Source: Xanthomonas sacchari (GTDB lineage: Bacteria > Pseudomonadota > Gammaproteobacteria > Xanthomonadales > Xanthomonadaceae). Taken from it: 64,000 nt of DNA. The DNA is taken from assembly GCF_040529065.1 (NCBI RefSeq), contig NZ_CP132343.1:62001-126000 (forward strand). Reading direction: 5' to 3'. The position numbers and the translations under genes are program-made. Position 1 is the first letter of the stretch. Each line of letters begins with the position of its first letter. This document shows, in pieces, positions 1 to 64,000 of this stretch. The notes beneath the pieces are model-generated. The model worked only from the letters and a program-made list of their open reading frames with translations, did not search any database and had not been told where the DNA came from.

Positions 1-1
1 C

Positions 2-55
2 CGCGTGTTCCATGCCGGCAGCGGCGAAGGCTGGGCGGACGGCGGCGACGTGTGA
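2..55 (+). CDS. C-terminal fragment of an unidentified protein
   Basis: Read from base 2, the plus strand gives 17 residues (RVFHAGSGEGWADGGDV) followed by TGA; the rest of the gene lies outside the window. The composition is typical of a coding sequence here, but the piece is too short to assign to a family. It converges with the lipoprotein operon that follows on the other strand. Confidence 0.4.
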   Translation, partial: RVFHAGSGEGWADGGDV

Positions 56-110
56 ATCGCGGCACTGCCCGTCCCCGCCAAACCTGACGGAGACGGGGCA
101 TGGCGCCGGC

Positions 111-770
111 TCAGTCGGTGCCGTACTTCGGGTTGTAGGGGCCGTACAACAAGCCGCCAGGGTGACCGGCGGACAGCAGACGCTGGCTGGCCACGTTCCC
201 CATCTGATGCCCTTGGTCGGTGACTTGGTTGACGACCTGATTGATCGCAGCCGTCACCAGCATTCCGACCAGGCCGCCCCCGGCGTTGTTCTGATTTTCG
301 CCGCTCGACGCCTGTGCCTGGCCCTGCCACAGCACTGTCCCGGTGCGCAGATCCACCAGCTTGGCGTTGGCCGAGACCACGACCACGCTGTTGATGATCT
401 GGTAGACGGCACCGTACTTTTCCACGGTGATGTACAGCGCCGCGTCGGCCCCGAAGATTTCCCGCAACTTCTCCGGAGACACCGCCTGTGCTTCATCCGC
501 CACGGCGATGCCGTTCTGCTTGAAGGTCTCGTAGACCGGCGCCACCGGCATCACGTAGTAGCCCGCTTCGGCCAGCGGCAGCGTGGTGACCGACAGCACG
601 CTCAGGCTGGCGTTGACGTCCGGGGCATGGCTGACCGGCGGCAGGACCAGGATCGACCGCGGCTTGCTGGCCTTGTACGCGCTGTAATCGCGCGACATCG
701 GCTGCGTCGCACAGGCGCTCAGCAGCAGACCGAGCACGGCCACACAGGCCATTCTTGCGACGTTCTTCAT
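111..770 (-). CDS. DUF799-family lipoprotein (GNA1162-like)
   Basis: 219 residues. An N-terminal signal peptide ends in a lipobox (LLSAC, Cys20), so the protein should be a lipid-anchored envelope protein. The rest resembles the DUF799 family, whose best known member is the Neisseria surface lipoprotein GNA1162: a LVLPPVS stretch near residue 43, then a compact alpha/beta domain ending in a Gly-rich tail. It is the last gene of a three-gene operon; its ATG overlaps the TGA of the DUF4810 gene by 4 nt (ATGA), which suggests translational coupling. In Neisseria and elsewhere DUF799, DUF4810 and CsgG-like lipoproteins are encoded together. The role of the trio is not established; an envelope complex is a reasonable inference. 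Confidence 0.85.
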   Translation of the reverse strand: MKNVARMACVAVLGLLLSACATQPMSRDYSAYKASKPRSILVLPPVSHAPDVNASLSVLSVTTLPLAEAGYYVMPVAPVYETFKQNGIAVADEAQAVSPEKLREIFGADAALYITVEKYGAVYQIINSVVVVSANAKLVDLRTGTVLWQGQAQASSGENQNNAGGGLVGMLVTAAINQVVNQVTDQGHQMGNVASQRLLSAGHPGGLLYGPYNPKYGTD

Positions 771-1162
771 TGCGTGCTCCTCGCATTGCTGGCGTTATTC
801 AACAACAGATCGATGTAGGTGCCGGACTCGGGGTATTGCGTCTTCTCGGCGAGGAGCTCCTGCTGCGCTTTGGCATCGTTGCCGGTTTCGGCGTACAGCA
901 TGCCCAGATGCGCCTGCAGTCCCGGCGGCGGCCTGCGGTTGGCGGCCTGCATCACCTGCAGGTCCTTTTCCAGCGCCTGGATCTGCTGTTCCGGGCTACC
1001 GCCCTTGAAGTGGCTGTAGACCTGATCCTGGTAGCTGCCCCACTGGTAGAGCGAGGCGCTCTGGTGGGCGCAGCCGACCAGCGCGAGCAGGGCGCAGGTG
1101 CCGAGCCAGAACCGCGTGCGGACATTGAGAGTATTCATGTGCGAGGGTCCGTTGCGGGTCAC
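767..1162 (-). CDS. DUF4810-family lipoprotein
   Basis: 131 residues from a GTG start whose GTGA overlaps the stop of the upstream CsgG-like gene; GGAAG lies 8 nt before this GTG, a better ribosome site than that of the in-frame ATG at 1138. The signal peptide has lipobox LVGC (Cys31 from the GTG). Beyond it is a short TPR-like helical region (residues ~45-125) with the YQWGSY segment typical of DUF4810. It is the middle gene of the CsgG-like/DUF4810/DUF799 lipoprotein operon and probably partners its neighbours in the outer envelope. If translation begins at the ATG the protein is 123 residues. Function unknown. Confidence 0.8.
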   Translation of the reverse strand: MTRNGPSHMNTLNVRTRFWLGTCALLALVGCAHQSASLYQWGSYQDQVYSHFKGGSPEQQIQALEKDLQVMQAANRRPPPGLQAHLGMLYAETGNDAKAQQELLAEKTQYPESGTYIDLLLNNASNARSTQ

Positions 1163-1833
1163 TTGACCGGCTTCCAGGCGCCGGAGTCGATCGCGGCGGT
1201 GAGATTGTTGACGGCCTCGCGGATCGCCAGATCCAGGACTTTGCCGTTGAGCGTGGAGTCGTAGCTGGAGGTCCCGCCGAAGCCGACGACCTCGCGGTTG
1301 GACAAGGTGTACTCGCCGCCGCCCTGCACCGAATACACCACTTCGGACGTCGCGCTATCGACCACGTTCAGGCTGACCTTGGCGTAGGCCTGCTGCTGCT
1401 TGCCGCGGCCGAGAATGCCGAACAGCTGCGTATCGCCGGTCTCCTTGCGGCCGAACTCGGTCACGTCGCCGGTGACGACGTAGTCGGCACCCTTGAGTTG
1501 CTGCGCCTGGCCCTTGATCTGCGCTTCCTGCTTGATCTCGCCCATGTTGTCGCGATCCAGCACACGGAAACGATTGGTCTGCTGCAGATGGGTGATCAGG
1601 ATGGCCTTGGCCTGGCTGCCCAGGCGATCCGCACCATCGGAAAACAGACCGCGCATGAAGGACGAGCGGTTGTCGAACTTGCCCACCGCGATCGGCGCTC
1701 GCGCGCCGGCATAGGGAACGCTCGCCGCTGCCACGGTCTGCGGCCTGACGCTCTGATGGGTTTCGGTGGCACAACCGGCCAAGGCCAGTGCGATTGCCAG
1801 CCCGGTGGCTCCCTTGATCACAACATTCTTCAT
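1159..1833 (-). CDS. CsgG/HfaB-family lipoprotein
   Basis: 224 residues. Lipobox LAGC (Cys21) after a short signal peptide, then a CsgG-type fold: APIAVGKFDNRS near residue 48, a conserved region around GADYVVTGDVTEFG, and a C-terminal helix LDLAIREAVNNLTAAI. CsgG itself forms the outer-membrane secretion pore for curli; this protein is shorter than CsgG (~277 aa) and no curli genes are near, so a pore role is not assumed. It is the first gene of the operon, with AAGGGG as ribosome site just before the ATG. Its partners DUF4810 and DUF799 follow with 4-nt overlaps, so the three products are probably made together. Confidence 0.85.
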   Translation of the reverse strand: MKNVVIKGATGLAIALALAGCATETHQSVRPQTVAAASVPYAGARAPIAVGKFDNRSSFMRGLFSDGADRLGSQAKAILITHLQQTNRFRVLDRDNMGEIKQEAQIKGQAQQLKGADYVVTGDVTEFGRKETGDTQLFGILGRGKQQQAYAKVSLNVVDSATSEVVYSVQGGGEYTLSNREVVGFGGTSSYDSTLNGKVLDLAIREAVNNLTAAIDSGAWKPVK

Positions 1834-2341
1834 TCATTACCCCTTGTTGGTGCAGCGACGAAAAAAAGGTTTGCCGGCGCTCAGCCACAGGCATGCGCGG
1901 ACATCGCGCATGGCCCCCATGCACGCCCTTGGCGAACGTCGGCAAACAGAACAGCAGACATGCGATGTCGGTCCATGACCATCCTGCGCAGTGCAGGGAA
2001 AGAAAGATCCATGTCGTCCCGTCGACACAGCGAGACCTAGCCAGTTGTCCTAGATCGGCAGCGTCACCAGAAACTTTAGGGCGCAGTGGCACGAACGCAT
2101 CAACCCGCACCGGCGCATCGCGGGTGCTTCTTGCATGCCGACCCGAGGCTTAGATGCGAAGCGGCGGGCGCGCATGGGCTTGCGCGCACCGGCAAATCGG
2201 ATTCGGCCCGATCCCGCACCGCGCCTCCGAGCCCCAGGCTGTGCAGCGAGCGACATCGGTGCGCCACGACGCGGACACCCCGGATTCCCGGACGCTCCCG
2301 TCCAACACGTGTTGGCGGCCCTTTGCGTCGGGAGAATCCTC
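1834..2341. other. divergent intergenic region, no gene seen
   Basis: About 500 bp between the leftward lipoprotein operon and the rightward C80-like gene. Open frames here are shadows with arginine/proline-rich translations. The promoters of both transcription units must lie in it, but no convincing -35/-10 pair or operator was recognised. Confidence 0.5.
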
Positions 2342-2860
2342 ATGCTCATTTATGTCGGCCTGGACGGCGATCAAGCGGATCAGCGCGGCGCCAAGCTGAA
2401 GGCCCTGCAATCCCACTTCGGCGAAACCCAGTCGCATGCCTTGACCCTGCTCGATGCGACGTCGCTGTCGCCCAGCAACAAGACGCGCGGCAAGCGCCTG
2501 GTGATCAATTCGCACGGCAACGTCAACGTCTTTGCCGGGCTGACGCCGGAGGCGTTCCTGCAGCAACTTTTGAACAAGGGGCTGGGCAAGGACTCGTTCG
2601 AGGAGATCGTGCTGATGGCGTGCCAGGTCGGCGCACAGAGCCAGACCAACTCCATCGCCAACAACTTCGCCAAGGACCTGAAGCGCTTGCTGGTCGGCCA
2701 CGGCATCCTCGCCAAGCTGTATGCGCCTCGCGGCACCCTGACCTATGTCGTGCACACCGAGCAGAAGCTGGGCCAGACGTTCTACGTGGTGGACAGCATG
2801 CATATCGCCTGCCCAGAGCGTAACTATCCGCTGGCCGAAGGCCTGCTGTTGGTGCAGTAA
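2342..2860 (+). CDS. C80-like (clan CD) cysteine peptidase, stand-alone
   Basis: 172 residues. Start chosen at ATG 2342 because GGGAGAA lies just upstream; the open frame continues further 5' but reads as non-coding. The protein shows the two hallmarks of the RTX-toxin self-processing protease (MEROPS C80, clan CD): a His motif RLVINSHGN (His58) followed by FAGLTPEAF, and a Cys motif IVLMACQVG (Cys94), at family-like spacing. In MARTX toxins and TcdA/B this domain is activated by inositol hexakisphosphate and cuts the toxin. Here it is almost the whole protein, with no signal peptide and no toxin domains. It could be a cytoplasmic regulator, an effector, or a relic. The family assignment rests on motifs seen by eye. 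Confidence 0.6.
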   Translation: MLIYVGLDGDQADQRGAKLKALQSHFGETQSHALTLLDATSLSPSNKTRGKRLVINSHGNVNVFAGLTPEAFLQQLLNKGLGKDSFEEIVLMACQVGAQSQTNSIANNFAKDLKRLLVGHGILAKLYAPRGTLTYVVHTEQKLGQTFYVVDSMHIACPERNYPLAEGLLLVQ

Positions 2861-2872
2861 GACCGTATGCAG

Positions 2873-2898
2873 AACGCCCCGCAGATGCGGGGCGTTTT
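2873..2898 (+). terminator. Rho-independent terminator of the C80-like gene
   Basis: Perfect 10-bp stem (AACGCCCCGC / GCGGGGCGTT) with a 4-nt AGAT loop, followed by T residues, 12 bp after the stop codon. It lies between converging genes, so the hairpin may also serve the leftward RpiB-like gene, though the T tract is on the plus-strand side. Confidence 0.85.
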
Positions 2899-2927
2899 GC
2901 GAACAGCGCCCGGGCATCTAAACGACC

Positions 2928-3584
2928 TTACGCCGCGGCGGCCTCGGCCTTGCCCAGCACGCCGGCGACGAAGGCGCGCAGCTCGGCGTCCTTGGCGTTG
3001 TCGAAGAAGCACTGCTGGAAGCGCGCGCCGCCCACGGCCTGCTTGACCAGTTCCGGGTCCAGCGCGCGCAGGCCGTCCAGGTAGGACTTGGCCAGGGCCT
3101 GCTTGACCTGGGTCAGGATGCCGGCATTGGCCTGCTGCGATTCGCGGCGCTCGGCCGGGTAGCCCATGCCGCGCTCGCCGCTGAAGGCCTTCTCGAAGAT
3201 GTAGCGCACGTTGATCTCCGCGCCCCAGCCGTAGCCCTTGGCGAAGGCCAGCGCCAGCGCGTTGCCGTTGTTGACCTGGGCGAACAGGTAGGCGTCGGTC
3301 GGCTCGATGCAGTAGCCGCAGAACACGCCCGGGTGCGCGTTGAGCGACATCATCGCGCCCTGGCCGGTGCCGCAGCCGGCGACCACGAAGTCCACCGCGC
3401 CGGCGTTGAGCAGCAGACCGGCGCAGATGCCCAGGTGGATGTAGGTCAGGCGGTGGTCGGCGTCGCCGTCCATGCCGACGTTGAACACGCTGTGGCCCTG
3501 GGCGGCGGCGACGTCGTTGAGCTGCTGCAGGATCACCGGGTTCTTGGTGGCCTGGCTGAACTCGTTCATTAGGGCGATTTTCAT
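2928..3584 (-). CDS. RpiB/LacA/LacB-family sugar-phosphate isomerase
   Basis: 218 residues from ATG 3584, which has AAAGGA 6-7 nt upstream; the longer open frame runs through the promoter-proximal repeat and is rejected. It belongs to the RpiB/LacAB isomerase family: an N-terminal strand MKIALMNEF, and an active-site segment VVAGCGTGQGAMMSLNA with the family's catalytic Cys. It is longer than typical RpiB (~150 aa) because of a C-terminal helical extension. It lies downstream of kduI and kduD in the same direction, the arrangement seen in pectin/hexuronate operons of other bacteria, so it probably isomerises a uronate-derived ketose rather than ribose 5-phosphate. The substrate is inferred, not shown. 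Confidence 0.8.
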   Translation of the reverse strand: MKIALMNEFSQATKNPVILQQLNDVAAAQGHSVFNVGMDGDADHRLTYIHLGICAGLLLNAGAVDFVVAGCGTGQGAMMSLNAHPGVFCGYCIEPTDAYLFAQVNNGNALALAFAKGYGWGAEINVRYIFEKAFSGERGMGYPAERRESQQANAGILTQVKQALAKSYLDGLRALDPELVKQAVGGARFQQCFFDNAKDAELRAFVAGVLGKAEAAAA

Positions 3585-3657
3585 GGGGGGTCCTTTGGGG
3601 TGGGGGATTGTTGGTGGGATAGATCTGGTTGGGATGAGAGAGGTCGGCGGTGGTCGT

Positions 3658-3702
3658 ACCCTCATCCGCCCTTCGGGCACCTTCTCCCGAAGGGAGAAGG
3701 GA
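3658..3702. repeat. intergenic palindromic repeat after kduD
   Basis: A CCCTCATCCGCCCTTCGGGC core followed by CTTCTCCC-GAA-GGGAGAAG, a perfect 8-bp hairpin at 3681-3699. This type of palindrome is dispersed in many proteobacterial genomes. Here it sits 6 bp past the kduD stop, between kduD and the isomerase gene, and could stabilise or attenuate the mRNA. Confidence 0.65.
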
Positions 3703-3708
3703 CGGCAG

Positions 3709-4464
3709 TTAGCGGGCGAGCCAGCCGCCGTCGACGGGGATCACGGTGCCGTTGACGTAGTCCGAGGCGCTGCTGGCCAGGAACACCGCGGTGCCGCCCA
3801 GGTCTTCCGGCACGCCCCAGCGGCCGGCGGGGATGCGGTCCAGGATCGCCTGGTTGCGTGCGGCGTCGGCGCGCAGCTGCGCGGTGTTGTCGGTGGCCAT
3901 GTAGCCCGGGGCGATGGCGTTGATGTTGACGCCCTTGGCGCCCCACTCGTTGGCCAGCAGGCGGGTGATGCCGGCGATGCCGGACTTGCTGGCGGTGTAA
4001 GAGGGCACGCGGATGCCGCCCTGGAACGACAGCATCGACGCGATGTTGATGATCTTGCCGCTGCCCTGGGCGATGAAGTGGCGGCCGGCGGCCTGGCACA
4101 TGAAGAACGCGGACTTGATGTTGACGTTCATGACGTCGTCCCAGTCCTGCTCGCTGAAATCCACCGCGTCGGCGCGGCGGATCAGCCCGGCGTTGTTGAC
4201 CAGGATGTCGAGGCGGCCCAGGCCGGCCAGGGTCTCGTCGAGGATGCGCTGCACCGGCTCGATGCTGATCAGGTTGGCCTCGATGGCGACGAAGCGGCGG
4301 CCCAGCGCGGTGACCTTGGCCTCGGTCTCGGTGGGCGCGGCGATGCCGGCGGCAGCGATGTCGGCGCCGGCCTGCGCCAGCGCCACGGCGATACCTTGGC
4401 CGAGGCCGGTGTTGGCGCCGGTGACCAGGGCGACCTTGCCTTCGAGACTGAACGGGTGGGTCAT
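3709..4464 (-). CDS. kduD: 2-dehydro-3-deoxy-D-gluconate 5-dehydrogenase (KduD)
   Basis: 251 residues, full length for KduD. It is a classical short-chain dehydrogenase: NAD-binding TGANTGLGQGIA at ~15-26, NNAGLIRR at ~90, catalytic Ser/Tyr/Lys with SYTASKSGI near 155, and the C-terminal GTVIPVDGGWLAR. KduD reduces 5-keto-4-deoxyuronate-derived 2,5-diketo-3-deoxygluconate to 2-keto-3-deoxygluconate (KDG) with NADH, after KduI. It follows kduI by 61 bp on the same strand, and an operator-like sequence lies upstream of kduI. KDG would next be phosphorylated by the PfkB kinase encoded at 50.9 kb. Confidence 0.93.
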   Translation of the reverse strand: MTHPFSLEGKVALVTGANTGLGQGIAVALAQAGADIAAAGIAAPTETEAKVTALGRRFVAIEANLISIEPVQRILDETLAGLGRLDILVNNAGLIRRADAVDFSEQDWDDVMNVNIKSAFFMCQAAGRHFIAQGSGKIINIASMLSFQGGIRVPSYTASKSGIAGITRLLANEWGAKGVNINAIAPGYMATDNTAQLRADAARNQAILDRIPAGRWGVPEDLGGTAVFLASSASDYVNGTVIPVDGGWLAR

Positions 4465-4525
4465 TGCGTGGACTCCTTGAGGGACTGCGGACGACGGGAA
4501 TGGGAGCGGCGCGCGGGACGGCGGC

Positions 4526-5536
<1,011 letters not shown>

Positions 5537-5929
5537 CTAGTCGGGCGGCAGCGGCTCGCCTACGTCGATGCGGTTGCCGTCGGGGTCGGCGAAGACGAAG
5601 CAGCGCAGGCCGAAATCGGCATCGCGGAGTGCCTTGATGATGCGCACGCCCTGCGCCTGCAGGCTGTCGTACAGGGCCGTGGCGTCGTCGACGATCAGGT
5701 GGGCGACGTTGCTGGTGCTGCCGCGGTGGTCGGGGCGCAGGGTCAGGTGCAGTTCGGCGGCGTCCTTCTTCAGGATCACGAAGCCGACCGGGCTGCCGTT
5801 CTGGAACACGCTGCGGAAACCCAGGCGCTCGGTGTAGAAGGCGACGGCGCGGGCGATCTCGGCGACGGGCACGGTCGGCGCCAGGCGGCCGAAACGGACC
5901 GCGACGGGGGCGGGGATGGGGGACGACAT
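5537..5929 (-). CDS. VOC-family (glyoxalase/bleomycin-resistance-like) protein
   Basis: 130 residues with GAGGAG 8 nt before the ATG. It has the paired beta-alpha-beta modules of vicinal-oxygen-chelate proteins: VPVAEIARAVAFYTERLGF near residue 20, VAHLIVDDATALYDSL at ~75, and the C-terminal FVFADPDGNRIDVGEP. The family covers glyoxalases, dioxygenases and antibiotic-binding proteins; the length and FADPDGN motif fit small bleomycin-resistance-like dimers. It lies between kduI and the LacI-type regulator on the same strand but more than 100 bp from either, so it may not belong to the uronate pathway. Substrate unknown. Confidence 0.75.
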   Translation of the reverse strand: MSSPIPAPVAVRFGRLAPTVPVAEIARAVAFYTERLGFRSVFQNGSPVGFVILKKDAAELHLTLRPDHRGSTSNVAHLIVDDATALYDSLQAQGVRIIKALRDADFGLRCFVFADPDGNRIDVGEPLPPD

Positions 5930-6052
5930 GGCGAAGGCTCCTCGCAGGAAGGCCGCGCGGTCCGCGCGGGCGGTGCCGGAACGGAGCGGGCCTTCGATGG
6001 GCGGAGCGGTGTCCGCACGGTCGCCGGGCAGTCTACACCGGCCGCGGCGGGC

Positions 6053-7156
6053 TCAGTCTTCCGGCGGCTGGCAGGAGTCGCGCACGATCAGGTGCGGGCG
6101 CACGCTGGCCACCGCCAGCGATGGCGTACCCTCGGGCTGGATCAGCATGGCCGCGGCGGTGCGGCCGGTGTCGCGGGTGTGCCGGCGCACCGAGGTCAGC
6201 GACGGCCACAGCCGCGAGGCCAGCGGGCTGTCGTCGTAGCCGATGATCGACAGCTGGCGCGGGATGTTGATGTTGGCGCGCAGCGCGACCTTGTATACGC
6301 CGGCGGCCATCTCGTCGTTGCCGGTGAAGATCGCGCTGGGCCGCTGCTTGCCCAGCAGCAGCTTTTCCGCCGCGGCCACGCCCGATTCGAAGGTGTAGCC
6401 GGCCTCGACGATGCGCGCCGGCGGCAGCTCGATGCCGCGCCGGGTCAGCGCGTCGATGAAGCCGGCGGTGCGCTCGTGCGCGGAGCGGTAGGCGCTGGGG
6501 CCGGTGATCAGGGCGATGTCGCGGTGGCCCAGCGACAGCAGGTAGTCGGCGGCCTCGGCGGCGCCGTCGCGGTCGTGGGTGACCACCATCTGCGAGGTGT
6601 CGTCCAGCGGCAGCGAGGCGATGCGGGTGTAGCGCACGCCGATGCCGGCGAGCATGTCGGCCAGCGCCTGGTCCTCGGAGGCGCGTGGCACCAGGATCAC
6701 CCCGTGCAGCTTCTGCTGCTGCACGAAGCGGCGCACGCCCTCGATGTAGCCGGGACTGCGACTGTCGCAGGGGTGCACCACCAGCTCGAAGCTGGAGCCG
6801 CGCAGCGCGTCCAGCGCGCCGTACTGCATGTCCACGATGTACTGCGCGGTGGGGTTGTCGTAGACCATGCCGATCAGGAACGAGCGGCGGAACGCCAGCC
6901 CGCGCGCCAGCGGGTCCGGCGCGTAGCCGACCTCGCGCATCAGCGCCTCGACCTTCTCGCGGGTGTCTTTGCGCACCAGCGGCGAGTTGTTGATGATCCG
7001 CGACACGGTCTTCTTCGACACCCCGGACAGGCGCGCGATGTCGTTGATCGTCGCGGCCTTGCCGTGGGCGGAAGCGGGAGCATCGGCGGGGCGGGGCTTG
7101 TTCGGCGCCATGGACGGAAAACCGGACGAAAGAGAGGGGATTCTACTGGGTGTCAT
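6053..7156 (-). CDS. LacI-family transcriptional regulator
   Basis: 367 residues from ATG 7156, preferred because GGAG lies 5 nt upstream; ATG 7111 is an alternative. The N-terminal helix-turn-helix is clear (ATINDIARLSGVSKKTVSRIINNSP at ~35-60). A periplasmic-binding-protein-like sensor domain follows (FLIGMVYDNPTAQYIVDMQYG; GVILVPRASED; ITGPSAYRSAHERTAGFIDAL; IFTGNDEMAAGVYKVALRANI), ending in the LTSVRRHTRDTGRTAAAML dimer helix. It sits between the kduI operon and the TRAP operon, whose promoters share an identical operator-like sequence, so it probably represses both and responds to a KDG-pathway intermediate. Neither target nor ligand is shown by the sequence. Confidence 0.88.
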   Translation of the reverse strand: MTPSRIPSLSSGFPSMAPNKPRPADAPASAHGKAATINDIARLSGVSKKTVSRIINNSPLVRKDTREKVEALMREVGYAPDPLARGLAFRRSFLIGMVYDNPTAQYIVDMQYGALDALRGSSFELVVHPCDSRSPGYIEGVRRFVQQQKLHGVILVPRASEDQALADMLAGIGVRYTRIASLPLDDTSQMVVTHDRDGAAEAADYLLSLGHRDIALITGPSAYRSAHERTAGFIDALTRRGIELPPARIVEAGYTFESGVAAAEKLLLGKQRPSAIFTGNDEMAAGVYKVALRANINIPRQLSIIGYDDSPLASRLWPSLTSVRRHTRDTGRTAAAMLIQPEGTPSLAVASVRPHLIVRDSCQPPED

Positions 7157-7319
7157 GCTCGCTCCAGCGTACGGTCACGGAACCGGGGTAAACGCAGCGC
7201 GTCGGCGCCGACCCGACCCGGCCTGGCGCCAGTGTCGACGCCAGGCGCCTGCCGCGCGGAGCGGCGTGCGTTTCACGCCGGTGGCGCGCCATGACGCGAC
7301 CCGGCGCCGCCTGCCCGGC

Positions 7320-8603
7320 TCAGGCGCGCAGCGCGCGCGGCAGCCACAGCGACAGCTCCGGGAAGAACGCCACGATCAGCAGCACGCACAGCGCCGCCAG
7401 CCAGAACGGCCAGATGGTGCGCATGCTCTGGGCCACGGTGATCTGCCCGATCGAGGTGCCGATGAACAGCACCGAGCCCACCGGCGGGGTGATCAGGCCG
7501 ATGCCGCCGGCCAGCACCATCACCAGGCCGAAATGGATCGGGTCGATGCCGTAGGCCTTGGCCACCGGCAGGAAGATCGGCGTGCAGATCAGGATCTTCG
7601 GCGCCAGGTCCATGAACATGCCCAGCAGCAGCAGCATCACCACGATCATCAGCAACACGGTGTGCTGGCTGTGGGCGATGGACTGCAGGAAGTGCACCGC
7701 CGCCGCCGGCACCTGCAGGTAGGCCAGCAGCCAGCCGAACACCGCCGCGGTGGCGATCACGAACAGGATCACCCCGGTGGTGCGTGCGGCATGCGTCACC
7801 GCGCCGAAGAACTCGGCCCAGCGCAGCTGCCGGTACAGCAGCGCAGTGACCAGCAGCGCGTACACCACCGCGATCGCCGCGCTCTCCACCGCGGTGAAGA
7901 TGCCGGCGCGGATGCCGACGAAGATCAGCGCGACCAGGCCCAGGCCCGGCAGCGCCCCGACCAGGCGCAGCGCCACCGCGCGCCAGCCCGGGAATGCCTC
8001 GGTGCCGTAGCCGCGCGAGCGCGCCACCGCGTAGCCGGTAATCATCATCGCCGCGGTCATCAGCAGCGCCGGGACGATGCCGGCGGCGAACAGGTCGGCG
8101 ATCGACAGGCCGCCGCCGGCCGCGGCCGAGAACAGGATCAGGTTGTGCGAGGGCGGCACCAGCAGCGCCACCAGCGCCGCGGTCATGCTGACGTTGACCG
8201 CGTAGTCGCGGTCGTAGCCGCGGTTGATCATCTGCGGAATCATGGTGCCGCCGACCGCCGAGACGTCGGCGATGGCCGAGCCGGACACGCCGCCGAAGAA
8301 CAGCGAGGACAGCACGCTGACCTGGCCCAGGCCACCGCGCATGCGCCCGACCAGCGAGGACGCCAGCGCGATCAGGCGGTCGGAGATGCCGCCGCGCAGC
8401 ATCAGTTCGCCGGCGAAGATGAACAACGGGATCGCGATCAGCGACGCCGAGCCGCTGCCGGCGGAGATCTGCTGCACCAGCACCACTGCCGGCAGGTCCA
8501 GATACAGCAGCGTGGCCAGCGCCGCCGCGCCCAGCGCATACGCCACCGGCACGCCGATCAGCAGCAGCACCACGAACAATCCCAACAGGATGGCGATGGC
8601 CAT
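7320..8603 (-). CDS. dctM: TRAP transporter large permease (DctM)
   Basis: 427 residues from ATG 8603, with GGGGAGGAA upstream and 2 bp after the dctQ stop. It is a full-length DctM/SiaM-type permease with about a dozen hydrophobic segments, starting MAIAILLGLFVVLLLIGVPVAYALG. Conserved features are SASLIAIPLFIFAGELM, SGSAIADVSAVGGTMIPQM, and LITPPVGSVLFIGTSI near the C-terminus. Such permeases import carboxylates with a Na+ gradient. With DctQ, DctP and a 2-keto acid hydratase in one operon controlled by the same operator as kduI, the likely substrate is a uronate or a related sugar acid. Confidence 0.92.
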   Translation of the reverse strand: MAIAILLGLFVVLLLIGVPVAYALGAAALATLLYLDLPAVVLVQQISAGSGSASLIAIPLFIFAGELMLRGGISDRLIALASSLVGRMRGGLGQVSVLSSLFFGGVSGSAIADVSAVGGTMIPQMINRGYDRDYAVNVSMTAALVALLVPPSHNLILFSAAAGGGLSIADLFAAGIVPALLMTAAMMITGYAVARSRGYGTEAFPGWRAVALRLVGALPGLGLVALIFVGIRAGIFTAVESAAIAVVYALLVTALLYRQLRWAEFFGAVTHAARTTGVILFVIATAAVFGWLLAYLQVPAAAVHFLQSIAHSQHTVLLMIVVMLLLLGMFMDLAPKILICTPIFLPVAKAYGIDPIHFGLVMVLAGGIGLITPPVGSVLFIGTSIGQITVAQSMRTIWPFWLAALCVLLIVAFFPELSLWLPRALRA

Positions 8604-8605
8604 GC

Positions 8606-9130
8606 TCAGTTCCTCCCCACGGTGGTGCCCGGGCGCAGCACCCGCCAGGCCTGGTACAGCGCGAACACGCTCATCAGCGCGCCGCCGATCGACAGCGGCA
8701 GGTAGTTGATGCTCTGCGGCATCTGCGCGCCGGCCATCTTGATGTCCAGCCCGTCCAGCAGCAGCACCGCGCCCCACCAGGCGATCACCGCGCCGATCGC
8801 CGCCACCAGCAGCGGGCGCAGCAGGTCGATGAAACGGCGCAGGTTGGCGTGCAACGTCTCGGCCAGCAGGAAGAAGCCGAAGTGGCGGCGGGTGTGCACG
8901 CCGGCGGCGGCACCCAGGCTCATCGCCGTGCTCAGCAGCAGCAGCGTCACCGGCTCGGTCCAGCTCGGCGAGTCGTTGAGCACGTAGCGGGTGAACACCT
9001 GCCAGCCCTGCACCACCACCAGCCCGAGCAGGGCGGCGGCGGCGAGGCCGATGGCGAGGTTGGCGATCCGGTCCAGCAGCCGCTGCAGCGGCGGCACCGG
9101 GAGGGCGGGGTCGTGGTCGTTCATCGGCAT
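8606..9130 (-). CDS. dctQ: TRAP transporter small permease (DctQ)
   Basis: 174 residues from ATG 9130 (a second ATG, 9124, is two codons in). It has four hydrophobic helices and the DctQ hallmarks VFTRYVLNDSPSWTEPVTLLLL and GVHTRRHFGFFLL. It is the partner membrane subunit of DctM. The gene is packed between dctP (stop 4 nt upstream of this start) and dctM, consistent with one mRNA and a stoichiometric complex. Confidence 0.88.
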   Translation of the reverse strand: MPMNDHDPALPVPPLQRLLDRIANLAIGLAAAALLGLVVVQGWQVFTRYVLNDSPSWTEPVTLLLLSTAMSLGAAAGVHTRRHFGFFLLAETLHANLRRFIDLLRPLLVAAIGAVIAWWGAVLLLDGLDIKMAGAQMPQSINYLPLSIGGALMSVFALYQAWRVLRPGTTVGRN

Positions 9131-9134
9131 GGGC

Positions 9135-10130
9135 TCAGGCGAAATCGCGGATGCGGCGGTAAAGTGCTTCGATCTCCGGCTGCTGCCGATACTCGGCCAG
9201 CAGCGGCGCGGCAGCCTTGCGGAAGGCCGGCATGTCGACCTCATTGATGGCCACGCCGTAGTCGATCACTTGCTGCCGCGCCTGCGCCTCGGAGGCGTCC
9301 CACAGCCGGCGCATCACCGTCACCGACTGCCGCGCGGTCTCCAGCACCAGCGCGCGCTCGTCCGGCGCCAGCGCTTCGAAGCTGCGCCGCGACATCACCA
9401 GCACGTCCGGCGCGTAGGAGTGATCGCTCTGCGACCAGTAGTGCGCGGCCTCGAAATGGCGGCTGGACTGGAAGCTGCGCATGTTGTTCTCGGCGCCGTC
9501 GATCATGTGCGTCTCCATCGCCGAGAAGGTTTCGCCCAGCGACATCGGCGTCGGGTTGGCGCCGAGCATGCGCATCAGCTTGAGGAAGATGTCCGAGTTC
9601 GCCACGCGCAGCTTGAGCCCGTGCAGATCCTTGGGCTGCCGCAGCGGATGCTTGGTGTTGTAGAAGCAGCGCGCGCCGGAGTCGTAGATCGCCAGCCCGA
9701 CCAGGTCGCGCTGTTCGAAGCTGTGCAGGATGCTGTCGCCGACGTGGCCGTCGATCGCGCGGCGCAGGTGTGCCACCGAGTCGAACACGTACGGCAGGCA
9801 CAGCGCCTGAGTCAGCGGGAAGGTATTGTTCAGCGCGCCGGAATACACGCGGGTGATGTCGATGGCGCCGAAGCGCGCCATGTCGATCGCCTCCGCCTCG
9901 CGGCCGAGCTGGCCGGAGTGGTACTGGCGCAGACGCAGGCGGCCGCCGGTCTGCTGCTCCAGGGTCTGCCCGAACCAGCGCACCGCCTCCACGGTGGGGT
10001 AGTCGGCCACGTGCACGTCGGTGGCGGTGAGCAGGCGGGTGTCGCCGCGCTGCGCCAGCGCACCCAGCGGCACGCCAGCCGCGGCCGCCGCGGTCAGGCC
10101 CGCACCCAGAAATCGTCTACGAGTGATCAT
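9135..10130 (-). CDS. dctP: TRAP transporter substrate-binding protein (DctP)
   Basis: 331 residues. The N-terminus ITRRRFLGAG followed by a hydrophobic stretch and ALA is a twin-arginine signal, so the binding protein is exported folded. The mature part is a DctP/TAXI-like solute receptor: FGQTLEQQTGGRLRLRQYHSGQLG, then ALCLPYVFDSVAHLRRAI, GLKLRVANSDIFLKLMRMLGANPTPM with the carboxylate-binding Arg of the family, and GAENNMRSF. It delivers a sugar acid to DctQM. It follows the hydratase gene by 36 bp on the same strand. Confidence 0.92.
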   Translation of the reverse strand: MITRRRFLGAGLTAAAAAGVPLGALAQRGDTRLLTATDVHVADYPTVEAVRWFGQTLEQQTGGRLRLRQYHSGQLGREAEAIDMARFGAIDITRVYSGALNNTFPLTQALCLPYVFDSVAHLRRAIDGHVGDSILHSFEQRDLVGLAIYDSGARCFYNTKHPLRQPKDLHGLKLRVANSDIFLKLMRMLGANPTPMSLGETFSAMETHMIDGAENNMRSFQSSRHFEAAHYWSQSDHSYAPDVLVMSRRSFEALAPDERALVLETARQSVTVMRRLWDASEAQARQQVIDYGVAINEVDMPAFRKAAAPLLAEYRQQPEIEALYRRIRDFA

Positions 10131-10166
10131 GCTGCGCCCTCCCGCGCGTCGTGGTCAGCGCGCAGC

Positions 10167-10991
10167 CTAGGCTGCGACCGCCCTGCAGTGCAGTTCGCCA
10201 TAGCCATCGAAGCGGATCGTCGCCTGCTGGCCGATGGCGATATCGTGGATGCCGGTGGCGTTGCCGGTGGCGATCAGCTCGCCGCGGCGCAGCGGCCGCC
10301 CGCGCCTGGCCGAGCGCGCCAGCGCGAACGCGAACGCCGCGCGCAGCCCGCCAGGCAGCAGCGTGGCGCCGCCGGTGCCCACGCACTGGCCCTCGATCCA
10401 GGTCTCGGCGCGCAGCGCGGTCTCGTCCAGCGCGGTCCAGTCCGGCACCTGCGGCCCCAGCAGCAGGCCGTTGTTGTTGCCGAAATCGGAGATCACCACG
10501 CGCGGCCCCAGCTGGTTGATCGTGGCCAGGGGGCTGCTCGCCACCTCGACCCCGACGAACAGCGTCGCCGGCACCTGCGCGGCCTGCTCCGCGGTCCAGT
10601 GCAACTGGTCGACCGGCACGTCGGCGTCCAGGCGCAGCACGTACTCGGCCTCGACCGCGCCGAAGCCGCCATCGAACACCGGGATGTCGGCTGTTCCACC
10701 GGTGGCATTCCACAGCGCAGCGGCGAAGATCGGGCCAAGCAGGCGCTCGTCCCCGGAGTGGTCGCGGCGCTCGGGGGCGATGTAGCCGACCTTCCAGCCG
10801 ACCACGCGGTCCGGCCATTGCGCGATCGCCAGATCCTGCACGCGGTAGGCGGTCTCCAGATCGTCGGGGATGACGCCAGGGAAATCGGGCAACGCACGAC
10901 CCTGGCGACGGGCCTGGACGAAGCGGGCCGCGATGTCGGCCAACGCGGGCGGTGGCGTCTGCGACGGGCCGGAAGGAAGGCTCAAGGGCAT
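10167..10991 (-). CDS. 2-keto-4-pentenoate hydratase / FAA-hydrolase-family protein
   Basis: 274 residues. It resembles the MhpD/HpaH hydratases of the fumarylacetoacetase superfamily: helical N-terminus, VGWKVGYIAPE near 68, AVEAEYVLRL with the metal-binding Glu-x-Glu at ~112, VISDFGNNNGLLLG at ~165, and the C-terminal GIHDIAIGQQATIRFDGYGEL. Members hydrate 2-keto-4-enoates or act on related 2-keto acids. It is the first gene of a four-gene operon with dctPQM and has the shared operator 69-86 bp upstream of its ATG. A role in breaking down an imported sugar acid, or its dehydrated 2-keto product, is inferred; aromatic catabolism genes are absent here. Confidence 0.8.
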   Translation of the reverse strand: MPLSLPSGPSQTPPPALADIAARFVQARRQGRALPDFPGVIPDDLETAYRVQDLAIAQWPDRVVGWKVGYIAPERRDHSGDERLLGPIFAAALWNATGGTADIPVFDGGFGAVEAEYVLRLDADVPVDQLHWTAEQAAQVPATLFVGVEVASSPLATINQLGPRVVISDFGNNNGLLLGPQVPDWTALDETALRAETWIEGQCVGTGGATLLPGGLRAAFAFALARSARRGRPLRRGELIATGNATGIHDIAIGQQATIRFDGYGELHCRAVAA

Positions 10992-11059
10992 CTCCGCAAG
11001 GAATGTGGGGGATCGGAATTGCTGCGCCGCGCATCGACAGCGCGTTGCGCCGTTGTATA

Positions 11060-11077
11060 TGGTAAACCGGTGTCATT
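11060..11077. promoter_or_regulatory. operator-like sequence upstream of the hydratase/TRAP operon
   Basis: 18 bp identical to the sequence at 5444-5461 upstream of kduI, in the same orientation relative to its gene and at nearly the same distance from the start codon (69 versus 64 bp). The match is far longer than expected by chance between two promoters and marks a common regulator. Confidence 0.75.
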
Positions 11078-11109
11078 GGCAATGTGCGGTGCGGCAAAGG
11101 GCCGCCTTT

Positions 11110-11147
11110 GGGCGGCCGGGATTCGGGATTGGGGATTGGGGATTGGT
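11110..11147. repeat. GGGATTGGGGATT-type simple repeat
   Basis: Runs of GGGATT(C/G)GGGATTGGGG. Similar runs occur at 5478-5508 and 51924-51950, and in reverse at 52218-52250. They resemble a degenerate tandem of GGGATT hexamers that recurs between Xanthomonas genes. All four lie outside coding sequence. Confidence 0.6.
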
Positions 11148-11262
11148 CAACGGCAAGGGCAAAAGCAAACACAACGGCAACGGCGGTGGGACGGCGCGTT
11201 GGTGGTGCCGCGCGGTGCCGCAGACTGAGTGCCACGCCCATGCCACGACCGGCGAGGAACCA

Positions 11263-12399
11263 ATGAAACTGCATCCATTCCACGAACAGACAGACGACGC
11301 GGATCTGCCACGCGCGACCAGGGCACAGCCCTCAGCCGCCGGTGCCCCTCGTCCCGCGGCACTGCGCGCCTGGACCGTAGTGCTGACCGTGGCCGGCGTG
11401 CTGTTGTGTGCGCTTGCCCCCGGTGCGGCCATGGCGGCCGAGCGGCCGGCCAGCGAGAGCGCCGCCGAACTGGCGGCGCGGCTGCCGCTGTGGACCGGTC
11501 CGGCGCCGGGGTCGGCGGCCGGGCCCGAGCAAGCGCACTTGGTCGAGCGCAGCGACGACCCGGCCCTGCCCGATCGCGCGCTCAGCGGCCGTTACCAGCC
11601 CTACCTGGTGGTGTACCGGCCCAAGCACCCGAACGGCAGCGCGCTGCTGGTGGCGCCGGGCGGCGGCTATGCACGCGTGGTACTGGACAAGGAAGGCACG
11701 GCCTTGGTGCCGATCTTCGCCGAACAGGCCGGCATCACCCTGTTCGTGCTGCGGTATCGGTTGCCCGACGCGGCCATCGACGGCGCCACGGCGCGCGACC
11801 AGCCGCTGGCCGATGCGCAGCGCGCGCTGCGCCTGATCCGCGCGCATGCCGCCGACTACGGGGTGGACCCGCAGCGCATCGGCGCGATCGGCTTCTCCGC
11901 CGGCGGCCACGTCGCCGCCAGCCTCGGCACCCGCTACGACGAAACGGTATATCCGGCGCGCGATGCGATTGACCGGGTCAGCGCGCGGCCGGACTTCCTG
12001 TTGTTGCTGTACCCGGTCATCGACATGGGCAGCGGCACCGCGGCGCATACCGGCTCGCGGCTGCGGCTGCTCGGCCGCCACCCGGACGCGGCGACCATGG
12101 CCGCCTACTCGCTGCAGAACCGCGTGCACGCCGGCATGCCGCCCACCTTCCTGGTGCAGGCGCAGGACGACCCGGTGGTGTCGGTGGAGAACAGCCTGCT
12201 GTTCTACCAGGCGCTGCGCGAGGCGGGGATACCGGCCGAGCTGCACCTGTTCGCGCACGGCGGCCATGGCTTCGGTGTCCGCGGCATCGCCGGCCTGCCG
12301 CTGGCGGCATGGCCGCAACTGGCGCTGAGCTGGATGCGCAACGTGCAGGACGATCCGCGTGCCCGTGCGCCGATCCCGCCGCCGGCGGGGGGAAAGTGA
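11263..12399 (+). CDS. exported alpha/beta-hydrolase esterase
   Basis: 378 residues from ATG 11263 (GAGGAA upstream). A long N-region (~30 residues) precedes a hydrophobic segment TVVLTVAGVLLCALAPGAAMAA, a signal peptide or membrane anchor. The catalytic domain shows the oxyanion segment LLVAPGGGYARV, the nucleophile elbow IGFSAGGHVA, the acid in QAQDDPVVSVENS and the base in FAHGGHGFG. This pattern fits esterases of the BD-FAE/PaeX type that remove acetyl or other acyl groups from plant polysaccharides. It is divergent from the hydratase/TRAP operon and precedes a carboxylesterase, so a role in preparing pectin or xylan fragments for uptake is plausible. Confidence 0.82.
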   Translation: MKLHPFHEQTDDADLPRATRAQPSAAGAPRPAALRAWTVVLTVAGVLLCALAPGAAMAAERPASESAAELAARLPLWTGPAPGSAAGPEQAHLVERSDDPALPDRALSGRYQPYLVVYRPKHPNGSALLVAPGGGYARVVLDKEGTALVPIFAEQAGITLFVLRYRLPDAAIDGATARDQPLADAQRALRLIRAHAADYGVDPQRIGAIGFSAGGHVAASLGTRYDETVYPARDAIDRVSARPDFLLLLYPVIDMGSGTAAHTGSRLRLLGRHPDAATMAAYSLQNRVHAGMPPTFLVQAQDDPVVSVENSLLFYQALREAGIPAELHLFAHGGHGFGVRGIAGLPLAAWPQLALSWMRNVQDDPRARAPIPPPAGGK

Positions 12400-12496
12400 G
12401 CCGCGTGGCCTGCGCACCGTTGGCTGCCCCGCCAGGCGATCGCGCCGCCACGCCGCACACGCGTCCCCGATCGCCTCATCAGGAGTCCGTCCACGC

Positions 12497-14152
12497 ATGA
12501 CCGCCCGCCCTCGCCTGCCCGCCCCGCATCCCACCGCGCCCGACGCAACCGCGCCCGACGACCAGGGCCGGCGCCGCTTCCTGCGCGACGGCGCACTCGG
12601 CGCGCTGGCCGTCAGTGGCGTGCTGCCCGGCCTCGCGAGCGCATCGGCGCCGACGCCAGCGGCACCGCTGGCGCGCACCCGCAGCGGCCGCATCCGCGGC
12701 CTGCGCGACCAGGGCGTGTGCGTGTTCAAGGGCATCCCCTACGGCGCCGACACCGCGCCGCGGCGCTTCCAGCCGGCGCTGCAGGAACGGCACTGGCACG
12801 GCGTGCGCGACTGCAGCGCTTACGGCGCATCGGCGCCACAGCGCGGGTCCGAGCCGGTCAGCGAGGACTGCCTGTTCCTCAACGTGTGGACGCCCGGCCT
12901 GCGCGACGGCGCGAAGCGCCCGATCCTGTTCTACATCCACGGCGGCGCCTACAACAACGGCTCCGGCAGCGACCCGTTGTACGACGGCGTGCGCCTGTGC
13001 CAGCGCGGCGACGTGGTGGTGGTCAGCGTCAATCACCGCCTCAACGCCTTCGGCTATCTGTACCTGGCGCCGTTCGGAGGAGACGCCTATGCCGCCTCGG
13101 GCAATGTCGGCCAGCTCGATCTGGTGCAGGCGCTGCAGTGGGTGCGTGCGCACGCGGCGGAGTTCGGCGGCGATGCCGGCAACGTCACCGTGTTCGGCCA
13201 GTCCGGCGGCGGCGCCAAGATCGCCACGCTGATGGCGATGCCGGCCGCGCAGGGCCTGTTCCACCGCGCCTGGACCATGAGCGGGCAGCAGGTCACTGCC
13301 GCCGGGCCACGTGCAGCCGGCCAGCGCGCGCAGTTGCTGCTGCAGGCCCTGCTGCTGGCGCCATCGCAACTGGACACGCTGCGCACGCTGCCGCTGCAGC
13401 GCGTGCTCGAGGCCACCCGCATCCGCGATCCATCGCGCGCGGAGGACACCGCGCTGTACCTGGGCCCGGTGCTGGATGCGCAGGTGCTGCACCGCCATCC
13501 GTTCTGGCCGGACGCGCCACCGCAGTCGGCGCGCATCCCGATGGTGATCGGCAACACCCACGACGAGACCCGCGCCTTTCTCGGCCACGATCCGGCCAAC
13601 TTCGCGCTGACCTGGGACACGCTGCCGGCCAAGCTGGCGCAGGAGCAGTACGTGGACCTGTCGCCGCAGGTGGTGATCGCCGAGTACCGGCGGCTGTATC
13701 CGCACTACACGCCGAGCGAGGTGTTCTTCGCCGCCACCACCGCCGGCCGCTCCTGGCGCGGCGCGGTGGAGGAAGCCGAGGCGCGCGCGCGGCAGGGCGC
13801 ACCGACCTGGGTCTATCAACTGGACTGGGGCTCGCCGCTGGACGGCGGCAAGTTCGGCGCCTTCCACACCCTGGACATCCCGCTGGTGTTCGACAACATC
13901 CGCCAGCCGGGTTCGCGCACCGGCGATGGCGCCGACGCGCAGCGCATGGCCGATGCAATGAGCACAGCGCTGCTGGCCTTCGCCCGCCACGGCGATCCCA
14001 ACCACGCCGGCCTGCCACGCTGGGAACCGTATTCGCTGGCGCAGCGCGAAACAATGCTGTTCGACAGCGACAGCCGCCTGGCGCACGACCCGCGCGGCGG
14101 CGAGCGGCGCCTGTACCAGCAAGTGCCGTTCGTGCAGCGCGGGACGTTGTGA
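12497..14152 (+). CDS. exported type-B carboxylesterase
   Basis: 551 residues from ATG 12497 with AGGAG 11 nt upstream. The N-terminus carries a twin-arginine motif (RRRFLRDGALGALAVSG). The body is a type-B carboxylesterase: GIPYGADTAPRRFQPA, SEDCLFLNVWTPG (signature 2), FYIHGGAYNNGS for the oxyanion hole, and nucleophile VFGQSGGGAK; the residue before Ser is Gln rather than the common Glu. The His region is FGAFHTLDIPLVFDN. It follows the alpha/beta-hydrolase gene by about 100 bp, probably in one operon. Fungal relatives act on feruloyl or other plant esters; the true substrate is unknown. Confidence 0.87.
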   Translation: MTARPRLPAPHPTAPDATAPDDQGRRRFLRDGALGALAVSGVLPGLASASAPTPAAPLARTRSGRIRGLRDQGVCVFKGIPYGADTAPRRFQPALQERHWHGVRDCSAYGASAPQRGSEPVSEDCLFLNVWTPGLRDGAKRPILFYIHGGAYNNGSGSDPLYDGVRLCQRGDVVVVSVNHRLNAFGYLYLAPFGGDAYAASGNVGQLDLVQALQWVRAHAAEFGGDAGNVTVFGQSGGGAKIATLMAMPAAQGLFHRAWTMSGQQVTAAGPRAAGQRAQLLLQALLLAPSQLDTLRTLPLQRVLEATRIRDPSRAEDTALYLGPVLDAQVLHRHPFWPDAPPQSARIPMVIGNTHDETRAFLGHDPANFALTWDTLPAKLAQEQYVDLSPQVVIAEYRRLYPHYTPSEVFFAATTAGRSWRGAVEEAEARARQGAPTWVYQLDWGSPLDGGKFGAFHTLDIPLVFDNIRQPGSRTGDGADAQRMADAMSTALLAFARHGDPNHAGLPRWEPYSLAQRETMLFDSDSRLAHDPRGGERRLYQQVPFVQRGTL

Positions 14153-14192
14153 GCCGACGCGCCGTCCTCCACGGCAGCCGCACGACCGTCTG

Positions 14193-14720
14193 CTACGAGC
14201 CGGAGTACTTCCAGTACAGCCTGGATGTCCGGGTGTCGTAGACCATCACCCCCGCGCCCTTGGTGAACTCGGTCTGCGGACCAAGCTTGCCCGATTCTTC
14301 GTAGAAGAAGGTGACCACGAAACGCGAGGATGTTGCCACGGGGAACTTGGGGCAACCTTTTATCAGCGGGGATTCGGGTTCGGCCCACTGTTCCAGCTTG
14401 AACTGCCTATCGAGGTCGAAGGGACCGCGCTGCCAATGCCGCCGCGCGGCGGCGGTGGCCCAGTAGGTGTCGGGAATCCTCGCCACATCGACGGCATAGG
14501 AATAGAAGAACCCATCGAGGAATCCCACGTCCTCGCAGAATTGCGGTATCCCGCGCAAGGAGGTGACCTGGGCGAGCCCGCTGCGCTGCAGTTGATCGCG
14601 CATCGCGCCGACGGCCTTGTAGTTGTGCCGCATCATGCCGACCATCTGCAACTGCACGATCGCCCCTAAGGGGATCACCAACCACAGCGCGAGTACCCGC
14701 AACGGCTTGACCAGACGCAT
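14193..14720 (-). CDS. hypothetical protein with N-terminal membrane segment
   Basis: 175 residues, ATG preceded by GAGGTGA. An N-terminal hydrophobic stretch (VLALWLVIPLGAIVQLQMVGMM, ~9-30) anchors or exports it. The remainder has no motif I recognise; it ends VMVYDTRTSRLYWKYSGS, and two Cys (in QFCEDVG and KGCPKF) could pair in the periplasm. It converges with the esterase gene upstream. No function assigned. Confidence 0.7.
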   Translation of the reverse strand: MRLVKPLRVLALWLVIPLGAIVQLQMVGMMRHNYKAVGAMRDQLQRSGLAQVTSLRGIPQFCEDVGFLDGFFYSYAVDVARIPDTYWATAAARRHWQRGPFDLDRQFKLEQWAEPESPLIKGCPKFPVATSSRFVVTFFYEESGKLGPQTEFTKGAGVMVYDTRTSRLYWKYSGS

Positions 14721-14780
14721 CGATCACCTCGGCGAAGTGCTATGCGCAGCCGCTAGCATTGCATGTCGCGCGAGCCGGGA

Positions 14781-15962
14781 CTACCAACCGGTCTCCTCGG
14801 CCAGCACCACCTGGTTGCCGCCGCCGATGCGCGCGCGCTGCAGCAACGCCTCGGCGCGTTGCATCAGTGTGGCCGCGGTATCGGCGGGCGAGGCGAGCAA
14901 GGCGCCGACGCTGACGCCGAGCCGTTCGTTGGCCATGTCGGCGTGCGCGATCGCCAGCAGTTCGACCATGTCGCGCAAGGCCGGCGCCACCTGCCGCAGG
15001 TGCGCGCCAGTGGCGTCGTACAGCACCAGCGCGAAGCGGTCGGCCTCGATGCGCATGGCCACGTCCATTGGCCGCAGCAGGCATTGCAGCACCTCGGCCA
15101 CGTCCACCACGGCGCGATCGGCCTCGTGCGCGCCGTAGCGCTGCACGAAGGCGGGGTATCCATCCAGTTCGACCAGGATCAACGCCAACCCGCGCTGCAG
15201 GCGCCGGGTTTCGGCCAGCGCCACCGCCAGGTGCTCCTCGAAACGACGGCGATCGCCAAGACCGGTGAGCGCGTCGCGCAAGGCCTCGTCGTCGCGCACG
15301 CGGCGCTGCAGAAACCCTTCGCGGCGCGAGTGTTCGCGCAGGTAGCCGCCGACCGCGCCGACCGGCACCGCCGTCCACAGCAGCCACTGCAGGCGCAGGT
15401 AGGCGTCCCGTGCCGCGCCGTCCAGCAGCAGGTGGCCGGCCGCGGCGCTGATCGCACACAGCAGCAGCGCCACCGCCACGCTCTGCCACAGCGCCAGGCC
15501 CAGCGGAAAGAACCCGGCCACCAGCACCAGGGTCATCACCGCCGCCGCGTAACGCAGCTCCTGCGGCGGGTAGCCGATGCTCGACAGCACCAGCCCGGTG
15601 CCGCCGACCAGCAGCAGCAGCGCGGCACGGCCGGGGCCGTGCGTGTCGGCGCGATGGATCGCCGCCGCCACCCACAGCAACGCCAGCAGCGTCGCCGCGC
15701 GCACCGCGATCGCATAGCCCAAAAGGCCGCCGCCGCCGCGCCAGCCGAAATGCACCGCATCCCAGCCCAGCAGCAGCAGCGCGATCAACACGCCCAGCGA
15801 GGCCGCCACGCGCTGCGCGAAGCCCAGCGTGGTGGCGGTGTAATGGCGGTACGCCCGTTCCAGCGGAGGATCGAAACGCAGCGCGGCGAATCCCTTGCGC
15901 AGTTGCGCCGCGTAGGCCTCGCCCGGCGGCGTGTCGTGTGGCTCCTGGTAACGCTCGTGCAT
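14781..15962 (-). CDS. membrane GGDEF-domain protein with degenerate active site
   Basis: 393 residues from ATG 15962 (GGGGA upstream). Six or so hydrophobic segments (~45-215) precede a C-terminal GGDEF-like domain beginning RDDEALRDALTGLGDRRRFEEHL. In a working diguanylate cyclase the signature is RxGGDEF; here the equivalent segment reads MRIEADRFALVLY, so both glycines and the catalytic Glu are replaced. The usual metal/substrate DLDxFKxxND is ELDGYPAFVQRYG. The protein is therefore unlikely to make cyclic di-GMP. It may sense a signal through its membrane part and act by protein contact. The alternative of a retained GTP-binding role cannot be excluded. Confidence 0.85.
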   Translation of the reverse strand: MHERYQEPHDTPPGEAYAAQLRKGFAALRFDPPLERAYRHYTATTLGFAQRVAASLGVLIALLLLGWDAVHFGWRGGGGLLGYAIAVRAATLLALLWVAAAIHRADTHGPGRAALLLLVGGTGLVLSSIGYPPQELRYAAAVMTLVLVAGFFPLGLALWQSVAVALLLCAISAAAGHLLLDGAARDAYLRLQWLLWTAVPVGAVGGYLREHSRREGFLQRRVRDDEALRDALTGLGDRRRFEEHLAVALAETRRLQRGLALILVELDGYPAFVQRYGAHEADRAVVDVAEVLQCLLRPMDVAMRIEADRFALVLYDATGAHLRQVAPALRDMVELLAIAHADMANERLGVSVGALLASPADTAATLMQRAEALLQRARIGGGNQVVLAEETGW

Positions 15963-16164
15963 GCAGTCCCCTGTCGACGGCAGCGCGGCGCGAAGTGCGG
16001 AGCGGGTCACATCAGGTCGTGGAACCCGACTCCATTTCGTGCGGACGCTGCGGTGCCCACGTCGAGACCATGAAAAAGCACCGGCGCGCGATTGTCCACT
16101 TTCGGGGCGATCGATTGCGTGACAGCGGCACCCTACTGCGCCGCATGGAGCGCACTGCGGTGCC

Positions 16165-17712
16165 TCAGCGCGGCGGCGGGAACGCCCACACGCTGTGCGG
16201 ATCGCCGCCCTGCCCACGACGGTACGCCGCGCGCGCCATCTGCCAATAGGCCCAGGCCAATACCAGCGCGCAGGCATCGATCGCCAGCAGGGTGCCGCTG
16301 CTCCACGGCGCCACCCAACCGGCGGCGCCGCGCAAGCCGGCCAGCGGCACCAGCGCGGTCAGCGCCGCGCAGGCCAGCAGCAGTTCGTAGGCGCCGCGGG
16401 CGGTCGGCCGCAGCAGCGCCCAGGCCACGCCGAGCGCGAACACCGCGTAGTACGCGCCGCGCTCCATCCCCGGCGGCAGCAGGCGCGCGGCCACGAACAG
16501 CGCCGACACCCCGGCCACGCAGCCCAGGCACACGCCGGTGGTGAGCCGTGCCATGACGTGGGTACGCAACGGCTGCGCATGCTGCCGGCGCTTGCGCCGC
16601 GCTTCCACCCACAGCAGGTTGCCGCTGTAGAACAGGAACGCACCACCGAGGCCGAGCAGGAAGTACAGCCACTGCAGCGGCCAGCGCCCGTAGTTGCCGA
16701 AGTGCAGGGTCTGCAGGCCGCGCAGCGCAGCCACGCCCGGCGACATGGTCTGCGGCGACAGCACCCGCAGCACCTGGCCGTCGGCCGCGCGCAGCGCCAC
16801 GCCGCCGAGGGTGTTGAGCCGGCGCTGGTCCTGGTGACCGTAGAGCTCGACCTGCGCGTTGGCGTCGCCGGCGTCGTGGAAGGACAGGCTCTCCGGCACG
16901 AAGCCGGGATTGGCCGCGCGCGCCCGCGCCACCAGCTCGGCCACCGGCAGCATCGGCGCAGGCACGTGCGCGGGCTGCACGTGCGGCGCCAGTTCGAAGT
17001 CGGGCTGCAGCACCTGCATCAGCTTGCCGTCGAACACCAGATACTGGAACGGCGCCAGCAGCAGCACGCCCAGGGTCAGCACCGCGCCGGACCAGGCGAA
17101 GATCACGTGGAACGGCAGCGACAGCATACCGATGGCGTTGTGCGCGTCCTGCCACAGGCGCTTGACGTTGCGACCGCGGCGCAGCGCGAACAGGTCCTTG
17201 AGCAGCACCGGCGCATACAGCACCACGCCGCTGACCAGGGCCAGCCCGTACAGCAGGCAGACCACGCCGAACAGATACGTGCCGAAGGTGCGCGGCAGCC
17301 CGGCGGTGAAATGCAGGTCGTACAGGAAATCGACGAAGCCGCTGCGCTGCGGCAACTGCACCGGTTGCCCATCGGCGCCGGGCTGGAACTGCACCATGCC
17401 GCCGAACGCCTGCTGTGCGGCCGGCCCGAACGCATACAGCTGCGGCAACGCGCGGCCCTCGCCCGGCAGCATCAGCGTGTAGGACTCGGCCAGCGCCGGA
17501 TGCCGCGCCAGCACCGCATCGGCCAGCGCCTGCGCGGCCTGCTCCGGCGGCAGCGCCGGGGCATGCACGTCAGACGGCCGCGGCCACTGTTCCAGATCGT
17601 GGGTGAACACGTTGATCGCCCCGGCATAGAAGGCGATGAACAAGGCCATGCCGGCGAGCAGGCCCATCCAGCTGTGCGCCGACAGGAACTGGCGCAGGGT
17701 CGCGGCCTTCAT
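16165..17712 (-). CDS. PepSY-associated membrane protein (iron-uptake partner)
   Basis: 515 residues from ATG 17712, whose ATGA overlaps the stop of the DUF3649 gene. It is a PepSY_TM protein: first helix SAHSWMGLLAGMALFIAFYAGAI, periplasmic PepSY regions, the helix pair GTYLFGVVCLLYGLALVSGVVLYAPVLLKDLF, HNAIGMLSLPFHVIFAWSGAV with conserved His, and a C-terminal set of helices. Proteins of this type accompany siderophore TonB receptors and are thought to help release or reduce iron at the inner membrane. It is the last gene of a four-gene operon with a TonB receptor, DUF3325 and DUF3649. Confidence 0.88.
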   Translation of the reverse strand: MKAATLRQFLSAHSWMGLLAGMALFIAFYAGAINVFTHDLEQWPRPSDVHAPALPPEQAAQALADAVLARHPALAESYTLMLPGEGRALPQLYAFGPAAQQAFGGMVQFQPGADGQPVQLPQRSGFVDFLYDLHFTAGLPRTFGTYLFGVVCLLYGLALVSGVVLYAPVLLKDLFALRRGRNVKRLWQDAHNAIGMLSLPFHVIFAWSGAVLTLGVLLLAPFQYLVFDGKLMQVLQPDFELAPHVQPAHVPAPMLPVAELVARARAANPGFVPESLSFHDAGDANAQVELYGHQDQRRLNTLGGVALRAADGQVLRVLSPQTMSPGVAALRGLQTLHFGNYGRWPLQWLYFLLGLGGAFLFYSGNLLWVEARRKRRQHAQPLRTHVMARLTTGVCLGCVAGVSALFVAARLLPPGMERGAYYAVFALGVAWALLRPTARGAYELLLACAALTALVPLAGLRGAAGWVAPWSSGTLLAIDACALVLAWAYWQMARAAYRRGQGGDPHSVWAFPPPR

Positions 17713-17981
17713 GGGGTCACCTGCACGAGATGGCTGGCCTTGAGCAGGAACAGCGCCACGTAGCACAGCACGGTCGCACCACCGAGCCACAACCACGCGC
17801 GCGCGCCGCTGCGGAACACGAAGGCCAGCGACATCGCGCCGACCCACGCCGGGAACACCAGCAACAGCCAGGGCAACGTGTGCACCTGCAGATTGCCCGG
17901 CCACAGCAACACGCACAGGCCGATCGCACCCACCGCCAGCGGCAGCCCGAGCACGATCGCCGCCAGCCACCTAGCCCACAT
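17709..17981 (-). CDS. DUF3649-like small membrane protein
   Basis: 90 residues from ATG 17981, which has AAGGGG 6 nt upstream; it overlaps the end of the DUF3325 gene by 11 nt, and its stop overlaps the PepSY start by 4 nt. Three hydrophobic helices: WLAAIVLGLPLAVGAIGLCVLL, LPWLLLVFPAWVGAMSLAFVF, and WLWLGGATVLCYVALFLL. Length and position match DUF3649 proteins of siderophore-uptake operons. Function unknown; the tight packing implies coupled synthesis with the PepSY protein. Confidence 0.75.
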   Translation of the reverse strand: MWARWLAAIVLGLPLAVGAIGLCVLLWPGNLQVHTLPWLLLVFPAWVGAMSLAFVFRSGARAWLWLGGATVLCYVALFLLKASHLVQVTP

Positions 17982-18261
17982 CGCCAGCCCCTTGGTGCAA
18001 TTGCCGCCACGCATCCAGGTATGGCAAGGCCACCGCCGCCAGCATCGTTGCGCTCAACGCGGCGAAGACGCCGGCCCATACGCCCAGCGCGGCGATCGCC
18101 GCGCCCAGCGCCGCCACGCACAGCAGCGAGCCGGCCACGCGCAGCGCGCGCGCGTGCCGGCGCCAGGCCGGGCGCAGCCGCTGGTGCGCGGTGGCCAGGT
18201 AGAACGCCAGCGCCGCCAGCGCGGCGGCCAGCAGATAGCCGGCGGTGGCGATGGCAGGCAT
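17971..18261 (-). CDS. DUF3325-like small membrane protein
   Basis: 96 residues from ATG 18261; the receptor stop and this start share one base (TGATG). It has a first helix TAGYLLAAALAALAFYLA, a short basic loop (HQRLRPAWRRHARALR) and two further helices (VAGSLLCVAALGAAIAALGVW; FAALSATMLAAVALPYL). This is the topology of DUF3325 proteins, which recur beside TonB siderophore receptors. It is easily missed because it lies inside a much longer spurious open frame antisense-free to the receptor. Confidence 0.75.
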   Translation of the reverse strand: MPAIATAGYLLAAALAALAFYLATAHQRLRPAWRRHARALRVAGSLLCVAALGAAIAALGVWAGVFAALSATMLAAVALPYLDAWRQLHQGAGDVG

Positions 18262-20549
18262 CACCAGCGCGCCTCGAAGCCGATGCCGACCACGCGCGGC
18301 GCACCCAGGATCGCGACCGGATCGGTGGCCCAGCGGTACTGCAGGTACTGCCGGTCGAGCAGGTTGTTGGCGAAGATCCACGCGCTCCAGTCCAGGTTCT
18401 CGTAGCCGAACTTGGCGTTGACTACGGTGCGCGAGGCCAGTTGCACGGCGCCGGCACCGATGTCGGTGTAGACGCGGTCGCGGAAGCTGGCGTTGAGGTT
18501 GGCCAGCCAGCCCTCGGCGAAGCGCCAGTTGGCGCCCAGCGCCGCGGTCCAGTGCGGCGCGTAGGCGAATTCGCGGCCGGCGTAGTCGATGACCGACGCG
18601 CCAGCGATGGTGGCGAAGCTGTCGTAGCGGGTGCGCGCATAGCCCAGCGAGCCGTACCAGTCGAACGCCTCGTTGGGGCGGTGGCTGGCCTCCAGCTCGG
18701 CCCCGTACAGATGCGCACGGCCGGCGTTGACGGTGTTGAAGTCGAAGCTGTTGAGGCCGAAGTAGGCGGTGGTCTGCTTGTCCTTCCAGTCGATGTAGTA
18801 GGCGTTGGCGTTGAGGGTCAGGCGCCGGTCCAGCCACTGCGAGCGCAGCGCGGCCTCGTAGTTCCAGGTGTATTCCGGGTCGTAGGGGAAGGCCTGGCTG
18901 CGCGCGGAGTTGAAGCTGGAGCCGCCGGAGCGGTAGCCGCGCTGCACCACCAAGCTGGCCGACAGGTCCGGGTTCCAGTCGTAGCGCACGCCGAGCTTGG
19001 GCAGCAGCGCGTCGAAGTCGCGCGTGTTCCAGGCCACCTCGCCGTTGGCCGAGCGCACGATGCCGGCCACGCCCTGGTTGATCGCGACGATGGCCCGGTA
19101 CAACGCGGTGCCGCTGGCGGCGAAGGCGGCCGGGTCCGGATAGCGACCGGCGAAGGCGGCGGTGGTGTCGGAGGCCATGGCGTAGCGCTGGCGGTCGTAG
19201 CGCAGCCCGCCCAGCAGCGAGAACCCGCTGCCCATCTGCCATTGGCCGTCGGCGAACAGCGCGCGGTTGCTGGAGCGGGTCGGGCTGGCGCTGACGTAGT
19301 CGACGGGAATCACCGGCAGCGCCTGCGCATAGCGGGTGGCGATCGCGGTGGCGGTGGCGGCCGGGAAGCCGGCGCTGCGCAGCAGCCCGGCGATGGTGGT
19401 GGTCGGCGTGGCGACGTTGTTCAGCAGTTGCGCGTCGTTGTCTTCGACGTGCCGCGCCCAGTACGCGCCGAGCAGGCCCTGCACCGCGGCGCCGGCGTAG
19501 TGCAGGCGCAGTTCCTGCGAGGCGGTGGTGTCGTCGAGCTGGCGCCGCGCGTAGCCGGCGTTGTCCGGGCCATGGTCCATGTCCCACAGGCTGGACGAGG
19601 TGACCTTGTTCCAGGCGCTGACCGAGGACAACGACCAGGCGTCGGAGAGGGCGTAGTCGGCCTGCAGGGTGACGATGTCGCTGTCGCTGCGGGTGCGGTC
19701 CGGGGTGTTGTTGGTGGTATAGCGGTGCGCGAAATAGTCGGGCAAATCGGTGCGCACGTAGCTGTACATGTACGGCCCGGTGCGGTGCGAGCGGGTGTAG
19801 CCCAGTTGCACCTTCAGCCCGGCGATCGCCGACGGCGTCCACAGCAGCTTGCCGCGGTAGATCGCCGAGACCTGCGCGTCGTCGGCGGCCTGACGGGTGA
19901 GGTTCCAGGTGTAGCCGTCGAAGCTGCGCTGCTCCACCGAGGCGCGGAACGCCAGTTCGTCGGCCACGATCGGGCCGCCGATGGCGCCGGCCAGGCTGCG
20001 GTCGGACGGGTCGGAGGCCAGTACCCGCAGCTTGCCCTGCCAGTCCATGGTCGGCTCGGCGGTGCGCAGGACGATCGCGCCGGCCAGGGCGTTCTCGCCC
20101 TGCAGGGTGGACTGCGGGCCACGCAGGACTTCCACCTGCTGCAGGTCCCACAGGCTCAGCGGCGCCCAGCTGATCGCTTTCCACGGCAGGGCGGCGCCGT
20201 CGAGGTAGATGGTGGCCAGCGGTGCATCGCTGCCGCCGTCGATGTTGCGGATGCCGCGGATGCTGAAGCCGGCATCGCCGTAGGTCTGGGCCATGTTGGC
20301 GGTGCGGTTGAACACCTCGTAGGCGCTCTGCAGGTTCTCCTGCTCGATGCGCGCTTCGGTGGTGACGGCGACCGAGCTGGTGGTGTCCTGCACGCTACGG
20401 CCGCTTTTCTCGCCGGTGACGACGATCTGGTCGAGGGTGGTGGGATCGGGGGGAGGCGCGGCCTCACCGCCTGCGGCGCGCGTTGTGGGCGCCCAGCCCA
20501 GCAGGATGGAGACGACAGACAAGGACACCACCGATCGCGCGACGCGCAT
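18261..20549 (-). CDS. TonB-dependent siderophore-type receptor
   Basis: 762 residues with an N-terminal signal peptide (SVVSLSVVSILLGWAPTTRA). The TonB box region reads TLDQIVVTGEK. The plug contains NTANMAQTYGDAGFSIRGI, VEVLRGPQSTLQGENALAGAIVL with the usual LRGP motif, and the 22-strand barrel ends in Trp (GIGFEARW), as expected for insertion by BAM. Downstream in the operon are DUF3325, DUF3649 and PepSY proteins, the set normally seen with ferric-siderophore receptors, so an iron ligand is likely. I did not find a clear Fur box in the 150 bp upstream. Confidence 0.9.
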   Translation of the reverse strand: MRVARSVVSLSVVSILLGWAPTTRAAGGEAAPPPDPTTLDQIVVTGEKSGRSVQDTTSSVAVTTEARIEQENLQSAYEVFNRTANMAQTYGDAGFSIRGIRNIDGGSDAPLATIYLDGAALPWKAISWAPLSLWDLQQVEVLRGPQSTLQGENALAGAIVLRTAEPTMDWQGKLRVLASDPSDRSLAGAIGGPIVADELAFRASVEQRSFDGYTWNLTRQAADDAQVSAIYRGKLLWTPSAIAGLKVQLGYTRSHRTGPYMYSYVRTDLPDYFAHRYTTNNTPDRTRSDSDIVTLQADYALSDAWSLSSVSAWNKVTSSSLWDMDHGPDNAGYARRQLDDTTASQELRLHYAGAAVQGLLGAYWARHVEDNDAQLLNNVATPTTTIAGLLRSAGFPAATATAIATRYAQALPVIPVDYVSASPTRSSNRALFADGQWQMGSGFSLLGGLRYDRQRYAMASDTTAAFAGRYPDPAAFAASGTALYRAIVAINQGVAGIVRSANGEVAWNTRDFDALLPKLGVRYDWNPDLSASLVVQRGYRSGGSSFNSARSQAFPYDPEYTWNYEAALRSQWLDRRLTLNANAYYIDWKDKQTTAYFGLNSFDFNTVNAGRAHLYGAELEASHRPNEAFDWYGSLGYARTRYDSFATIAGASVIDYAGREFAYAPHWTAALGANWRFAEGWLANLNASFRDRVYTDIGAGAVQLASRTVVNAKFGYENLDWSAWIFANNLLDRQYLQYRWATDPVAILGAPRVVGIGFEARW

Positions 20550-20705
20550 GCACCACTCCCCCCGAAAAACGCACGGATGAAGGCATGGCGGCGGCTGTGC
20601 CCGGCTGCCGGACCCGGCAGCGCTGGGCGCGGACTTTAGCAGAGCGGGGGCGGGGGCGCCATGGGAGTTGGGATGGGTGGCGAGTTTGCTCGAGAGGCTG
20701 GGTGG

Positions 20706-20776
20706 TCGTAGGAGCGGCTTCAGCCGCGACGGGCTTTACCGGGAACGCCCGTCGCGGCTGAAGCCGCTCCTACGGG
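20706..20776. repeat. REP-like palindrome
   Basis: Two ~28-nt arms of the GTAGGAGCGGCTTCAGCCGC family face each other around a short loop (GCTTTACCGGGAAC). The whole can fold into a long hairpin upstream of the TonB receptor operon. Related copies occur at 24724, 47593, 52056 and 62093. Confidence 0.85.
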
Positions 20777-20819
20777 GGTAGGCATCGCGCCAACGTATGC
20801 GTCACGCGCAGACACGTGT

Positions 20820-20937
20820 TGTGGGAGGGACTTCAGTCCCGACGCAGTGACCGGTGGCTGCCGCAATGCGGGGCTATCGTCCCATGGGCATAGCGAGGCT
20901 GGCGCGTCGCGCGTCGCGGCTGAAGCCGCTCCTACGG
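20820..20937. repeat. diverged REP-like pair
   Basis: A variant arm (GTGGGAGGGACTTCAGTCCC) at 20820 and a standard arm in reverse (ending CCGCTCCTACGG) at about 20911-20937, separated by ~65 bp of unrelated sequence. A second copy of the variant arm is at 55008-55031. The spacing suggests a decayed or interrupted palindrome. Confidence 0.65.
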
Positions 20938-20943
20938 TTAACT

Positions 20944-21205
20944 CCATTTGATACATCAGTTAGAAGCAAAGGCTTTCGCCCTTGCGGGCGAGTTACTTTT
21001 CTTTGCTCGCGCAAAGAAAAGGTAACCAAAAGAAAGCACACCCTGCCTTCGCGCCCTCCGCGCTGCGCGCTCCGGGTCCGCGTCCAGCACGGGGATCCGC
21101 GGAAGGGGCATCCTGCCCCTGCCGCGGACGGCGTACATCCATGTACGCCGCCCTTCGGGTTTTCCCCGCGATGGCCGCCGCTTCGGAAGGGAACCCGATC
21201 AATCA
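20944..21205. repeat. dispersed ~260-bp intergenic repeat with nested hairpins
   Basis: The block contains GCCCTTGCGGGC, then CTTTTCTTTGC-TCGC-GCAAAGAAAAG, CGCGCTGCGCGC, GGGGCATCCTGCCCC and GGCGTACATCCATGTACGCC, a chain of short inverted repeats that would fold along its length. Translations in this block (RKEKVTKRKHTLPSRPP) match a peptide I recall as a recurrent false gene in Xanthomonadaceae annotations, so I treat it as repetitive non-coding DNA. It lies between two TonB receptor genes. Confidence 0.6.
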
Positions 21206-21355
21206 AAAACAAGAGCCAAAGCCAGGCAACGGCAACGGCTATGGTCACAGCTGCGGCAACTTATCCTGCCAAACGCAAACGGGCGGGAGGACTTTCGCCC
21301 TCCCGCCCGCTGGTGCCGGCAGGTGCTGCCGGCGTGGTGCTACCACGTGCTGCGA

Positions 21356-23734
21356 TCAGTGCCAGTGCAGGTTGAACGAGACGCCGACGATGCGGGGTTC
21401 GTTGTAGACGGCCGCCATGTAGTTCTCGATCACGCCCTTGAGGTTCTTCTCGTTGGTGATATTGCGGGCGAACGCCGCCACTTCCCAGGCGCCGTAGTCG
21501 CCGGTGTAGCCCAGCTTGAGGCCGCCTTCGAAGTTGCCATTGGAGGTGAACTCGGTGGAGTCGTACAGCACGAAGCTGGTGTAGCCCTGCTTGTTCCAGT
21601 CGGTGGCGACGAAGAAGGCGCCGCCGTCGTTGACCGGGATGTCGTAGCGCGCGGCCAGGTTGACGTTGTACTTGGGCGCGTTCGGCAGCGGGTTGCCGTC
21701 GATCTGGGCGAAGGTGTTGTTGCCGATGCGGATGGTCGGATCCTTCACCGTGCACACCACCACGCCGTTCAGGCCGCACACCTGCGCGTACACGCGCTTG
21801 TCCTGGATCTCACTGTGCAGCAGGCTCAGGCCGGCGGTCAGCGACAGGTTGGGGATCGGGCGCCAGTCCAGGTCCGCTTCCATGCCGTAGGCCTTGGCCT
21901 TGTCGGCGTTGAACAGCACGCCGTTGCCGTTGGAGTCGTTGCCGTTGAGCTGGATGTCGTCGACGGTGTAGGTGAAGCCGGTGACGTTCAGGCGCAGGCG
22001 GTTGTCGAACAGGTTGCTCTTGATGCCCGCTTCCCACGACAGGATTGTTTCCGAGTCGGCGGTGGTGAAGTCGGAGTTGAACACCGCCGAACGGCCCTGG
22101 ATGGTCGGGCCGCGGAAGCCGCGGGCAACCTTCGCGTACACGTTGACGTTCGGGTTGATCTCGTACATCGCGCTCAGGTCCCAGCTCGGCTGGGTGTCGG
22201 CCAGGCGCACGTCGCGGCGGCCCTTGTAGGTGACCACGCCGGCCGCGGTGTCGGCTGTCTTGAGCAGCTTGGTCTCCTTGCTGTCGCGGGTCTGGCGCAC
22301 GCCGGCGGTCAGGGTCAGCGCGTCGGTGACCTTGTAGGTCAGCTGGCCGAAGCCGGCCCAGGAGGTGTTGCTGTTGTGCAGGCGCACCCAGTTGTTGGGA
22401 TTGCGCGCGGCGGTCTGCAGGAAATAGGCGCGCTGGTAGAAATCGGTGGTGTCCTTGCCGTCGAAGTAGAACGCGCCGGCCTGCCACTGCAGCGGGGCGT
22501 CGCCTTCGCTGGCCAGGCGCAGTTCCTGGGTGTACTGGTCCAGGTCGCGCACCTGGCCCATCGACTGCCCGTAGCCGTTGGGCACGCCGTTGACCGGGAA
22601 GTTGGCCGCGGCGCCGCCGTCGGTGTCGCCGCGGCTGTAGCCGGAGGTGGTCTCGTAGGCGCTGATCGAGGTCAGCGACACGCCGCCGAAGTCGTAGATC
22701 GCCTTCAGCGAGGCGCCGTGGGTCTTGTACGCCTGCGGGTTGTCGTGCGCCTCGTCGTAGGCCACCTGGTCGCGCGGCACGTCGACCTTGTTGGAGCCCT
22801 TGCGCAGGGCGCCGCGCAGGAACAGGGTGGAGGTGCCGTCGTAGTCGCGGGTGTGAAACGAGCCCAGCAGCGAGAAGTTCTCGCTCGGCTTCAGCAGCAG
22901 CTGCAGGCGCGCGTTGCGGTCGTCGTAGCCGCCCATCGCGTCTTTCTTCGGAGTGACCGTGCCGTCGGCGCTGGGGCCGGTGTAGGTGTTGTCCACCCAG
23001 TCGTCGCGGTGCTGGTACAGCGTGGACACGCGGAACGACAGCACGTCGTTGATCGGGCCGCCGATGCCGCCGTCGACCGAGACGGTGTTGTAGCTGCCGT
23101 AGCTGGCGGTGACGCGGCCGGTGTAGTCGTCGCTGGGCTTGATGCTGTCGAACTTGACGATGCCGGCGGTGGTGTTGCGGCCGAACAGCGAGCCCTGCGG
23201 GCCGCGCAGCACTTCCACCTGGTCCACGTCGTAGACCGGGTTGGACTTCAGCACCACGTGCTCCAGCACCACGTCGTCCTGGATGATCGACACCGGCTGC
23301 GAAGCGCCGAGGTAGAAGTCGATGTTGCCCAGGCCGCGGATGTAGAAGCGCGGGAAGATGCGGCCGGTGGTGGTTTCAGCGTAGAAGCTGGGCACGCGGC
23401 CGGACAGCGCCAGCAGGGTGTCGTCGCCGCCGGCGGTGAAGTCGCGCATCGCCTCGCCCTGCACCACGCCCACCGACACCGGCACCTCCTGCAGGTTCTG
23501 CTCGCGGTGCTCGGCGGTGACGATGATGGTGTCCAGCGAGGTGGCCGCATCGCCAGTGCCGGCGGCGTTGGCCGGGCGGGTCTCGCTGCCGGCCAGCGAC
23601 GGCGCGCTGTCCTGCGCGGCGGCCGCGGCGGCGACCGAGGCCAGCACCAGGGCGGCGCAAGCCTGCGCCAGGCGGGTACGGGCCGGCGCGGCGCGCGCGG
23701 TCAGCGGCCGCGGGGAGAGAGAGGAGAGCAGCAT
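21356..23734 (-). CDS. TonB-dependent receptor
   Basis: 792 residues from ATG 23734 (AAGGA upstream); a longer frame reading into the promoter is rejected. The signal peptide is CAALVLASVAAAAAAQD. The TonB box/plug starts LDTIIVTAEHREQNLQEVPVSVGVV, followed by FPRFYIRGLGNIDFYLGASQPVSII and VEVLRGPQGSLFGRNTTAGIVKF. The barrel ends in GVSFNLHWH rather than the usual aromatic last residue. The FNLHWH ending with -W penultimate is still acceptable. No uptake or enzyme genes are adjacent, so the ligand is unknown. A perfect 17-bp palindrome lies ~107 bp upstream of the ATG. Confidence 0.88.
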   Translation of the reverse strand: MLLSSLSPRPLTARAAPARTRLAQACAALVLASVAAAAAAQDSAPSLAGSETRPANAAGTGDAATSLDTIIVTAEHREQNLQEVPVSVGVVQGEAMRDFTAGGDDTLLALSGRVPSFYAETTTGRIFPRFYIRGLGNIDFYLGASQPVSIIQDDVVLEHVVLKSNPVYDVDQVEVLRGPQGSLFGRNTTAGIVKFDSIKPSDDYTGRVTASYGSYNTVSVDGGIGGPINDVLSFRVSTLYQHRDDWVDNTYTGPSADGTVTPKKDAMGGYDDRNARLQLLLKPSENFSLLGSFHTRDYDGTSTLFLRGALRKGSNKVDVPRDQVAYDEAHDNPQAYKTHGASLKAIYDFGGVSLTSISAYETTSGYSRGDTDGGAAANFPVNGVPNGYGQSMGQVRDLDQYTQELRLASEGDAPLQWQAGAFYFDGKDTTDFYQRAYFLQTAARNPNNWVRLHNSNTSWAGFGQLTYKVTDALTLTAGVRQTRDSKETKLLKTADTAAGVVTYKGRRDVRLADTQPSWDLSAMYEINPNVNVYAKVARGFRGPTIQGRSAVFNSDFTTADSETILSWEAGIKSNLFDNRLRLNVTGFTYTVDDIQLNGNDSNGNGVLFNADKAKAYGMEADLDWRPIPNLSLTAGLSLLHSEIQDKRVYAQVCGLNGVVVCTVKDPTIRIGNNTFAQIDGNPLPNAPKYNVNLAARYDIPVNDGGAFFVATDWNKQGYTSFVLYDSTEFTSNGNFEGGLKLGYTGDYGAWEVAAFARNITNEKNLKGVIENYMAAVYNEPRIVGVSFNLHWH

Positions 23735-24066
23735 GTCGGATCCTTGTGAGCGCGCAGAATCGAGTCCGTTCGGCTTGCGCAGCAGCCCGCGACGGCATGC
23801 GCCATACGGTGGCGCAGCGCGGCACGATATGTCGTCTGTGTTGCAATGCCATTGCAATGACGGCGCAGGACGCGCGAGGCGACGGCGCGTGACCGGCCGT
23901 CGTCCTGCCAGGTGCGTGCCGTGGACATGCCTGGGTCTGCGCACGCTACCCGGTCGCACGAGCGGGTCTGCACTTCACCGCATGTTGCAGACAGCGAGGC
24001 CAAGGTCGAACGCGGTGCGGCGACCGAACTCATCCACCGCGCCTTCCCTCATCTGCGTCGTTGCCA
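23735..24066. other. promoter region of the receptor, no gene seen
   Basis: About 330 bp between the receptor start and the end of the next leftward gene. Apart from the palindrome at 23841, only spurious open frames were seen. The region must hold the receptor promoter. Confidence 0.5.
23841..23857. promoter_or_regulatory. 17-bp perfect palindrome, candidate operator
   Basis: TTGCAATGCCATTGCAA is perfectly symmetrical around its central base and A+T-rich compared with its surroundings. It lies 107 bp upstream of the TonB receptor ATG. It matches no operator I can name; a dimeric regulator of the receptor gene is the likely ligand. Confidence 0.55.
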
Positions 24067-24558
24067 TCAAGGCTCGCAGCGCTGCGCGGCAAATTCGGTC
24101 AGACGTCGGGTGAGTGTCCCTTCCTGCCAGGCGATGTCGAGGATCACCCAGCGATCGTCCTGGCGGCCGAGCACCACTGTGTCCGTCCACTGCTGGCCGT
24201 CGACGGCCAGGCGGGCGCGCACCTGCGCGGTGTCGCCGGTGACCTGGGCGGTCGTCGACACCAGCGCAGTCGGCTGGTCCGGCCACAGGAAGAACGGGCT
24301 CTGGTCCAGCATGTGCGGCTTGACGTCTGTGGGCACCAGTTTGGCGCAGGCCGCCTCGTAGGCCCGCTGCGCCTGCAGCGCCGCAAACAAGTCCCGCCCC
24401 AGCAGCTGCCGGACCTGCGCAACGTCTCCGTCTGCGTGCTCGGGCGCGATCGCCCAGCTATAGAACGTCTGGACCGTGCGCGCCGGCGACTCGCCGGCGA
24501 TGGCGGCGAACGCGCTCAGCCACAGGGTCATCGCACACAGAAAACGAATTCCCCTCAT
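24067..24558 (-). CDS. exported DUF3828-like protein
   Basis: 163 residues with signal peptide GIRFLCAMTLWLSAFAAIAGES. The mature part begins ARTVQTFYSWAIAPEH and continues with LLGRDLFAALQAQRAYEAAC and a final beta-rich region ending DRWVILDIAWQEGTLTRRLTEFAAQRC. This is the layout of DUF3828-type periplasmic proteins (a small NTF2/cystatin-like fold). Two Cys may form a disulfide. It is monocistronic as far as can be seen. Function unknown. Confidence 0.7.
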   Translation of the reverse strand: MRGIRFLCAMTLWLSAFAAIAGESPARTVQTFYSWAIAPEHADGDVAQVRQLLGRDLFAALQAQRAYEAACAKLVPTDVKPHMLDQSPFFLWPDQPTALVSTTAQVTGDTAQVRARLAVDGQQWTDTVVLGRQDDRWVILDIAWQEGTLTRRLTEFAAQRCEP

Positions 24559-24723
24559 CGATCGCCGACACCTTGAGCCGCCAGGCGCGGCATGGCGATC
24601 CTCAACGAGGCGCTGCGCGCCGTCAATGCGCGCTCCCCGTGCGCGCTAGCGGCCGGCTTGGACGCAGCAATCAGGTGGGCCTCGGTAACAGGAAACATCC
24701 GCTCTCAACGGGACTCCACCCAC

Positions 24724-24792
24724 GTAGGAGCGGCTTCAGCCGCGACAGGCTTTCCTGGGAATGCCCTTCGCGGCTGAAGCCGCTCCTACAAG
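24724..24792. repeat. REP-like palindrome
   Basis: Facing arms of the GTAGGAGCGGCTTCAGCCGC family with the loop GCTTTCCTGGGAATGCCC. It lies between the DUF3828-like gene and the DUF4431-like gene. Confidence 0.8.
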
Positions 24793-24845
24793 ACCACGCC
24801 ACATGCCGCTGAGTCGCGGCGAAAGCGCGTAACCAGGGCGGTCCT

Positions 24846-25286
24846 TCAGTCGCTGTCCACCCCAAGCACGCTCAGGCGCAATGGTGGTGCATCCGGACCG
24901 GCCGGCGCATGCGCCAGCCTTCCCGTCACCCGCACCACCTGGCCACTGCCTTCCTCGCGCAGGTGCGCCGCCTGGTCCGCGGTGACCGCCAGCCGCAGCT
25001 GGCGCACCTGCTCGTGCCGCGGCTGATGCCCGTCCGCCGATGCCGCCACGCACAGCGGCTGCGGCAGGATCAGCACCTCTTCCTGGGTCGCTGCGGCAGC
25101 GGCGTCGGCATGCGCGTGGGCATGCGGCGCGGTGGGCGCCGCGGATTCTGGGGGCGACGGCGCCAGGGTGCCGGACAGGGTGACCTGGGTAGGCCCGTAC
25201 GGCAGACAGTGCTTGGGCGCCGCCATCAGCGTGGGCGCAGTGCCGATCAGCAGCAGCGGAAACAACGACAGGGTTCGACTCGGCAT
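24846..25286 (-). CDS. exported DUF4431-like protein
   Basis: 146 residues from ATG 25286. Signal peptide SLFPLLLIGTAPTLMAAP, then CLPYGPTQVTLSGTLAPS, which matches the opening of DUF4431 proteins (Cys-x-Pro/Tyr, V-x-L-x-G-x-L). A His/Ala-rich linker (PHAHAHADAAAAA) follows, then LILPQPLCVAAS and VRQLRLAVTADQAAHLREEGSGQVVRVTGRLAHA, the OB-fold-like second half. The DUF4431 assignment is by eye and moderate. No enzymatic residues are evident. Confidence 0.65.
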   Translation of the reverse strand: MPSRTLSLFPLLLIGTAPTLMAAPKHCLPYGPTQVTLSGTLAPSPPESAAPTAPHAHAHADAAAAATQEEVLILPQPLCVAASADGHQPRHEQVRQLRLAVTADQAAHLREEGSGQVVRVTGRLAHAPAGPDAPPLRLSVLGVDSD

Positions 25287-25404
25287 CGGGGCACGCGGAC
25301 GTAGACGGACCTGCGAGCATACCCAAGCACGATGGCCGGCGTGCTGCAGCCGGGCGTCCACCGTCGCGCACGGTGCTGCGCCGCCATCGAGACGGCGGAA
25401 ACCC

Positions 25405-25797
25405 TCAGGGTTCGCGCTCCACCACCACGTCGGTGAACCGCGGTTCGGCGGCGATCAGCGCATGCAACCGCACAAAGCACGGATCGTCGTCGTGCATCGC
25501 ATGGCGGCCGAGCAGGCGCTCCCAGAACGAGCGCTCCTTCTCGATCTGCAACATCCAGGTATGGTTGCCGTCGACCTCTTCCTCGGCGTAGGCACCGACC
25601 AGGTAGGAGCGCCCCTGGCATTCGGCCTCGGACGCCCAGCCCCAGTCCTCCGGGTCCGGCTCGGACAGCACCATGCTGTCGCCGACGCGGACGCGCAGCC
25701 AGTCCAGCAGCGAGCTGCCGCGGATCGGATTGATCGGATTCTCCGGCTCGGCGCTCACCTCGAGCAGGCGGGAGCGGAAGTGGATGACAGGATGCAT
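25405..25797 (-). CDS. hypothetical cytoplasmic protein
   Basis: 130 residues, no signal peptide, acidic, rich in Trp and Arg. The sequence begins MHPVIHFRSRLLEVSAEPENPINP and contains GSSLLDWLRVRVGD and GNHTWMLQIEKERSFWERLLGRHAMHDDDPCFV. I recognise no family. The codon usage is that of a native gene. It lies 118 bp upstream of the DUF4431-like gene on the same strand. Confidence 0.65.
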   Translation of the reverse strand: MHPVIHFRSRLLEVSAEPENPINPIRGSSLLDWLRVRVGDSMVLSEPDPEDWGWASEAECQGRSYLVGAYAEEEVDGNHTWMLQIEKERSFWERLLGRHAMHDDDPCFVRLHALIAAEPRFTDVVVEREP

Positions 25798-26064
25798 GCG
25801 GCAGCTTGACTCTCGAACGATCAGGGGGCGGACGCACGCATCGGCGCGGCTGCGTCATGGCGAGCAGTCGCGGATGGGCGGTCCAGGAAGGTAACGCACG
25901 CACGGCCGCCCAGGTGGACAACGGTGCGGCACGTCATGCAACCCGGTGGCGGCCGGCATCGCCGTCTGCGGCACATGGGCATCTCTCGCAGCGCTCTGCC
26001 ACCAGGGACCGATACCGTGGTGCAGCGACCGGCCGGACCCATTCCAGCACGGGCGCATGACAAC

Positions 26065-26325
26065 TCATCGCATCCGTCGTAGACAGGCACGCGCGCCCAG
26101 ATACGCCCAGATGCCGATTGCGACGGCAAGCCAGACGCTGGCGACCTTGCTGCAGGCCGAGGCGAAGGCCAGGTACGGAAACGAGTCGCCGGGAGGACCA
26201 CGCTGCAACGACGCTGCGCCCCCGCGTTGCCAGAACGTCAGCCACGCCTCGACACCGCACCACAGCGGCAGCACCCAACCGGCGGACAGCAGCGCGATCG
26301 CGAGGGCGAGCAGGCGCTGCTTCAT
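26065..26325 (-). CDS. small two-helix membrane protein
   Basis: 86 residues from ATG 26325. It has two hydrophobic segments: LLALAIALLSAGWVLPLWCGV at the N-terminus and VASVWLAVAIGIWAYLGARACL near the C-terminus, with an Arg-rich end (LRRMR). No motif was recognised. It is a separate leftward gene with about 140 bp to the next one. Confidence 0.6.
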   Translation of the reverse strand: MKQRLLALAIALLSAGWVLPLWCGVEAWLTFWQRGGAASLQRGPPGDSFPYLAFASACSKVASVWLAVAIGIWAYLGARACLRRMR

Positions 26326-26467
26326 CGCACACCGCCATGCGCCGACGTCGCCACGCGGCAACTAGCGTGGTCGTGCGACGGATCCGCAAGCCGGTTGGGC
26401 AGCCGCAGGGCGATCGACCGTCGCGGCAGCCCTGCCGCCGTCATGGCGACGCAGCGGCGGCACAGCC

Positions 26468-26929
26468 TCACGGTGTTTGCTCCGGCTCCGGCTCCGGCTC
26501 CGGCTCCAGATCCGGCTCGAAAGGCCGATCGGGCAGACGCTGCCCGCACCACGGACAGAACTGCACACAGATCGCGTCGTTGAGGTACCAGGTCGGATCC
26601 TCGCCGCGGAACAGCTCGAACTCGATCCGTACCGTCCTGTCCGGCTTGGTCACCGCGGCGAACATGCTGCTGCAGTAGCGAGCGATACGCTCGCGCCACA
26701 CCACACGCTCCGGGAACTGCGCGTCCATCCAGGCAGTTCTCCAGTCCTGGCACGACGTGCACTGCGCCAGATGCGACAGCGCCGCAAAGGTCAGTGGGTC
26801 CGGGAAATGTTCCTCCTCCACCTCGATCATGCACTCCAACGCGATCTCCAACTCCGGGCGTTCGCCGATCTGATCGCGCAGCGCCGACAGCGTGTGTCGG
26901 GTGGTGAAGCAGGTGGCAGAGTGAGGCAT
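26468..26929 (-). CDS. hypothetical protein with C-terminal zinc-knuckle-like motif
   Basis: 153 residues from ATG 26929 (an upstream in-frame TTG is unlikely). Two Cys pairs stand out: HLAQCTSCQDW near residue 80 and CVQFCPWCGQRLP near 130, suggesting a metal site. The last ~15 residues are a Glu-Pro repeat (EPEPEPEPE), encoded by a run of CCGGCT repeats. The central part is acidic (IALECMIEVEEEHFPDP). It resembles small uncharacterised proteins with a C-terminal CPWCG; function unknown. Confidence 0.65.
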   Translation of the reverse strand: MPHSATCFTTRHTLSALRDQIGERPELEIALECMIEVEEEHFPDPLTFAALSHLAQCTSCQDWRTAWMDAQFPERVVWRERIARYCSSMFAAVTKPDRTVRIEFELFRGEDPTWYLNDAICVQFCPWCGQRLPDRPFEPDLEPEPEPEPEQTP

Positions 26930-26989
26930 ACGTAGGTGCAATCCGTTGCAGTCGATGTCCAGGAAGCGTAACGCGGTGTGGCTTGCGGG

Positions 26990-27271
26990 TTAAGGGCCCG
27001 CCGCCTGCCACAGGGCATAGCCCAACAGCCCAAAGCCCACCAGGGCGAACCCGCCCCAGAAGGCCGCCGTGTCGGCCGAGACCACGCGCGGGGCCAGATA
27101 GGCACTGCGCTTGCCTGATTTCCTGCGCTGCTTGCTGCTCCAGGGTTCGACGCTGTAGTGGCCGAACGAGAACGCCGGCACCACGATCATGCCGACGACA
27201 TAGCACAGGCCGTACAGAACGATCTCCAGCAGCGGGCGCAGGACGATCTCGGTCAACAGGCGTGCGGGCAT
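26990..27271 (-). CDS. small membrane protein
   Basis: 93 residues from ATG 27271. Helix one is LLEIVLYGLCYVVGMIVVPAF; a basic loop follows (SKQRRKSGKRSAYLAPR), then a C-terminal helix FWGGFALVGFGLLGYALW. The topology suggests two helices with a cytoplasmic basic loop. No family recognised. It lies between the zinc-knuckle-like gene and the broken Imm26-like gene, all leftward. Confidence 0.6.
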   Translation of the reverse strand: MPARLLTEIVLRPLLEIVLYGLCYVVGMIVVPAFSFGHYSVEPWSSKQRRKSGKRSAYLAPRVVSADTAAFWGGFALVGFGLLGYALWQAAGP

Positions 27272-27371
27272 GGTGTCAGCTGATCCAGACAGAGTGATGT
27301 ACGGCGCCGGCCACGCCCCTGCGTTGGGCCTGCCTGCGATGCTCGCCCAGCGGCCGGTGGCCGTCAACGAC

Positions 27372-27818
27372 TCACTGGCTGCCGCTGAGCAGCCGATGCA
27401 CCAGTTCGAATCCAAGCACCGACATCGACGGATAGCGGGCGTACTCGTCCACCGACAGCATCCGCACGAAGGTATCGCCTTCGTGCAGTTCCCCGGCGAT
27501 GTGGAAGGTGAGCAGTTCCCCTGCATCCTCGGGCAGTGGCGCGTGGCCAATGATCTGGGCCAATGATCTGCCAGTCGCCGCGCTTGAGCTTCTGGGTGCC
27601 GGTGAACAGCAAGCGGATGTCCTGGTTGCCGTCGCGCACGGGCAGCGGCTGTCCAGGCGACGGCCAAGCGCCGGCGTGGAGGCATGCCGTTCCAGCACAC
27701 AAAAGCCGACCACCTGGCGATAGTCGCCCTGCGGCGCCCACAGCACCTGGCATAGCGCATACGTTCCCGTGTCCAACGGAATCGCAAAGACATCGCCTGC
27801 CCGGTACTTCACTGCCAT
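27372..27818 (-). pseudogene. Imm26-like immunity protein gene with two compensating frameshifts
   Basis: ATG 27818 has AGAGGGAAG as ribosome site. The start MAVKYRAGDVFAIPLDTGTYALCQVL fits the Imm26 family of immunity proteins. After residue ~58 the open frame turns into low-complexity RCPCATATRTSACC, while the neighbouring frame carries sensible sequence (QPLPVRDGNQDIRLLF, then KRGDWQIIG). The open frame regains sense at AQIIGHAPLPEDAGELLTFHIAGEL. The second switch coincides with a 13-bp tandem duplication (CCAATGATCT repeated, ~27543-27570). The gene is still open, but ~45 residues are scrambled, so the product is probably inactive. Sequencing error is an alternative. Confidence 0.65.
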
Positions 27819-28073
27819 TCCACTTCCCTCTTGCGTCTGAAAGCTGGATCGCCGCAACGGGGATCCCTGCAACGTGCCTGATGGCATCTACCTTACAGGC
27901 CGAGACGTTTTTCCGCGTCGGCGAAGCCACACCACGCATGACTTGCGGCTGGACCACTGCACACCGTGGCAGCAGTGCCTGGCAGGTGCCACGACGCCCT
28001 CGCCTGCCGGTTCGCTCGCCACCGGTTCACCCCCGTTGGCCCACACTGTCGCCCCACCTTTGGAGCGACTCTG

Positions 28074-28751
28074 ATGCACAAGACCTGGCTGCTCGCCTTG
28101 TTGGCGGTTCCCGCACTGGCCTACGCGGCGCCGGACGAGGACGCGGCGATGTGCCGCAACGGCGGCTTCCCCATGAGCACGGCCGGGTTCTCGCTCGCCA
28201 AGGTCGCGGTGCCGCGCCTGTACCTGCTCAACGACGACGACGGCTGCCCGGCCAAGGGCGAGACCGCGTGCCGGCAGCGCGCCTATGTGGTCAAGGACGA
28301 CACGGTGATCCTGGCGCAGCGCCAGGGCGGCTTCGTCTGCGCGTTCTACCCCAACAAGGTCGGCGGCAGCGCCGGCTGGGTGGCGGCGTCCAGCGTGCAG
28401 CCGCTGCCGACGACGGCCGCACCGAAGCCGCAGGCCTGGGTCGGTCAGTGGCACGACGGCGACAACGGCCTGCAACTGATCGCGAACGGCGACGGCACCA
28501 TCACCGCCAACGGCGATGCCTACTGGCCCAGCGCCAACCCGAGCCCCGAAGACCGGCCGGGCGGCCCGAACATCGGCGCCGTCACCGCGCGGGGGTTTCC
28601 GGAAGGCAATCGACTGGAACTGAGCGAGGACGACTGCAAGGTCCGCCTGCAACTGGTCGGCGACCTGCTGGTGGTCTCGGACAACCTGCAGTGCGGCGGC
28701 GCCAATGTGAGCTTCAATGGCGTGTACCGGCGCAAGGCCGCAAAGCACTGA
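28074..28751 (+). CDS. exported hypothetical protein
   Basis: 225 residues from ATG 28074 (GGAG upstream) with a clear signal peptide (TWLLALLAVPALAYAAP). The mature protein has two parts. Residues ~20-115 (AAMCRNGGFPMSTAGFSLAKV to GSAGWVAASSVQPLP) include an SH3-like stretch, VVKDDTVILAQRQGGFVCAFYP. Residues ~120-225 (WVGQWHDGDNGLQLIANGDGTITANGDAYW to CGGANVSFNGVYRRK) form a beta-rich domain with repeated Gly-Asp turns. Several paired Cys fit a periplasmic location. It is the only rightward gene in this stretch. Function unknown. Confidence 0.75.
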   Translation: MHKTWLLALLAVPALAYAAPDEDAAMCRNGGFPMSTAGFSLAKVAVPRLYLLNDDDGCPAKGETACRQRAYVVKDDTVILAQRQGGFVCAFYPNKVGGSAGWVAASSVQPLPTTAAPKPQAWVGQWHDGDNGLQLIANGDGTITANGDAYWPSANPSPEDRPGGPNIGAVTARGFPEGNRLELSEDDCKVRLQLVGDLLVVSDNLQCGGANVSFNGVYRRKAAKH

Positions 28752-28829
28752 GGCGAGCGTTTGCGGCTCTCGGGTTGCATGTCATCCGGGCGGCGAGGTC
28801 GTGCCGCCTGGGTTCTCGAAAGCGTGCCT

Positions 28830-29054
28830 TCAGATGCCCGGCCATAGCCCGATCAAGCGACTCCGCCAGGCGTCGCTGCCCAGGAACGCGGAGAACACGT
28901 GGACACCGGCGCCGATCGCAAGCAGCACGCACGCGCCCGACCGTACCGGCGACGCAGGATCAACGCCCACGCAGAGCGCGGCAACACCAAGTAGCGCGCC
29001 GACGAGCAAGCACAACACACGTGTCGATCGACGACTTGCGCGCACCATCCCCAT
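28830..29054 (-). CDS. small membrane protein
   Basis: 74 residues with helices VLCLLVGALLGVAALCVGV and GACVLLAIGAGVHVFSAFLG, an Arg-rich N-terminus and the end RLIGLWPGI. It lies 33 bp downstream of the DUF1851 gene's stop in the same direction. Nothing beyond membrane topology can be said, and such a short gene could be spurious. Confidence 0.45.
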   Translation of the reverse strand: MGMVRASRRSTRVLCLLVGALLGVAALCVGVDPASPVRSGACVLLAIGAGVHVFSAFLGSDAWRSRLIGLWPGI

Positions 29055-29087
29055 CAGCCATGCCTTGCGAAATCGCTCGGTTTCACG

Positions 29088-29546
29088 TCACAAGCCCACG
29101 CTTTGCGCGACGAGATCCGCGAACACCCATGCATCGCCCTTGTCGTACGTCTCGGGCGCTTCCGTGCCGCCCAGCATCGGATACGGCTGCGGGATATAGA
29201 TCTGCCCGGGCTTCAACGGGCCAAGACGCGCCGCGATCGCCCGCACGTGGTCACCGCGCAACACGTACGCCTCGAAGCCCGGTTCGCGCAGGATGGCCGC
29301 CTCGAACGCCGCGGTGGACGCGTGCGCGCCATAGGACTTGCCGGCGGCCTTGAACGGGTGCAACACCGCGTAATCCTGGCTGGCCGGGTCATGCAGAAAG
29401 AAGTGGCCGAGGCTCGAGTAGCCGACAACGACGGTGTACGCCGGGAACGCGTCCGCCCACGGACCAAGGACTTCGTGCGATTCCGGCGCGATCAAGTGGT
29501 ACAGCGGGACGTTCGTCGTGTCAGCGCGCTCTGTACTCTGGCTCAT
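29088..29546 (-). CDS. DUF1851 (Tdi1-like) immunity protein
   Basis: 152 residues from ATG 29546. It resembles the DUF1851 domain found in T6SS immunity proteins such as Tdi1: YHLIAPESHEVLGPWADAFPAYTVVVGYSSLGHFFLHDPASQDYAVLHPF, then GGTEAPETYDKGDAWVFADLVAQSV. No signal peptide, so the protected target would be cytoplasmic (Tdi1 blocks an ADP-ribosylating toxin; known for that family only). No toxin gene is adjacent, so it looks like an orphan immunity gene. It lies at the lower end of the cassette-like array. Confidence 0.7.
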   Translation of the reverse strand: MSQSTERADTTNVPLYHLIAPESHEVLGPWADAFPAYTVVVGYSSLGHFFLHDPASQDYAVLHPFKAAGKSYGAHASTAAFEAAILREPGFEAYVLRGDHVRAIAARLGPLKPGQIYIPQPYPMLGGTEAPETYDKGDAWVFADLVAQSVGL

Positions 29547-29617
29547 TGGAGGCCTTGCTGCAATTGGCAGGCCAGGATACCAAGCCGCGTGCATCCGCTT
29601 GCTGTGAGCGTGTTCAC

Positions 29618-29881
29618 CTAGGTCTTGGCGATAGCGCCATAGCACTTGGCCGATCCATCCAGGAAGAACTGTACGTCGTGCGCTTCGCACCAAGCTTCCA
29701 GCTCGGCCTTGAACACCGGCCACAAGTCGCGCGCCCATTCGGGTGCACTTTGCGTCCAGGCATGCTCGGTAGGCACGTAGACCGTCGGCATGCCCATCGG
29801 GAAGTCCAGCACGAACACGCCACCCGGCCCGATGCAGACGAGTTCTTCCTTCCAGCGGGGATGGAATTGGAATGTGGTCAT
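29618..29881 (-). CDS. hypothetical small protein
   Basis: 87 residues from ATG 29881. The sequence is Trp-rich and acidic: FHPRWKEELVCIGPGGVFVLDFPMGMPTVYVPTEHAW, then WPVFKAELEAWCEAHDVQFFLDG. No signal peptide. Size, acidity and setting among orphan immunity-like genes suggest an immunity or antitoxin role, but no family is recognised. The upstream membrane-protein gene ends 7 bp before this start, so the two are probably cotranscribed. Confidence 0.6.
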   Translation of the reverse strand: MTTFQFHPRWKEELVCIGPGGVFVLDFPMGMPTVYVPTEHAWTQSAPEWARDLWPVFKAELEAWCEAHDVQFFLDGSAKCYGAIAKT

Positions 29882-29888
29882 CTGGCGC

Positions 29889-30275
29889 TCAAGCTGTCTT
29901 CTTTGAAGAATGTGCCTCTCCGCTTCGGGCGGCAAACCATGCATCGCTGGAAGGTATGTACAGCAATGTCAGAGCAGCGAGCTTTGCCGCCACCATCAAC
30001 CAACCCATGCCGAGATGATTGGCGGAGCTTGCCGTAGAAACCAGACCAAGTAAGCCAACCGCTGTGTATGCAGTGCGCGCCAGCTGGCTGCCACGCATCA
30101 TCTTCACGATCAGAAAAATCAACAACGAATAGAGGACCGCCAAAGCGCTGTAAGGCAGCCAGAGCGGCACATCCAGCGTGCCGGACAGACCGATCATCTG
30201 CGCTAGCCCGATCATGTGCGTCGCGACAAGCAGGGCGACCGAGGCAGAAACGGCTTTGGGGCGGTCAGGTCGCAT
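29889..30275 (-). CDS. four-helix membrane protein
   Basis: 128 residues from ATG 30275 (GAGG 6 nt upstream). Hydrophobic segments VSASVALLVATHMIGLAQMIGL, LPYSALAVLYSLLIFLIVKMM, TAYTAVGLLGLVSTASSA and LMVAAKLAALTLLYI suggest four helices; the C-terminus is polar (SGEAHSSKKTA). No family recognised. It probably shares an mRNA with the small gene just downstream. Confidence 0.6.
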   Translation of the reverse strand: MRPDRPKAVSASVALLVATHMIGLAQMIGLSGTLDVPLWLPYSALAVLYSLLIFLIVKMMRGSQLARTAYTAVGLLGLVSTASSANHLGMGWLMVAAKLAALTLLYIPSSDAWFAARSGEAHSSKKTA

Positions 30276-30366
30276 AGGTTGCCTCAATGGATCGCTTGCC
30301 AAGGGTAAAAAACAGCAGCGGAGACCACGAACTCATTCGGACGGTCCTCACCGGCTGGATTCCAGT

Positions 30367-30723
30367 TCAAGCGACATCAAGCGCCAATGCTGGCTTCTGT
30401 GAGCACTCAGGCACATTCAGGAATGCAACTGATGTCGCTGCGATTTCGATCAAGCCGCGAACCAGGTAGAGATGACTGACGCCGGGCTGCTCGCCCGTGA
30501 CGAACTGGCTGACGTTGCCGGGTCCAGCATGCTGCTGCAGCGCGTCCAGGTCCGCGATCTGATTGAAGCGCGCCACGCCGCCAAAGCAAAGGATGCCCAA
30601 TACCCGCTCGCGCGATTGACTCGATGGATAGTAGGCGAGTCGTATCTCGGCAGCGCGCTCGACCGGGTCGAGGGAAACGCCCAATAGCACCGCGTCGTGA
30701 AATTCCAATTGGGACAGATCCAT
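30367..30723 (-). CDS. hypothetical cytoplasmic protein
   Basis: 118 residues starting MDLSQLEFHDAVLLGVSLDPVERAAEIRLAYYPSSQSRERV. It alternates charged and hydrophobic residues like a small beta-sandwich and has no signal. The pattern LEFHDAxLLGVSLD...AEIRL recurs in uncharacterised immunity-like proteins, but I cannot name the family. The ATG follows 3 bp after a degenerate attC-like element, as expected for a gene at the start of an integron cassette. Confidence 0.6.
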   Translation of the reverse strand: MDLSQLEFHDAVLLGVSLDPVERAAEIRLAYYPSSQSRERVLGILCFGGVARFNQIADLDALQQHAGPGNVSQFVTGEQPGVSHLYLVRGLIEIAATSVAFLNVPECSQKPALALDVA

Positions 30724-30725
30724 AG

Positions 30726-30774
30726 GTGCGTCTGATGTGTTTAATGATGAGTCGACGTCAACAACGGGTTAGAC
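30726..30774 (-). repeat. degenerate attC-like element
   Basis: On the minus strand it starts with a perfect GTCTAAC core and ends TCAGACG just before the next gene's ATG, but the stem region is short and lacks the usual L'' and L' boxes. The upstream gene's last codons run into it, as is common for cassettes. It may be a decayed attC. Confidence 0.35.
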
Positions 30775-31148
30775 GGGTCAAGCCTGTCATGTGCCGGCAT
30801 GCTGCCAGCATAGAAGCCTTCAAACACCAACTGGAGTCGGTCGCACAGATCGTGGACATCTTCGTCGGAGGCGCCCTTGATCGCAAAGACGTCGTTGGGA
30901 TTGAAGTGGCAACCAAGGAGCATCAGCACGAAGCTGAAGATCCGGAACAGAGGCCATGCCGTCTCGCGCTCAAGTTCGCCCTCGGTCGCCAGGTCATACA
31001 ATGCCTTCTCCAGAAGCCAGTACTCGTCCCAGTCCCAGCGCATCTCTTCATGGAGACGACCGACGAACGAGCAGTCGTCGTATGCACCGCATCGGGCGAA
31101 GTTGCGGGCAACAACGTTGGTGGCGTTCAAAGCGATGTCCGCTTGCAT
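30741..31148 (-). CDS. hypothetical acidic protein
   Basis: 135 residues. Contains RNFARCGAYDDCSFVGRLHEEMRWDWDEYWLLEKALYDLATEG and a C-terminal helical part with DVFAIKGASDEDVHDLCDRLQLVFEGFYAGS. Helical, Trp- and Asp-rich, no signal; reminiscent of small immunity proteins. The reading frame runs into the attC-like element at 30726-30774, and the last residues (NPLLTSTHH) are encoded by it. Confidence 0.6.
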   Translation of the reverse strand: MQADIALNATNVVARNFARCGAYDDCSFVGRLHEEMRWDWDEYWLLEKALYDLATEGELERETAWPLFRIFSFVLMLLGCHFNPNDVFAIKGASDEDVHDLCDRLQLVFEGFYAGSMPAHDRLDPSNPLLTSTHH

Positions 31149-31184
31149 TGCGTCGCTCCACCGAGGGCAGTAGACCCGATTGAG

Positions 31185-31511
31185 TCAGCGGGTTTTTTTG
31201 TCATGCCTGCCTCGCGTGCCAAGCACTAGGGTAATGAGAGAGCCGGTGGTGCAGAAACCTACGCCCAAGAGGAGTGGATCAAGCAGCCTTACGACTAGAT
31301 AGGCGCCGCCGATGAAGTATTGAAGCAGGGAGATGAAGACGCATAGCACCACCAGAACCATCAAAAGGATGCCGACAGCGCCAAACATCACGCCAAGTGT
31401 CTTCATCCTCCCAGGCAGGCCACCGGCCATCCGGAGAGCGGAATAGTTCATCGAAGCACACGTGGCAAAGACAAGGGCCACAATTCCTAACCGAATCGCT
31501 GTACCGTCCAT
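31185..31511 (-). CDS. membrane protein
   Basis: 108 residues from ATG 31511. Three hydrophobic helices: IRLGIVALVFATCASMNYSAL, MFGAVGILLMVLVVLCVFISLLQYFIGG and LLLGVGFCTTGSLITLVLG, with a basic tail GRHDKKTR. No family recognised. The next leftward gene starts 37 bp downstream without an intervening attC, so the pair may be one unit. Confidence 0.55.
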   Translation of the reverse strand: MDGTAIRLGIVALVFATCASMNYSALRMAGGLPGRMKTLGVMFGAVGILLMVLVVLCVFISLLQYFIGGAYLVVRLLDPLLLGVGFCTTGSLITLVLGTRGRHDKKTR

Positions 31512-31694
31512 CTGTGGCCCGATTGTTCCTGTTACCGCAGAAGCGCGGCGTGGCGCGATCCTCGCCGAGCCAGTGATTGCGGTCAATGGCTACCAATCAC
31601 TGGAGCGGCAAGGGATGTCTACGGCGGAGTGTCGGTGCGTGTCGTTGGGTTGACTGAGGTAGACGTCCCGCACATTTATCTACCCCGTAATCGG

Positions 31695-32009
31695 TCAGGC
31701 CACCGCGTTAGACTCCTCCAGATGGGGGATTGCGGCACGATCCGCGCCGGCCTCGTCCTGGCAACGCATTTCCTGCAGGTGACCATCGTGACCAATGGCG
31801 ACGACCAACTGGCCCCGGTAGGCACCCAGGGCGGGCACGAAATCCTTGACGACAGGTGGTTCGTTGAGCACTCCGCCGTGTTCATCAAGGCCGGACAGGA
31901 TCTACTGCTTGATGTCGTCCTCGACGCCCGGCAGATCCTCAAGCACGCGCTTGAGCGCCGAACCCGATCTTTCGTCCGTGACGAGTTCGGCGCTACCCGC
32001 CGGATACAT
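31695..32009 (-). pseudogene. broken hypothetical gene with in-frame amber codon
   Basis: From ATG 32009 the minus strand reads MYPAGSAELVTDERSGSALK, then KRVLEDLPGVEDDIKQ, a TAG at 31902-31904, and on in the same frame ILSGLDEHGGVLNEPPVVKDF, QLVVAIGHDGHLQEM and EESNAVA before TGA. Both halves have coding-like composition and no frame change, so the amber looks like a single substitution in a former ~104-residue gene. The true start may lie further upstream. Confidence 0.5.
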
Positions 32010-32023
32010 TGCGGGACTGGCAG

Positions 32024-32419
32024 CTAGCGCCACGCCGAGTAAGTCGTCACATGGGTGCGTTCGAGCCTTCCCTCCGCGTCCGTGTCCATCTCGATCACGT
32101 AGCCCGACTTTCGGAGAAGCGACTCTTCGGTGGCGATGACGCATCGCCGCCGCCGGGGCGCCGTTTCCTGGCAGGCATCGAAGAAGTAGTCGCTCGAACC
32201 TACGACAGTCGATCCTGCAAGATGGCGGTCAAGGCCACGTTGCAGCTGCTCCGCGTCATAGGTCCGATAGGGACGGTCAGACGGCAAGCCGGACGCGGCA
32301 TACACCAGCTGCCATGGCGTCTCGCAGGCACACGGCATCGGCGAATAGCCGACGAGCATGAAGCCGGCGACACACGCCACGATGGTCGCGGCTCCCAGGG
32401 CCTGGATACGTCGATGCAT
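32024..32419 (-). CDS. hypothetical membrane-anchored or exported protein
   Basis: 131 residues with an N-terminal hydrophobic segment (LGAATIVACVAGFMLVGYSP). The rest is a small Cys-containing domain (PCACETPWQLVYAASGLPSD; DYFFDACQETAPRRRRCVIATEE; YVIEMDTDAEGRLERTHVTTYS). Four Cys after the helix would fit disulfides in the periplasm. The segment YRTYDAEQLQRGLDRHL resembles periplasmic immunity lipoproteins, but no family is claimed. Confidence 0.55.
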   Translation of the reverse strand: MHRRIQALGAATIVACVAGFMLVGYSPMPCACETPWQLVYAASGLPSDRPYRTYDAEQLQRGLDRHLAGSTVVGSSDYFFDACQETAPRRRRCVIATEESLLRKSGYVIEMDTDAEGRLERTHVTTYSAWR

Positions 32420-32546
32420 TCTGTAGCGTTCCTAGATCAGTTCGCGATGGAGTAGGCGTCGCCTCGCCCTACCGAACAGAGCGCAAGACAAGGGAACCAA
32501 CGCGCGTCAAAGGTTCAGTTGACCCCTTCAGAGATGTCTCATTGCA

Positions 32547-33008
32547 TCAGCACGTCTTGCCGAGCGTCACCAACAGGTGCACTGACCTGTCAGGGGGCGC
32601 ATCATCCTGCGGTCGCGCAATCGGACTGCTGGTGCCGGCAGCGATGATGGTCTTGATCTGACAGGCGGGAATGCCCTGCTCCAGCAGATAGTCATAGACC
32701 AGTTCGGCGCGACGTGCCGACAACATCATGCACGATGCAGGGCTGCACTCAGTTGCGTTCGCCCTCCCCATCAAGTCATAAGCGACGTTCGGATACTTCT
32801 TCATGATTGAGACATTCACCTGTAGATTCTCGAGTTGAATTCCACTCGCGTTATCCATCGAGTCCTCAAGGTTCTCCCCTACAAGCGGATGTCCCTGTTT
32901 GAAGTAGACCGGCCGCCAGTCAAGCGACATCGACTGTGCCGGACCTGCCAGCAGTACGGCGGCGAAGAGCGTCAACCTCTTCATTGCTGCAACGCGGATT
33001 ATTTGCAT
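32547..33008 (-). CDS. exported OmpA-like protein
   Basis: 153 residues from ATG 33008, chosen over ATG 32984 because GGGGGA lies just upstream. Signal peptide MKRLTLFAAVLLAGPAQS. The mature domain resembles the peptidoglycan-binding OmpA C-terminal fold: NVSIMKKYPNVAYDLMGRANATECSPASCMMLSARRAELVYDYLLEQGIPACQIKTI, matching the family order (beta strand, then LSxxRAxxVxxYLxxxGI). The family's peptidoglycan-binding Asp/Arg pair is only partly kept (the Arg is in SARRAELV). Two extra Cys may be bridged. There is no beta-barrel or lipobox, so it is a free periplasmic protein. Confidence 0.7.
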   Translation of the reverse strand: MQIIRVAAMKRLTLFAAVLLAGPAQSMSLDWRPVYFKQGHPLVGENLEDSMDNASGIQLENLQVNVSIMKKYPNVAYDLMGRANATECSPASCMMLSARRAELVYDYLLEQGIPACQIKTIIAAGTSSPIARPQDDAPPDRSVHLLVTLGKTC

Positions 33009-33034
33009 GTGTCATCCCCCTGATTGAACCGATG

Positions 33035-33055
33035 CGCGAAGCGATCGGCTTCGCG
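33035..33055. terminator. hairpin, possible terminator or attC stem
   Basis: Perfect 8-bp stem CGCGAAGC / GCTTCGCG around a GATCG loop, in the gap between two leftward genes. There is no T tract on either side. It could be the core of a decayed attC, but no GTTAGRY-like ends were found at the right distance. Confidence 0.35.
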
Positions 33056-33092
33056 ACTCGGGACCGATGTAAGGCGAGCTAGTCGCCGCGCT

Positions 33093-33443
33093 TCACCCGG
33101 AGCGTACGTCGGCCATCGCGGTGCGTTCTCCACGTTTCCTGCGTCTCCATCGATAGACCAGATGGACCGAACTGTTGAGGAGCACCCAGCACAACACCGG
33201 AAACCAGGCACTGTCGGCGACACGCAAGGCCGCCTGCATTCCCTGCGATGTGACCGCGTCCGGTCCCAATCCATCCCGCAGGAACCAGTCGACGCAAATT
33301 AGACAGAGGAGGGTCATGGTCGACGTAAACAGGAACAGCCACAACGCCAGGCGGGATGGGAAGACGACCGCCACCACGAAGGCAGCGCCGGCGCACGCAA
33401 CCAGCGCCAGGAATCCGATCACAAATGCCTGCATGACATGCAT
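33093..33443 (-). CDS. three-helix membrane protein
   Basis: 116 residues from ATG 33443 (ATG 33434 is an alternative), 8 bp after the stop of the lipoprotein gene. Helices AFVIGFLALVACAGAAFVVAVVF, LALWLFLFTSTMTLLCLICVDWFL and WFPVLCWVLLNSSVHLVYRW, then a basic tail (RRRKRGER). Probably cotranslated with the upstream lipoprotein; function unknown. Confidence 0.6.
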   Translation of the reverse strand: MHVMQAFVIGFLALVACAGAAFVVAVVFPSRLALWLFLFTSTMTLLCLICVDWFLRDGLGPDAVTSQGMQAALRVADSAWFPVLCWVLLNSSVHLVYRWRRRKRGERTAMADVRSG

Positions 33444-33451
33444 CGCGCCGC

Positions 33452-33769
33452 TCACCACTTCCCAAAGTAGGACGAGATGTCGAAGTAGACCTCGCGCTCC
33501 TCGCCGGAGGGCAGCACGATCGTGATGAGGTCCATGGCCGACGGCTCGAACAACAGCGACTGCGATTTGATGCGCGCGCCGGGGTAGTGCTGATCGAGCC
33601 ATGTGCGTTGCGCGGCGATGCCCGCGCCTTCGCTATGCGCCGAAGACAGATCGACGGGACGGTCCGGCGATGCGCCATCCCCATGTGCGACGGCCGGCCG
33701 CGGCGACGGCGCGGAGTGACATGCCACAAGGCCCGCCAGCAGGATCAACGACAGCAGTCCACACTTCAT
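33452..33769 (-). CDS. small lipoprotein
   Basis: 105 residues. Lipobox LAGLVAC puts the lipidated Cys at residue 17. A flexible Pro/Ala/Ser linker follows, then a small domain (RTWLDQHYPGARIKSQSLLFEPSAMDLITIVLPSGEEREVYFDISSYFGKW) that ends in aromatic residues. Small lipoproteins of this kind occur as immunity partners of secreted effectors in Xanthomonadaceae, but no effector is nearby and no family is named. Confidence 0.6.
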   Translation of the reverse strand: MKCGLLSLILLAGLVACHSAPSPRPAVAHGDGASPDRPVDLSSAHSEGAGIAAQRTWLDQHYPGARIKSQSLLFEPSAMDLITIVLPSGEEREVYFDISSYFGKW

Positions 33770-33923
33770 ATCACACCCCCTAATGTGGTCGACCAGACAG
33801 CTGGATCAGAGTAGACCTGTCGGCGCACTGCGCACAATAGCGCGCGGTCTGGCTAGGACTTCGCTTGATGCATCACTCGATCAACTGCGCACCTGGTCCC
33901 GCAACCTTCTCCGCCGGACGCCG

Positions 33924-34619
33924 CTAATAGCACTGCCACGCAAGCGCCCACTCGTCTTCTTTTCCGGGCGCTGTTCCGCGGCCGAAGTAGCCGACACCGC
34001 TGTCGCCCCACATCCAGCGGCCCTTGTCCGTGGAGTCGATCTGGAAGACGAATTCCGGCGACGCGGGATGGCGCTTGAACGGCGCCCAGAAGATCTCGGC
34101 CTGGATCAGCGTCGGCCATCCTCCAAGCTTGAAGCCATCCAGGTTCCGGAAGAGATCGTGGTAGTGCGCTTCGATATCTGCGGGCAGATCCATCGGCGCA
34201 TCCTCCCAGCACGGGTAGTCGTCATGAAAGACATGCGGCCGCATCGGAAATGCGCTGATCGGCGAATCGGTGTGCCGTGGCGTCAGCGGGATCAGTCCAT
34301 CGAGCCGCTTGTACGCCCGCAGACACCACCCTTGTCCGTTGGGCGTATCGACCGGGAGCGTATCGGGACCGATGAACACCGCAATGAATGCGATATCCGC
34401 GAGGCGGGCCGGACGCAGAGGCAATTCGCTGACGTTGATCTGACACAGCGCATGCATCGGCCGTCCCGCCGTCTCCGGCCATGCCTCGCCAGGCGCACAG
34501 ACGTTCACACGACCGAACCAACTCGCCAGGGGATCGTCGGGCGGCCGGAATCCCCCAATCTCCAGGATGACACCCGAGCGGGCGAGTTGGGCTTTGAGGT
34601 CGTCAGCTGTCGTTGTCAC
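33924..34619 (-). CDS. DUF1963 (YwqG-like) protein
   Basis: 231 residues from a GTG at 34619. The layout fits DUF1963/YwqG: IGGFRPPDDPLASWFGRVNV at ~20-40, MHALCQINVSELPLRPARLADIAFIAVFIG, GWCLRAYKRLDGLIPL, then KLGGWPTLIQAEIFW and the C-terminal WMWGDSGVGYFGRGTAPGKEDEWALAWQCY. Members occur widely in polymorphic-toxin immunity loci; biochemical function is unknown. No signal peptide. It is one of several such single genes in this leftward series. Confidence 0.8.
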   Translation of the reverse strand: MTTTADDLKAQLARSGVILEIGGFRPPDDPLASWFGRVNVCAPGEAWPETAGRPMHALCQINVSELPLRPARLADIAFIAVFIGPDTLPVDTPNGQGWCLRAYKRLDGLIPLTPRHTDSPISAFPMRPHVFHDDYPCWEDAPMDLPADIEAHYHDLFRNLDGFKLGGWPTLIQAEIFWAPFKRHPASPEFVFQIDSTDKGRWMWGDSGVGYFGRGTAPGKEDEWALAWQCY

Positions 34620-34699
34620 GTGTGCGTCTTCCGCGCTTCATCCAGGCGGGGCCGTGTTTAATGGCTTTGCGTTCAATAGAACAGGGATCAGTGTGCATT

Positions 34700-34760
34700 T
34701 CCAAGACAAGTGCGCCGATCCTGTTTCCTTGGTACGTCAGGGTTGAGCGCATTGTCAGGC
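34700..34760 (-). repeat. possible degenerate attC
   Basis: On the plus strand, TTGAGCGCATTGTCAGGC ends this stretch, matching the L''/R'' ends of the clear attC sites at 35209 and 38209 (TTGAA...GTCAG). The other end (TTCCAAGAC) is only a weak R' match, so this is a low-confidence call. Confidence 0.3.
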
Positions 34761-34788
34761 CACACCGTAGGCATGCTTCCCATGCACT

Positions 34789-35205
34789 TCAATCATCGGA
34801 CGCGTCATAGATATCCAGGCTGAGCGAGATGCCACAGCACGAAAGTGCTCCGAGCACCTCTGGGCAGAACTCCATTCCATCGTTGGAGGAGCCCATGAAC
34901 ACGCCGCAGAAAAAGTCCATTGTGAAGCGTGACCGAAGCGAGGCCCAAACGGCCGGATCTTCTGTCAGCTTGCTCAGTATCTTGGAGATTTGGGCCGGAA
35001 TGTCTTCGGGGTAGCTGTCTTCAGCCGCCAAGCTCCATCGTCCGATCTTCTCTACGTAGCGGTTGCCGGTCTTGGCCCCTACACGGATATCACCCTTGGC
35101 AAATGCCCTGGTTGGCTCACAGCCCAGCAGGTCCGTGATCTCTGATGGCACGAGGTCATCTCCAAAGATTCGGAAGGAGACGATCGAGTGGTCTGCAATT
35201 CTCAT
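34789..35205 (-). CDS. DUF4279 protein in an integron cassette
   Basis: 138 residues. The pattern VSFRIFGDDLVPSEITDLLGCEPTRAFAKGDIR followed by GRWSLAAEDS is characteristic of DUF4279, a small family common in bacterial immunity and accessory loci. The second half (FTMDFFCGVFMGSSNDGMEFCPEVLGALSCCGISLSLDIY) completes the alpha/beta fold. The ATG lies 3 bp from the R' core of the attC at 35209-35270, the usual position in a cassette. Function unknown. Confidence 0.8.
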   Translation of the reverse strand: MRIADHSIVSFRIFGDDLVPSEITDLLGCEPTRAFAKGDIRVGAKTGNRYVEKIGRWSLAAEDSYPEDIPAQISKILSKLTEDPAVWASLRSRFTMDFFCGVFMGSSNDGMEFCPEVLGALSCCGISLSLDIYDASDD

Positions 35206-35208
35206 GGC

Positions 35209-35270
35209 GCGCCAACATACGAGTTAAGCCGCGCCGCGATCTGGAGGCGGTTTGAATCAACTGTCAGGGC
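35209..35270 (-). repeat. attC site
   Basis: Minus-strand order: R''-like GCCCTGAC, L'' TTCAAACCGCC, a GCGG-rich loop, L' GCGGCTTAACTC, and R'-like GTTGGCGC. The two halves fold into an imperfect hairpin. The stop codon of the DUF2185 gene lies inside R'' and the DUF4279 gene begins 3 bp beyond R'. This is the classic 59-60-bp element layout. Confidence 0.85.
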
Positions 35271-35617
35271 TCATCCTCCGGCGTCCAGTTTGTCACCGCG
35301 ATGAACTGCTCCGATTCCGGGGGCTTTTCAAATGCGCTGCCTTCCGGGGCGTCCAGAAACGGAATAATGCTCGGATCGTAGTTGGCGATCGTGTTGACGT
35401 CATACACGGCATGGTTGGCTGGGTTGTCCATGTACGCATCGTCTTCGGAGCCTGACATGAAGCGCCAACCGCTATCGATGTCGTTGTCCGGCGCCTCGCG
35501 GTACATGAAGCGCACGGAATCACCGTCGACGGTGATCCTGTCGGTGGCAATACAGCCGCCGTAGCCTTCGGCCACTGGCTTGATCTGATCTTGCGAGAGT
35601 CGGAACTGCTTGGTCAT
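35264..35617 (-). CDS. DUF2185 (Imm33-like) protein in an integron cassette
   Basis: 117 residues. Strong match by eye to DUF2185/Imm33: GYGGCIATDRITVDGDSVRFMYREAPDNDIDSGWRFMSGSEDDAYMDNPANHAVYDVNTIANYDPSIIPFLDAPEGSAFEK. Members are predicted immunity proteins of polymorphic toxins. The gene fills one cassette exactly: it starts 2 bp after the attC at 35620-35679 and its TGA lies in the R'' core of the attC at 35209-35270. No promoter of its own is visible, so its expression may depend on read-through. No cognate toxin in the window. Confidence 0.85.
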   Translation of the reverse strand: MTKQFRLSQDQIKPVAEGYGGCIATDRITVDGDSVRFMYREAPDNDIDSGWRFMSGSEDDAYMDNPANHAVYDVNTIANYDPSIIPFLDAPEGSAFEKPPESEQFIAVTNWTPEDEP

Positions 35618-35619
35618 GC

Positions 35620-35679
35620 GTCCTGACACCTGGATTGGGCGACACCGCGAAGCTGGGCCGGTTGAATGAATAGTTAGAC
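35620..35679 (-). repeat. attC site
   Basis: 60 bp. Minus strand: perfect R'' GTCTAAC, L'' ATTCAACCGG, loop region AGCTTCGCGG, L' GCCCAATCC, and R' GTCAGGAC. It separates the small membrane-protein cassette (35847-36140) from the DUF2185 cassette. The opening GTCTAACTATTCATTCAA is very close to that of the well-known aadA-type attC sites. Confidence 0.88.
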
Positions 35680-35756
35680 GGTGGTGCCAGGAGGTGGTGA
35701 AGCATCGACTGCGCTTCCCCAGCACTACCGCACGGGCGCGAGCATGCCATAGATCT
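35680..35756 (-). repeat. conserved cassette tail, copy 1
   Basis: About 77 bp directly 5' (in gene orientation) of the attC at 35620. It is similar to segments beside the attC sites at 36153 and 36771: shared stretches include GTGAAGCAT and GAGCATGCCA(T/C)AGATC (plus strand). It lies after the stop of the membrane-protein gene and is not part of a recognisable reading frame. Confidence 0.65.
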
Positions 35757-35846
35757 CTGTCTTGGATCTTGCTGGCGTCGCTGGCCGCTGGGTGTCACCA
35801 AGACCGGCCGTCAGGCCCCAAGCCTCCGGGCTTGGTGTGCCCACTG

Positions 35847-36140
35847 CTACACGCCGCCGCCCAGAAACGGCAGCACGATGAAACAGGTAATCAGGAGACT
35901 ACCGACGGCGACGACCGACAGGTAAGGTGCCGAGCGAGCTGAGCGATCCGTGGCCACGGAGTACCACGCTGCCGGAACAGAGATCAGAAGCGCCAGGAAC
36001 GAGCCAACGCCAAGCACGGCGAACGCAACAGGCACCACAGGGACATCGCACAGGAGGAGGGCCGCCACCGTAGAAATGACCAGACTTGCTTCAAGAACCA
36101 GCAGAGCGAGTACGGAAATCTTCGCCGGCTGCATAGACAT
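35847..36140 (-). CDS. three-helix membrane protein in an integron cassette
   Basis: 97 residues from ATG 36140. Helices ISVLALLVLEASLVISTVAALLLC, VPVVPVAFAVLGVGSFLALLISV and YLSVVAVGSLLITCFIVLPFL. The ATG is 12 bp beyond the R' core of the attC at 36153-36208. Unlike the DUF2185 cassette, the gene ends well before its own attC; the 3' space holds the conserved tail at 35680-35756. No family recognised. Confidence 0.65.
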   Translation of the reverse strand: MSMQPAKISVLALLVLEASLVISTVAALLLCDVPVVPVAFAVLGVGSFLALLISVPAAWYSVATDRSARSAPYLSVVAVGSLLITCFIVLPFLGGGV

Positions 36141-36152
36141 GTTCTCGGGGTC

Positions 36153-36208
36153 TGCCAACTGAATTGAACCGCACCGCGCGGCGGCTTCGGGTTGCATCAT
36201 CGTTAGGC
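36153..36208 (-). repeat. attC site
   Basis: 56 bp. Minus strand: perfect R'' GCCTAAC, then CAACCCGAAGCCGCCGCG, the L' side GCGGTTCAATTC, and R' GTTGGCA. CCG/CGG arms pair in the centre. It separates the membrane-protein cassettes at 36408-36752 and 35847-36140. Confidence 0.85.
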
Positions 36209-36288
36209 GTTGGTGCCAAGGAAGGGGTGAAGCATGGACCGCGCTCCCCAGTACTGCCGCCAGGAGTCGAGCATGCCACAGATCGCGA
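36209..36288 (-). repeat. conserved cassette tail, copy 2
   Basis: About 80 bp adjoining the R'' side of the attC at 36153, homologous along most of its length to the tails at 35680 and 36827. The closest shared blocks are GGGGTGAAGCATGGAC and GAGTCGAGCATGCCACAG (plus strand). Confidence 0.65.
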
Positions 36289-36407
36289 TCATGAGGACTT
36301 GTCCAAAGTGGACGCCGCACCGCGCGTCCATCACTAGATTGATGCCTGAAGTAAGCGGACCCACGGATACGCATTCGTCTCGCGTGTATTTGTTCTACCC
36401 AGCATGT

Positions 36408-36752
36408 CTAGATAGACATGGCCACTGCAAGAAATCCTGAACTCATCCATACGAGAAGGCAAAGCCCGACACAAGGCAGCGCGAACGCGCGCCAGCAGGC
36501 GCCGATAGCGGCGACGGCCGCAACAAGCAGAGTGGAGCCCCAGAACATGGGGTACGCCCCGGCTCCCCAGACAAGCCAATACGGTGGACCAATCAGCGAG
36601 GCGCCAAGGAGCGAACCAGAAGGTAGCCAGCCCGGCTGACGCAGTACGACCAGACAAAGCGTGAGGTAGCAAAGCACCAAGGCAAGCAACGACGTGGTTG
36701 CAACGACTGCCCACCGCCGACGAACCAGTGCTTTCGGAGCATGTGGGGCCAT
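36408..36752 (-). CDS. four-helix membrane protein in an integron cassette
   Basis: 114 residues from ATG 36752; longer versions run into the attC and are unlikely. Helices WAVVATTSLLALVLCYLTLCLVVL, LLGASLIGPPYWLVWGAGAYPMF, WGSTLLVAAVAAIGACW and LPCVGLCLLVWMSSGFLAVAMSI. The ATG lies 18 bp from the degenerate attC at 36771. No family recognised. The cassette has a 3' non-coding stretch ending in the conserved tail at 36209-36288. Confidence 0.6.
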   Translation of the reverse strand: MAPHAPKALVRRRWAVVATTSLLALVLCYLTLCLVVLRQPGWLPSGSLLGASLIGPPYWLVWGAGAYPMFWGSTLLVAAVAAIGACWRAFALPCVGLCLLVWMSSGFLAVAMSI

Positions 36753-36770
36753 CAAGAACCCTGCTGTTGA

Positions 36771-36826
36771 GCCTACGGCCTGGGTTGAGCCGCGCGCGGA
36801 GCATGCCGGCTTCGACGAATCCATAC
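36771..36826 (-). repeat. degenerate attC site
   Basis: Aligns with the attC at 36153: plus strand GCCTACGGCC, GTTGAGCCGCGCGCGG, CCGGCTTCGACGAAT. But the R'' core GTTAGGC is replaced by CCATACC, so recombination here is probably lost. The conserved tail continues on its R'' side as at the other two sites. Confidence 0.55.
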
Positions 36827-36899
36827 CAGGAGGCGGTGACGTATGAACTGTGCTGCCGGGCGCTGCCACCGAGAGTCGAGCTTCCCACAGATCGCGGTG
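36827..36899 (-). repeat. conserved cassette tail, copy 3
   Basis: About 73 bp similar to the tails at 35680 and 36209 (AGGAGGCGGTGA; GAGTCGAGC; CCCACAGATCGCGG on the plus strand). It borders the degenerate attC at 36771, showing that tail and attC were copied together. Confidence 0.6.
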
Positions 36900-36988
36900 T
36901 TGGCGCTAGAGCCGACTGAAATCGGAGCAAACTTACAGACGTGTCGCACACAACAAAGTGCACTCTCCCCTTGTCTTCGTGGTCTTTC

Positions 36989-37765
36989 CTATTTGCGCTC
37001 GACCAACCTGATCTGGTCGCCCTGCACAGTCCAGATCGTTCCCGCGGGCGCTGTGGCGACATAGATGGGCTTTCTGGCCCACAGACTCCAGAACACGTGT
37101 GCCTCCGTGGGCACTGGATCGAGCAAGTGGGTGATCATCAGCGCCTCCACCTTGGGGCCCGTCTCTAGAACGATGCATGTGCGCGTGAATGCCCGCTGGG
37201 ATACGACGCGCGCGTCCTTCACCGAGAAGCGGTAGGTGCCGCCGATCGGCACCACGTTGTTTTTTGTCGTTGCTGGCAGAAGGTAAACGACCCAGTCTTC
37301 CTCGGGACTCTTGCCTGGCAATACAACGGAGTTGTACTTCTTCGCGCATCGCTCGAATTGCGCCGTCGTTGCCGCGGCGCGGGCTTGCGCCGCGCCCGCT
37401 TCGTAAGCGGTGAGTGCAACAGGCGCTTCCAGCGCCTTGACAGACCCGGCCTTCCCGTTGGTGACGGCGACCCGATAGATCGCCGCCGGCGTGCTGTCCA
37501 GAAACGTCACGACAATGTCGGCGCCCTGCTGTTCCGTGACCCAGCCTCTAACCCGCTTGTCTCGCCTGAACTCAGGCACTGCCAGCACCGCGTCGGTCGC
37601 CACGGACGCGGCTTGATCATGCAGGTAGATCGCGCTTCCGACGGTTTGTGCGGACGCAATTTTGGCTGCCTCGTCGGCTGGCGAAAGCGCAGCTGGAAGT
37701 GGTTCGTCTGCATGCACCGACGTGCATGCCAAAGCGAGAATCGCGGTCAGTATCAGTCGAATCAC
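36989..37765 (-). CDS. exported hypothetical protein in an integron cassette
   Basis: 258 residues from a GTG at 37765. Signal peptide LILTAILALACTSVHADE. The mature domain has no motif I know; it contains VRGWVTEQQGADIVVTFLDSTPAAIYRVAV, EEDWVVYLLPATTKNNVVPIGGTYRF and VFWSLWARKPIYVATAPAGTIW. It is large for a cassette gene. The stretch 5' of it is a degenerate attC (37771-37842). Just past its stop is an isolated AAAGTGCACTC (36954), the sequence that also brackets the RloC-like gene. Confidence 0.65.
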   Translation of the reverse strand: MIRLILTAILALACTSVHADEPLPAALSPADEAAKIASAQTVGSAIYLHDQAASVATDAVLAVPEFRRDKRVRGWVTEQQGADIVVTFLDSTPAAIYRVAVTNGKAGSVKALEAPVALTAYEAGAAQARAAATTAQFERCAKKYNSVVLPGKSPEEDWVVYLLPATTKNNVVPIGGTYRFSVKDARVVSQRAFTRTCIVLETGPKVEALMITHLLDPVPTEAHVFWSLWARKPIYVATAPAGTIWTVQGDQIRLVERK

Positions 37766-37770
37766 TTGAA

Positions 37771-37842
37771 GTCCCGATTATGAGCCCAGAGCCTGCATGA
37801 TGCCGCGCCGCAAGGTGGCGGCAGCTCGGATGGATCCTAGGC
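37771..37842 (-). repeat. degenerate attC site
   Basis: Contains a strong central hairpin (TGCCGCGCC-GCAA-GGTGGCGGCA, plus strand) and an R''-like CCTAGGC, in which the TAG stop of the next gene lies. The R' side (GTCCCGAT) departs from consensus. It keeps the position and size of an attC between two single-gene cassettes. Confidence 0.5.
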
Positions 37843-38205
37843 CGTATTCGCGATCTTGGGTAGATAAAAGTACGCCGTCAGCAGCGCAGTCGCAAAGAAC
37901 ATTGCCAAGCACAAATTGAGTGCCGCGATGACGGCCGAGGCAAAGAGCTTGTTCTCGAGCGAGTGGCGCGACCGCCACAGATAGAGACCAATTGCCGCAG
38001 TAACGGCTGCACTGAGCCAAAGCGCAGCTGGGGAATAGGGCAACCAAGCAGAAAACGAACGAGCAACCCCCGGCACACGCGGCCCATAAGACTCGAGCTG
38101 GCTCGCGGGGAAAGCAGCGAGAATCTGCGACAGCTGTGCCGCCGTGACAAGCGATCCGAAGAGGCCGCAGAGGTAGATCCAGACGCCGACGACAATCTTT
38201 AGCAT
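37837..38205 (-). CDS. four-helix membrane protein in an integron cassette
   Basis: 122 residues from ATG 38205, 3 bp after the GTTGGAC core of the attC at 38209. Helices IVVGVWIYLCGLFGSLVTAAQL, LPYSPAALWLSAAVTAAIGLYLW and LFASAVIAALNLCLAMFFATALLTAYFYL. No family recognised. Its stop falls in the R''-like core of the degenerate attC at 37771-37842. Confidence 0.65.
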   Translation of the reverse strand: MLKIVVGVWIYLCGLFGSLVTAAQLSQILAAFPASQLESYGPRVPGVARSFSAWLPYSPAALWLSAAVTAAIGLYLWRSRHSLENKLFASAVIAALNLCLAMFFATALLTAYFYLPKIANTA

Positions 38206-38208
38206 GGG

Positions 38209-38268
38209 GTCCAACACGAGCGTTAAGCAGCGGAGCCGAGCGAGATGGACTCGAGTGAATTGTCAGAA
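38209..38268 (-). repeat. attC site
   Basis: 60 bp. Minus strand: R'' TTCTGAC, L'' CAATTCACTCGAG, an imperfect central hairpin, L' CTGCTTAACGCTC, and a perfect R' GTTGGAC. The upstream gene's TGA is inside R'' and the downstream gene starts 3 bp after R'. Confidence 0.82.
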
Positions 38269-38580
38269 CCCTGCCCGCGACAGCGCGTAAGTCAATTCCA
38301 ACTGGTTGCAGCCATGGTCGTGCAAGATGCCATCCGCATCCAACACGCCAACCTCAAATCCGTCCTCGACGTCTTCGTAGTAGAGCAGGCCGGACGGCAG
38401 CTCCGCAACAACAAGCGCCTGCTCCAAGCCGAAGCTGCGCTGGAAAGGCACTGAGTAGAACGGCACACGGTAGCGGGCGAACGCAGCCTGCTGCGCAGGC
38501 GAGCAGCCAGGAAGCTGGTCGGCCACCAGCGCCTCAAGCTCATCGACCGTAATGGGCTGCCAGGCTTCCATAGGACTCAC
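38263..38580 (-). CDS. hypothetical protein in an integron cassette
   Basis: 105 residues from a GTG at 38580, or 102 from ATG 38571. Sequence: AWQPITVDELEALVADQLPGCSPAQQAAFARYRVPFYSVPFQRSFGLEQALVVAELPSGLLYYEDVEDGFEVGVLDADGIL. Soluble, acidic, immunity-like in size, family not recognised. It ends in the attC at 38209. On its 5' side is only half of an attC, cut by the RloC-like insertion, so its original promoter-side neighbour has been displaced. Confidence 0.65.
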   Translation of the reverse strand: MSPMEAWQPITVDELEALVADQLPGCSPAQQAAFARYRVPFYSVPFQRSFGLEQALVVAELPSGLLYYEDVEDGFEVGVLDADGILHDHGCNQLELTYALSRAGF

Positions 38581-38612
38581 TCGTTTGAACTAAGCCGCGT
38601 CGCGAGGCGAGA
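38576..38612 (-). repeat. truncated attC remnant
   Basis: The L'/R' half is recognisable (minus strand CGCGACGCGGCTTAG, then GTGAGTCC). It aligns with the same half of the attC at 35209 and 42365, but the L''/R'' half is missing. The sequence passes directly into the AAAAGTGCACTC repeat that borders the RloC-like gene. Confidence 0.6.
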
Positions 38613-38615
38613 TAG

Positions 38616-38641
38616 AAAAGTGCACTCTGACCCCTGTTTTC
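38616..38641. repeat. left direct repeat flanking the RloC-like gene
   Basis: 26 bp beginning AAAAGTGCACTCTGACCCC and ending TGTTTTC. The same sequence, with two mismatches, is found in the same orientation at 40889-40914 on the other side of the gene. Confidence 0.8.
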
Positions 38642-38654
38642 ATTTTTTCCGTGA

Positions 38655-40817
38655 TTAAACCATCATCGCGTCGTAGTGTTCGACAAACCCAGTTCTAACA
38701 AAAACATCTTTGAACTTGTCTAGGAACTTTGTTCCGTCCATCACCCCCATGTCCGTCAAATTGATTGCATCTGAGTGAGAGCCTCGATTTATGTATCGGT
38801 AGAAAGGTTTAAATGTCTCGTCCTCATTCTCAAGCTTTGTTAGTTCTTTGTGAAGCGCGTCAGATTTGTGAACAAAGGAATAATAATATTCAAGAATGTT
38901 CCTCATGATGTTAGGAAGAATGACTGGCAAGACCTTCCCGTCACGGGCATCTTTTAAGATAGACCAGTAAGACTGATAGTCATTTTTGATGTCGTCAAAA
39001 CTCATCGCTGTTACCTTTGATGAGCTATCTTTGACAACCCTGAAAAATTCATAATTCTTATTGGGCTGTGGCTTGAAATGCCTGTAAAGCTCGTGAAAGA
39101 AGAACATGCTGTGAGTCAAGATGATGATCTGCCGGAACTCATTTGGTTCAATCAATCGCTGGCATATCAATGACGAAACCTCATAAAGATAGTTATGCGA
39201 AAGGCTCGATATGGGGTCATCAAGAACGAGAATCCGTCGGGTTTTATCCACCGATGTCGTCTGATCATGGGCCCCGTTACAAAGCGCCAAAAAGTACAGG
39301 AGTGCGATTAGCGTCTTCTCACCTTCACTCAGCGACTTGTAACGCGAAGCTTTGCCATTTCCACGCTTCAGTTCATAGTAGCCAGTCTTCGCCGTTGACT
39401 GAACAAGTTTAAAGTCATTAATGCCAATGCTCTTCAAGGAGCGATTGATGGCAGCAACCGAAAGGTCGATGTTGGTAATCTTTCCTTGATTCTCTTCTAT
39501 ACTAGTCTCTAGGTCTGCCACTGCCTTAGCAATGTTAGACAACTCCTTGTCCAGATCCCCTATCTTGCCATCACTAGCCTTAGTCTTTGCATCATAATCG
39601 TTTATGGCATCGTCATAGTTGGCTCGCATTGCCAACCAAAATTGTTCCTTGATCTGGCCCAGCGCCGCAGGCTTATTTATGATCAATTTATTGTATTGGT
39701 CTATTTTTATTTGAATCTCATCTATGCATCGATTCACCTCGACAACAAAATCTTCCGTCTTATTCAACTCCACGACCTCACCAGGGTTATTCCTTTTTTT
39801 TTCGATGAAAGTCTGATTGCTATCAAGGGTCTTGTCCAACGCAGCCTTGGCTTTGATGAAGTTTGCATCGCTCTGAACGTACTCATCAGAAAACTCAGCG
39901 CCCGACAGAATTTTCTTGTAATTGTCCACTAAGCCCGTGTAGGAGGTTTCGAATTCCTCCAGTTTTTGAATACTTTCTTGATACGTCTTGTCGAATAAAT
40001 TTTTCAAGCTCTCTTCGAATTCAGATTTCAATTCCTGCTGACAGAAAGGACATACATTTTCACTGAAAGGCAGGAATGTTTGGCCCTGCCTAACCCAGTC
40101 AGAGTTTCCTAGCTTTTCAATCAATGCCGATAGATAACTATCGCTTGTTCCAACAATTCGCTGTGCCAACAAATGTTCGTTGAAAGCGATGAAGTTTGAA
40201 ACTTTTGGAAGCGAAGCTTTCTTGAGCCCAGTCGCACCATTGATCTCGGCGGCCCTTGATGCCAAAACAACGAGGTCGACCGACTGATTGGCTTTAGGTG
40301 AGGCAATAAGCTTGTTCCACAACTTGTCCTTTGCCCCCTTCAGTCCTTCTAGACAGAAATCAAGGTCACCATCTTCATATGTCTCTTTGATTGACCAAAC
40401 CGCATTTTTTACGGCCGTATGATCGCTGTTCTTTTGACTGACGTGATTTTGCCTCATCGTCGTCAAAGTGAGTTTTCGTGTGACATGCTCGTCGATTAAC
40501 TTACGAGCTTTATCTATCGCTTCACTAGCCTCCTTGTTTTCTTCACCCAAGGTAAAAATTCCAGGGAATGCGTTGTCACCATAGAAAGTTTGATCGATGT
40601 AATCCGTGTTGTAGACAAGGATTTGATATGGTCCCGCGCCATCATCCAAAAGCGAGCACTTGCTGAATTCACCTTCCTGTTTTTTTAGTGCTCTTGCAAT
40701 CGTTGACTTGCCAGAACCGTTGTGGCCATAGAACAAAACAACACGCTTACTGAGAGGGATCAGTAAGTCTGAGTCGGGAAACGTTGCAACATCACGCATT
40801 TTGATGGACTTAAGCAT
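38655..40817 (-). CDS. rloC-like: RloC/PrrC-type anticodon nuclease candidate (AAA_13 ATPase with zinc hook)
   Basis: 720 residues from ATG 40817 (AAGGGAA 7 nt upstream). ABC/SMC-type ATPase: Walker A GHNGSGKST (31-39), ABC signature LSEGEKT (496-502), Walker B RILVLDDPISSLS (528-540), switch ILTHS (566-570). Between Walker A and the signature are long coiled coils with a CPFC zinc hook (256-259), as in RloC. C-terminal to the ATPase, R639-x3-E643 followed by H681 match the Arg-Glu-His triad of the PrrC/RloC tRNA anticodon nucleases. RloC cleaves tRNA and excises the wobble base when its ATPase is triggered by DNA damage or phage. The gene is much richer in A+T than its surroundings and is bracketed by direct repeats, so it was acquired. 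No restriction-modification genes are nearby. Confidence 0.78.
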   Translation of the reverse strand: MLKSIKMRDVATFPDSDLLIPLSKRVVLFYGHNGSGKSTIARALKKQEGEFSKCSLLDDGAGPYQILVYNTDYIDQTFYGDNAFPGIFTLGEENKEASEAIDKARKLIDEHVTRKLTLTTMRQNHVSQKNSDHTAVKNAVWSIKETYEDGDLDFCLEGLKGAKDKLWNKLIASPKANQSVDLVVLASRAAEINGATGLKKASLPKVSNFIAFNEHLLAQRIVGTSDSYLSALIEKLGNSDWVRQGQTFLPFSENVCPFCQQELKSEFEESLKNLFDKTYQESIQKLEEFETSYTGLVDNYKKILSGAEFSDEYVQSDANFIKAKAALDKTLDSNQTFIEKKRNNPGEVVELNKTEDFVVEVNRCIDEIQIKIDQYNKLIINKPAALGQIKEQFWLAMRANYDDAINDYDAKTKASDGKIGDLDKELSNIAKAVADLETSIEENQGKITNIDLSVAAINRSLKSIGINDFKLVQSTAKTGYYELKRGNGKASRYKSLSEGEKTLIALLYFLALCNGAHDQTTSVDKTRRILVLDDPISSLSHNYLYEVSSLICQRLIEPNEFRQIIILTHSMFFFHELYRHFKPQPNKNYEFFRVVKDSSSKVTAMSFDDIKNDYQSYWSILKDARDGKVLPVILPNIMRNILEYYYSFVHKSDALHKELTKLENEDETFKPFYRYINRGSHSDAINLTDMGVMDGTKFLDKFKDVFVRTGFVEHYDAMMV

Positions 40818-40865
40818 TTTGAAATTCCCTTTATGCACTCCAGAACTTGGGTCGGAGCAGAACTG

Positions 40866-40914
40866 GGGTCGGAGTGTACTTTTTTAAGAAAAGTGCACTC
40901 CGACCCATGTTTTC
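40866..40914. repeat. right flank of the RloC-like insertion: inverted repeat plus direct repeat
   Basis: Bases 40866-40906 form an inverted repeat (GGGTCGGAGTGTACTTTT / AAAAGTGCACTCCGACCC with a TTAAG spacer). Bases 40889-40914 are the partner of the direct repeat at 38616-38641. Further related motifs (GGACTCTGACCCC) and three tandem copies of ACTTTCTCC follow to 40979. Confidence 0.8.
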
Positions 40915-41029
40915 CCGACCCCACTTTCTTGGATAAAATTGGACTCTGACCCCACTTTCTCCACTTTCTCCACTTTCTCGATATGACACGTTACTCGCCA
41001 CGATCAACAAATAAGTCAACCTGACTCCG

Positions 41030-42343
41030 TTATCCCTCCTCCTCGACCTTTGGCAACTGGCCGTAAAACTCTCCGGTGCGCTGCTCGTCTACGAGAAGCT
41101 CCAGGAATCGTCTCGACACATCAGCGCCGAGCCCTTTGTCGAGGGCAATTTGGCCGAGCACGCGCAGACGGTTGAGCTGCCCCCGACTCGTGATTCGACG
41201 ACGCAAGACCGCATCCGCTCGAATGACATCCACAAACGCGTCGACTGCCGTCGAGTCAAATGACTCAAACATCTCTTTGACGATTGGTGCTGCCGCATTT
41301 GAGTAAAACGTTGTTCGTGACCATTGCGCGCTGCTACCCTGATAGCCGACATAGGTTTTTGTGATTGCAGCTACGTAGTCAGGAAGCAGATCAACGGGTA
41401 TAAACGACGAATAGTTCTTAAGCTCTGCGGCGACGCGCCCTTCCTCACTCCAGTCGTCGAGCGCGGCCGCTAAAGACTTGATGATTGGCTCGACGAGTAT
41501 TCTTCGGGTGGCGGTGGAGACATACATCAGGCCGCCCACTAGCTGCATGAAGTCCTGGCCGCGAGCAATTCGCGCCGAGTTACCGGATATAACGGTTTTT
41601 TCGAAGCGCTTACCTATAGTTGTCTTGTCTTCACGAGTGAGCGCTTTCCAGAGAATTGGCGCACTAAACTCGATGTTTCCACGAAGATCGCTCGATATGT
41701 TCTCGCCCTCGTAAGACGAATAGAGGCGATTAATTAGTTCGCTCTTATAGACCTGCGGAAGGTCGCTGAACGCTTGGTCAACAGCCAGCTCGTTTCTCGC
41801 GAAGTTTGCAGAGTCCATCTGAGCGATGTACTCGGAAATGTCGATGATGGACGGCGGGAATTCTTCAGACAGAACGTACTTATTGCAGTCCGATATGAGA
41901 CTTAGCACTTTCAGCAGGCCCGGTTCGGTGCTCTGCGGGTGGCCGTCGAAGAGGTTTCGGGTCTCCCGTGCTTGCTGAAGCATCTTTCTTGCTTCCCAGC
42001 TCAGAACGCCAATCTTGTATGCGCCCTCGATCAGATCATGATCAGTCACGTGATCTTGAAAGTCCTCATAGCGCTCGATGTTCTTACGGAACTTCATTTC
42101 CTTATTGAAGAGATCTAGGCTTCTATGTATGACTTTTCGACGCAGGTCATCAACGACGGCATTCCAATATGAGCCAATCGCGCTTCGGTAGCCCTTTACC
42201 GGTAGTACGCGTTTGGCCTCCGCTAAGTAAGTGCAGTCGCGGACATCTTCGCGAACATGGCCGAGCTCCCTGCCGATGTGCGATACGACTTCAGCGTCGA
42301 TTACGGCGATAGGGCTTCCCGTTACAAGCTCTCGTCGCGACAT
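41030..42343 (-). CDS. hypothetical protein, large cassette gene
   Basis: 437 residues. The ATG follows the attC at 42365 by ~21 bp, as in a cassette. No signal peptide or membrane helix. It is helical and charged: HIGRELGHVREDVRDCTYLAEAKRVLPVKGYRSAIGSYWNAVVDDLRRKVIHRSLDLF recalls DUF4145/Swt1-HEPN-like regions. NARDETRNLF-type motifs are not clear-cut; ARETRNLFDGHP at ~145 is the closest to a HEPN Rx4-6H pattern. Base composition is less GC-rich than the core genome. It lies just upstream of the RloC-like insertion and downstream of an MtlR-family gene, so an accessory or defence role is possible but unproven. Confidence 0.65.
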   Translation of the reverse strand: MSRRELVTGSPIAVIDAEVVSHIGRELGHVREDVRDCTYLAEAKRVLPVKGYRSAIGSYWNAVVDDLRRKVIHRSLDLFNKEMKFRKNIERYEDFQDHVTDHDLIEGAYKIGVLSWEARKMLQQARETRNLFDGHPQSTEPGLLKVLSLISDCNKYVLSEEFPPSIIDISEYIAQMDSANFARNELAVDQAFSDLPQVYKSELINRLYSSYEGENISSDLRGNIEFSAPILWKALTREDKTTIGKRFEKTVISGNSARIARGQDFMQLVGGLMYVSTATRRILVEPIIKSLAAALDDWSEEGRVAAELKNYSSFIPVDLLPDYVAAITKTYVGYQGSSAQWSRTTFYSNAAAPIVKEMFESFDSTAVDAFVDVIRADAVLRRRITSRGQLNRLRVLGQIALDKGLGADVSRRFLELLVDEQRTGEFYGQLPKVEEEG

Positions 42344-42364
42344 GCCGGTTCTCTCTATGATTAA

Positions 42365-42423
42365 GCTAACATATGAGTTAATCCGCGCCGCGAGGCGGCA
42401 TCGGCTTGAACGAATAATTAGGC
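42365..42423 (-). repeat. attC site (59 bp)
   Basis: The clearest site. Minus strand: R'' GCCTAAT, L'' CGTTCAAGCCGA, stem-loop TGCCGCCTCGCGGCGCGG, L' ATTAACTCA, R' GTTAGC. The TAA of the MtlR-family gene lies in R'' and the next gene begins about 20 bp past R'. Size and boxes are those of a textbook 59-base element. Confidence 0.9.
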
Positions 42424-42984
42424 GTCTCCCTCGTAAGCTTCAGATGCTTCTTCGAGCGCCTGTTTCACCATGGCTACCAGCTCGCTCTGGCGCCCCTTGG
42501 CAGCCGCGAGATCGGGCTCCGCGCGCGAAGTTATTCGGCTCCGCTTGTTCATGGCTGTGTGCAGCAACGCCAAAATTGCGACAGCTGAAGAGATGAAGTG
42601 CTTACGTGGAGGATCGCCGGCATTACGGAATGTAAGTGACAACTCCCGACAGCGGTTCGAGATGGACTGATCTTCGAATGTGAGAGGGCGATGTACGTGA
42701 CCGAAATCATTTCGGATCTTTCGGATTAAGTGCAGATCGTGGCGCGCATTTGCGCTGATAAGCCCTAGGAGATATGAGGCGTCGATTCGAGACGAAAACG
42801 TTCCCAAAGGTCTAGCCTGCCCAAAAACCTCGTCAGCCACACTCCTGTCGTCTACAACATATGACCGAAGTAGGTCGCCGAGCTCGGAGTCTAGAAATGA
42901 TGCGGCCATTAGCGCGCACCCGCGATCGGTCTCGGGACTTAGCGATGAGCGAAATTCCATCACGTCGTTAAAGCGGTCGATCAC
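42418..42984 (-). CDS. MtlR-family protein in an integron cassette
   Basis: 188 residues from a GTG at 42984 with AAGGAGAG upstream. It matches the MtlR (mannitol operon repressor) fold family: TDRGCALMAASFLDSELGDLLRSYV, then GTFSSRIDASYLLGLISANARHDLHLIRKIRNDFGHVHRPLTF. The IRNDFGH segment is the family's most conserved. There is no DNA-binding domain, and no mannitol genes are near; free-standing members are common in accessory DNA with unknown roles. It is the first recognisable cassette of the array in transcription order. Confidence 0.8.
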   Translation of the reverse strand: MIDRFNDVMEFRSSLSPETDRGCALMAASFLDSELGDLLRSYVVDDRSVADEVFGQARPLGTFSSRIDASYLLGLISANARHDLHLIRKIRNDFGHVHRPLTFEDQSISNRCRELSLTFRNAGDPPRKHFISSAVAILALLHTAMNKRSRITSRAEPDLAAAKGRQSELVAMVKQALEEASEAYEGDA

Positions 42985-43267
42985 AGTCTCTCCTTAGACG
43001 CTTGACTATTGGACCGCCTAGACGCGGAGTAACGCAATACTCTGTGAGTCGTTGAACACCATCAATCCGGCCGAACATCCGTGGTTCTTGACTCTGCCAG
43101 CGTTGTGCCAACTTCACCGCAGGACGTTCTGCTGCGTTTTTTGCGGGTGTAACGAGAACCTGGGGGCAGAGTAGGTTTTTTAGCTACCCCATTTATAGAA
43201 GCGCAGGCTGAACCTAGTTGCTATATCAACTGCTCTTGGCGCCTTTTATTTCAAAAATTTATAGAAA

Positions 43268-43477
43268 CTAAGACTTGTGCCGACGATATTGATTTTTGGT
43301 GCTCGGGCTACGGTAACTACCGCCCTTATGAGAAGAACCGTGGCCCGACGTGTAGTGGCCGCCATGACTAGTGGTGTGATGTGCGCCAGCCGCGCGGATT
43401 CGCGCGTCGGCGGATGCGGCAACCAGGCACACGACGAAGCCGGCCAGCGCATTGATGATCGAAACTCTGGTGAACAT
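43268..43477 (-). CDS. small secreted His/Ser/Gly-rich protein
   Basis: 69 residues, GGGGGA before the ATG. Signal peptide NALAGFVVCLVAASADA, then RIRAAGAHHTTSHGGHYTSGHGSSHKGGSYRS and a basic tail. The many His in a Gly/Ser background could bind metal, but the low complexity allows no firm claim. It lies just beyond the cassette array and carries no attC. Confidence 0.55.
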   Translation of the reverse strand: MFTRVSIINALAGFVVCLVAASADARIRAAGAHHTTSHGGHYTSGHGSSHKGGSYRSPSTKNQYRRHKS

Positions 43478-43724
43478 CGATTCCCCCTGAGAAATGTCGA
43501 GTTATAGCTTTCATGACGCGTACTCATGTGTGCGCCGCACACCGCAAGCACGCGCAACCATTCAATAAGGCCCGATGGGAGTCCCCCTCCCAGACAGGCG
43601 ATTCTGTTGTAGCACGGCGCAATGCGGCGCGTGGAGACAAATGTAAATTCTGTCCCGAAGTCGCTTCCTTGCGACGACGCTTCCCGTTATCGCAGGGAGT
43701 GCTGCTCGCGTATGCTCTGCTGGA

Positions 43725-46700
43725 TCAGGGCAACTCCATAGCGTTATTGCGCTGCGTCACCTCGTCCACCTCGCTCTCGGTGACTACCCGCAACCGGCCA
43801 CCGTTGGTACTTGCGCCTGCCGGCACCGCCAGCCGAACGTTCGCGATCCTCGGCTCCAAATCCCGCGGCGCCTCCAACGCAGGAAACCCCGCCCGCGCCA
43901 ATTCCCGACCACGCGCGTCTTCCAGCACCACAAACCCCGCCGGCGCATCCACATGCCCCAGGCTATGCACGGTGACTTCGATGGCATCGCCCGTCACCCG
44001 CACATCCCCCCGCCCGATCCCCAAGTCCGGCCGTAGCTCGACCGGCACCGCAGCCGGCGCGACCAGCTCGAACTCCATCACCACCGTCTTGCCGGCCGGG
44101 AATTCCACGTCCACCGCGCCGCTCTTCTCGAACGCGAACTCGCGCGTGGCCGCCTTGCCGTCGATCTTCCCATCGCCATCGCGATCCACGCCCGCGCGCA
44201 TCCGCCACTGTCCGGCGGCGACATTCCACCCGGTCATCTGCGCCCGCTGCGTCTTGCCGCTGGTGTTGTAGCCGATGACGGTGAAGCGATCCTGCCGGGG
44301 CTTGGGCAGCAGCAGCGCCACCTGCACCGCGCCTTCGGGGTCGGCGAAGCGCCAGCTGACGGTGTGGCCGGGGTAGGTCTGGTTGCGCTTGAGGGCGACG
44401 CCGCCGAGGCGGGCGCGCTGCAGGTTCACGGTGGGCGATTCGACGCGGTCGCTCCACCAGTGGCCTTCGGTGTTCATGTAGAAGGTCTGCAGCTTGTCGC
44501 GGGTCTCGGCGCGGTACAGGGTTTCCAGCCAGCGCGGGTCGCCGCTCTGTTCCCAGGCGACGTGGTGGGCGAAGTCCGGGGCGTCTTCGGCCTCGGCGTC
44601 GGCCGCCGCCTTGGCCAGGCTGGCGCCCCAGCTGTCGCGCTTGCCGAGCACGTCGAGGAAGTTCTCGTTGAGCAGGGACAGGCCGCCGGGGCCGGCCTTG
44701 GCGACGCGGTAGTCGATGGGCTGGAGGTAGCGCGCATCGCCGGTCCAGCGGTACGCGGCCCAGAAGGTATGCAGGGTGTCGGGGCCGCCGCTGCCGTCGA
44801 ATAGGCTGCCGCCGCGTGTCTTGCCGGTGGCCCAGTTGATCTCGTTGGGCAGCGTCCATTGGCCCTTGGCGTCGGTGTAGGCATGGGCCAGGTAGCCGTC
44901 GGCCAGGCCGGTGACGATGCGGCGGCTGTTGGGATCGGCGTTGTAGCCGCCCAGCAGCAGCGCCGGGTGCAGGATCGGGAACGAGTAGGGTTTTTGCCAC
45001 TGCCAGTTCGGCTCGCGGTAGACCTTGCGCCCGCCGAACCAGTTGCTGGCGAACAGCAGGTGGCCCTGCGGGTTGACCTGGATGATGTTGTCGAACGCCT
45101 TCACCGTGCGCATCAGCCGCTCCACCGTCAGCGGGTCGCCCCAGTTGAGGTAGAGCATTTCGCTGTTGATGTTGATGCCGTCCTCGTAGGAATGCAGTTC
45201 GTCGGTCTCGATGGTGGAGAGGCCGTCGGTGAACATGCCGTTGCGGTAGTTGGCGTCGGACAGGGCGGTGAGCGAGGCATTGAGTTTGTCCGGGTCCACG
45301 CCCATCAGGGCGACGCCGGGCCATTGCTGGGTAAGGTCGGAATCGTCGGAGATGCCGCCGCCGAAATCGCCGTAGTCGACCTGTCGCTCGTCGATCCACC
45401 AGTTGATGTAGCGGCGCGTGGCCTTGAGGTCTTCCAGCTGCCAGAACGCCCAGCCCGGCACGCCCTTGGGCGGCTGCGGCAATTGCACCGGCAGCGGGCC
45501 CTGGTTGCCGTAGCTGATGTCGGCCCAGTACTGGCGGCCCAGCGCGTTGTCCGGGTCCACCCGCAGCAGGTCGTGGATGTCGGCATCCAGGCGCGCGTAC
45601 AGGCGCTGGCGCTTGGAGGTGGTGTGTTCCTCGACCAGGAAGCCCCAGTTGTCCTTGACCTGGTTGAAGCGGTCGGCGATGTGCTCGACCTTGGCCTGCT
45701 CGCGCGGCTTGAACAGCAGGCGGATCTGCGCGCCGTCCAGCGCGCGCGCGTCGAAGCCGGGGGCGGCCGAGGCGATGCTGAGCATCAGGCTGTCGTCGGT
45801 CAGGATGCGGTCGCGCAGATCCAGCCACAGCGTGCGCGCCTGCCCGGGCGCGACCGAGACCGACACGTCGAGCATGTCGCGGCCGGGCCAGATCGGATCC
45901 TTGACGCGGATGTTGAGCGGAATCAGGCCGTTGTGCGTGGCCGGCAGCCGCAGCGCCGGCAGGTCGATGGCAATGCCGTCCAGGCCGTCGTGCATGTTCT
46001 CCCAGCCGTAGGACCAGCTGCGCATCAGCGACTGCGCGGCCGGTGCGTCGCCGAGGTTGGAGGGGATGAGCACATGCACGATGGGCAGCGGCGGCACCGC
46101 GGTCTTGTCGTCGGCACGCTTGCGCGAGGGCGCCTTGGTCGGCAGCGCGACCACGGTGCTGCGTTCGTCCGGCGGGTAGCGCCCGGCGATGTAGGCGCGC
46201 AGCGCGGCGAGGTTGGCGTAGTCCGGGGCGATGTCGCTGCGCACGGTGTAGCGCAGCGTGGCGCTCGGGTTGGCCGGCTCGGCGCCGGCGCCGACGTCGT
46301 AGGCCCAGATTTCCTGGATCGGGGTTTCCTGGGCGACGTTGCTGAAACGCAGGTGGCCGCCGCGGCGGCGTTCGAACTGGTCGACGCTGCGCACGGTGCC
46401 CTGGGCGCGCGCGAACAGCGGCGCAGGCGTGGCGCCAACGGCGGCATAGGTGGCCTGGCCGTAGGCGGCGCCACGCAGTTCGATGCGGTTGAACGGTTCG
46501 TCGGGCAGGGCCAGGTCCAGCGCCTTGCCGCCTTCGACGTAGACGTTCCAGTCGGGCAACTGGAAGTAGTCGTTGCGGCCGGGCAGGCGCGAGCGGTTGT
46601 ACACGCCGGGCCAGGTGGTCTCGGCGATGCCGTCGGTCGCCTTCCACATCCATTCCTTGAGGTCCTTGGCGTCGGCGAACTCGACCTTGCGGATGCGCGT

Positions 46701-47564
46701 GGACGGGGCATCCAGCGCAGGCGGAGCGCGGCCGTGGTCCCAGCCGAAGCGGTGCAACCAGGCGTTGCGCGCGGCGCTCTCCGGCACGGCCTCGGCGCTG
46801 CGCGGCTCCTGCTGCCTGGCCAATGCGGCGACGCCGGCGGCATCGAGCATGCGGTCGTAGACGCGGATCTCGTCGACGTCGCTGCCGCGCAGGAAGTTGT
46901 AGCGGCTCTGCACTTGGTGCGGCGCCAGCACGCGCGCGGCCAGGCCGAGCTGGTCGAGCGCGGCGTCGAAGTCGAGCGAGCCGCCATCGGCGCAGGCCTG
47001 GGTGCAGTCCACGCGCGCGGCTTCCTTGCCGTCCACGTACAGGCGCACGCCGCGGGTCTCATCCCAGGCGAAGGCCAAGTGGGTCCAGGCGCTGGGTGCG
47101 GGGACCTTGCCGAGCTTGAAGGAGACGCGGGTGCGCGCCAGGTTGGCGTCGGTGACGAAGGCATCGAAGCCGTGGCCGTTCCAGTCGATGCGCAGCCAGG
47201 CCATGTCCCAGCTGGTGTGGTCGGCGTAGCCGACGCGGAAGATCACGAACGGGGCTTCGCCCACCGGGTAGCGCGAGCGCCAGAAGAACGACAACGTGCC
47301 GCGCTGGGTGTAGAGGTTGCCGGGGGCGTTCCAGGACAGCACGCCGTCGTCGGCCCATTCGATGGCTTGGCCGGAGACGCCGGTGGGCACCAGGGCGATC
47401 TTGTCGCGGAAGTTGGGTGTCGGGTCACCTTGGGCGACATCGGCGTCCAGGCCGTGGTCGGCGGAGACGCGGAACAGGAGTTCGGGAGTAGCGGCTGTGG
47501 CGATGGTGGGACAGACGAGTCCGCACAGCAGGGCGAGACTGTGGAGCATGCTGCGCAGGCGCAT
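43725..47564 (-). CDS. large exported LamG-domain protein, probable polysaccharide-active
   Basis: 1279 residues from ATG 47564; the frame continues upstream only through a REP palindrome. Signal peptide MLHSLALLCGLVCPTIATAA. Residues ~25-250 form a LamG/concanavalin-like lectin domain (GTLSFFWRSRYP; WTHLAFAWDETRGVRLYVDGKEAARVDC; VDEIRVYDRMLDAAGVAAL). The central part has carbohydrate-binding-like modules, then a long helical region resembling an alpha/alpha barrel (GWAFWQLEDLKATRRYINWWIDERQVDYGDFGGGISDDSD; LHSYEDGININSEMLYLNWGDP; HTFWAAYRWTGDARYLQPIDY). The end is beta-rich (GAVDVEFPAGKTVVMEFEL). It precedes no gene on its strand but lies 256 bp downstream of a carbohydrate TonB receptor. 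I cannot name a GH or PL family. Confidence 0.75.
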   Translation of the reverse strand: MRLRSMLHSLALLCGLVCPTIATAATPELLFRVSADHGLDADVAQGDPTPNFRDKIALVPTGVSGQAIEWADDGVLSWNAPGNLYTQRGTLSFFWRSRYPVGEAPFVIFRVGYADHTSWDMAWLRIDWNGHGFDAFVTDANLARTRVSFKLGKVPAPSAWTHLAFAWDETRGVRLYVDGKEAARVDCTQACADGGSLDFDAALDQLGLAARVLAPHQVQSRYNFLRGSDVDEIRVYDRMLDAAGVAALARQQEPRSAEAVPESAARNAWLHRFGWDHGRAPPALDAPSTRIRKVEFADAKDLKEWMWKATDGIAETTWPGVYNRSRLPGRNDYFQLPDWNVYVEGGKALDLALPDEPFNRIELRGAAYGQATYAAVGATPAPLFARAQGTVRSVDQFERRRGGHLRFSNVAQETPIQEIWAYDVGAGAEPANPSATLRYTVRSDIAPDYANLAALRAYIAGRYPPDERSTVVALPTKAPSRKRADDKTAVPPLPIVHVLIPSNLGDAPAAQSLMRSWSYGWENMHDGLDGIAIDLPALRLPATHNGLIPLNIRVKDPIWPGRDMLDVSVSVAPGQARTLWLDLRDRILTDDSLMLSIASAAPGFDARALDGAQIRLLFKPREQAKVEHIADRFNQVKDNWGFLVEEHTTSKRQRLYARLDADIHDLLRVDPDNALGRQYWADISYGNQGPLPVQLPQPPKGVPGWAFWQLEDLKATRRYINWWIDERQVDYGDFGGGISDDSDLTQQWPGVALMGVDPDKLNASLTALSDANYRNGMFTDGLSTIETDELHSYEDGININSEMLYLNWGDPLTVERLMRTVKAFDNIIQVNPQGHLLFASNWFGGRKVYREPNWQWQKPYSFPILHPALLLGGYNADPNSRRIVTGLADGYLAHAYTDAKGQWTLPNEINWATGKTRGGSLFDGSGGPDTLHTFWAAYRWTGDARYLQPIDYRVAKAGPGGLSLLNENFLDVLGKRDSWGASLAKAAADAEAEDAPDFAHHVAWEQSGDPRWLETLYRAETRDKLQTFYMNTEGHWWSDRVESPTVNLQRARLGGVALKRNQTYPGHTVSWRFADPEGAVQVALLLPKPRQDRFTVIGYNTSGKTQRAQMTGWNVAAGQWRMRAGVDRDGDGKIDGKAATREFAFEKSGAVDVEFPAGKTVVMEFELVAPAAVPVELRPDLGIGRGDVRVTGDAIEVTVHSLGHVDAPAGFVVLEDARGRELARAGFPALEAPRDLEPRIANVRLAVPAGASTNGGRLRVVTESEVDEVTQRNNAMELP

Positions 47565-47592
47565 GGGCAGTGCCGTGGAAGACCGAGGCCGG

Positions 47593-47663
47593 CTGTCGCG
47601 GCTGAAGCCGCTCCTACGAGGAGCAGGTGCGCGCGTAGGAGCGGCATCAGCCGCGACGATGTG
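47593..47663. repeat. REP-like palindrome
   Basis: Arms CGCGGCTGAAGCCGCTCCTAC and GTAGGAGCGGCATCAGCCGC in back-to-back order around GAGGAGCAGGTGCGCGC. It sits just upstream of the LamG gene start and is read in frame with it, which creates a false N-terminal extension. Confidence 0.8.
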
Positions 47664-47820
47664 GTCGGCGACGGCGCCACTGCGAATTGCCTGTTTCATC
47701 TCGCTCCTTTGCGATCGGCGCGCACCATTCCGGTACGCGTCGATCTCCCTCCCCGACCCGCGAGTATGCGGGCAGCGGGGCGTTGCCGATGCCGCAGCGC
47801 GGCACCGGCGCACGCAGACA

Positions 47821-50598
47821 TCAGAACTTGTAACGCACCCCGATCGCGTACTGGCGGCCGGTCTCGCTGTAGGTCAGCGGCAGCTGCGCGCCGCCCGCGC
47901 TGGTCTGCACCCACTCGTAGTACGGCACGTTGGTCAGGTTCGACCCTTCCAGGCTGATGTCGATCTTCTCGTCGATCTTGTAGGTCAGCTTGGCGTCGAC
48001 GACATTGGTGCCGCGCATGCCGTGCATGTCGAAGCCGGTTTCCGTGGCCGGCACCTGGGTCAGGTAGCCGTCGCGGTGGGTCAGCGACACGCGGCCGCTG
48101 AAGCGTTCGCCTTCGTAGAACAGCGTGGCGTTGTACGAGTTCTTCGACAGGCCGGTGAGGTCGGTGTTGAACGACAGCGCGCCGGTGCCGGTGACGTACT
48201 GGATCTTCGACTGCACGTAGGTGTAGTTGAGCTGGGTGCCGAAGTTGGCCCACTTGCCGGGCAGGAAGCTGAAGGGCTGGATGTAGTTGAACTCGGCGCC
48301 CTTCAGCTTGCCGCCCGGGGTGTTGAGCGGCACGCTGAAGACGAAGTCGTCGCTGGCCGCCGCGCCGGTGCCGTCGAGCAGGCTGACCGGCAGGCCGCTG
48401 CTGGAGTACGGGGCGATGGTGCGCGCGGTCTGCACGAAGCTGTCGATATCTTTGTAGAACAGCGCCAGGCCCAGCATCGCGCCTTCCTGCAGGTACCACT
48501 CGAAGCCGAGGTCGGCAGTCTTGGCGCGGATCGGATCCAGGTTCGGATTGCCGCCGCTCACCGTGCGCGCACCGCCGGCGACGGCGACGGTCACGCCCGG
48601 GGTCAGGCTGCCCAGCCCCGGACGCGTCATCACCTTGGCGGCGCCGAAGCGGATCAGGAAGTCCGGGGTGATCTCGGCGACCAGGTTCAACGACGGCAGG
48701 GTGTCGTGGTAGTCGCGCTCGACCGTGGTGTTGATCAGGTTGGTGCCGACCAGGGCATAGCCGGTGGAGGACTGGTTGGTCTTCACGTAGCGCACGCCGA
48801 CGTTGCCGGAGAACGGGATCGCGCCGATGTCGAAGGCGAAGTCGCCCATCAACCAGGCGCCGCGGTCCTTCTCTTCCACGCTGCGGGTGTTGACCGCGCG
48901 CTCGGTCAGCGTCCAGGTGCCGGTGCCGCTGTAGATGCCCAGCGCATCGGCGATGCCGTTGAGGTCGGGCACCGCCCAGTTCGACGGCGTGCCCTCGATG
49001 CCCTTGAGCCCGGCCAGCGTCACCAGGTCGACCGGCACGATGCGGTTGCCGGTGGCGAAGGTCGGCACGCTGGTTTCGGAGGCGCGGCGGAACTCCTTGG
49101 TGTCGAAGCCGTAGTTCTTGGCCAGCACGCCGCCCTTGAGGGTGAAGTTCGGGCCCAGGTTCCACTCGAAGTTCAACGAGCCGGTGTCGAAGCTGTTGTT
49201 GGCCGACTGCGGACGCATGCGCACTTCGGCCAGGGTCCAGCCGTTGGCGGCGGTCGGGTCGATGCCGTAGTTGAACACCGGCGAGGTGTAGCTGTTGCGG
49301 TAGTCGTAGCTGTACCCGGCGACGTTGTTCTTGTCCATGATGATCGTGGTCTGGATCGGGTTCCGGTGCTTGGAACTGGAGCTGCCGATCTCGCCGGTGA
49401 TCTTGAAGGTGTCGCTGAAGCGGTGCTCGCCGTTGAGGGTGAGCTGCTTGAAGACCGTGTTCCACTCGTCGTGGCGGTTCTCCGAGCGGATGTCGACGTT
49501 GTCGAAGCGGCCGTACAGCAGCGCGCCGGAAGCCGGGTCGACGTAGCCGTCGCGCACGATCATGTCCGGCTTGCCGTTCTGCGAGCGGCCGCGGCTGAAG
49601 CTGATCGCCTCGATGTAGTGCTCGTCGCGCTTGGCATCGATCTTGGAGTACAGGCCGTCCAGCGAAAACTCGGTGCTGTCGTTGGGCTTCCACTGCAGCG
49701 ACCCGGTCACGCCCAGGCGGTTCTGCTCGTGCTCCATCTGCGTGTAGCGCGGGATGCGCGGGCTGAACACGTTGGCGCTGTTGGCCGCGGCGAACGGCGA
49801 GGCGGCGCTGTAGCCGTTGTTGCTGGGGCCGTTGGCCCAGCGCGTGGTGCCGCTGCCTTCCTCGAGCACCTGGCGCTCGGAATAGGCCACCGACATCAGC
49901 GCGCCGAAGGTGCCGTCGGCCCAGGTGTTGGCGACCAGCGCGGCGATGCGCGGATCGGCCTTCTGCGACATGCCGTTGTAGGTGGCCTGGCCGTTGGCGG
50001 CGAAGGTGAAGCCGTCGTAGTCGAATGGCCGCGCGGTGCGCAGGTCGACCGTGGCGCCCAGCGAGCCCTCCTCGACGTCGGCCGAGGCGGTCTTGCGCAC
50101 CACCATCTGGGTGAACAGGTCCGAGGCGAACACGTTGAAGTCGAAGCCGCGGCCGCGGTTGGTGCCGCCGCTCTGGTCGCTGGCGCCGACCGTGGTCAGC
50201 GCTTCCATGCCGTTGATGCGCACGCGGGTGAAGTCGGGGCCGAGGCCGCGCACGGAGATGTTGCGGCCTTCGCCGGCGTCGCGGGTGATGACCACGCCGG
50301 GGATGCGCTGCAGCGATTCGGCCAGGTTGGTGTCGGGGAACTTGCCCACGTCCTCGGCGACGATGGCGTCGACCATGCCCTTTTCGGCGCGCTTGATGTC
50401 CAGCGCCTTCTCCACGCTGGCGCGGTAGCCGGTGACGACGACGGTGTCGAGCTCGGTGGTGGCATCGGCCGAGGCCGTGGCGGGCGGCGCGGACGCCGGC
50501 GCCTCCTGCGCCTGCACGGCTCCGGCCTGCAGGGCCAGGCCGATCGACAGCGCGAGCAAGGTAACCGGTGTCTTCCGGCGTTCGGTACGTGATTGCAT
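47821..50598 (-). CDS. TonB-dependent receptor, Xanthomonas/Caulobacter carbohydrate type
   Basis: 925 residues from ATG 50598 (GGGGAGGAC upstream). Signal peptide VTLLALSIGLALQAGAVQAQ. TonB box region LDTVVVTGYRASVEKALDIKRAEKGMVDAI, then IVAEDVGKFPDTNLAESLQRIPGVVITRDAGEGRNISVRGLGPDFTRVRINGMEA, which is the hallmark of the TonB-Xanth-Caul subfamily involved in glycan uptake. The barrel ends in the aromatic IGVRYKF. It is divergent from the sugar kinase, with a 17-bp repeat in front of each gene, and lies upstream of the LamG protein gene. A plant oligosaccharide is the likely ligand. Confidence 0.9.
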   Translation of the reverse strand: MQSRTERRKTPVTLLALSIGLALQAGAVQAQEAPASAPPATASADATTELDTVVVTGYRASVEKALDIKRAEKGMVDAIVAEDVGKFPDTNLAESLQRIPGVVITRDAGEGRNISVRGLGPDFTRVRINGMEALTTVGASDQSGGTNRGRGFDFNVFASDLFTQMVVRKTASADVEEGSLGATVDLRTARPFDYDGFTFAANGQATYNGMSQKADPRIAALVANTWADGTFGALMSVAYSERQVLEEGSGTTRWANGPSNNGYSAASPFAAANSANVFSPRIPRYTQMEHEQNRLGVTGSLQWKPNDSTEFSLDGLYSKIDAKRDEHYIEAISFSRGRSQNGKPDMIVRDGYVDPASGALLYGRFDNVDIRSENRHDEWNTVFKQLTLNGEHRFSDTFKITGEIGSSSSKHRNPIQTTIIMDKNNVAGYSYDYRNSYTSPVFNYGIDPTAANGWTLAEVRMRPQSANNSFDTGSLNFEWNLGPNFTLKGGVLAKNYGFDTKEFRRASETSVPTFATGNRIVPVDLVTLAGLKGIEGTPSNWAVPDLNGIADALGIYSGTGTWTLTERAVNTRSVEEKDRGAWLMGDFAFDIGAIPFSGNVGVRYVKTNQSSTGYALVGTNLINTTVERDYHDTLPSLNLVAEITPDFLIRFGAAKVMTRPGLGSLTPGVTVAVAGGARTVSGGNPNLDPIRAKTADLGFEWYLQEGAMLGLALFYKDIDSFVQTARTIAPYSSSGLPVSLLDGTGAAASDDFVFSVPLNTPGGKLKGAEFNYIQPFSFLPGKWANFGTQLNYTYVQSKIQYVTGTGALSFNTDLTGLSKNSYNATLFYEGERFSGRVSLTHRDGYLTQVPATETGFDMHGMRGTNVVDAKLTYKIDEKIDISLEGSNLTNVPYYEWVQTSAGGAQLPLTYSETGRQYAIGVRYKF

Positions 50599-50651
50599 GT
50601 CCTCCCCTCCCAAGGGTTCCATGACGGCGTTGAACTACGGGCGTTGTCGCG

Positions 50652-50668
50652 AATGACACCGCTAGTCA
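50652..50668. promoter_or_regulatory. operator-like repeat, receptor side
   Basis: AATGACACCGCTAGTCA, 54 bp upstream of the receptor ATG. An identical 17-mer is at 50809-50825 in front of the divergent kinase. TGAC...GTCA ends make it an inverted repeat. Its first half (AATGACACCG) equals half of the kduI operator read on the other strand. Confidence 0.7.
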
Positions 50669-50808
50669 AAACCAACGTTAACAGTTGCGAAACATTGCGG
50701 CATCTTGCAGCGCAACAGAGTGCCCGGCGACCGCAGGGTCTTTTCAGTCAATGAGATAGCGCACGATCGCGACGCGGGCCAGTGCCGAACCGCGTGCTGC
50801 CGCACGAA

Positions 50809-50825
50809 AATGACACCGCTAGTCA
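50809..50825. promoter_or_regulatory. operator-like repeat, kinase side
   Basis: Identical to 50652-50668 and in the same orientation, 70 bp upstream of the kinase ATG and 140 bp from the first copy. Two identical copies in one divergent promoter region point to joint control, perhaps with looping. Confidence 0.7.
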
Positions 50826-50894
50826 GTTTTTCTGGCCGAGGTGCGCGTTTCGCGGCATGCTTGGCGTCCCTTCGGCCGCCCGGACCCGCCCGCC

Positions 50895-51917
50895 ATGACC
50901 GTTTCCCGCATCGTCTGCTTCGGCGAACTGTTGCTGCGCCTGGGCGCGCCCGGCCACGAACGGCTGCTGCAGACGCCGCGGCTGGAGGTGCAGGTGGGCG
51001 GTGCCGAGGCCAATGTGGGCGTGGCGCTGGCGCATTTCGGCCATGCCGTCTCGGTGGTCAGCGTGCTGCCCGACAACCCGCTGGGCCAGGGCGCGGCCGG
51101 CGAACTGCGCCGGCATGGGGTGGACACCGGCGGCATCCGCTTCGTGCCCGGGCGCATGGGCCTGTACTTCCTCAGCACCGGCGCCGGGCACCGGCCCAGC
51201 GAGGTCACCTACGACCGCGCCGGTTCGGCCTTCGCGCTGGATGCGGGCGACCAGCACGACTGGCCTGCGCTGCTGCGGGGCGCGCAGTGGCTGCACCTGT
51301 CCGGGGTGACCCCGGCGCTGGGCGAACGCGGCGCGGCGGCGGCGCTGGCGGCCGCGCAGGCGGCACGCGCGGCCGGGGTGCGGGTGTCGTTCGACGGCAA
51401 CTACCGGCCCAAGCTGTGGGAGGCCTGGCACGGCGATGCGCCGGGCATCCTGCGGCAGTTGCTGGCGCAGACGGACGTGCTGTTCGCCGACTACCGCGAC
51501 CTGGAAGTGGTGCTGGGCCACCGCTACCCGCAGGACAGCGTGCAGGCGCGGGTGGAAGCGGGCGCGCGCGATGCTTTTGCCGCGTTCCCGCAGCTGCAGG
51601 CGATGGCCTGCACCCAGCGCGTGGCGCACAGCGTGGACCGGCACAGCCTGGGCGCGATGCTGTTGCGCCGCGACGGCAGCGTCGCGCAGGCGCCGGCCGA
51701 GGAGCTGAGTGGCATCGTCGACCGCATCGGGGGCGGCGACGCCTTCGCCGCCGGCGTGCTGCACGGCTTGAGCCGGGGATGGGACGACACCGCCACGATC
51801 CGCTTCGGCCTGGCCGCCGGCTGCCTCAAGCACACGCTGCCGGGCGACGTGCTGGCGCTGAGCGAAGCCGAGGTGCAGGCGTGCGTGGGGGCGACGCGGT
51901 TCGATGTGAGGCGTTGA
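50895..51917 (+). CDS. kdgK: PfkB-family sugar kinase, probable 2-keto-3-deoxygluconate kinase
   Basis: 340 residues. PfkB fold: IVCFGELLLRLGAPG at the start, VQVGGAEANVGVALAHFGHAVSVVSVLPDNPLGQGAAGELRRHGVDTGGIRF (sugar-binding GGAEANVG), FDGNYRPKLWEAW, and the ATP/anion-hole motif IGGGDAFAAGVLHGL with the catalytic Asp. Overall it looks most like bacterial KDG kinases. With KduI/KduD in the same window producing KDG, and with operator halves in common, the assignment fits, but other ketose or gluconate kinases are possible. No strong ribosome site is seen upstream of the ATG. Confidence 0.8.
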   Translation: MTVSRIVCFGELLLRLGAPGHERLLQTPRLEVQVGGAEANVGVALAHFGHAVSVVSVLPDNPLGQGAAGELRRHGVDTGGIRFVPGRMGLYFLSTGAGHRPSEVTYDRAGSAFALDAGDQHDWPALLRGAQWLHLSGVTPALGERGAAAALAAAQAARAAGVRVSFDGNYRPKLWEAWHGDAPGILRQLLAQTDVLFADYRDLEVVLGHRYPQDSVQARVEAGARDAFAAFPQLQAMACTQRVAHSVDRHSLGAMLLRRDGSVAQAPAEELSGIVDRIGGGDAFAAGVLHGLSRGWDDTATIRFGLAAGCLKHTLPGDVLALSEAEVQACVGATRFDVRR

Positions 51918-52055
51918 AGAGCCGGGAATGGGGAATAGGGAGTGGGGAATCGTGAAGGCGCTGGCGCTGCGGGGTTTGCGTGCGAATCGGCGTTGCGGTG
52001 CGGCGGGGTTTTTCGGCTTGATGGTGTGCGGTCAGTTCGGGCATCGCGGCTTCGT

Positions 52056-52130
52056 TTGTCGCGGCTGAAGCCGCTCCTACGAGACGAGAGCACGCGCTGC
52101 ACCCGTAGGAGCGGCTTCAGCCGCGACCGG
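52056..52130. repeat. REP-like pair in a 330-bp gap
   Basis: Back-to-back arms (GTCGCGGCTGAAGCCGCTCC, then GTAGGAGCGGCTTCAGCCGC) separated by ~25 bp. The rest of the gap 51918-52251 holds GGGATTGGGG-type runs on both sides (51924-51950 and, reversed, 52218-52250) and no gene. Confidence 0.8.
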
Positions 52131-52251
52131 CCATCGCACGTTGGCGATGCGAGGTGCAAAAGAAAACGGCCGACATCGCTGCCGGCCGCATCTCTTTCCG
52201 GGATTCGGGATCAACGCGACTCCCGAATCCCCACTCCCCAATCCCGGCTCC

Positions 52252-53457
52252 TCAGAGCTCCACACAATCGAACTTCACGTCCGGGTCGACGTCGGCGTCG
52301 TAGTCCACGTCCTGGCGTTCGAAGCCGAACAGCTTGAGGAACTCGTGCTTGTAGCCGGCGTAGTCGGTGAGCTGGAACAGGTTCTCGGTGGTCACCTGCG
52401 GCCACAGCGCCTTGCAGGCGTCCTGCACGTCGTCGCGCAATTCCCAGTCGTCCAGGCGCAGACGGTTCTCGTCGTCGGTGGCCGCGGGCTGGCCGTCCTC
52501 GCGGTACAGGCGTTCGCGGAACAGGCGGTCGGCCTGCTCGATGGTGCCTTCGTGCAGGCCCTTTTCCTTCATGATCTTGTAGACCATGGAGATGTACAGC
52601 GGCATCACCGGGATCGCCGCGCTGGCCTGGGTCACCACCGATTTCAGCACCGCCACGTTGGCTGCGCCGCCGTGCTGCTGCAGGCGGGCGTGCAGGCGCT
52701 GCGCGGTCTGGTCGAGGTCGACCTTGGCCTTGCCCAGCGCGCCGTGCCAGTAGATCGGCCAGGTGATCTCGGTGCCGATGTAGCTGAAGGCCACGGTGCG
52801 CGCGCCCGGGGCGAGCACGCCGGCGCCTTCGAGCGCGTCGATCCACAGTTCCCAGTCCTGCCCGCCCATCACGGTGACGGTGTCTTCGATCTCCTGCTCG
52901 GTGGCCGGCTCGATCGAGGCCTCGATGATCGCGTCCTTGTTGGTGTCGATGGCGGTGGCGGTGTAGGTCTGGCCGATCGGCTTGAGCGCCGAGCGCTTCA
53001 CTTCGCCGGTGCCCGGCAGCTTGCGCACCGGCGAGGCCAGCGAATACACCACCAGGTCGACCTGGCCGCCCATGTCCTGCTTGATCAGTTCGATGACCTT
53101 GGCGCGCGCCTCGTCGGAGAATGCGTCGCCGTTGATCGACTTGCTGTACAGGCCGGCGGCCTTGGCTTGCTTGTCGAAGGCGGCGGCGTTGTACCAGCCG
53201 GCGGTACCGGCCTTCTTCTCGCTGCCGGGCTTTTCGAAGAACACGCCGAGGGTGGCGGCGCCGAAGCCGAACGCAGCAGTGATGCGCGAGGCCAGGCCGT
53301 AGCCGCTGGACGCGCCGATCACCAGCACGTTCTTTGGCCCATCGTGGCGCACGCCGCGCGCGCGCGTGGCGGCGATCTGCTCGAGCACGTTGCGCTCGCA
53401 GCCGAGCGGATGCGTGGTGGTGCAGATGAAACCGCGGACTTTCGGATGGATGATCAA
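52252..53457 (-). CDS. fabV: trans-2-enoyl-ACP reductase FabV
   Basis: 401 residues from a TTG at 53457, chosen because GAGGAA lies 6-7 nt upstream and FabV proteins begin (M)[16 protein letters not shown], as here. It reduces trans-2-enoyl-ACP with NADH, the last step of fatty-acid elongation, and the enzyme class is naturally insensitive to triclosan. Visible motifs: [27 protein letters not shown] (NAD site), [20 protein letters not shown] with the Tyr-x8-Lys catalytic pair, and the FabV C-terminal [13 protein letters not shown]-type segment ([19 protein letters not shown]). Monocistronic as seen. Confidence 0.93.
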
Positions 53458-53587
53458 CGTGAATTCCTCGTCGGCACAATGCCCGCGGCATCTTAATGTC
53501 TGCGGCGGGCGCACAGAAGTCCCGGTGGTAGCACACGGCGGGGTATGGAGGTCGGTGTGGGTGGAGGCGCGAGCGTCTAGGTGGCGT

Positions 53588-53718
53588 CGCGTCGCGACTG
53601 AAGTCGCTCCCACCAAAGGCGGCATCGCGGTAGCGGATGCTGTGCTGGCGGGAAGGCAAAGCGCTTATCGGGGAGCCACGCACCGCAACGTCGGTTGTCG
53701 CGGCTGAAGCCGCTCCTT
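53588..53718. repeat. isolated REP-like half sites
   Basis: Single arms GTCGCGACTGAAGTCGCTCC (53588-53611) and GTCGCGGCTGAAGCCGCTCC (53697-53716) in the same orientation, in the 500-bp non-coding stretch between fabV and the IS110 transposase. No gene is seen from 53458 to 53961. Confidence 0.65.
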
Positions 53719-53729
53719 GTATCTGGACA

Positions 53730-54950
53730 TATCGCCCCTAAACAGGCGTCATGTCTTCCGACTGATCATCGGAGGAGGTTTGGGAGGTCCAGTCGCTCCT
53801 AAAGCTTCGAGCTTGCATCGTAGATCGGCTCCGCCCTCCACATGCTGGCCCTTGTGTGTCCGAACGGTATCCAGAGTCCGCCCCCGGGCGTGAACTCGCA
53901 TCGACAAGGCAGGACCGGGCACAGCGCCGATCATGACCCTGACACGATGGAGGAATCGCGTATGTCTCCCGTCATCGGCATCGACGTCGCCAAACGCAGT
54001 TTCGATGTGGCCATCGATCTGACCAATGGCAAGCACCGTACCAAGGCCAAGTTGTCCAACGATGCCAAGGGCTTCCAGGCCCTGCAGGCATGGCTGCAGA
54101 CGCATGCGCAGCCCGATAGCTGGATCGCCATGGAGGCCACCGGCACCTACCACTAGGCGCTGGCCGAGTTCCTCCACGCACGCGGCTATCGGGTGTGCGT
54201 GCTCAACCCGGCGCAGACGGCCGCGTACGCACGCAGCCAGCTCAGCCGGGTCAAGACTGATCGCAGCGATGCCAAGCTGATCGCCAGCTATGCCTTGCGT
54301 CACCGCGAACAGTTACGCCGTTGGCACCCTGATCCGCCGGCGCTCAAGCAGCTCAAAGCGCTGGTGCGCCGGCGCCAGGACCTGCAACAGATGCTGCAGA
54401 TGGAGCGCAACCGGCTGGAGGTCGCTCCGGCCCAGGTAAAGGACTCGATCCAGGTCCATCTGGCCGATCTGCAACACCACATCGCCCAGATCGAGCAGGC
54501 CATCGATGACCATATCGACCAGGATCCGACCTTGCGTGGGCAGCGCGAGTTGCTGGTGAGCATCCAGGGGATTGCCGACACCAGCGCGGCCTTGATGCTG
54601 GCCGAACTTGGCGATGTGAGGCGCTTCGCCGATGCCTCGGCGGTGACCGCCTTCGCGGGCCTGAATCCGTGCCTGCAGGAGTCGGGCGAGCGCAAAGGCC
54701 ACGTCTGCATCTCGCGCACCGGCTCGCCCCGCCTGCGCGCGGGCCTGTTCATGCCGGCCCTGGTGGCCATGACCCACAACCCAATCATCCGCACGCTGAA
54801 ACAGCGGCTGAGCGAACGCGGCAAAGCCGGCAAGCAGATCGTGTGCGCCGCCATGCGCAAGCTCCTGCACCTGGCCTACGGGGTTCTCAAATCGGGCACG
54901 GCGTTCGATCCGAAAAGGGCCCTTGCCTGCTAGGGGGTAAGACGGTATCT
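53730..54950 (+). mobile_element. IS110-family insertion sequence (approximate limits)
   Basis: The transposase occupies 53962-54933. About 230 bp of non-coding DNA precede it and only a few bases follow, as in the IS110 group, where the bridge (seek) RNA is encoded in the left-end non-coding part. IS110 elements lack clear terminal inverted repeats, so the limits given are estimates. The sequence GACTGATCATCGGAGGAGG in the left part is a candidate structured start. Confidence 0.6.
53962..54933 (+). pseudogene. IS110-family transposase with internal amber codon
   Basis: Frame from ATG 53962: MSPVIGIDVAKRSFDVAI with the first catalytic Asp, then WIAMEATGTYH with Glu, a TAG at 54154-54156, and on in the same frame ALAEFLHARGYRVCVLNPAQTAAYARSQLSRVKTDRSDAKLIA (RuvC-like DEDD residues). 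The C-terminal transposase_20 domain follows (LLVSIQGIADTSAALMLAELGD; AFAGLNPCLQESGERKG; with the catalytic Ser region SRTGSPRLRAGLF). The stop is flanked by perfectly normal sequence and replaces one codon of a 323-residue protein. The element is therefore likely inactive unless the codon is suppressed. Confidence 0.85.
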
Positions 54951-55007
54951 ACGATGTCGGACGGTGCCGCCATTGGGACGGTGCCACGATGCCGGATGGA
55001 GACAGTG

Positions 55008-55031
55008 TGGGAGGGACTTCAGTCCCGACGC
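55008..55031. repeat. variant REP-like arm
   Basis: GTGGGAGGGACTTCAGTCCC, the same variant as at 20820, here single, just 3' of the IS110 element and before the response-regulator gene. Confidence 0.6.
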
Positions 55032-55070
55032 GCTGCCGGTGGACGTCGCGGCGTCACCGCTGTGCACGCA

Positions 55071-55703
55071 TCAGATGATGCGCAGGGTGATCGCCTTGAG
55101 CACGGCGCGGGTGCGGTCGCGGGTGCCGAGCTTGTCGAGGATGGTGGAGACGTAGTTCTTCACCGTGCCCTCGGCCAGGAACAGGCTGCGCGCGATCTCC
55201 TTGTTCGAGTAGCCGCCGGCGAGCAGGCGCAGGATCGCCACTTCGCGTTCGTTGAAGGTGTCGCGCGGGGCGTCCTCGTCGCGGTAGCGGTAGCGCGCGC
55301 GCACCGGGTCGGTGCTGACCGGCTGCAGCAGGGTTTCGCCGGCGGCCACGCGCGCGATCGCCTCGCGCAGGTCTTCCGGCGCGGCGTCCTTGAGCAGGAA
55401 GCCCTGCGCGCCGGCGGCGGTGGCGCGCAGCAGCAGGTCCGAGTCGTCGAAGGTGGTGAGCAGCAGCACCGGCGTGCGGTCGCCGCGCGCGCGCAATTGC
55501 TGCAGTGCCTGGATGCCGTCCATGCCCGGCATGCGGATGTCGCTGAGCACCACGTCCACCGGCGTGGCCGCCACCACGTCGAGCAGCGCCTGGCCGTCGT
55601 CGGCCTCGCAGGCGACGACGATGCCCTGGGTCTGCAGCAGCGCGCGCAGGCCCGCGCGTACCAGCACCTGGTCGTCGGCCAGGGCGATCCGCAGCGCGCT
55701 CAC
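55071..55703 (-). CDS. NarL/FixJ-type response regulator
   Basis: 210 residues from a GTG whose GTGA overlaps the histidine-kinase stop. Receiver domain: acidic ALADDQ, phospho-acceptor Asp in VDVVLSDIRMPGMDG (~55), Thr in LLLTTFDD and Lys in FLLKDAA. LuxR-type DNA-binding domain: FNEREVAILRLLAGGYSNKEIARSLFLAEGTVKNYVSTILDKLGTRDRTRAV (~145-198). It is the second gene of the kinase/regulator pair and controls unknown targets; the DesK/DesR-like architecture suggests membrane or cell-envelope sensing. Confidence 0.9.
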   Translation of the reverse strand: MSALRIALADDQVLVRAGLRALLQTQGIVVACEADDGQALLDVVAATPVDVVLSDIRMPGMDGIQALQQLRARGDRTPVLLLTTFDDSDLLLRATAAGAQGFLLKDAAPEDLREAIARVAAGETLLQPVSTDPVRARYRYRDEDAPRDTFNEREVAILRLLAGGYSNKEIARSLFLAEGTVKNYVSTILDKLGTRDRTRAVLKAITLRII

Positions 55704-56797
55704 AGCGGCAGCCTCGCACTCAACTGCATGCCGCCGAGCGGCGTGCGGCCCAGTTCCAGGCGCCCCTGCAATGCGGCCAGACGCTCGCGCATGCCGGCGA
55801 TGCCGTTGCCCTCGCGGATGCGCTCGGCGCGGTGGCCGTCGTCCTCGATGTCCAGGCACAGCTGCTGCCGGTCCTGGCCCAGGCGCACCCGCACATGTGC
55901 GGCGTCGGCATGCCGCGCGGCATTGGTCAGCGCTTCCTGCACCAGCCGCAGCAGGGTCTCGGCCAGGTGCGGATCGGTGATGCGCAGCGCCGGATCGATC
56001 TGTAGTTGCAGTTGCGGCCGTGGGAACGGCGCGGCCAGGGCGCACAACGCCGTCTCCAGGTCCACGCCGCGTTCGTCGCGCAGCGACTGCACCACCGCGC
56101 GGATGTCGGCCAGCAGTTCGCCGGACAGCCGCTCCACCGTCGCCAGCTCCGGGCGTTGCGCCAGCGCCGGATCGGCCAGCAGCAGGCGCAACTGGATGCG
56201 CAGGGCGGTGAGCTTGTGTCCGGCCACGTCGTGCAGTTCGCGGGCCAGGCGCAGGCGCTCGGCGTCGCGGGTGCTGTCGGCCAGCAGCGCGCGGGTGGCC
56301 AGCAGGTCGGCGTTGACCCGCGCCAGCGCCTCGCGCGCCAGTTCGGCGGTGCGCGCGTAGTGCGCGCTGAGGCCGGCGAAAGCATGGAAGCCGGCGTAGA
56401 TCAGCGTGGTCAGCAGCGGATGCTTGATGCCGGCGGCGGACAGCGCCAGGAACGTGCCCAGGTTGGCCAGCAGCGCCAGCGCCAGCACCGGCCGCGGCGG
56501 CCACTGCAACGCCACCTGCGCGACCACCACCACCAGCAACACCGGCGCGGTGCCGACGTGCGGCTCCAGCCAGACCAAGGCCATCGCCGCGGCCGCTTCG
56601 ACCCAGAGCGCGGCGTCGCGCCAACGCGCGGGCAGGTAGTGGGCGCCGAGCAGCGGCAGCAGGAACAGCGTCGCCGCGATCCAGCGCCAGACGGCCAACG
56701 CATGTGTCGCGAACTGGAACGACCACAGCACGGTGGCCACGGTCAGCAGCCCGGCCAGGCGCTTGGGTTCGATCAGGTCGCGCAGGAATCGGTTCAT
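55700..56797 (-). CDS. sensor histidine kinase (HisKA_3, DesK-like)
   Basis: 365 residues from ATG 56797. The N-terminal half is membrane embedded: LAGLLTVATVLWSFQFATHAL, WRWIAATLFLLPLLGAHYL, VEAAAAMALVWL, APVLLVVVVAQVALQW, PVLALALLANLGTFLALSAAG, LLTTLIYAGFHAFAGLSA. The dimerisation/phospho-acceptor motif is RLARELHDVAGHKLTALRIQLRLL, and the ATPase domain contains LVQEALTNAARHADAAHV and the EGNGIAGMRERL G2 box. It phosphorylates the response regulator encoded with a 4-nt overlap downstream. The signal is unknown. Confidence 0.9.
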   Translation of the reverse strand: MNRFLRDLIEPKRLAGLLTVATVLWSFQFATHALAVWRWIAATLFLLPLLGAHYLPARWRDAALWVEAAAAMALVWLEPHVGTAPVLLVVVVAQVALQWPPRPVLALALLANLGTFLALSAAGIKHPLLTTLIYAGFHAFAGLSAHYARTAELAREALARVNADLLATRALLADSTRDAERLRLARELHDVAGHKLTALRIQLRLLLADPALAQRPELATVERLSGELLADIRAVVQSLRDERGVDLETALCALAAPFPRPQLQLQIDPALRITDPHLAETLLRLVQEALTNAARHADAAHVRVRLGQDRQQLCLDIEDDGHRAERIREGNGIAGMRERLAALQGRLELGRTPLGGMQLSARLPL

Positions 56798-57021
56798 GCG
56801 GCCGATGCTGACCGCGGGCCGATGCCACGGCAATGGGGCGGGCGCAGAAAGTGACTTCCGGCACGCGGACGGCATGACCTGCGGCCACTGCCGCACCACC
56901 GGGCACGCGGCACACTGTGTCCATACCCGCCGCATGCCGGACGATCGACACGCAGGACGGGCCCGGTTCATCCACCTTGCCACGCAATGCCGCTGTTGCA
57001 CGCCGCCACGAGGACGCCGCC

Positions 57022-57603
57022 ATGCCCCTGACCCTGCGCCATCCGGATCTGCTGTTCATGCTGCTCGGCCTGAGCTGGGGCGCCTACGAGATGCTGCTCA
57101 GCCGCCGCCGTCGCGCCGCCGACGGCGGTGCCCGCGACCAGGGCACGCTGCGCCTGCTGTGGCGTGTGCTGTACGCGGCGGTGGCGCTGGGCGTGGTGCT
57201 GTCGATGCTCGGCGTGTGGCGGTATGCGCCGCACCTGCAGGAGCCGCTGCGCTGGACGGCCTGCGTGCTGCTGGCCGGCGGGCTGGCGCTGCGGCTGTGG
57301 TCGATCCGGGTGCTGGCGCGCTGGTTCACCGTCGACGTGACCATCCAGGAGGGCCACCGTCTGGTCCGCCATGGGCCGTACCGCTATCTGCGCCACCCCT
57401 CCTACACCGGCGCGCTGCTGGCGTTCTACGGGCTGGCGCTGGGCATGGGCAACGTGCTGTCGCTGCTGGTGATCGTGCTACCGGTAACCTGGGCATTCCT
57501 GCGCCGCATCCGGGTGGAGGAAGCGATGCTGACCCAGGCCTTCCCCGAGGACTACCCGGACTACGCCGCGCACAGCTGGCGGCTGCTGCCGTGGGTGTGG
57601 TGA
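57022..57603 (+). CDS. isoprenylcysteine carboxyl methyltransferase-family membrane protein
   Basis: 193 residues (GAGGAC 7 nt before the ATG). Four or five helices and the ICMT/PEMT signature: VDVTIQEGHRLVRHGPYRYLRHPSYTGALLAFYGLALGMGN, and the C-terminal RIRVEEAMLTQAFPEDYPDYAAHSWRLLPWVW. Bacterial members methylate lipids or unknown thiol/hydroxyl substrates. It is followed 11 bp later by a DUF2214 gene, so the two are cotranscribed, and is divergent from the two-component system. Confidence 0.8.
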   Translation: MPLTLRHPDLLFMLLGLSWGAYEMLLSRRRRAADGGARDQGTLRLLWRVLYAAVALGVVLSMLGVWRYAPHLQEPLRWTACVLLAGGLALRLWSIRVLARWFTVDVTIQEGHRLVRHGPYRYLRHPSYTGALLAFYGLALGMGNVLSLLVIVLPVTWAFLRRIRVEEAMLTQAFPEDYPDYAAHSWRLLPWVW

Positions 57604-57613
57604 GGCCGCGCCG

Positions 57614-58069
57614 ATGGGCAATGTCGACCTGCTGCTGGCCGCCCTGCACCACCTGGCGATGCTGCTGCTGATCGCCGCGCTGGTGGCCGAATGGACCCTG
57701 TTGCGCGGGCCGTTGGAGCGCATCCAACTGACGCGGCTGGTCCGCATCGACGCCATCTACGGCGTGGCCGCGCTGCTGATCCTGGCGATCGGCGCGTTGC
57801 GGGTGCGCTATGGCCTCAAGGGCGCCGACTACTACCTGCACAACCCCTGGTTCTGGGCCAAGCTCGGCACCTTCGCGGCGATCGGCCTGCTCTCGCTGGT
57901 GCCGACGCTGCGCCTGTTGCGCTGGCGCCGGCAGGCGCGGCGGCAGCCGGATTGGGCGCCGCCGCCCGCGCAGGTGCGCACGCTGCAGCGCTTGCTCGGG
58001 CTGGAACTGGCCCTGGTGGCAGCCCTGGTGGTGCTGGCCGCGGCGATGGCGCGCTATCGGTTGTTCTGA
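57614..58069 (+). CDS. DUF2214-family membrane protein
   Basis: 151 residues with four hydrophobic helices. Conserved features of DUF2214: LHHLAMLLLIAALVAEWTLL, RIDAIYGVAALLILAIGALRVRYGLKGADYYLHNPWFWAKLGTFAAIGLLSLVPT with the GKGxxYYxxNPxFxxK-like segment, and a C-terminal LGLELALVAALVVLAAAMARY. The family is of unknown function; the His in the first helix and RxD pair could bind heme, by analogy only. The final A of its sequence overlaps the first base of the upstream lldR operator. Confidence 0.8.
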   Translation: MGNVDLLLAALHHLAMLLLIAALVAEWTLLRGPLERIQLTRLVRIDAIYGVAALLILAIGALRVRYGLKGADYYLHNPWFWAKLGTFAAIGLLSLVPTLRLLRWRRQARRQPDWAPPPAQVRTLQRLLGLELALVAALVVLAAAMARYRLF

Positions 58070-58083
58070 TTGGTATGACCAAT
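58069..58083. promoter_or_regulatory. FadR/LldR-type operator, distal
   Basis: ATTGGTATGACCAAT is a near-perfect palindrome (ATTGGT/ACCAAT) of the form TTGGTnnnACCAA bound by LldR/PdhR-like GntR regulators. It lies 89 bp upstream of the lldR ATG and overlaps the end of the DUF2214 gene. Confidence 0.8.
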
Positions 58084-58165
58084 GCGGCACCGCATGTTAC
58101 TGCGGTGATTGACGTTGCGTGAAACGTGGCGCCTAATGGCCAGACCACGCACGCACTTTCACGCA

Positions 58166-58180
58166 ATTGGTATGACCAAT
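58166..58180. promoter_or_regulatory. FadR/LldR-type operator overlapping the lldR start
   Basis: The same 15-mer ATTGGTATGACCAAT; the ATG in its centre (58172-58174) is the start codon of the regulator gene. Bound protein would therefore sit on the translation start. The two copies are 97 bp apart, suited to a looped repressor. Confidence 0.8.
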
Positions 58181-58972
58181 CTATCCATTGCCGCCAGCGC
58201 CGACGCAGCGGCTGAGCCCCCTGCCCGGCTCAGCGACCGGGTCGCCGCCCAGTTGCGCGCACTGATCGCACACCGCGGCCTGCCGGTCGACGCGCGCCTG
58301 CCCGCCGAGCGCGCCCTGGCCGCGGAACTGGGCGTGTCCCGCCCGGTGCTGCGCGAGGCCATCGCACAGCTCGCCAGCCAGGGGCTGCTGCGGGCGCGCG
58401 TGGGCGGCGGCACCTACGTGCAACGGCCGCCGACCCCGGAGGACCAGGTGGTGGCGCCGCTGCAGCCGTTCCTGCCGCTGCTGCACGCCGACCCTGAGTA
58501 CCGCTTCGACGTGCTGGAGGCACGCCATGCGCTGGAGGGCGCCACCGCCTGGCACGCGGCGCTGCGTGCCACCGACGACGACCGCGCGCGCATCGACGCC
58601 GCGTTCGAGGCGCTGCTGCAGACCCATGCGCAGGCCGATGCGGCCGCACAGGCGCACGCCGACGCCGACTTCCACCTGGCCATCGCCGAGGCCACCCACA
58701 ACCGCGTGCTGCTACAGGTGATGCGCGGCCTGTTCGACCTGCTGCAAGCCAATATCTCGCAGAGCCGGCAGCAGTTGTTCGCCTCGCCGCGCATCTTCGC
58801 CGCCCTGCACGCCCAGCACCGCGCGCTGCGCGACGCGATCCTGGCCGGCGACCCGGAACGCGCACGCGCCGCCGCGCACGCGCACCTGGAATTCGTGCAC
58901 AGCGCGCTGCGCACGCTCGACGAGGACGATGCACGCCGCGCGCGTGCCTCGCGCCTGCCCTCCTCTCCCTGA
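58172..58972 (+). CDS. lldR: GntR-family (FadR subfamily) regulator, LldR-like
   Basis: 266 residues. N-terminal winged helix: [65 protein letters not shown]-terminal FCD effector domain with metal ligands in [24 protein letters not shown] and [11 protein letters not shown]. It sits 13 bp upstream of lldD, and two FadR-type palindromes flank its promoter, one over its own ATG, so it should regulate itself and lldD in response to lactate. The start codon is fixed by [11 protein letters not shown] following the operator. Confidence 0.9.
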
Positions 58973-58985
58973 CCGCCCTGCCCCG

Positions 58986-60146
58986 ATGATCATTTCCGCC
59001 GCCACCGACTACCGTGCCGCCGCCCAGCGCCGGCTGCCGCCGTTCCTGTTCCACTACATCGACGGCGGCGCCTATGCCGAGCACACCCTGCGCCGCAACG
59101 TGTCCGACCTTGGCGACATCGCCCTGCGCCAGCGGGTGCTGCGCGACATGTCGGCGCTGGACCTGCACACCGAGCTGTTCGGCGAACGCCTGGCCTTGCC
59201 GGTGGCGCTGGCGCCGGTGGGCCTGACCGGCATGTACGCGCGCCGCGGCGAGGTGCAGGCCGCCAGGGCAGCGGTGGCCAAGGGCGTGCCGTTCACCCTG
59301 TCCACGGTGTCGGTGTGCCCGATCGAGGAAGTGGCGCCGGCGATCGACCGGCCGATGTGGTTCCAGCTGTATGTGCTCAAGGACCGCGGCTTCATGCGCA
59401 ATGCGCTGGAGCGGGCCAAGGCGGCCGGCGTGACCACCCTGGTGTTCACCGTGGACATGCCGGTGCCGGGTGCGCGCTATCGCGACGCGCATTCGGGCAT
59501 GAGCGGCCCCAACGCGCCGCTGCGGCGCATGCTGCAGGCGCTCACGCATCCGCGCTGGGCCTGGGACGTGGGCCTGCACGGGCGCCCGCACGACCTGGGC
59601 AACATCTCCACCTACCGCGGCCACCCCACCGGGCTGGCCGACTACATCGGCTGGCTCGGCGCCAACTTCGATCCGTCGATCTCGTGGAAGGACCTGGAGT
59701 GGATCCGCGAATTCTGGACCGGGCCGATGCTGATCAAGGGCATCCTCGACCCGGCCGACGCGCGCGATGCGGTGCGTTTCGGCGCCGACGGCATCGTCGT
59801 CTCCAACCATGGCGGACGCCAGCTCGATGGCGTGCTGTCCAGCGCGCGGGCGTTGCCGGCGATCGCCGATGCGGTGAAGGGCGAGTTGAAGATCCTGGCC
59901 GACTCCGGCGTGCGCAGCGGCCTGGACGTGGTGCGCATGCTGGCGCTCGGCGCCGACGCGGTGCTGCTCGGCCGCGCCTTCGTCTACGCGCTGGCCGCCG
60001 CCGGCCAGGCCGGGGTGGAACACCTGCTGGGCCTGATCGAGAAGGAGATGCGGGTGGCGATGACCCTGACCGGCACCAGGTCGATCGCGGCGATTTCGCG
60101 CGAATCGCTGGCGCAGGTGACGCGCGAGGCGATGGTCTCTGCGTAA
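58986..60146 (+). CDS. lldD: L-lactate dehydrogenase (cytochrome-type, LldD)
   Basis: 386 residues, normal for LldD. FMN-dependent alpha-hydroxyacid dehydrogenase of the inner membrane: [51 protein letters not shown], and the active site [19 protein letters not shown] with the catalytic His, followed by [30 protein letters not shown] that binds FMN. It oxidises L-lactate to pyruvate and feeds electrons to the respiratory chain. Transcribed with lldR. The permease LldP is not in the window. Confidence 0.94.
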
Positions 60147-60188
60147 AGCCGGTCGCGGCAGCCCTGGCGCCGCCGCGACCGACCTGCC

Positions 60189-61169
60189 CTAGCCGGCCTT
60201 GCGCCGCGCCGGCGCCTTGCGCGCGGCCGGCTTGGCCTTGGCCGCCGCAGGTTTGGCGCGTGTCGCCTTCTTGGCCTTGCCAGCCGTGCTCTTGGCCGGT
60301 TTGCCGCTCTTCTTCGCCGCGGTCTTGCGTACCGGCACGCGCTCGTCCTGTCTGGCCGGCGTGCGCTTCTTGGCCTCCAGGCTCTTCTGCAGCAGCGACA
60401 TGAAGTCGACCACGTTGGTGGTGGCGTCCTCGCGGTGCGGCGCCTCGGCGTCCTCGTCGACCTGGGTGGTGCCCTCCTGCGCCTTGATCCGCTTCTGGAT
60501 CACCGCATGCAGCCGCTCGCGGAATTCGTCGTGGTAGGCGTCGGGGTCCCAGCGCCCGGACATCGAGTCGATCAGCTGCGCCGCCATCTCGGTTTCCTTG
60601 GCGCTGATACGGTAGTCGGCGGCCTTGCCGCTGGGCAGCGTGTAGTCGTCCAGGTCCACCAGTTCCTGCGGATAGCGCAGCAGGATCAGCACCAGCGCGT
60701 CCTGCAGCGGCATCACTGCCGACAGGTATTCACGGGTGCGGATCACCACCCGCGCGATGCCGACCTTGCCGGTGCTCCGCAGGGTCTCGCGCAGCAGCAC
60801 ATAGCCCTTCTCGGCCTTCTTGCCCGGCACCAGCACGTAGGGCTTTTCGAAATAGCGCAGGTCGATCTCGGCGGCGTCGACGAAGGCTTCCACCTCCACC
60901 GCCTCGTGGCTCTCCGGCGCGGCCGAGGCGATGTCCTGCTGCTCGACCACCACGTAGTTGCCCTTGCTGTATTCGTAGGCCTTGACGATGTCCTTCCACG
61001 GCACTTCCTCGCCGGTGTCGGCATTGACCCGCTCGAAGCGGATCGGGCGCTTGTCGCGCGCGTCGAGCATGCGGAAGTGCAGGTCGACCCGGCGTTCGCC
61101 GGACATCAGCGACACCGGCACGTTGAGCAGGCCGAAGGACAGCGTGCCGGTCCAGATCGGGCGCGGCAT
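60189..61169 (-). CDS. ku: Ku protein (non-homologous end joining)
   Basis: 326 residues. Bacterial Ku: MPRPIWTGTLSFGLLNVPVSL, VPWKDIVKAYEYSKGNYVVVEQQDI, VLVPGKKAEKGYVLLRETLRSTGKVGIARVVIRTREYLSAVMP, and YHDEFRERLHAVIQKRIKAQEG, then a basic C-tail of Lys/Ala/Pro repeats (KSGKPAKSTAGKAKKATRA). Ku binds DNA ends and recruits LigD. The tail is long and lysine-rich, as in many soil and plant bacteria, and may bind DNA. The ATG overlaps the stop of the upstream 131-residue gene by one base. LigD is not in the window. Confidence 0.93.
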   Translation of the reverse strand: MPRPIWTGTLSFGLLNVPVSLMSGERRVDLHFRMLDARDKRPIRFERVNADTGEEVPWKDIVKAYEYSKGNYVVVEQQDIASAAPESHEAVEVEAFVDAAEIDLRYFEKPYVLVPGKKAEKGYVLLRETLRSTGKVGIARVVIRTREYLSAVMPLQDALVLILLRYPQELVDLDDYTLPSGKAADYRISAKETEMAAQLIDSMSGRWDPDAYHDEFRERLHAVIQKRIKAQEGTTQVDEDAEAPHREDATTNVVDFMSLLQKSLEAKKRTPARQDERVPVRKTAAKKSGKPAKSTAGKAKKATRAKPAAAKAKPAARKAPARRKAG

Positions 61170-61564
61170 CAGTGCGCCTCCATGCCGGTCGCCTGCGCCG
61201 GCAGGTGGTCCAGCGCCTGCCAGGCGTCCTCGACCACCTGCCGCGCCTGGTCCCAGTCCAGCCGCGAGTCGCCGCGCATCAGGTCCCAATGCGCGGCCAG
61301 TTCGCCATCGGTCTCGGCCTGCGGCCCGCGCGGCCAGCCGCGGGCGTGGGTCTGCAGGGCGAAGGCATAGGCCGGGCACAGGTCGCGCCACGGGGTGCGG
61401 TGGCGCGCACGGCGCTGGCGGTAGTCGGCCAGGCTGTAGCGGCGGTAATCCGGCGCATCGTGCGGGCGCGGCGCGGCGCCACGGCGACGCGGCGGCGGCA
61501 CGCTCGGCAAGGGGTCCAGATGGGCGTTGAACAGCAGCGGGTCGGGGCGGTCGCTGGGGCGCAT
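61169..61564 (-). CDS. conserved hypothetical protein upstream of ku
   Basis: 131 residues, no signal peptide, basic and Pro/Arg-rich N-half (RPDPLLFNAHLDPLPSVPPPRRRGAAPRPHDAPDYRRYSLADYRQRR). The C-half is helical with many Trp and His: RTPWRDLCPAYAFALQTHARGWPRGPQAETDGELAAHWDLMRGDSRLDWDQARQVVEDAWQALD. It overlaps the ku start (TGATG), so the two are translationally coupled and may act together in repair. Family not recognised. Confidence 0.7.
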   Translation of the reverse strand: MRPSDRPDPLLFNAHLDPLPSVPPPRRRGAAPRPHDAPDYRRYSLADYRQRRARHRTPWRDLCPAYAFALQTHARGWPRGPQAETDGELAAHWDLMRGDSRLDWDQARQVVEDAWQALDHLPAQATGMEAH

Positions 61565-61637
61565 GGCAGGGCTCCGGGCGGCAACGTCGGCGGGGGGGAT
61601 GCGCAGCAGTAGCGCCCGCCCCGTTAGCGGTTCGTGA

Positions 61638-62030
<393 letters not shown>

Positions 62031-62092
62031 GCGGAGGCGTCTTGAGATGCCGTTTTGGCGTTCGTATTCGTTTTGCGAAGTACAACGGATGT

Positions 62093-62396
62093 CTCGTAGG
62101 AGCGGCTTCGGCCGCGACCCGGGCGTTCCCGATAACGCTCCGTCGCGGCTAAAGCCGCTCCTACGGGGGACATTGTGGTGCGGTGCGGTGAGCATCATCC
62201 CAGCATCCTTGTGGGAGCGACTTCAATCGCGACAGGCCTTACCGGGAAAGCCTCGTCGCGACTGAAGCCGCTCCCACACTGCATCTGCCATTACATCGAC
62301 ATGGTCGAAGACGCGACGTGTCCATGTAGGAGCGGCTTTAGCCGCGACGGGCGTTACCGGTAACGCCACGGTCGCGGCTAAAGCCGCTCCTACAGC
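62093..62396. repeat. three tandem REP-like palindromes
   Basis: Three complete hairpin units at about 62093-62165, 62210-62279 and 62325-62393. Each consists of two facing arms (GGAGCGGCTT(C/T)AGCCGCGAC or the GGGAGCGACTTCAATCGCGA variant) with a GCNTTACCGG-type loop. They fill the 390-bp gap between the small stress-type gene and the DUF779 gene and contain no gene. Confidence 0.85.
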
Positions 62397-62420
62397 TGCA
62401 ACAGCGGCGCGGATGCGCCA

Positions 62421-62816
62421 CTACACCTTCCCCGCCGCCTCCAGCGCGGCGTACTCGCCGTCGGTGAACAGGCGCGAGCGCACCAGGAAGCGTACGCCCT
62501 CGCCGTTCTCCAGCGAGAACATGCCGCCGCGGCCGGGCACCACGTCGATAATCAGCTGGGTGTGCTTCCAGTAGGCGAACTGCGACGGGCTGATGTAGAA
62601 CGGCGCCTGCCCGATCTCGCCCAGCAGCACGTCGCGGTCGCCGACGATGAAGTCGTCCTGCGGATAGCACATGGGCGAGGAACCGTCGCAGCAGCCGCCG
62701 GACTGGTGGAACAGCAGTGCGCCGTGCCGCGCCCGCAGCTTGGCGATCAGCTGCAGCGCCGGCAGCGTCGCCAGCACCTGCGGCGGTAGCGCGTCGGCGG
62801 GCGCGGACGCGTCCAT
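62421..62816 (-). CDS. DUF779 protein, aldehyde-dehydrogenase associated
   Basis: 131 residues. The DUF779 hallmark is LLFHQSGGCCDGSSPMCYPQDDF near residue 35, with three Cys that could bind metal; then GEIGQAPFYISPSQFAYWKHTQLIIDVVPGRGGMFSLENGEGVRFLVRSRLF. Family members are encoded beside acetaldehyde dehydrogenases and are thought to assist them; the exact role is unknown. The ATG shares one base with the adhP stop (TGATG). Confidence 0.85.
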   Translation of the reverse strand: MDASAPADALPPQVLATLPALQLIAKLRARHGALLFHQSGGCCDGSSPMCYPQDDFIVGDRDVLLGEIGQAPFYISPSQFAYWKHTQLIIDVVPGRGGMFSLENGEGVRFLVRSRLFTDGEYAALEAAGKV

Positions 62817-63844
62817 CAGGCGGCCATGTCCAGCACGATGCGGCCTTCGATCTTGCCGGCGTGCATGCGCGCGAACACGTCGTTGACGTTGTCCAGGGTG
62901 TCGGTGGCCACGGTCGCGGCCACCTTGCCCTGCTCGGCGAATTCCAGCGACTCCTGCAGGTCCAGGCGCGTGCCGACGATCGAGCCGCGCACGGTCACGC
63001 CGTTGAGCACCATGCCGAAGATGTCCAGCGGGAACTGGCCCGGCGGCAGGCCGTTGAGCGAGACCGTGCCGCCGCGGCGGACCATGCCGATGGCCTGCTC
63101 GAACGCCTTCGGCGAGACCGCGGTGACCAGCGCGCCGTGCGCACCGCCGATTTCCTTCTTCAGGTACGTCACCGGGTCGGTGGTGCGCGCGTTCACCGTC
63201 ACCGTCGCACCTAGGCGCGTGGCCAGCGCCAGCTTGGCGTCGTCCACGTCCACCGCGGCCACGTTCAGGCCCATCGCCTTGGCGTACTGCACCGCCATGT
63301 GGCCGAGGCCGCCGATGCCGGAGATCACCACCCAGTTGCCGGGCTTGGTGTCGGTCACCTTCAGGCCCTTGTACACGGTGACACCGGCGCACAGGATCGG
63401 CGCGACCTCGACGAAGCCGATGCTCTTCGGCAGGTGGCCGACGTAGTTGGCATTGGCCAGCGCATACTCGGCGAAGCCGCCGTTGACCGAGTAGCCGGTG
63501 TTCTGCTGCGTCTCGCACAGGGTTTCCCAGCCGCCCAGGCAATGTTCGCAATGGCCGCAGGCCGAGTACAGCCACGGAATGCCGACACGGTCGCCTTCCC
63601 TGACGTGGCCCACGCCGGCACCCACCGCCACCACGTGGCCCACGCTCTCGTGGCCGGGAATGAACGGCGGGTTCGGCTTCACCGGCCAATCGCCTTCGGC
63701 CGCGTGCAGGTCGGTGTGGCACACGCCGCAGGCCTCGATCTTGACCAGGATGTCGCCGGCCTGCGGCCGCGGCACCGCCACTTCCTCGATTGCCAGCGGC
63801 TTGCCGAATTCCCGCACCACGGCGGCTTTCATCGTCTTGTCCAT
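62816..63844 (-). CDS. adhP: zinc-dependent alcohol dehydrogenase (AdhP)
   Basis: 342 residues from ATG 63844 (GGAG upstream). Medium-chain dehydrogenase: catalytic zinc ligands in [16 protein letters not shown] and PGHESVGHV, structural zinc Cys quartet in [18 protein letters not shown], and NAD site [30 protein letters not shown]. It oxidises ethanol-like alcohols to aldehydes, or the reverse. The DUF779 gene follows and an aldehyde dehydrogenase fragment lies upstream, all leftward, which suggests a complete alcohol-to-acid pathway. Confidence 0.93.
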
Positions 63845-63970
63845 TGCAACGCTCCTGAGAAAAACGGGTGATGTCACCATCGCGCGACCGGCGACGGATT
63901 GCCTTGATCCAGATCAGTTGGCGGCAACGCGACGACACGCCTGTGCGCGTGCCGCCGCCCTGCCCGCACG

Positions 63971-64000
63971 TCAGAAGAAGCCCAGCGCCTTCGGCGAGTA
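63971..64000 (-). CDS. aldehyde dehydrogenase, C-terminal fragment
   Basis: The minus strand from the window edge reads YSPKALGFF and TGA. This ending (S-P-K-x-L-G-F-F) is that of ExaC/AcoD-type aldehyde dehydrogenases, which are normally encoded with DUF779 and an alcohol dehydrogenase as here. Only nine residues are in the window, so the call rests mainly on context. Confidence 0.55.
   Translation of the reverse strand, partial: YSPKALGFF

What the first reader, a model, noticed from the sequence alone, without database searches (positions are those of the whole stretch)
38616..40914. RloC-type anticodon nuclease candidate bracketed by 26-bp direct repeats inside the cassette array
The gene has an SMC-like ATPase with CPFC zinc hook and, C-terminally, R639-x3-E643 and H681, the Arg-Glu-His arrangement of PrrC/RloC nucleases. 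It is far richer in A+T than its surroundings, lies between 26-bp direct repeats with two mismatches (38616-38641 and 40889-40914), and abuts half an attC. This suggests capture of a tRNA-cleaving defence gene by a repeat-mediated event that broke a cassette boundary.
Basis: partly seen in the sequence, partly recalled or inferred. Interest (0 to 1): 0.85.

Follow-up and report, generated by a model that had tools for sequence, protein, structure and literature searches.

The report
RloC-type tRNase gene among transposase-linked repeats
A bacterial gene that looks like a known kind of anti-virus suicide enzyme (it probably cuts transfer RNA) sits in a variable gene-cassette region, and the repeats around it belong to a family of short repeats linked to a small transposase rather than being a unique capture device.

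Summary
The gene (720 aa from the ATG at 40817) is a full-length RloC-type ABC-ATPase/HEPN protein: AAA_13 E 1.2e-123, PADLOC candidate PDC-S06 E 4e-242. Both CPFC hook cysteines are 78/78 conserved; R639/E643/H681 are 78/75/77 of 78 and align in register with the PrrC triad by profile comparison. The 26-bp direct repeats and a half attC are real.

The repeat is not peculiar to this gene: it forms the inverted ends of six Y1 (IS200-like) transposase genes or remnants, and 70 of 397 genomes of the order carry it, with the reversed-pattern control 0 in every row shown. In the window's genus 20 of 38 copies lie within 12 kb of the same lamG-side locus, so this is a hot spot. The right border also holds an apparent 3' end of such a transposase gene. 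None of 80 relatives of the gene carries the repeat in the flanks fetched. No empty site turned up among 174 direct pairs, so repeat-mediated capture remains inference. Activity and tRNA target are untested.

The parts
38655..40817 (-). rloC-type gene, 720 aa from the ATG at 40817 (ORF open to a GTG at 40838): SMC-like ATPase, CPFC hook, C-terminal HEPN-type nuclease region
38616..38641 (+). left direct repeat: a single end of the Y1-transposase-linked repeat, its outer side towards rloC
40889..40914 (+). right direct repeat (2 mismatches to the left copy), right arm of an inverted doublet
40861..40883 (-). inverted copy of the repeat; with 40889-40911 forms a doublet, arms 23 nt, 87% complementary, 5 nt between
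   Evidence: (I2)
40933..40960 (+). third, degenerate direct copy of the repeat (75% over 28 nt)
   Evidence: D7
40993..41035 (+). apparent remnant: last codons of a Y1 transposase gene plus its terminal repeat (88-92% to stretches in four genus genomes)
38586..38609 (.). surviving left half of an attC site; right half not recognisable
42365..42423 (.). intact attC, used as the yardstick
43725..47813 (-). LamG-domain gene that bounds the cassette array; part of it (43730-46700) is found in 17 of 20 genus genomes

Best explanation
The gene encodes an RloC-type anticodon nuclease: a Rad50/SMC-like ATPase with a zinc hook that holds a C-terminal HEPN-type RNase silent and, on a DNA-damage or phage signal, releases it to cut tRNA anticodon loops and stop translation (tRNA cutting is reported in print for RloCs of Geobacillus kaustophilus and Acinetobacter baylyi; here it is inferred from conserved residues). 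It lies in an integrase-less attC cassette array beside a lamG gene, a variable locus that also collects terminal repeats of a Y1 (IS200-like, RAYT-like) transposase family. The direct repeats around the gene are members of that family: a solo end on the left, and on the right an inverted doublet followed by an apparent remnant of a transposase gene's 3' end. A history that fits is that a Y1 element and its derivatives settled at the attC, half of which was lost, and that rloC arrived flanked by the same repeats; homologous recombination between a resident repeat and one on incoming DNA would give the observed (+) rloC (-)(+) order. Anatomy is shown; activity and history are inferred.
For: Gene family; a Streptococcus phage relative (26.5% identity) is annotated 'translation-disabling ACNase RloC'. 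Features; published definition R-X3-E-X36-52-H with Ser often before His, here X37 and GSH. PrrC register. Repeat as Y1 transposase ends. Spread with zero control in the rows shown. Hot spot. Apparent transposase remnant. AAGTGCACTCYGACCC (<=1 mismatch) only at this gene in the host genome. No integron integrase over the cut-off in the genome. Array beside LamG; arrays without nearby intI beside lamG and/or secF are described for Xanthomonas.
Against: No activity data and no structure model. Identity to relatives is low: 29-42%, 44-46% for one partial order relative. No characterised RloC sequence was at hand for direct comparison. Most Y1 loci taken without regard to the repeat lack it: 1 of 30 (L074) shows the same inverted pair, L068 has copies in another arrangement, and the density of weak matches (<=4 substitutions) in the 30 is only about twice that of shuffles. 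So the link rests on six elements in loci chosen for the repeat. Of the three in L043, only one ORF matches Y1_Tnp in Pfam; the ORFs overlapping the other two gave no Pfam match, so these are remnants or lie in another frame. The window has no Y1 gene by tblastn, only a short tail. No empty site.
Confidence: 0.75

Rival explanations
1. The gene is an ABC-HEPN defence protein of the wider AAA_13 group whose RNase cuts something other than anticodon loops (mRNA or rRNA); the conserved residues are the generic HEPN site.
For: HEPN families with the R-x4-6-H motif cut varied RNAs (passages of PMC3710099); here R674-x6-H681 is 78/78 and 77/78. The nearest family model is PDC-S06, a candidate family (passages). 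Identity to a characterised RloC was not measured.
Against: The R-x3-E part and the E-to-H spacing fit the published RloC definition, and the triad aligns with PrrC.
Confidence: 0.25
2. The repeats are bystanders: Y1-linked repeats inserted on either side of rloC after the gene was already in the array, as an ordinary cassette, and moved nothing.
For: The locus collects these repeats in 8 of 17 genus genomes, of which three others (G136, G175, G190 and further ones there) have no rloC relative; relatives of the gene elsewhere lack the repeat; an rloC relative is an attC-bounded cassette by its layout in Arsukibacterium L168; no empty site.
Against: AAGTGCACTCYGACCC copies in the genome lie only at this gene's borders; the half attC ends within seven bases of the left repeat; no attC is recognisable between rloC and the next gene.
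Confidence: 0.45
3. The 26-bp repeats are target-site duplications of a transposon that carried rloC.
For: Two direct copies bracket the gene.
Against: The core occurs in 20 of 299 order genomes, own included, often singly or inverted, and forms the ends of Y1 elements; tblastn found no Y1 transposase in the window and the only long ORF between the copies is rloC.
Confidence: 0.03

Closest known systems
RloC anticodon nuclease (Davidov & Kaufmann 2008, PMC2610378; abstract and passages seen)
   Same: Domain order, Walker A, ABC signature, Walker B, switch His, CXXC hook, R-X3-E-X37-H with Ser before His, 720 aa within 658-897
   Different: No direct alignment to a characterised RloC was possible; activity, tRNA target and zinc response unknown
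PrrC anticodon nuclease
   Same: C-terminal R/E/H register by profile comparison (97.6% probability whole, 74.8% for the nuclease part alone)
   Different: In print PrrC has no zinc-hook insert and is tied to a type I R-M locus; here the hook is present and the neighbours are cassettes
PADLOC candidate PDC-S06
   Same: Full-length match, E 4e-242
   Different: None seen; the passages read call it a candidate and do not say which tested system it equals
RAYT/REP elements (Nunvar 2010, PMC2817692; abstract and passages seen)
   Same: Y1 transposase genes between two inverted repeats, doublets, scattered copies
   Different: No GT(A/G)G head; at most 15 copies per genome, against 37-427 in Stenotrophomonas, though that paper's table also lists genomes with few copies
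Xanthomonas CALINs beside lamG and/or secF (PMC12444791; passages seen)
   Same: attC array without nearby intI beside a LamG gene
   Different: RloC is not mentioned in its text (0 occurrences); Y1-linked repeats were not in the passages I saw

Membership tests
RloC | Walker A, ABC signature, Walker B/D-loop, switch His | tested here: met
   N33/G34/G36/K37, S497/G499/E500, D533/D534, H569 all 78/78
RloC | CXXC zinc hook inside the ATPase | tested here: met
   C256 and C259 78/78
RloC | R-X3-E-X36-52-H, Ser often before His | tested here: met
   R639-x3-E643-x37-H681, S680; R 78/78, E 75/78, H 77/78, S 78/78; definition. Across the 78 the E-H gap is 34-39, so 5 relatives fall just below 36
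RloC | Triad matches that of PrrC | tested here: met
   profile alignment puts R/E/H in register; 3-D superposition not possible
RloC | Size 658-897 aa | tested here: met
   720 aa, 727 from the GTG
RloC | Coiled coil flanking the hook | not tested
   no coiled-coil prediction run
RloC | tRNA anticodon cleavage with wobble excision, zinc response, DNA-dependent ATPase | not testable with these tools
   needs bench work
PrrC | No zinc hook, linked to a type I R-M locus | tested here: not met
   hook present; 6 array proteins given to Pfam show no R-M domain
RAYT/REP | Y1 transposase gene between two inverted repeats | tested here: met
   six of nine Y1 hits in 23 loci shown: L043 (3), L112, L115, L121; not for two in L109 and a second in L121
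RAYT/REP | GT(A/G)G head followed by a palindrome | tested here: not met
   the 12 ends printed show no such head at the repeat
RAYT/REP | High copy number (usually >100 per genome) | tested here: inconclusive
   at most 15 in a genome, 3 in the own genome; but the paper's table includes genomes with few copies
Integron cassette | Gene followed by its own intact attC | tested here: not met
   only a left half at 38586-38609; right half not recognisable
Integron with integrase | IntI in the genome | tested here: not met
   best match 73 bits against a cut-off of 265

The most novel reading that the evidence does not exclude
Y1-transposase-linked repeats act as a second, integrase-independent way of gene capture in decayed integrons: recombination between a resident repeat and a repeat on incoming DNA inserts single genes, here an anticodon nuclease, into the lamG-side array, so that the cassette bank keeps growing after the integrase is lost.
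Probability: 0.15. Interest if true: 0.65.

Novelty: new member of a known kind. Interest (0 to 1): 0.4.

Why it matters
The enzyme is of a known kind. I saw no report of an RloC in a cassette array, on thin grounds: one search for RloC with integron listed 6 papers, of which only passages of PMC3710099 were seen (it lists an 'integron cassette HEPN' family), and PMC12444791, which reports 20 defence orthologues in Xanthomonas cassettes, has no RloC in its text. The more useful part is the locus: a hot spot in the genus where attC cassettes and Y1-linked repeats pile up together, which makes gene gain without an integrase testable by comparing strains of one species.

Tried and rejected
Target-site duplication: disfavoured, the repeat is a dispersed family. 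A dedicated defence-gene carrier: not borne out. Thirty proteins near or between repeats were scanned with Pfam, ten of them also with PADLOC. Seventeen of 30 have no Pfam family at E <= 0.01. Defence-like matches are MvaI/BcnI endonuclease (L053; weak PADLOC REase_II), HNH (L109) and a YdaS match below cut-off (L042); others include Y1_Tnp, CHAD, CMD, SDR dehydrogenase, Dabb, Peptidase C26, DUF3667, DUF4177 and TPR.

Empty sites: 174 direct repeat pairs, 22 junction-spanning hits, all to overlapping loci of the same genome. Neighbouring gene 41030-42343 in the genus: no match beyond attC and the transposase tail. Repeats around relatives: none in 80 loci at up to 2 mismatches, none in L003-L009 at up to 4; flanks of some are cut short by contig ends. 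First genome-contig scan found no relative. Rfam: no match in the window at gathering scores. Literature for the repeat string GGGGTCAGAGT: 18 papers listed, none by title about bacterial repeats, none opened. REP-associated tyrosine transposase with integron: one paper listed, not opened; with 'cargo': the same paper.

Limits: attC detection in relatives was by BLAST with three attC queries and misses divergent sites; L239 and L252 show none. Order and class samples were drawn from larger groups. Five of the 80 relatives were short or broken and left out of alignment A2. Shuffles were of single bases.

Full report
Observation. The window is bases 62001-126000 of a 4,957,212-base single-contig genome. 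ORF 38655-40838 on the minus strand is 727 aa from a GTG. The 26-bp direct repeats are real. In addition there is an inverted arm at 40861-40883, a degenerate third direct copy at 40935 and, at 40993-41035, a sequence shared with four genus relatives. The gene is 43.2% GC; 29500-38600 is 60%.

What the protein is. Pfam AAA_13 matches residues 30-713 (GTG numbering) at 1.2e-123. PADLOC's candidate family PDC-S06 matches at 4e-242 and its PrrC model at 1.8e-18 over residues 491-697 (GTG numbering). phmmer against solved structures gave 5 matches, best E 0.43. In the alignment of 78 sequences (75 of those 80, two order relatives and the window), C256 and C259 are 78/78, R639 78/78, E643 75/78 (3 Asp), H681 77/78, S680 78/78 and R674 78/78. 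The published RloC definition is R-X3-E-X36-52-H with Ser often before His, a CXXC hook and 658-897 aa (PMC2610378, abstract and passages). The window protein has X37, GSH, CPFC and 720 aa; across the 78 the E-H gap is 34-39. RloC and PrrC nuclease parts are HEPN domains with an Rx4-6H motif (PMC3710099, passages); R674-x6-H681 would be that motif (my reading).

PrrC comparison. A PrrC model matched 8 of 229 class genomes. Seven of the eight proteins were aligned; R314, E318 and H350 are invariant in the seven. Profile-profile alignment gives 97.6% probability overall, with R639/E643/H681 opposite R/E/H. With the ATPase removed, the nuclease part alone aligns in the same register at 74.8% probability, E 2.6e-05. 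That these three correspond to E. coli R320/E324/H356 is my inference.

Where it lies. The array carries attC sites: the one at 42365-42423 has matches in 15 of 20 genus genomes, own included. No integron integrase reaches the cut-off in the genome. The gene bounding the array has a LamG domain, and a 2,971-base part of it is found in 17 of 20 genus genomes. Xanthomonas arrays without nearby integrase beside lamG and/or secF are described in PMC12444791 (passages); from this, the size and the GC I infer a Xanthomonas-type host, but no tool named it. Relatives of the gene at E <= 1e-20 were found in 7 of 298 other genomes of the order sample and in none of the 7 other genus genomes in it.

What the repeats are. 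The core occurs in 20 of 299 order genomes and a relaxed form in 70 of 397, the reversed pattern being 0 in every row shown. In L043 the repeat stands inverted at both sides of three Y1 stretches, and likewise once each in L112, L115 and L121. Only one of these was confirmed by Pfam (Y1_Tnp 2.4e-14). The ORFs overlapping the other two in L043 gave no Pfam match, so those are remnants or lie in another frame; the rest rest on tblastn. Two Y1 hits in L109 and a second in L121 lack the pair. Of the 12 ends, 7 continue from the core with C[TG]GTTT, and the window's left copy is identical to one L043 end over the core, one base before it and six after. These loci were chosen for the repeat. Of 30 Y1 loci taken without regard to it, only L074 shows the same pair, and weak matches are only about twice as dense as in shuffles, so this is one subfamily. 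It resembles RAYT/REP units, whose genes are always flanked by two inverted repeats (PMC2817692, abstract and passages), but lacks their head sequence. At 40993-41035 the window holds what looks like the last codons of such a transposase plus its end: matching stretches in L207-L210 continue upstream, and tblastn finds Y1 sequence there in L207, L208 and L209, not in L210. Two of the four (G249 about 2 kb, G136 about 3.6 kb from lamG) lie at the same locus.

A hot spot. In the genus, an exact 15-base core occurs 38 times in 13 of 20 genomes, with 0 in the control. Twenty of the 38 lie within 12 kb of the lamG match on the array side, in 8 of the 17 genomes that have the locus (my count, own genome included). 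In the other 9 the core is elsewhere (G303, G305, G300, G296, G185) or absent (G249, G136, G302, G301). Synteny was checked for seven fetched loci, L041, L239-L243 and L252. In G190 one copy lies 14 bases from an intact attC. My attC search found none in two of these loci, so the hot spot is the locus, not proven to be attC itself.

Against the capture model. None of 80 relatives has the repeat in the fetched flanks at up to 2 mismatches. 174 direct pairs gave no empty site in another genome. Four of the 80 relatives lie between other direct repeats of 24 bases or more (a fifth, L190, had 20 bases but its frame is broken). Of these, L168 (Arsukibacterium sp. MJ3) is bounded by attC-like repeats and is a cassette by its layout. 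So an rloC relative can travel as a cassette, which favours ordinary arrival followed by repeat invasion about as much as repeat-borne arrival.

For the capture model. AAGTGCACTCYGACCC copies (<=1 mismatch) in the 4.96-Mb genome are only at this gene's borders; the shorter ACTCYGACCCC has one copy elsewhere. The half attC ends within seven bases of the left repeat, and no attC is recognisable between rloC and 41030, with the caveat that the right-half probe is weak. Order and orientation, (+) rloC (-)(+), are what recombination of a resident (+) copy with a circle carrying rloC and a doublet would leave. This is inference.

Verdict. An ordinary, probably working RloC-type gene in an unusual, repeat-rich cassette locus. 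Novelty lies in the locus, not in the enzyme.

Noticed in passing
L168:1082-4077: An rloC relative in Arsukibacterium sp. MJ3 sits between attC-like repeats (77 nt, 96% identical) as a cassette.
   Followed up: partly
window 42421-42984 (-): Neighbouring cassette with weak MtlR/DUF4145 matches (E 7.5e-05 and 0.0015, both below cut-off), possibly another HEPN-type protein.
   Followed up: no
L107 (G358:C23:210000-222000), L042, L108, L112: Single genes separated by copies of the Y1-linked repeat, many on the same strand, 0.1-2.5 kb apart; many of the proteins scanned have no Pfam family.
   Followed up: partly
L207:2638-3339 (G249): A Y1 transposase-like stretch about 2 kb from lamG in a genus relative at the same locus.
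   Followed up: partly
L161, L167, L178: rloC relatives lie between exact direct repeats of 30, 24 and at least 40 bases of other kinds.
   Followed up: no
window 35716-35764, 36245-36293, 36854-36902: Three related 49-nt repeats (63-76% identity) inside the array, possibly parts of related cassettes or of a second attC type.
   Followed up: no
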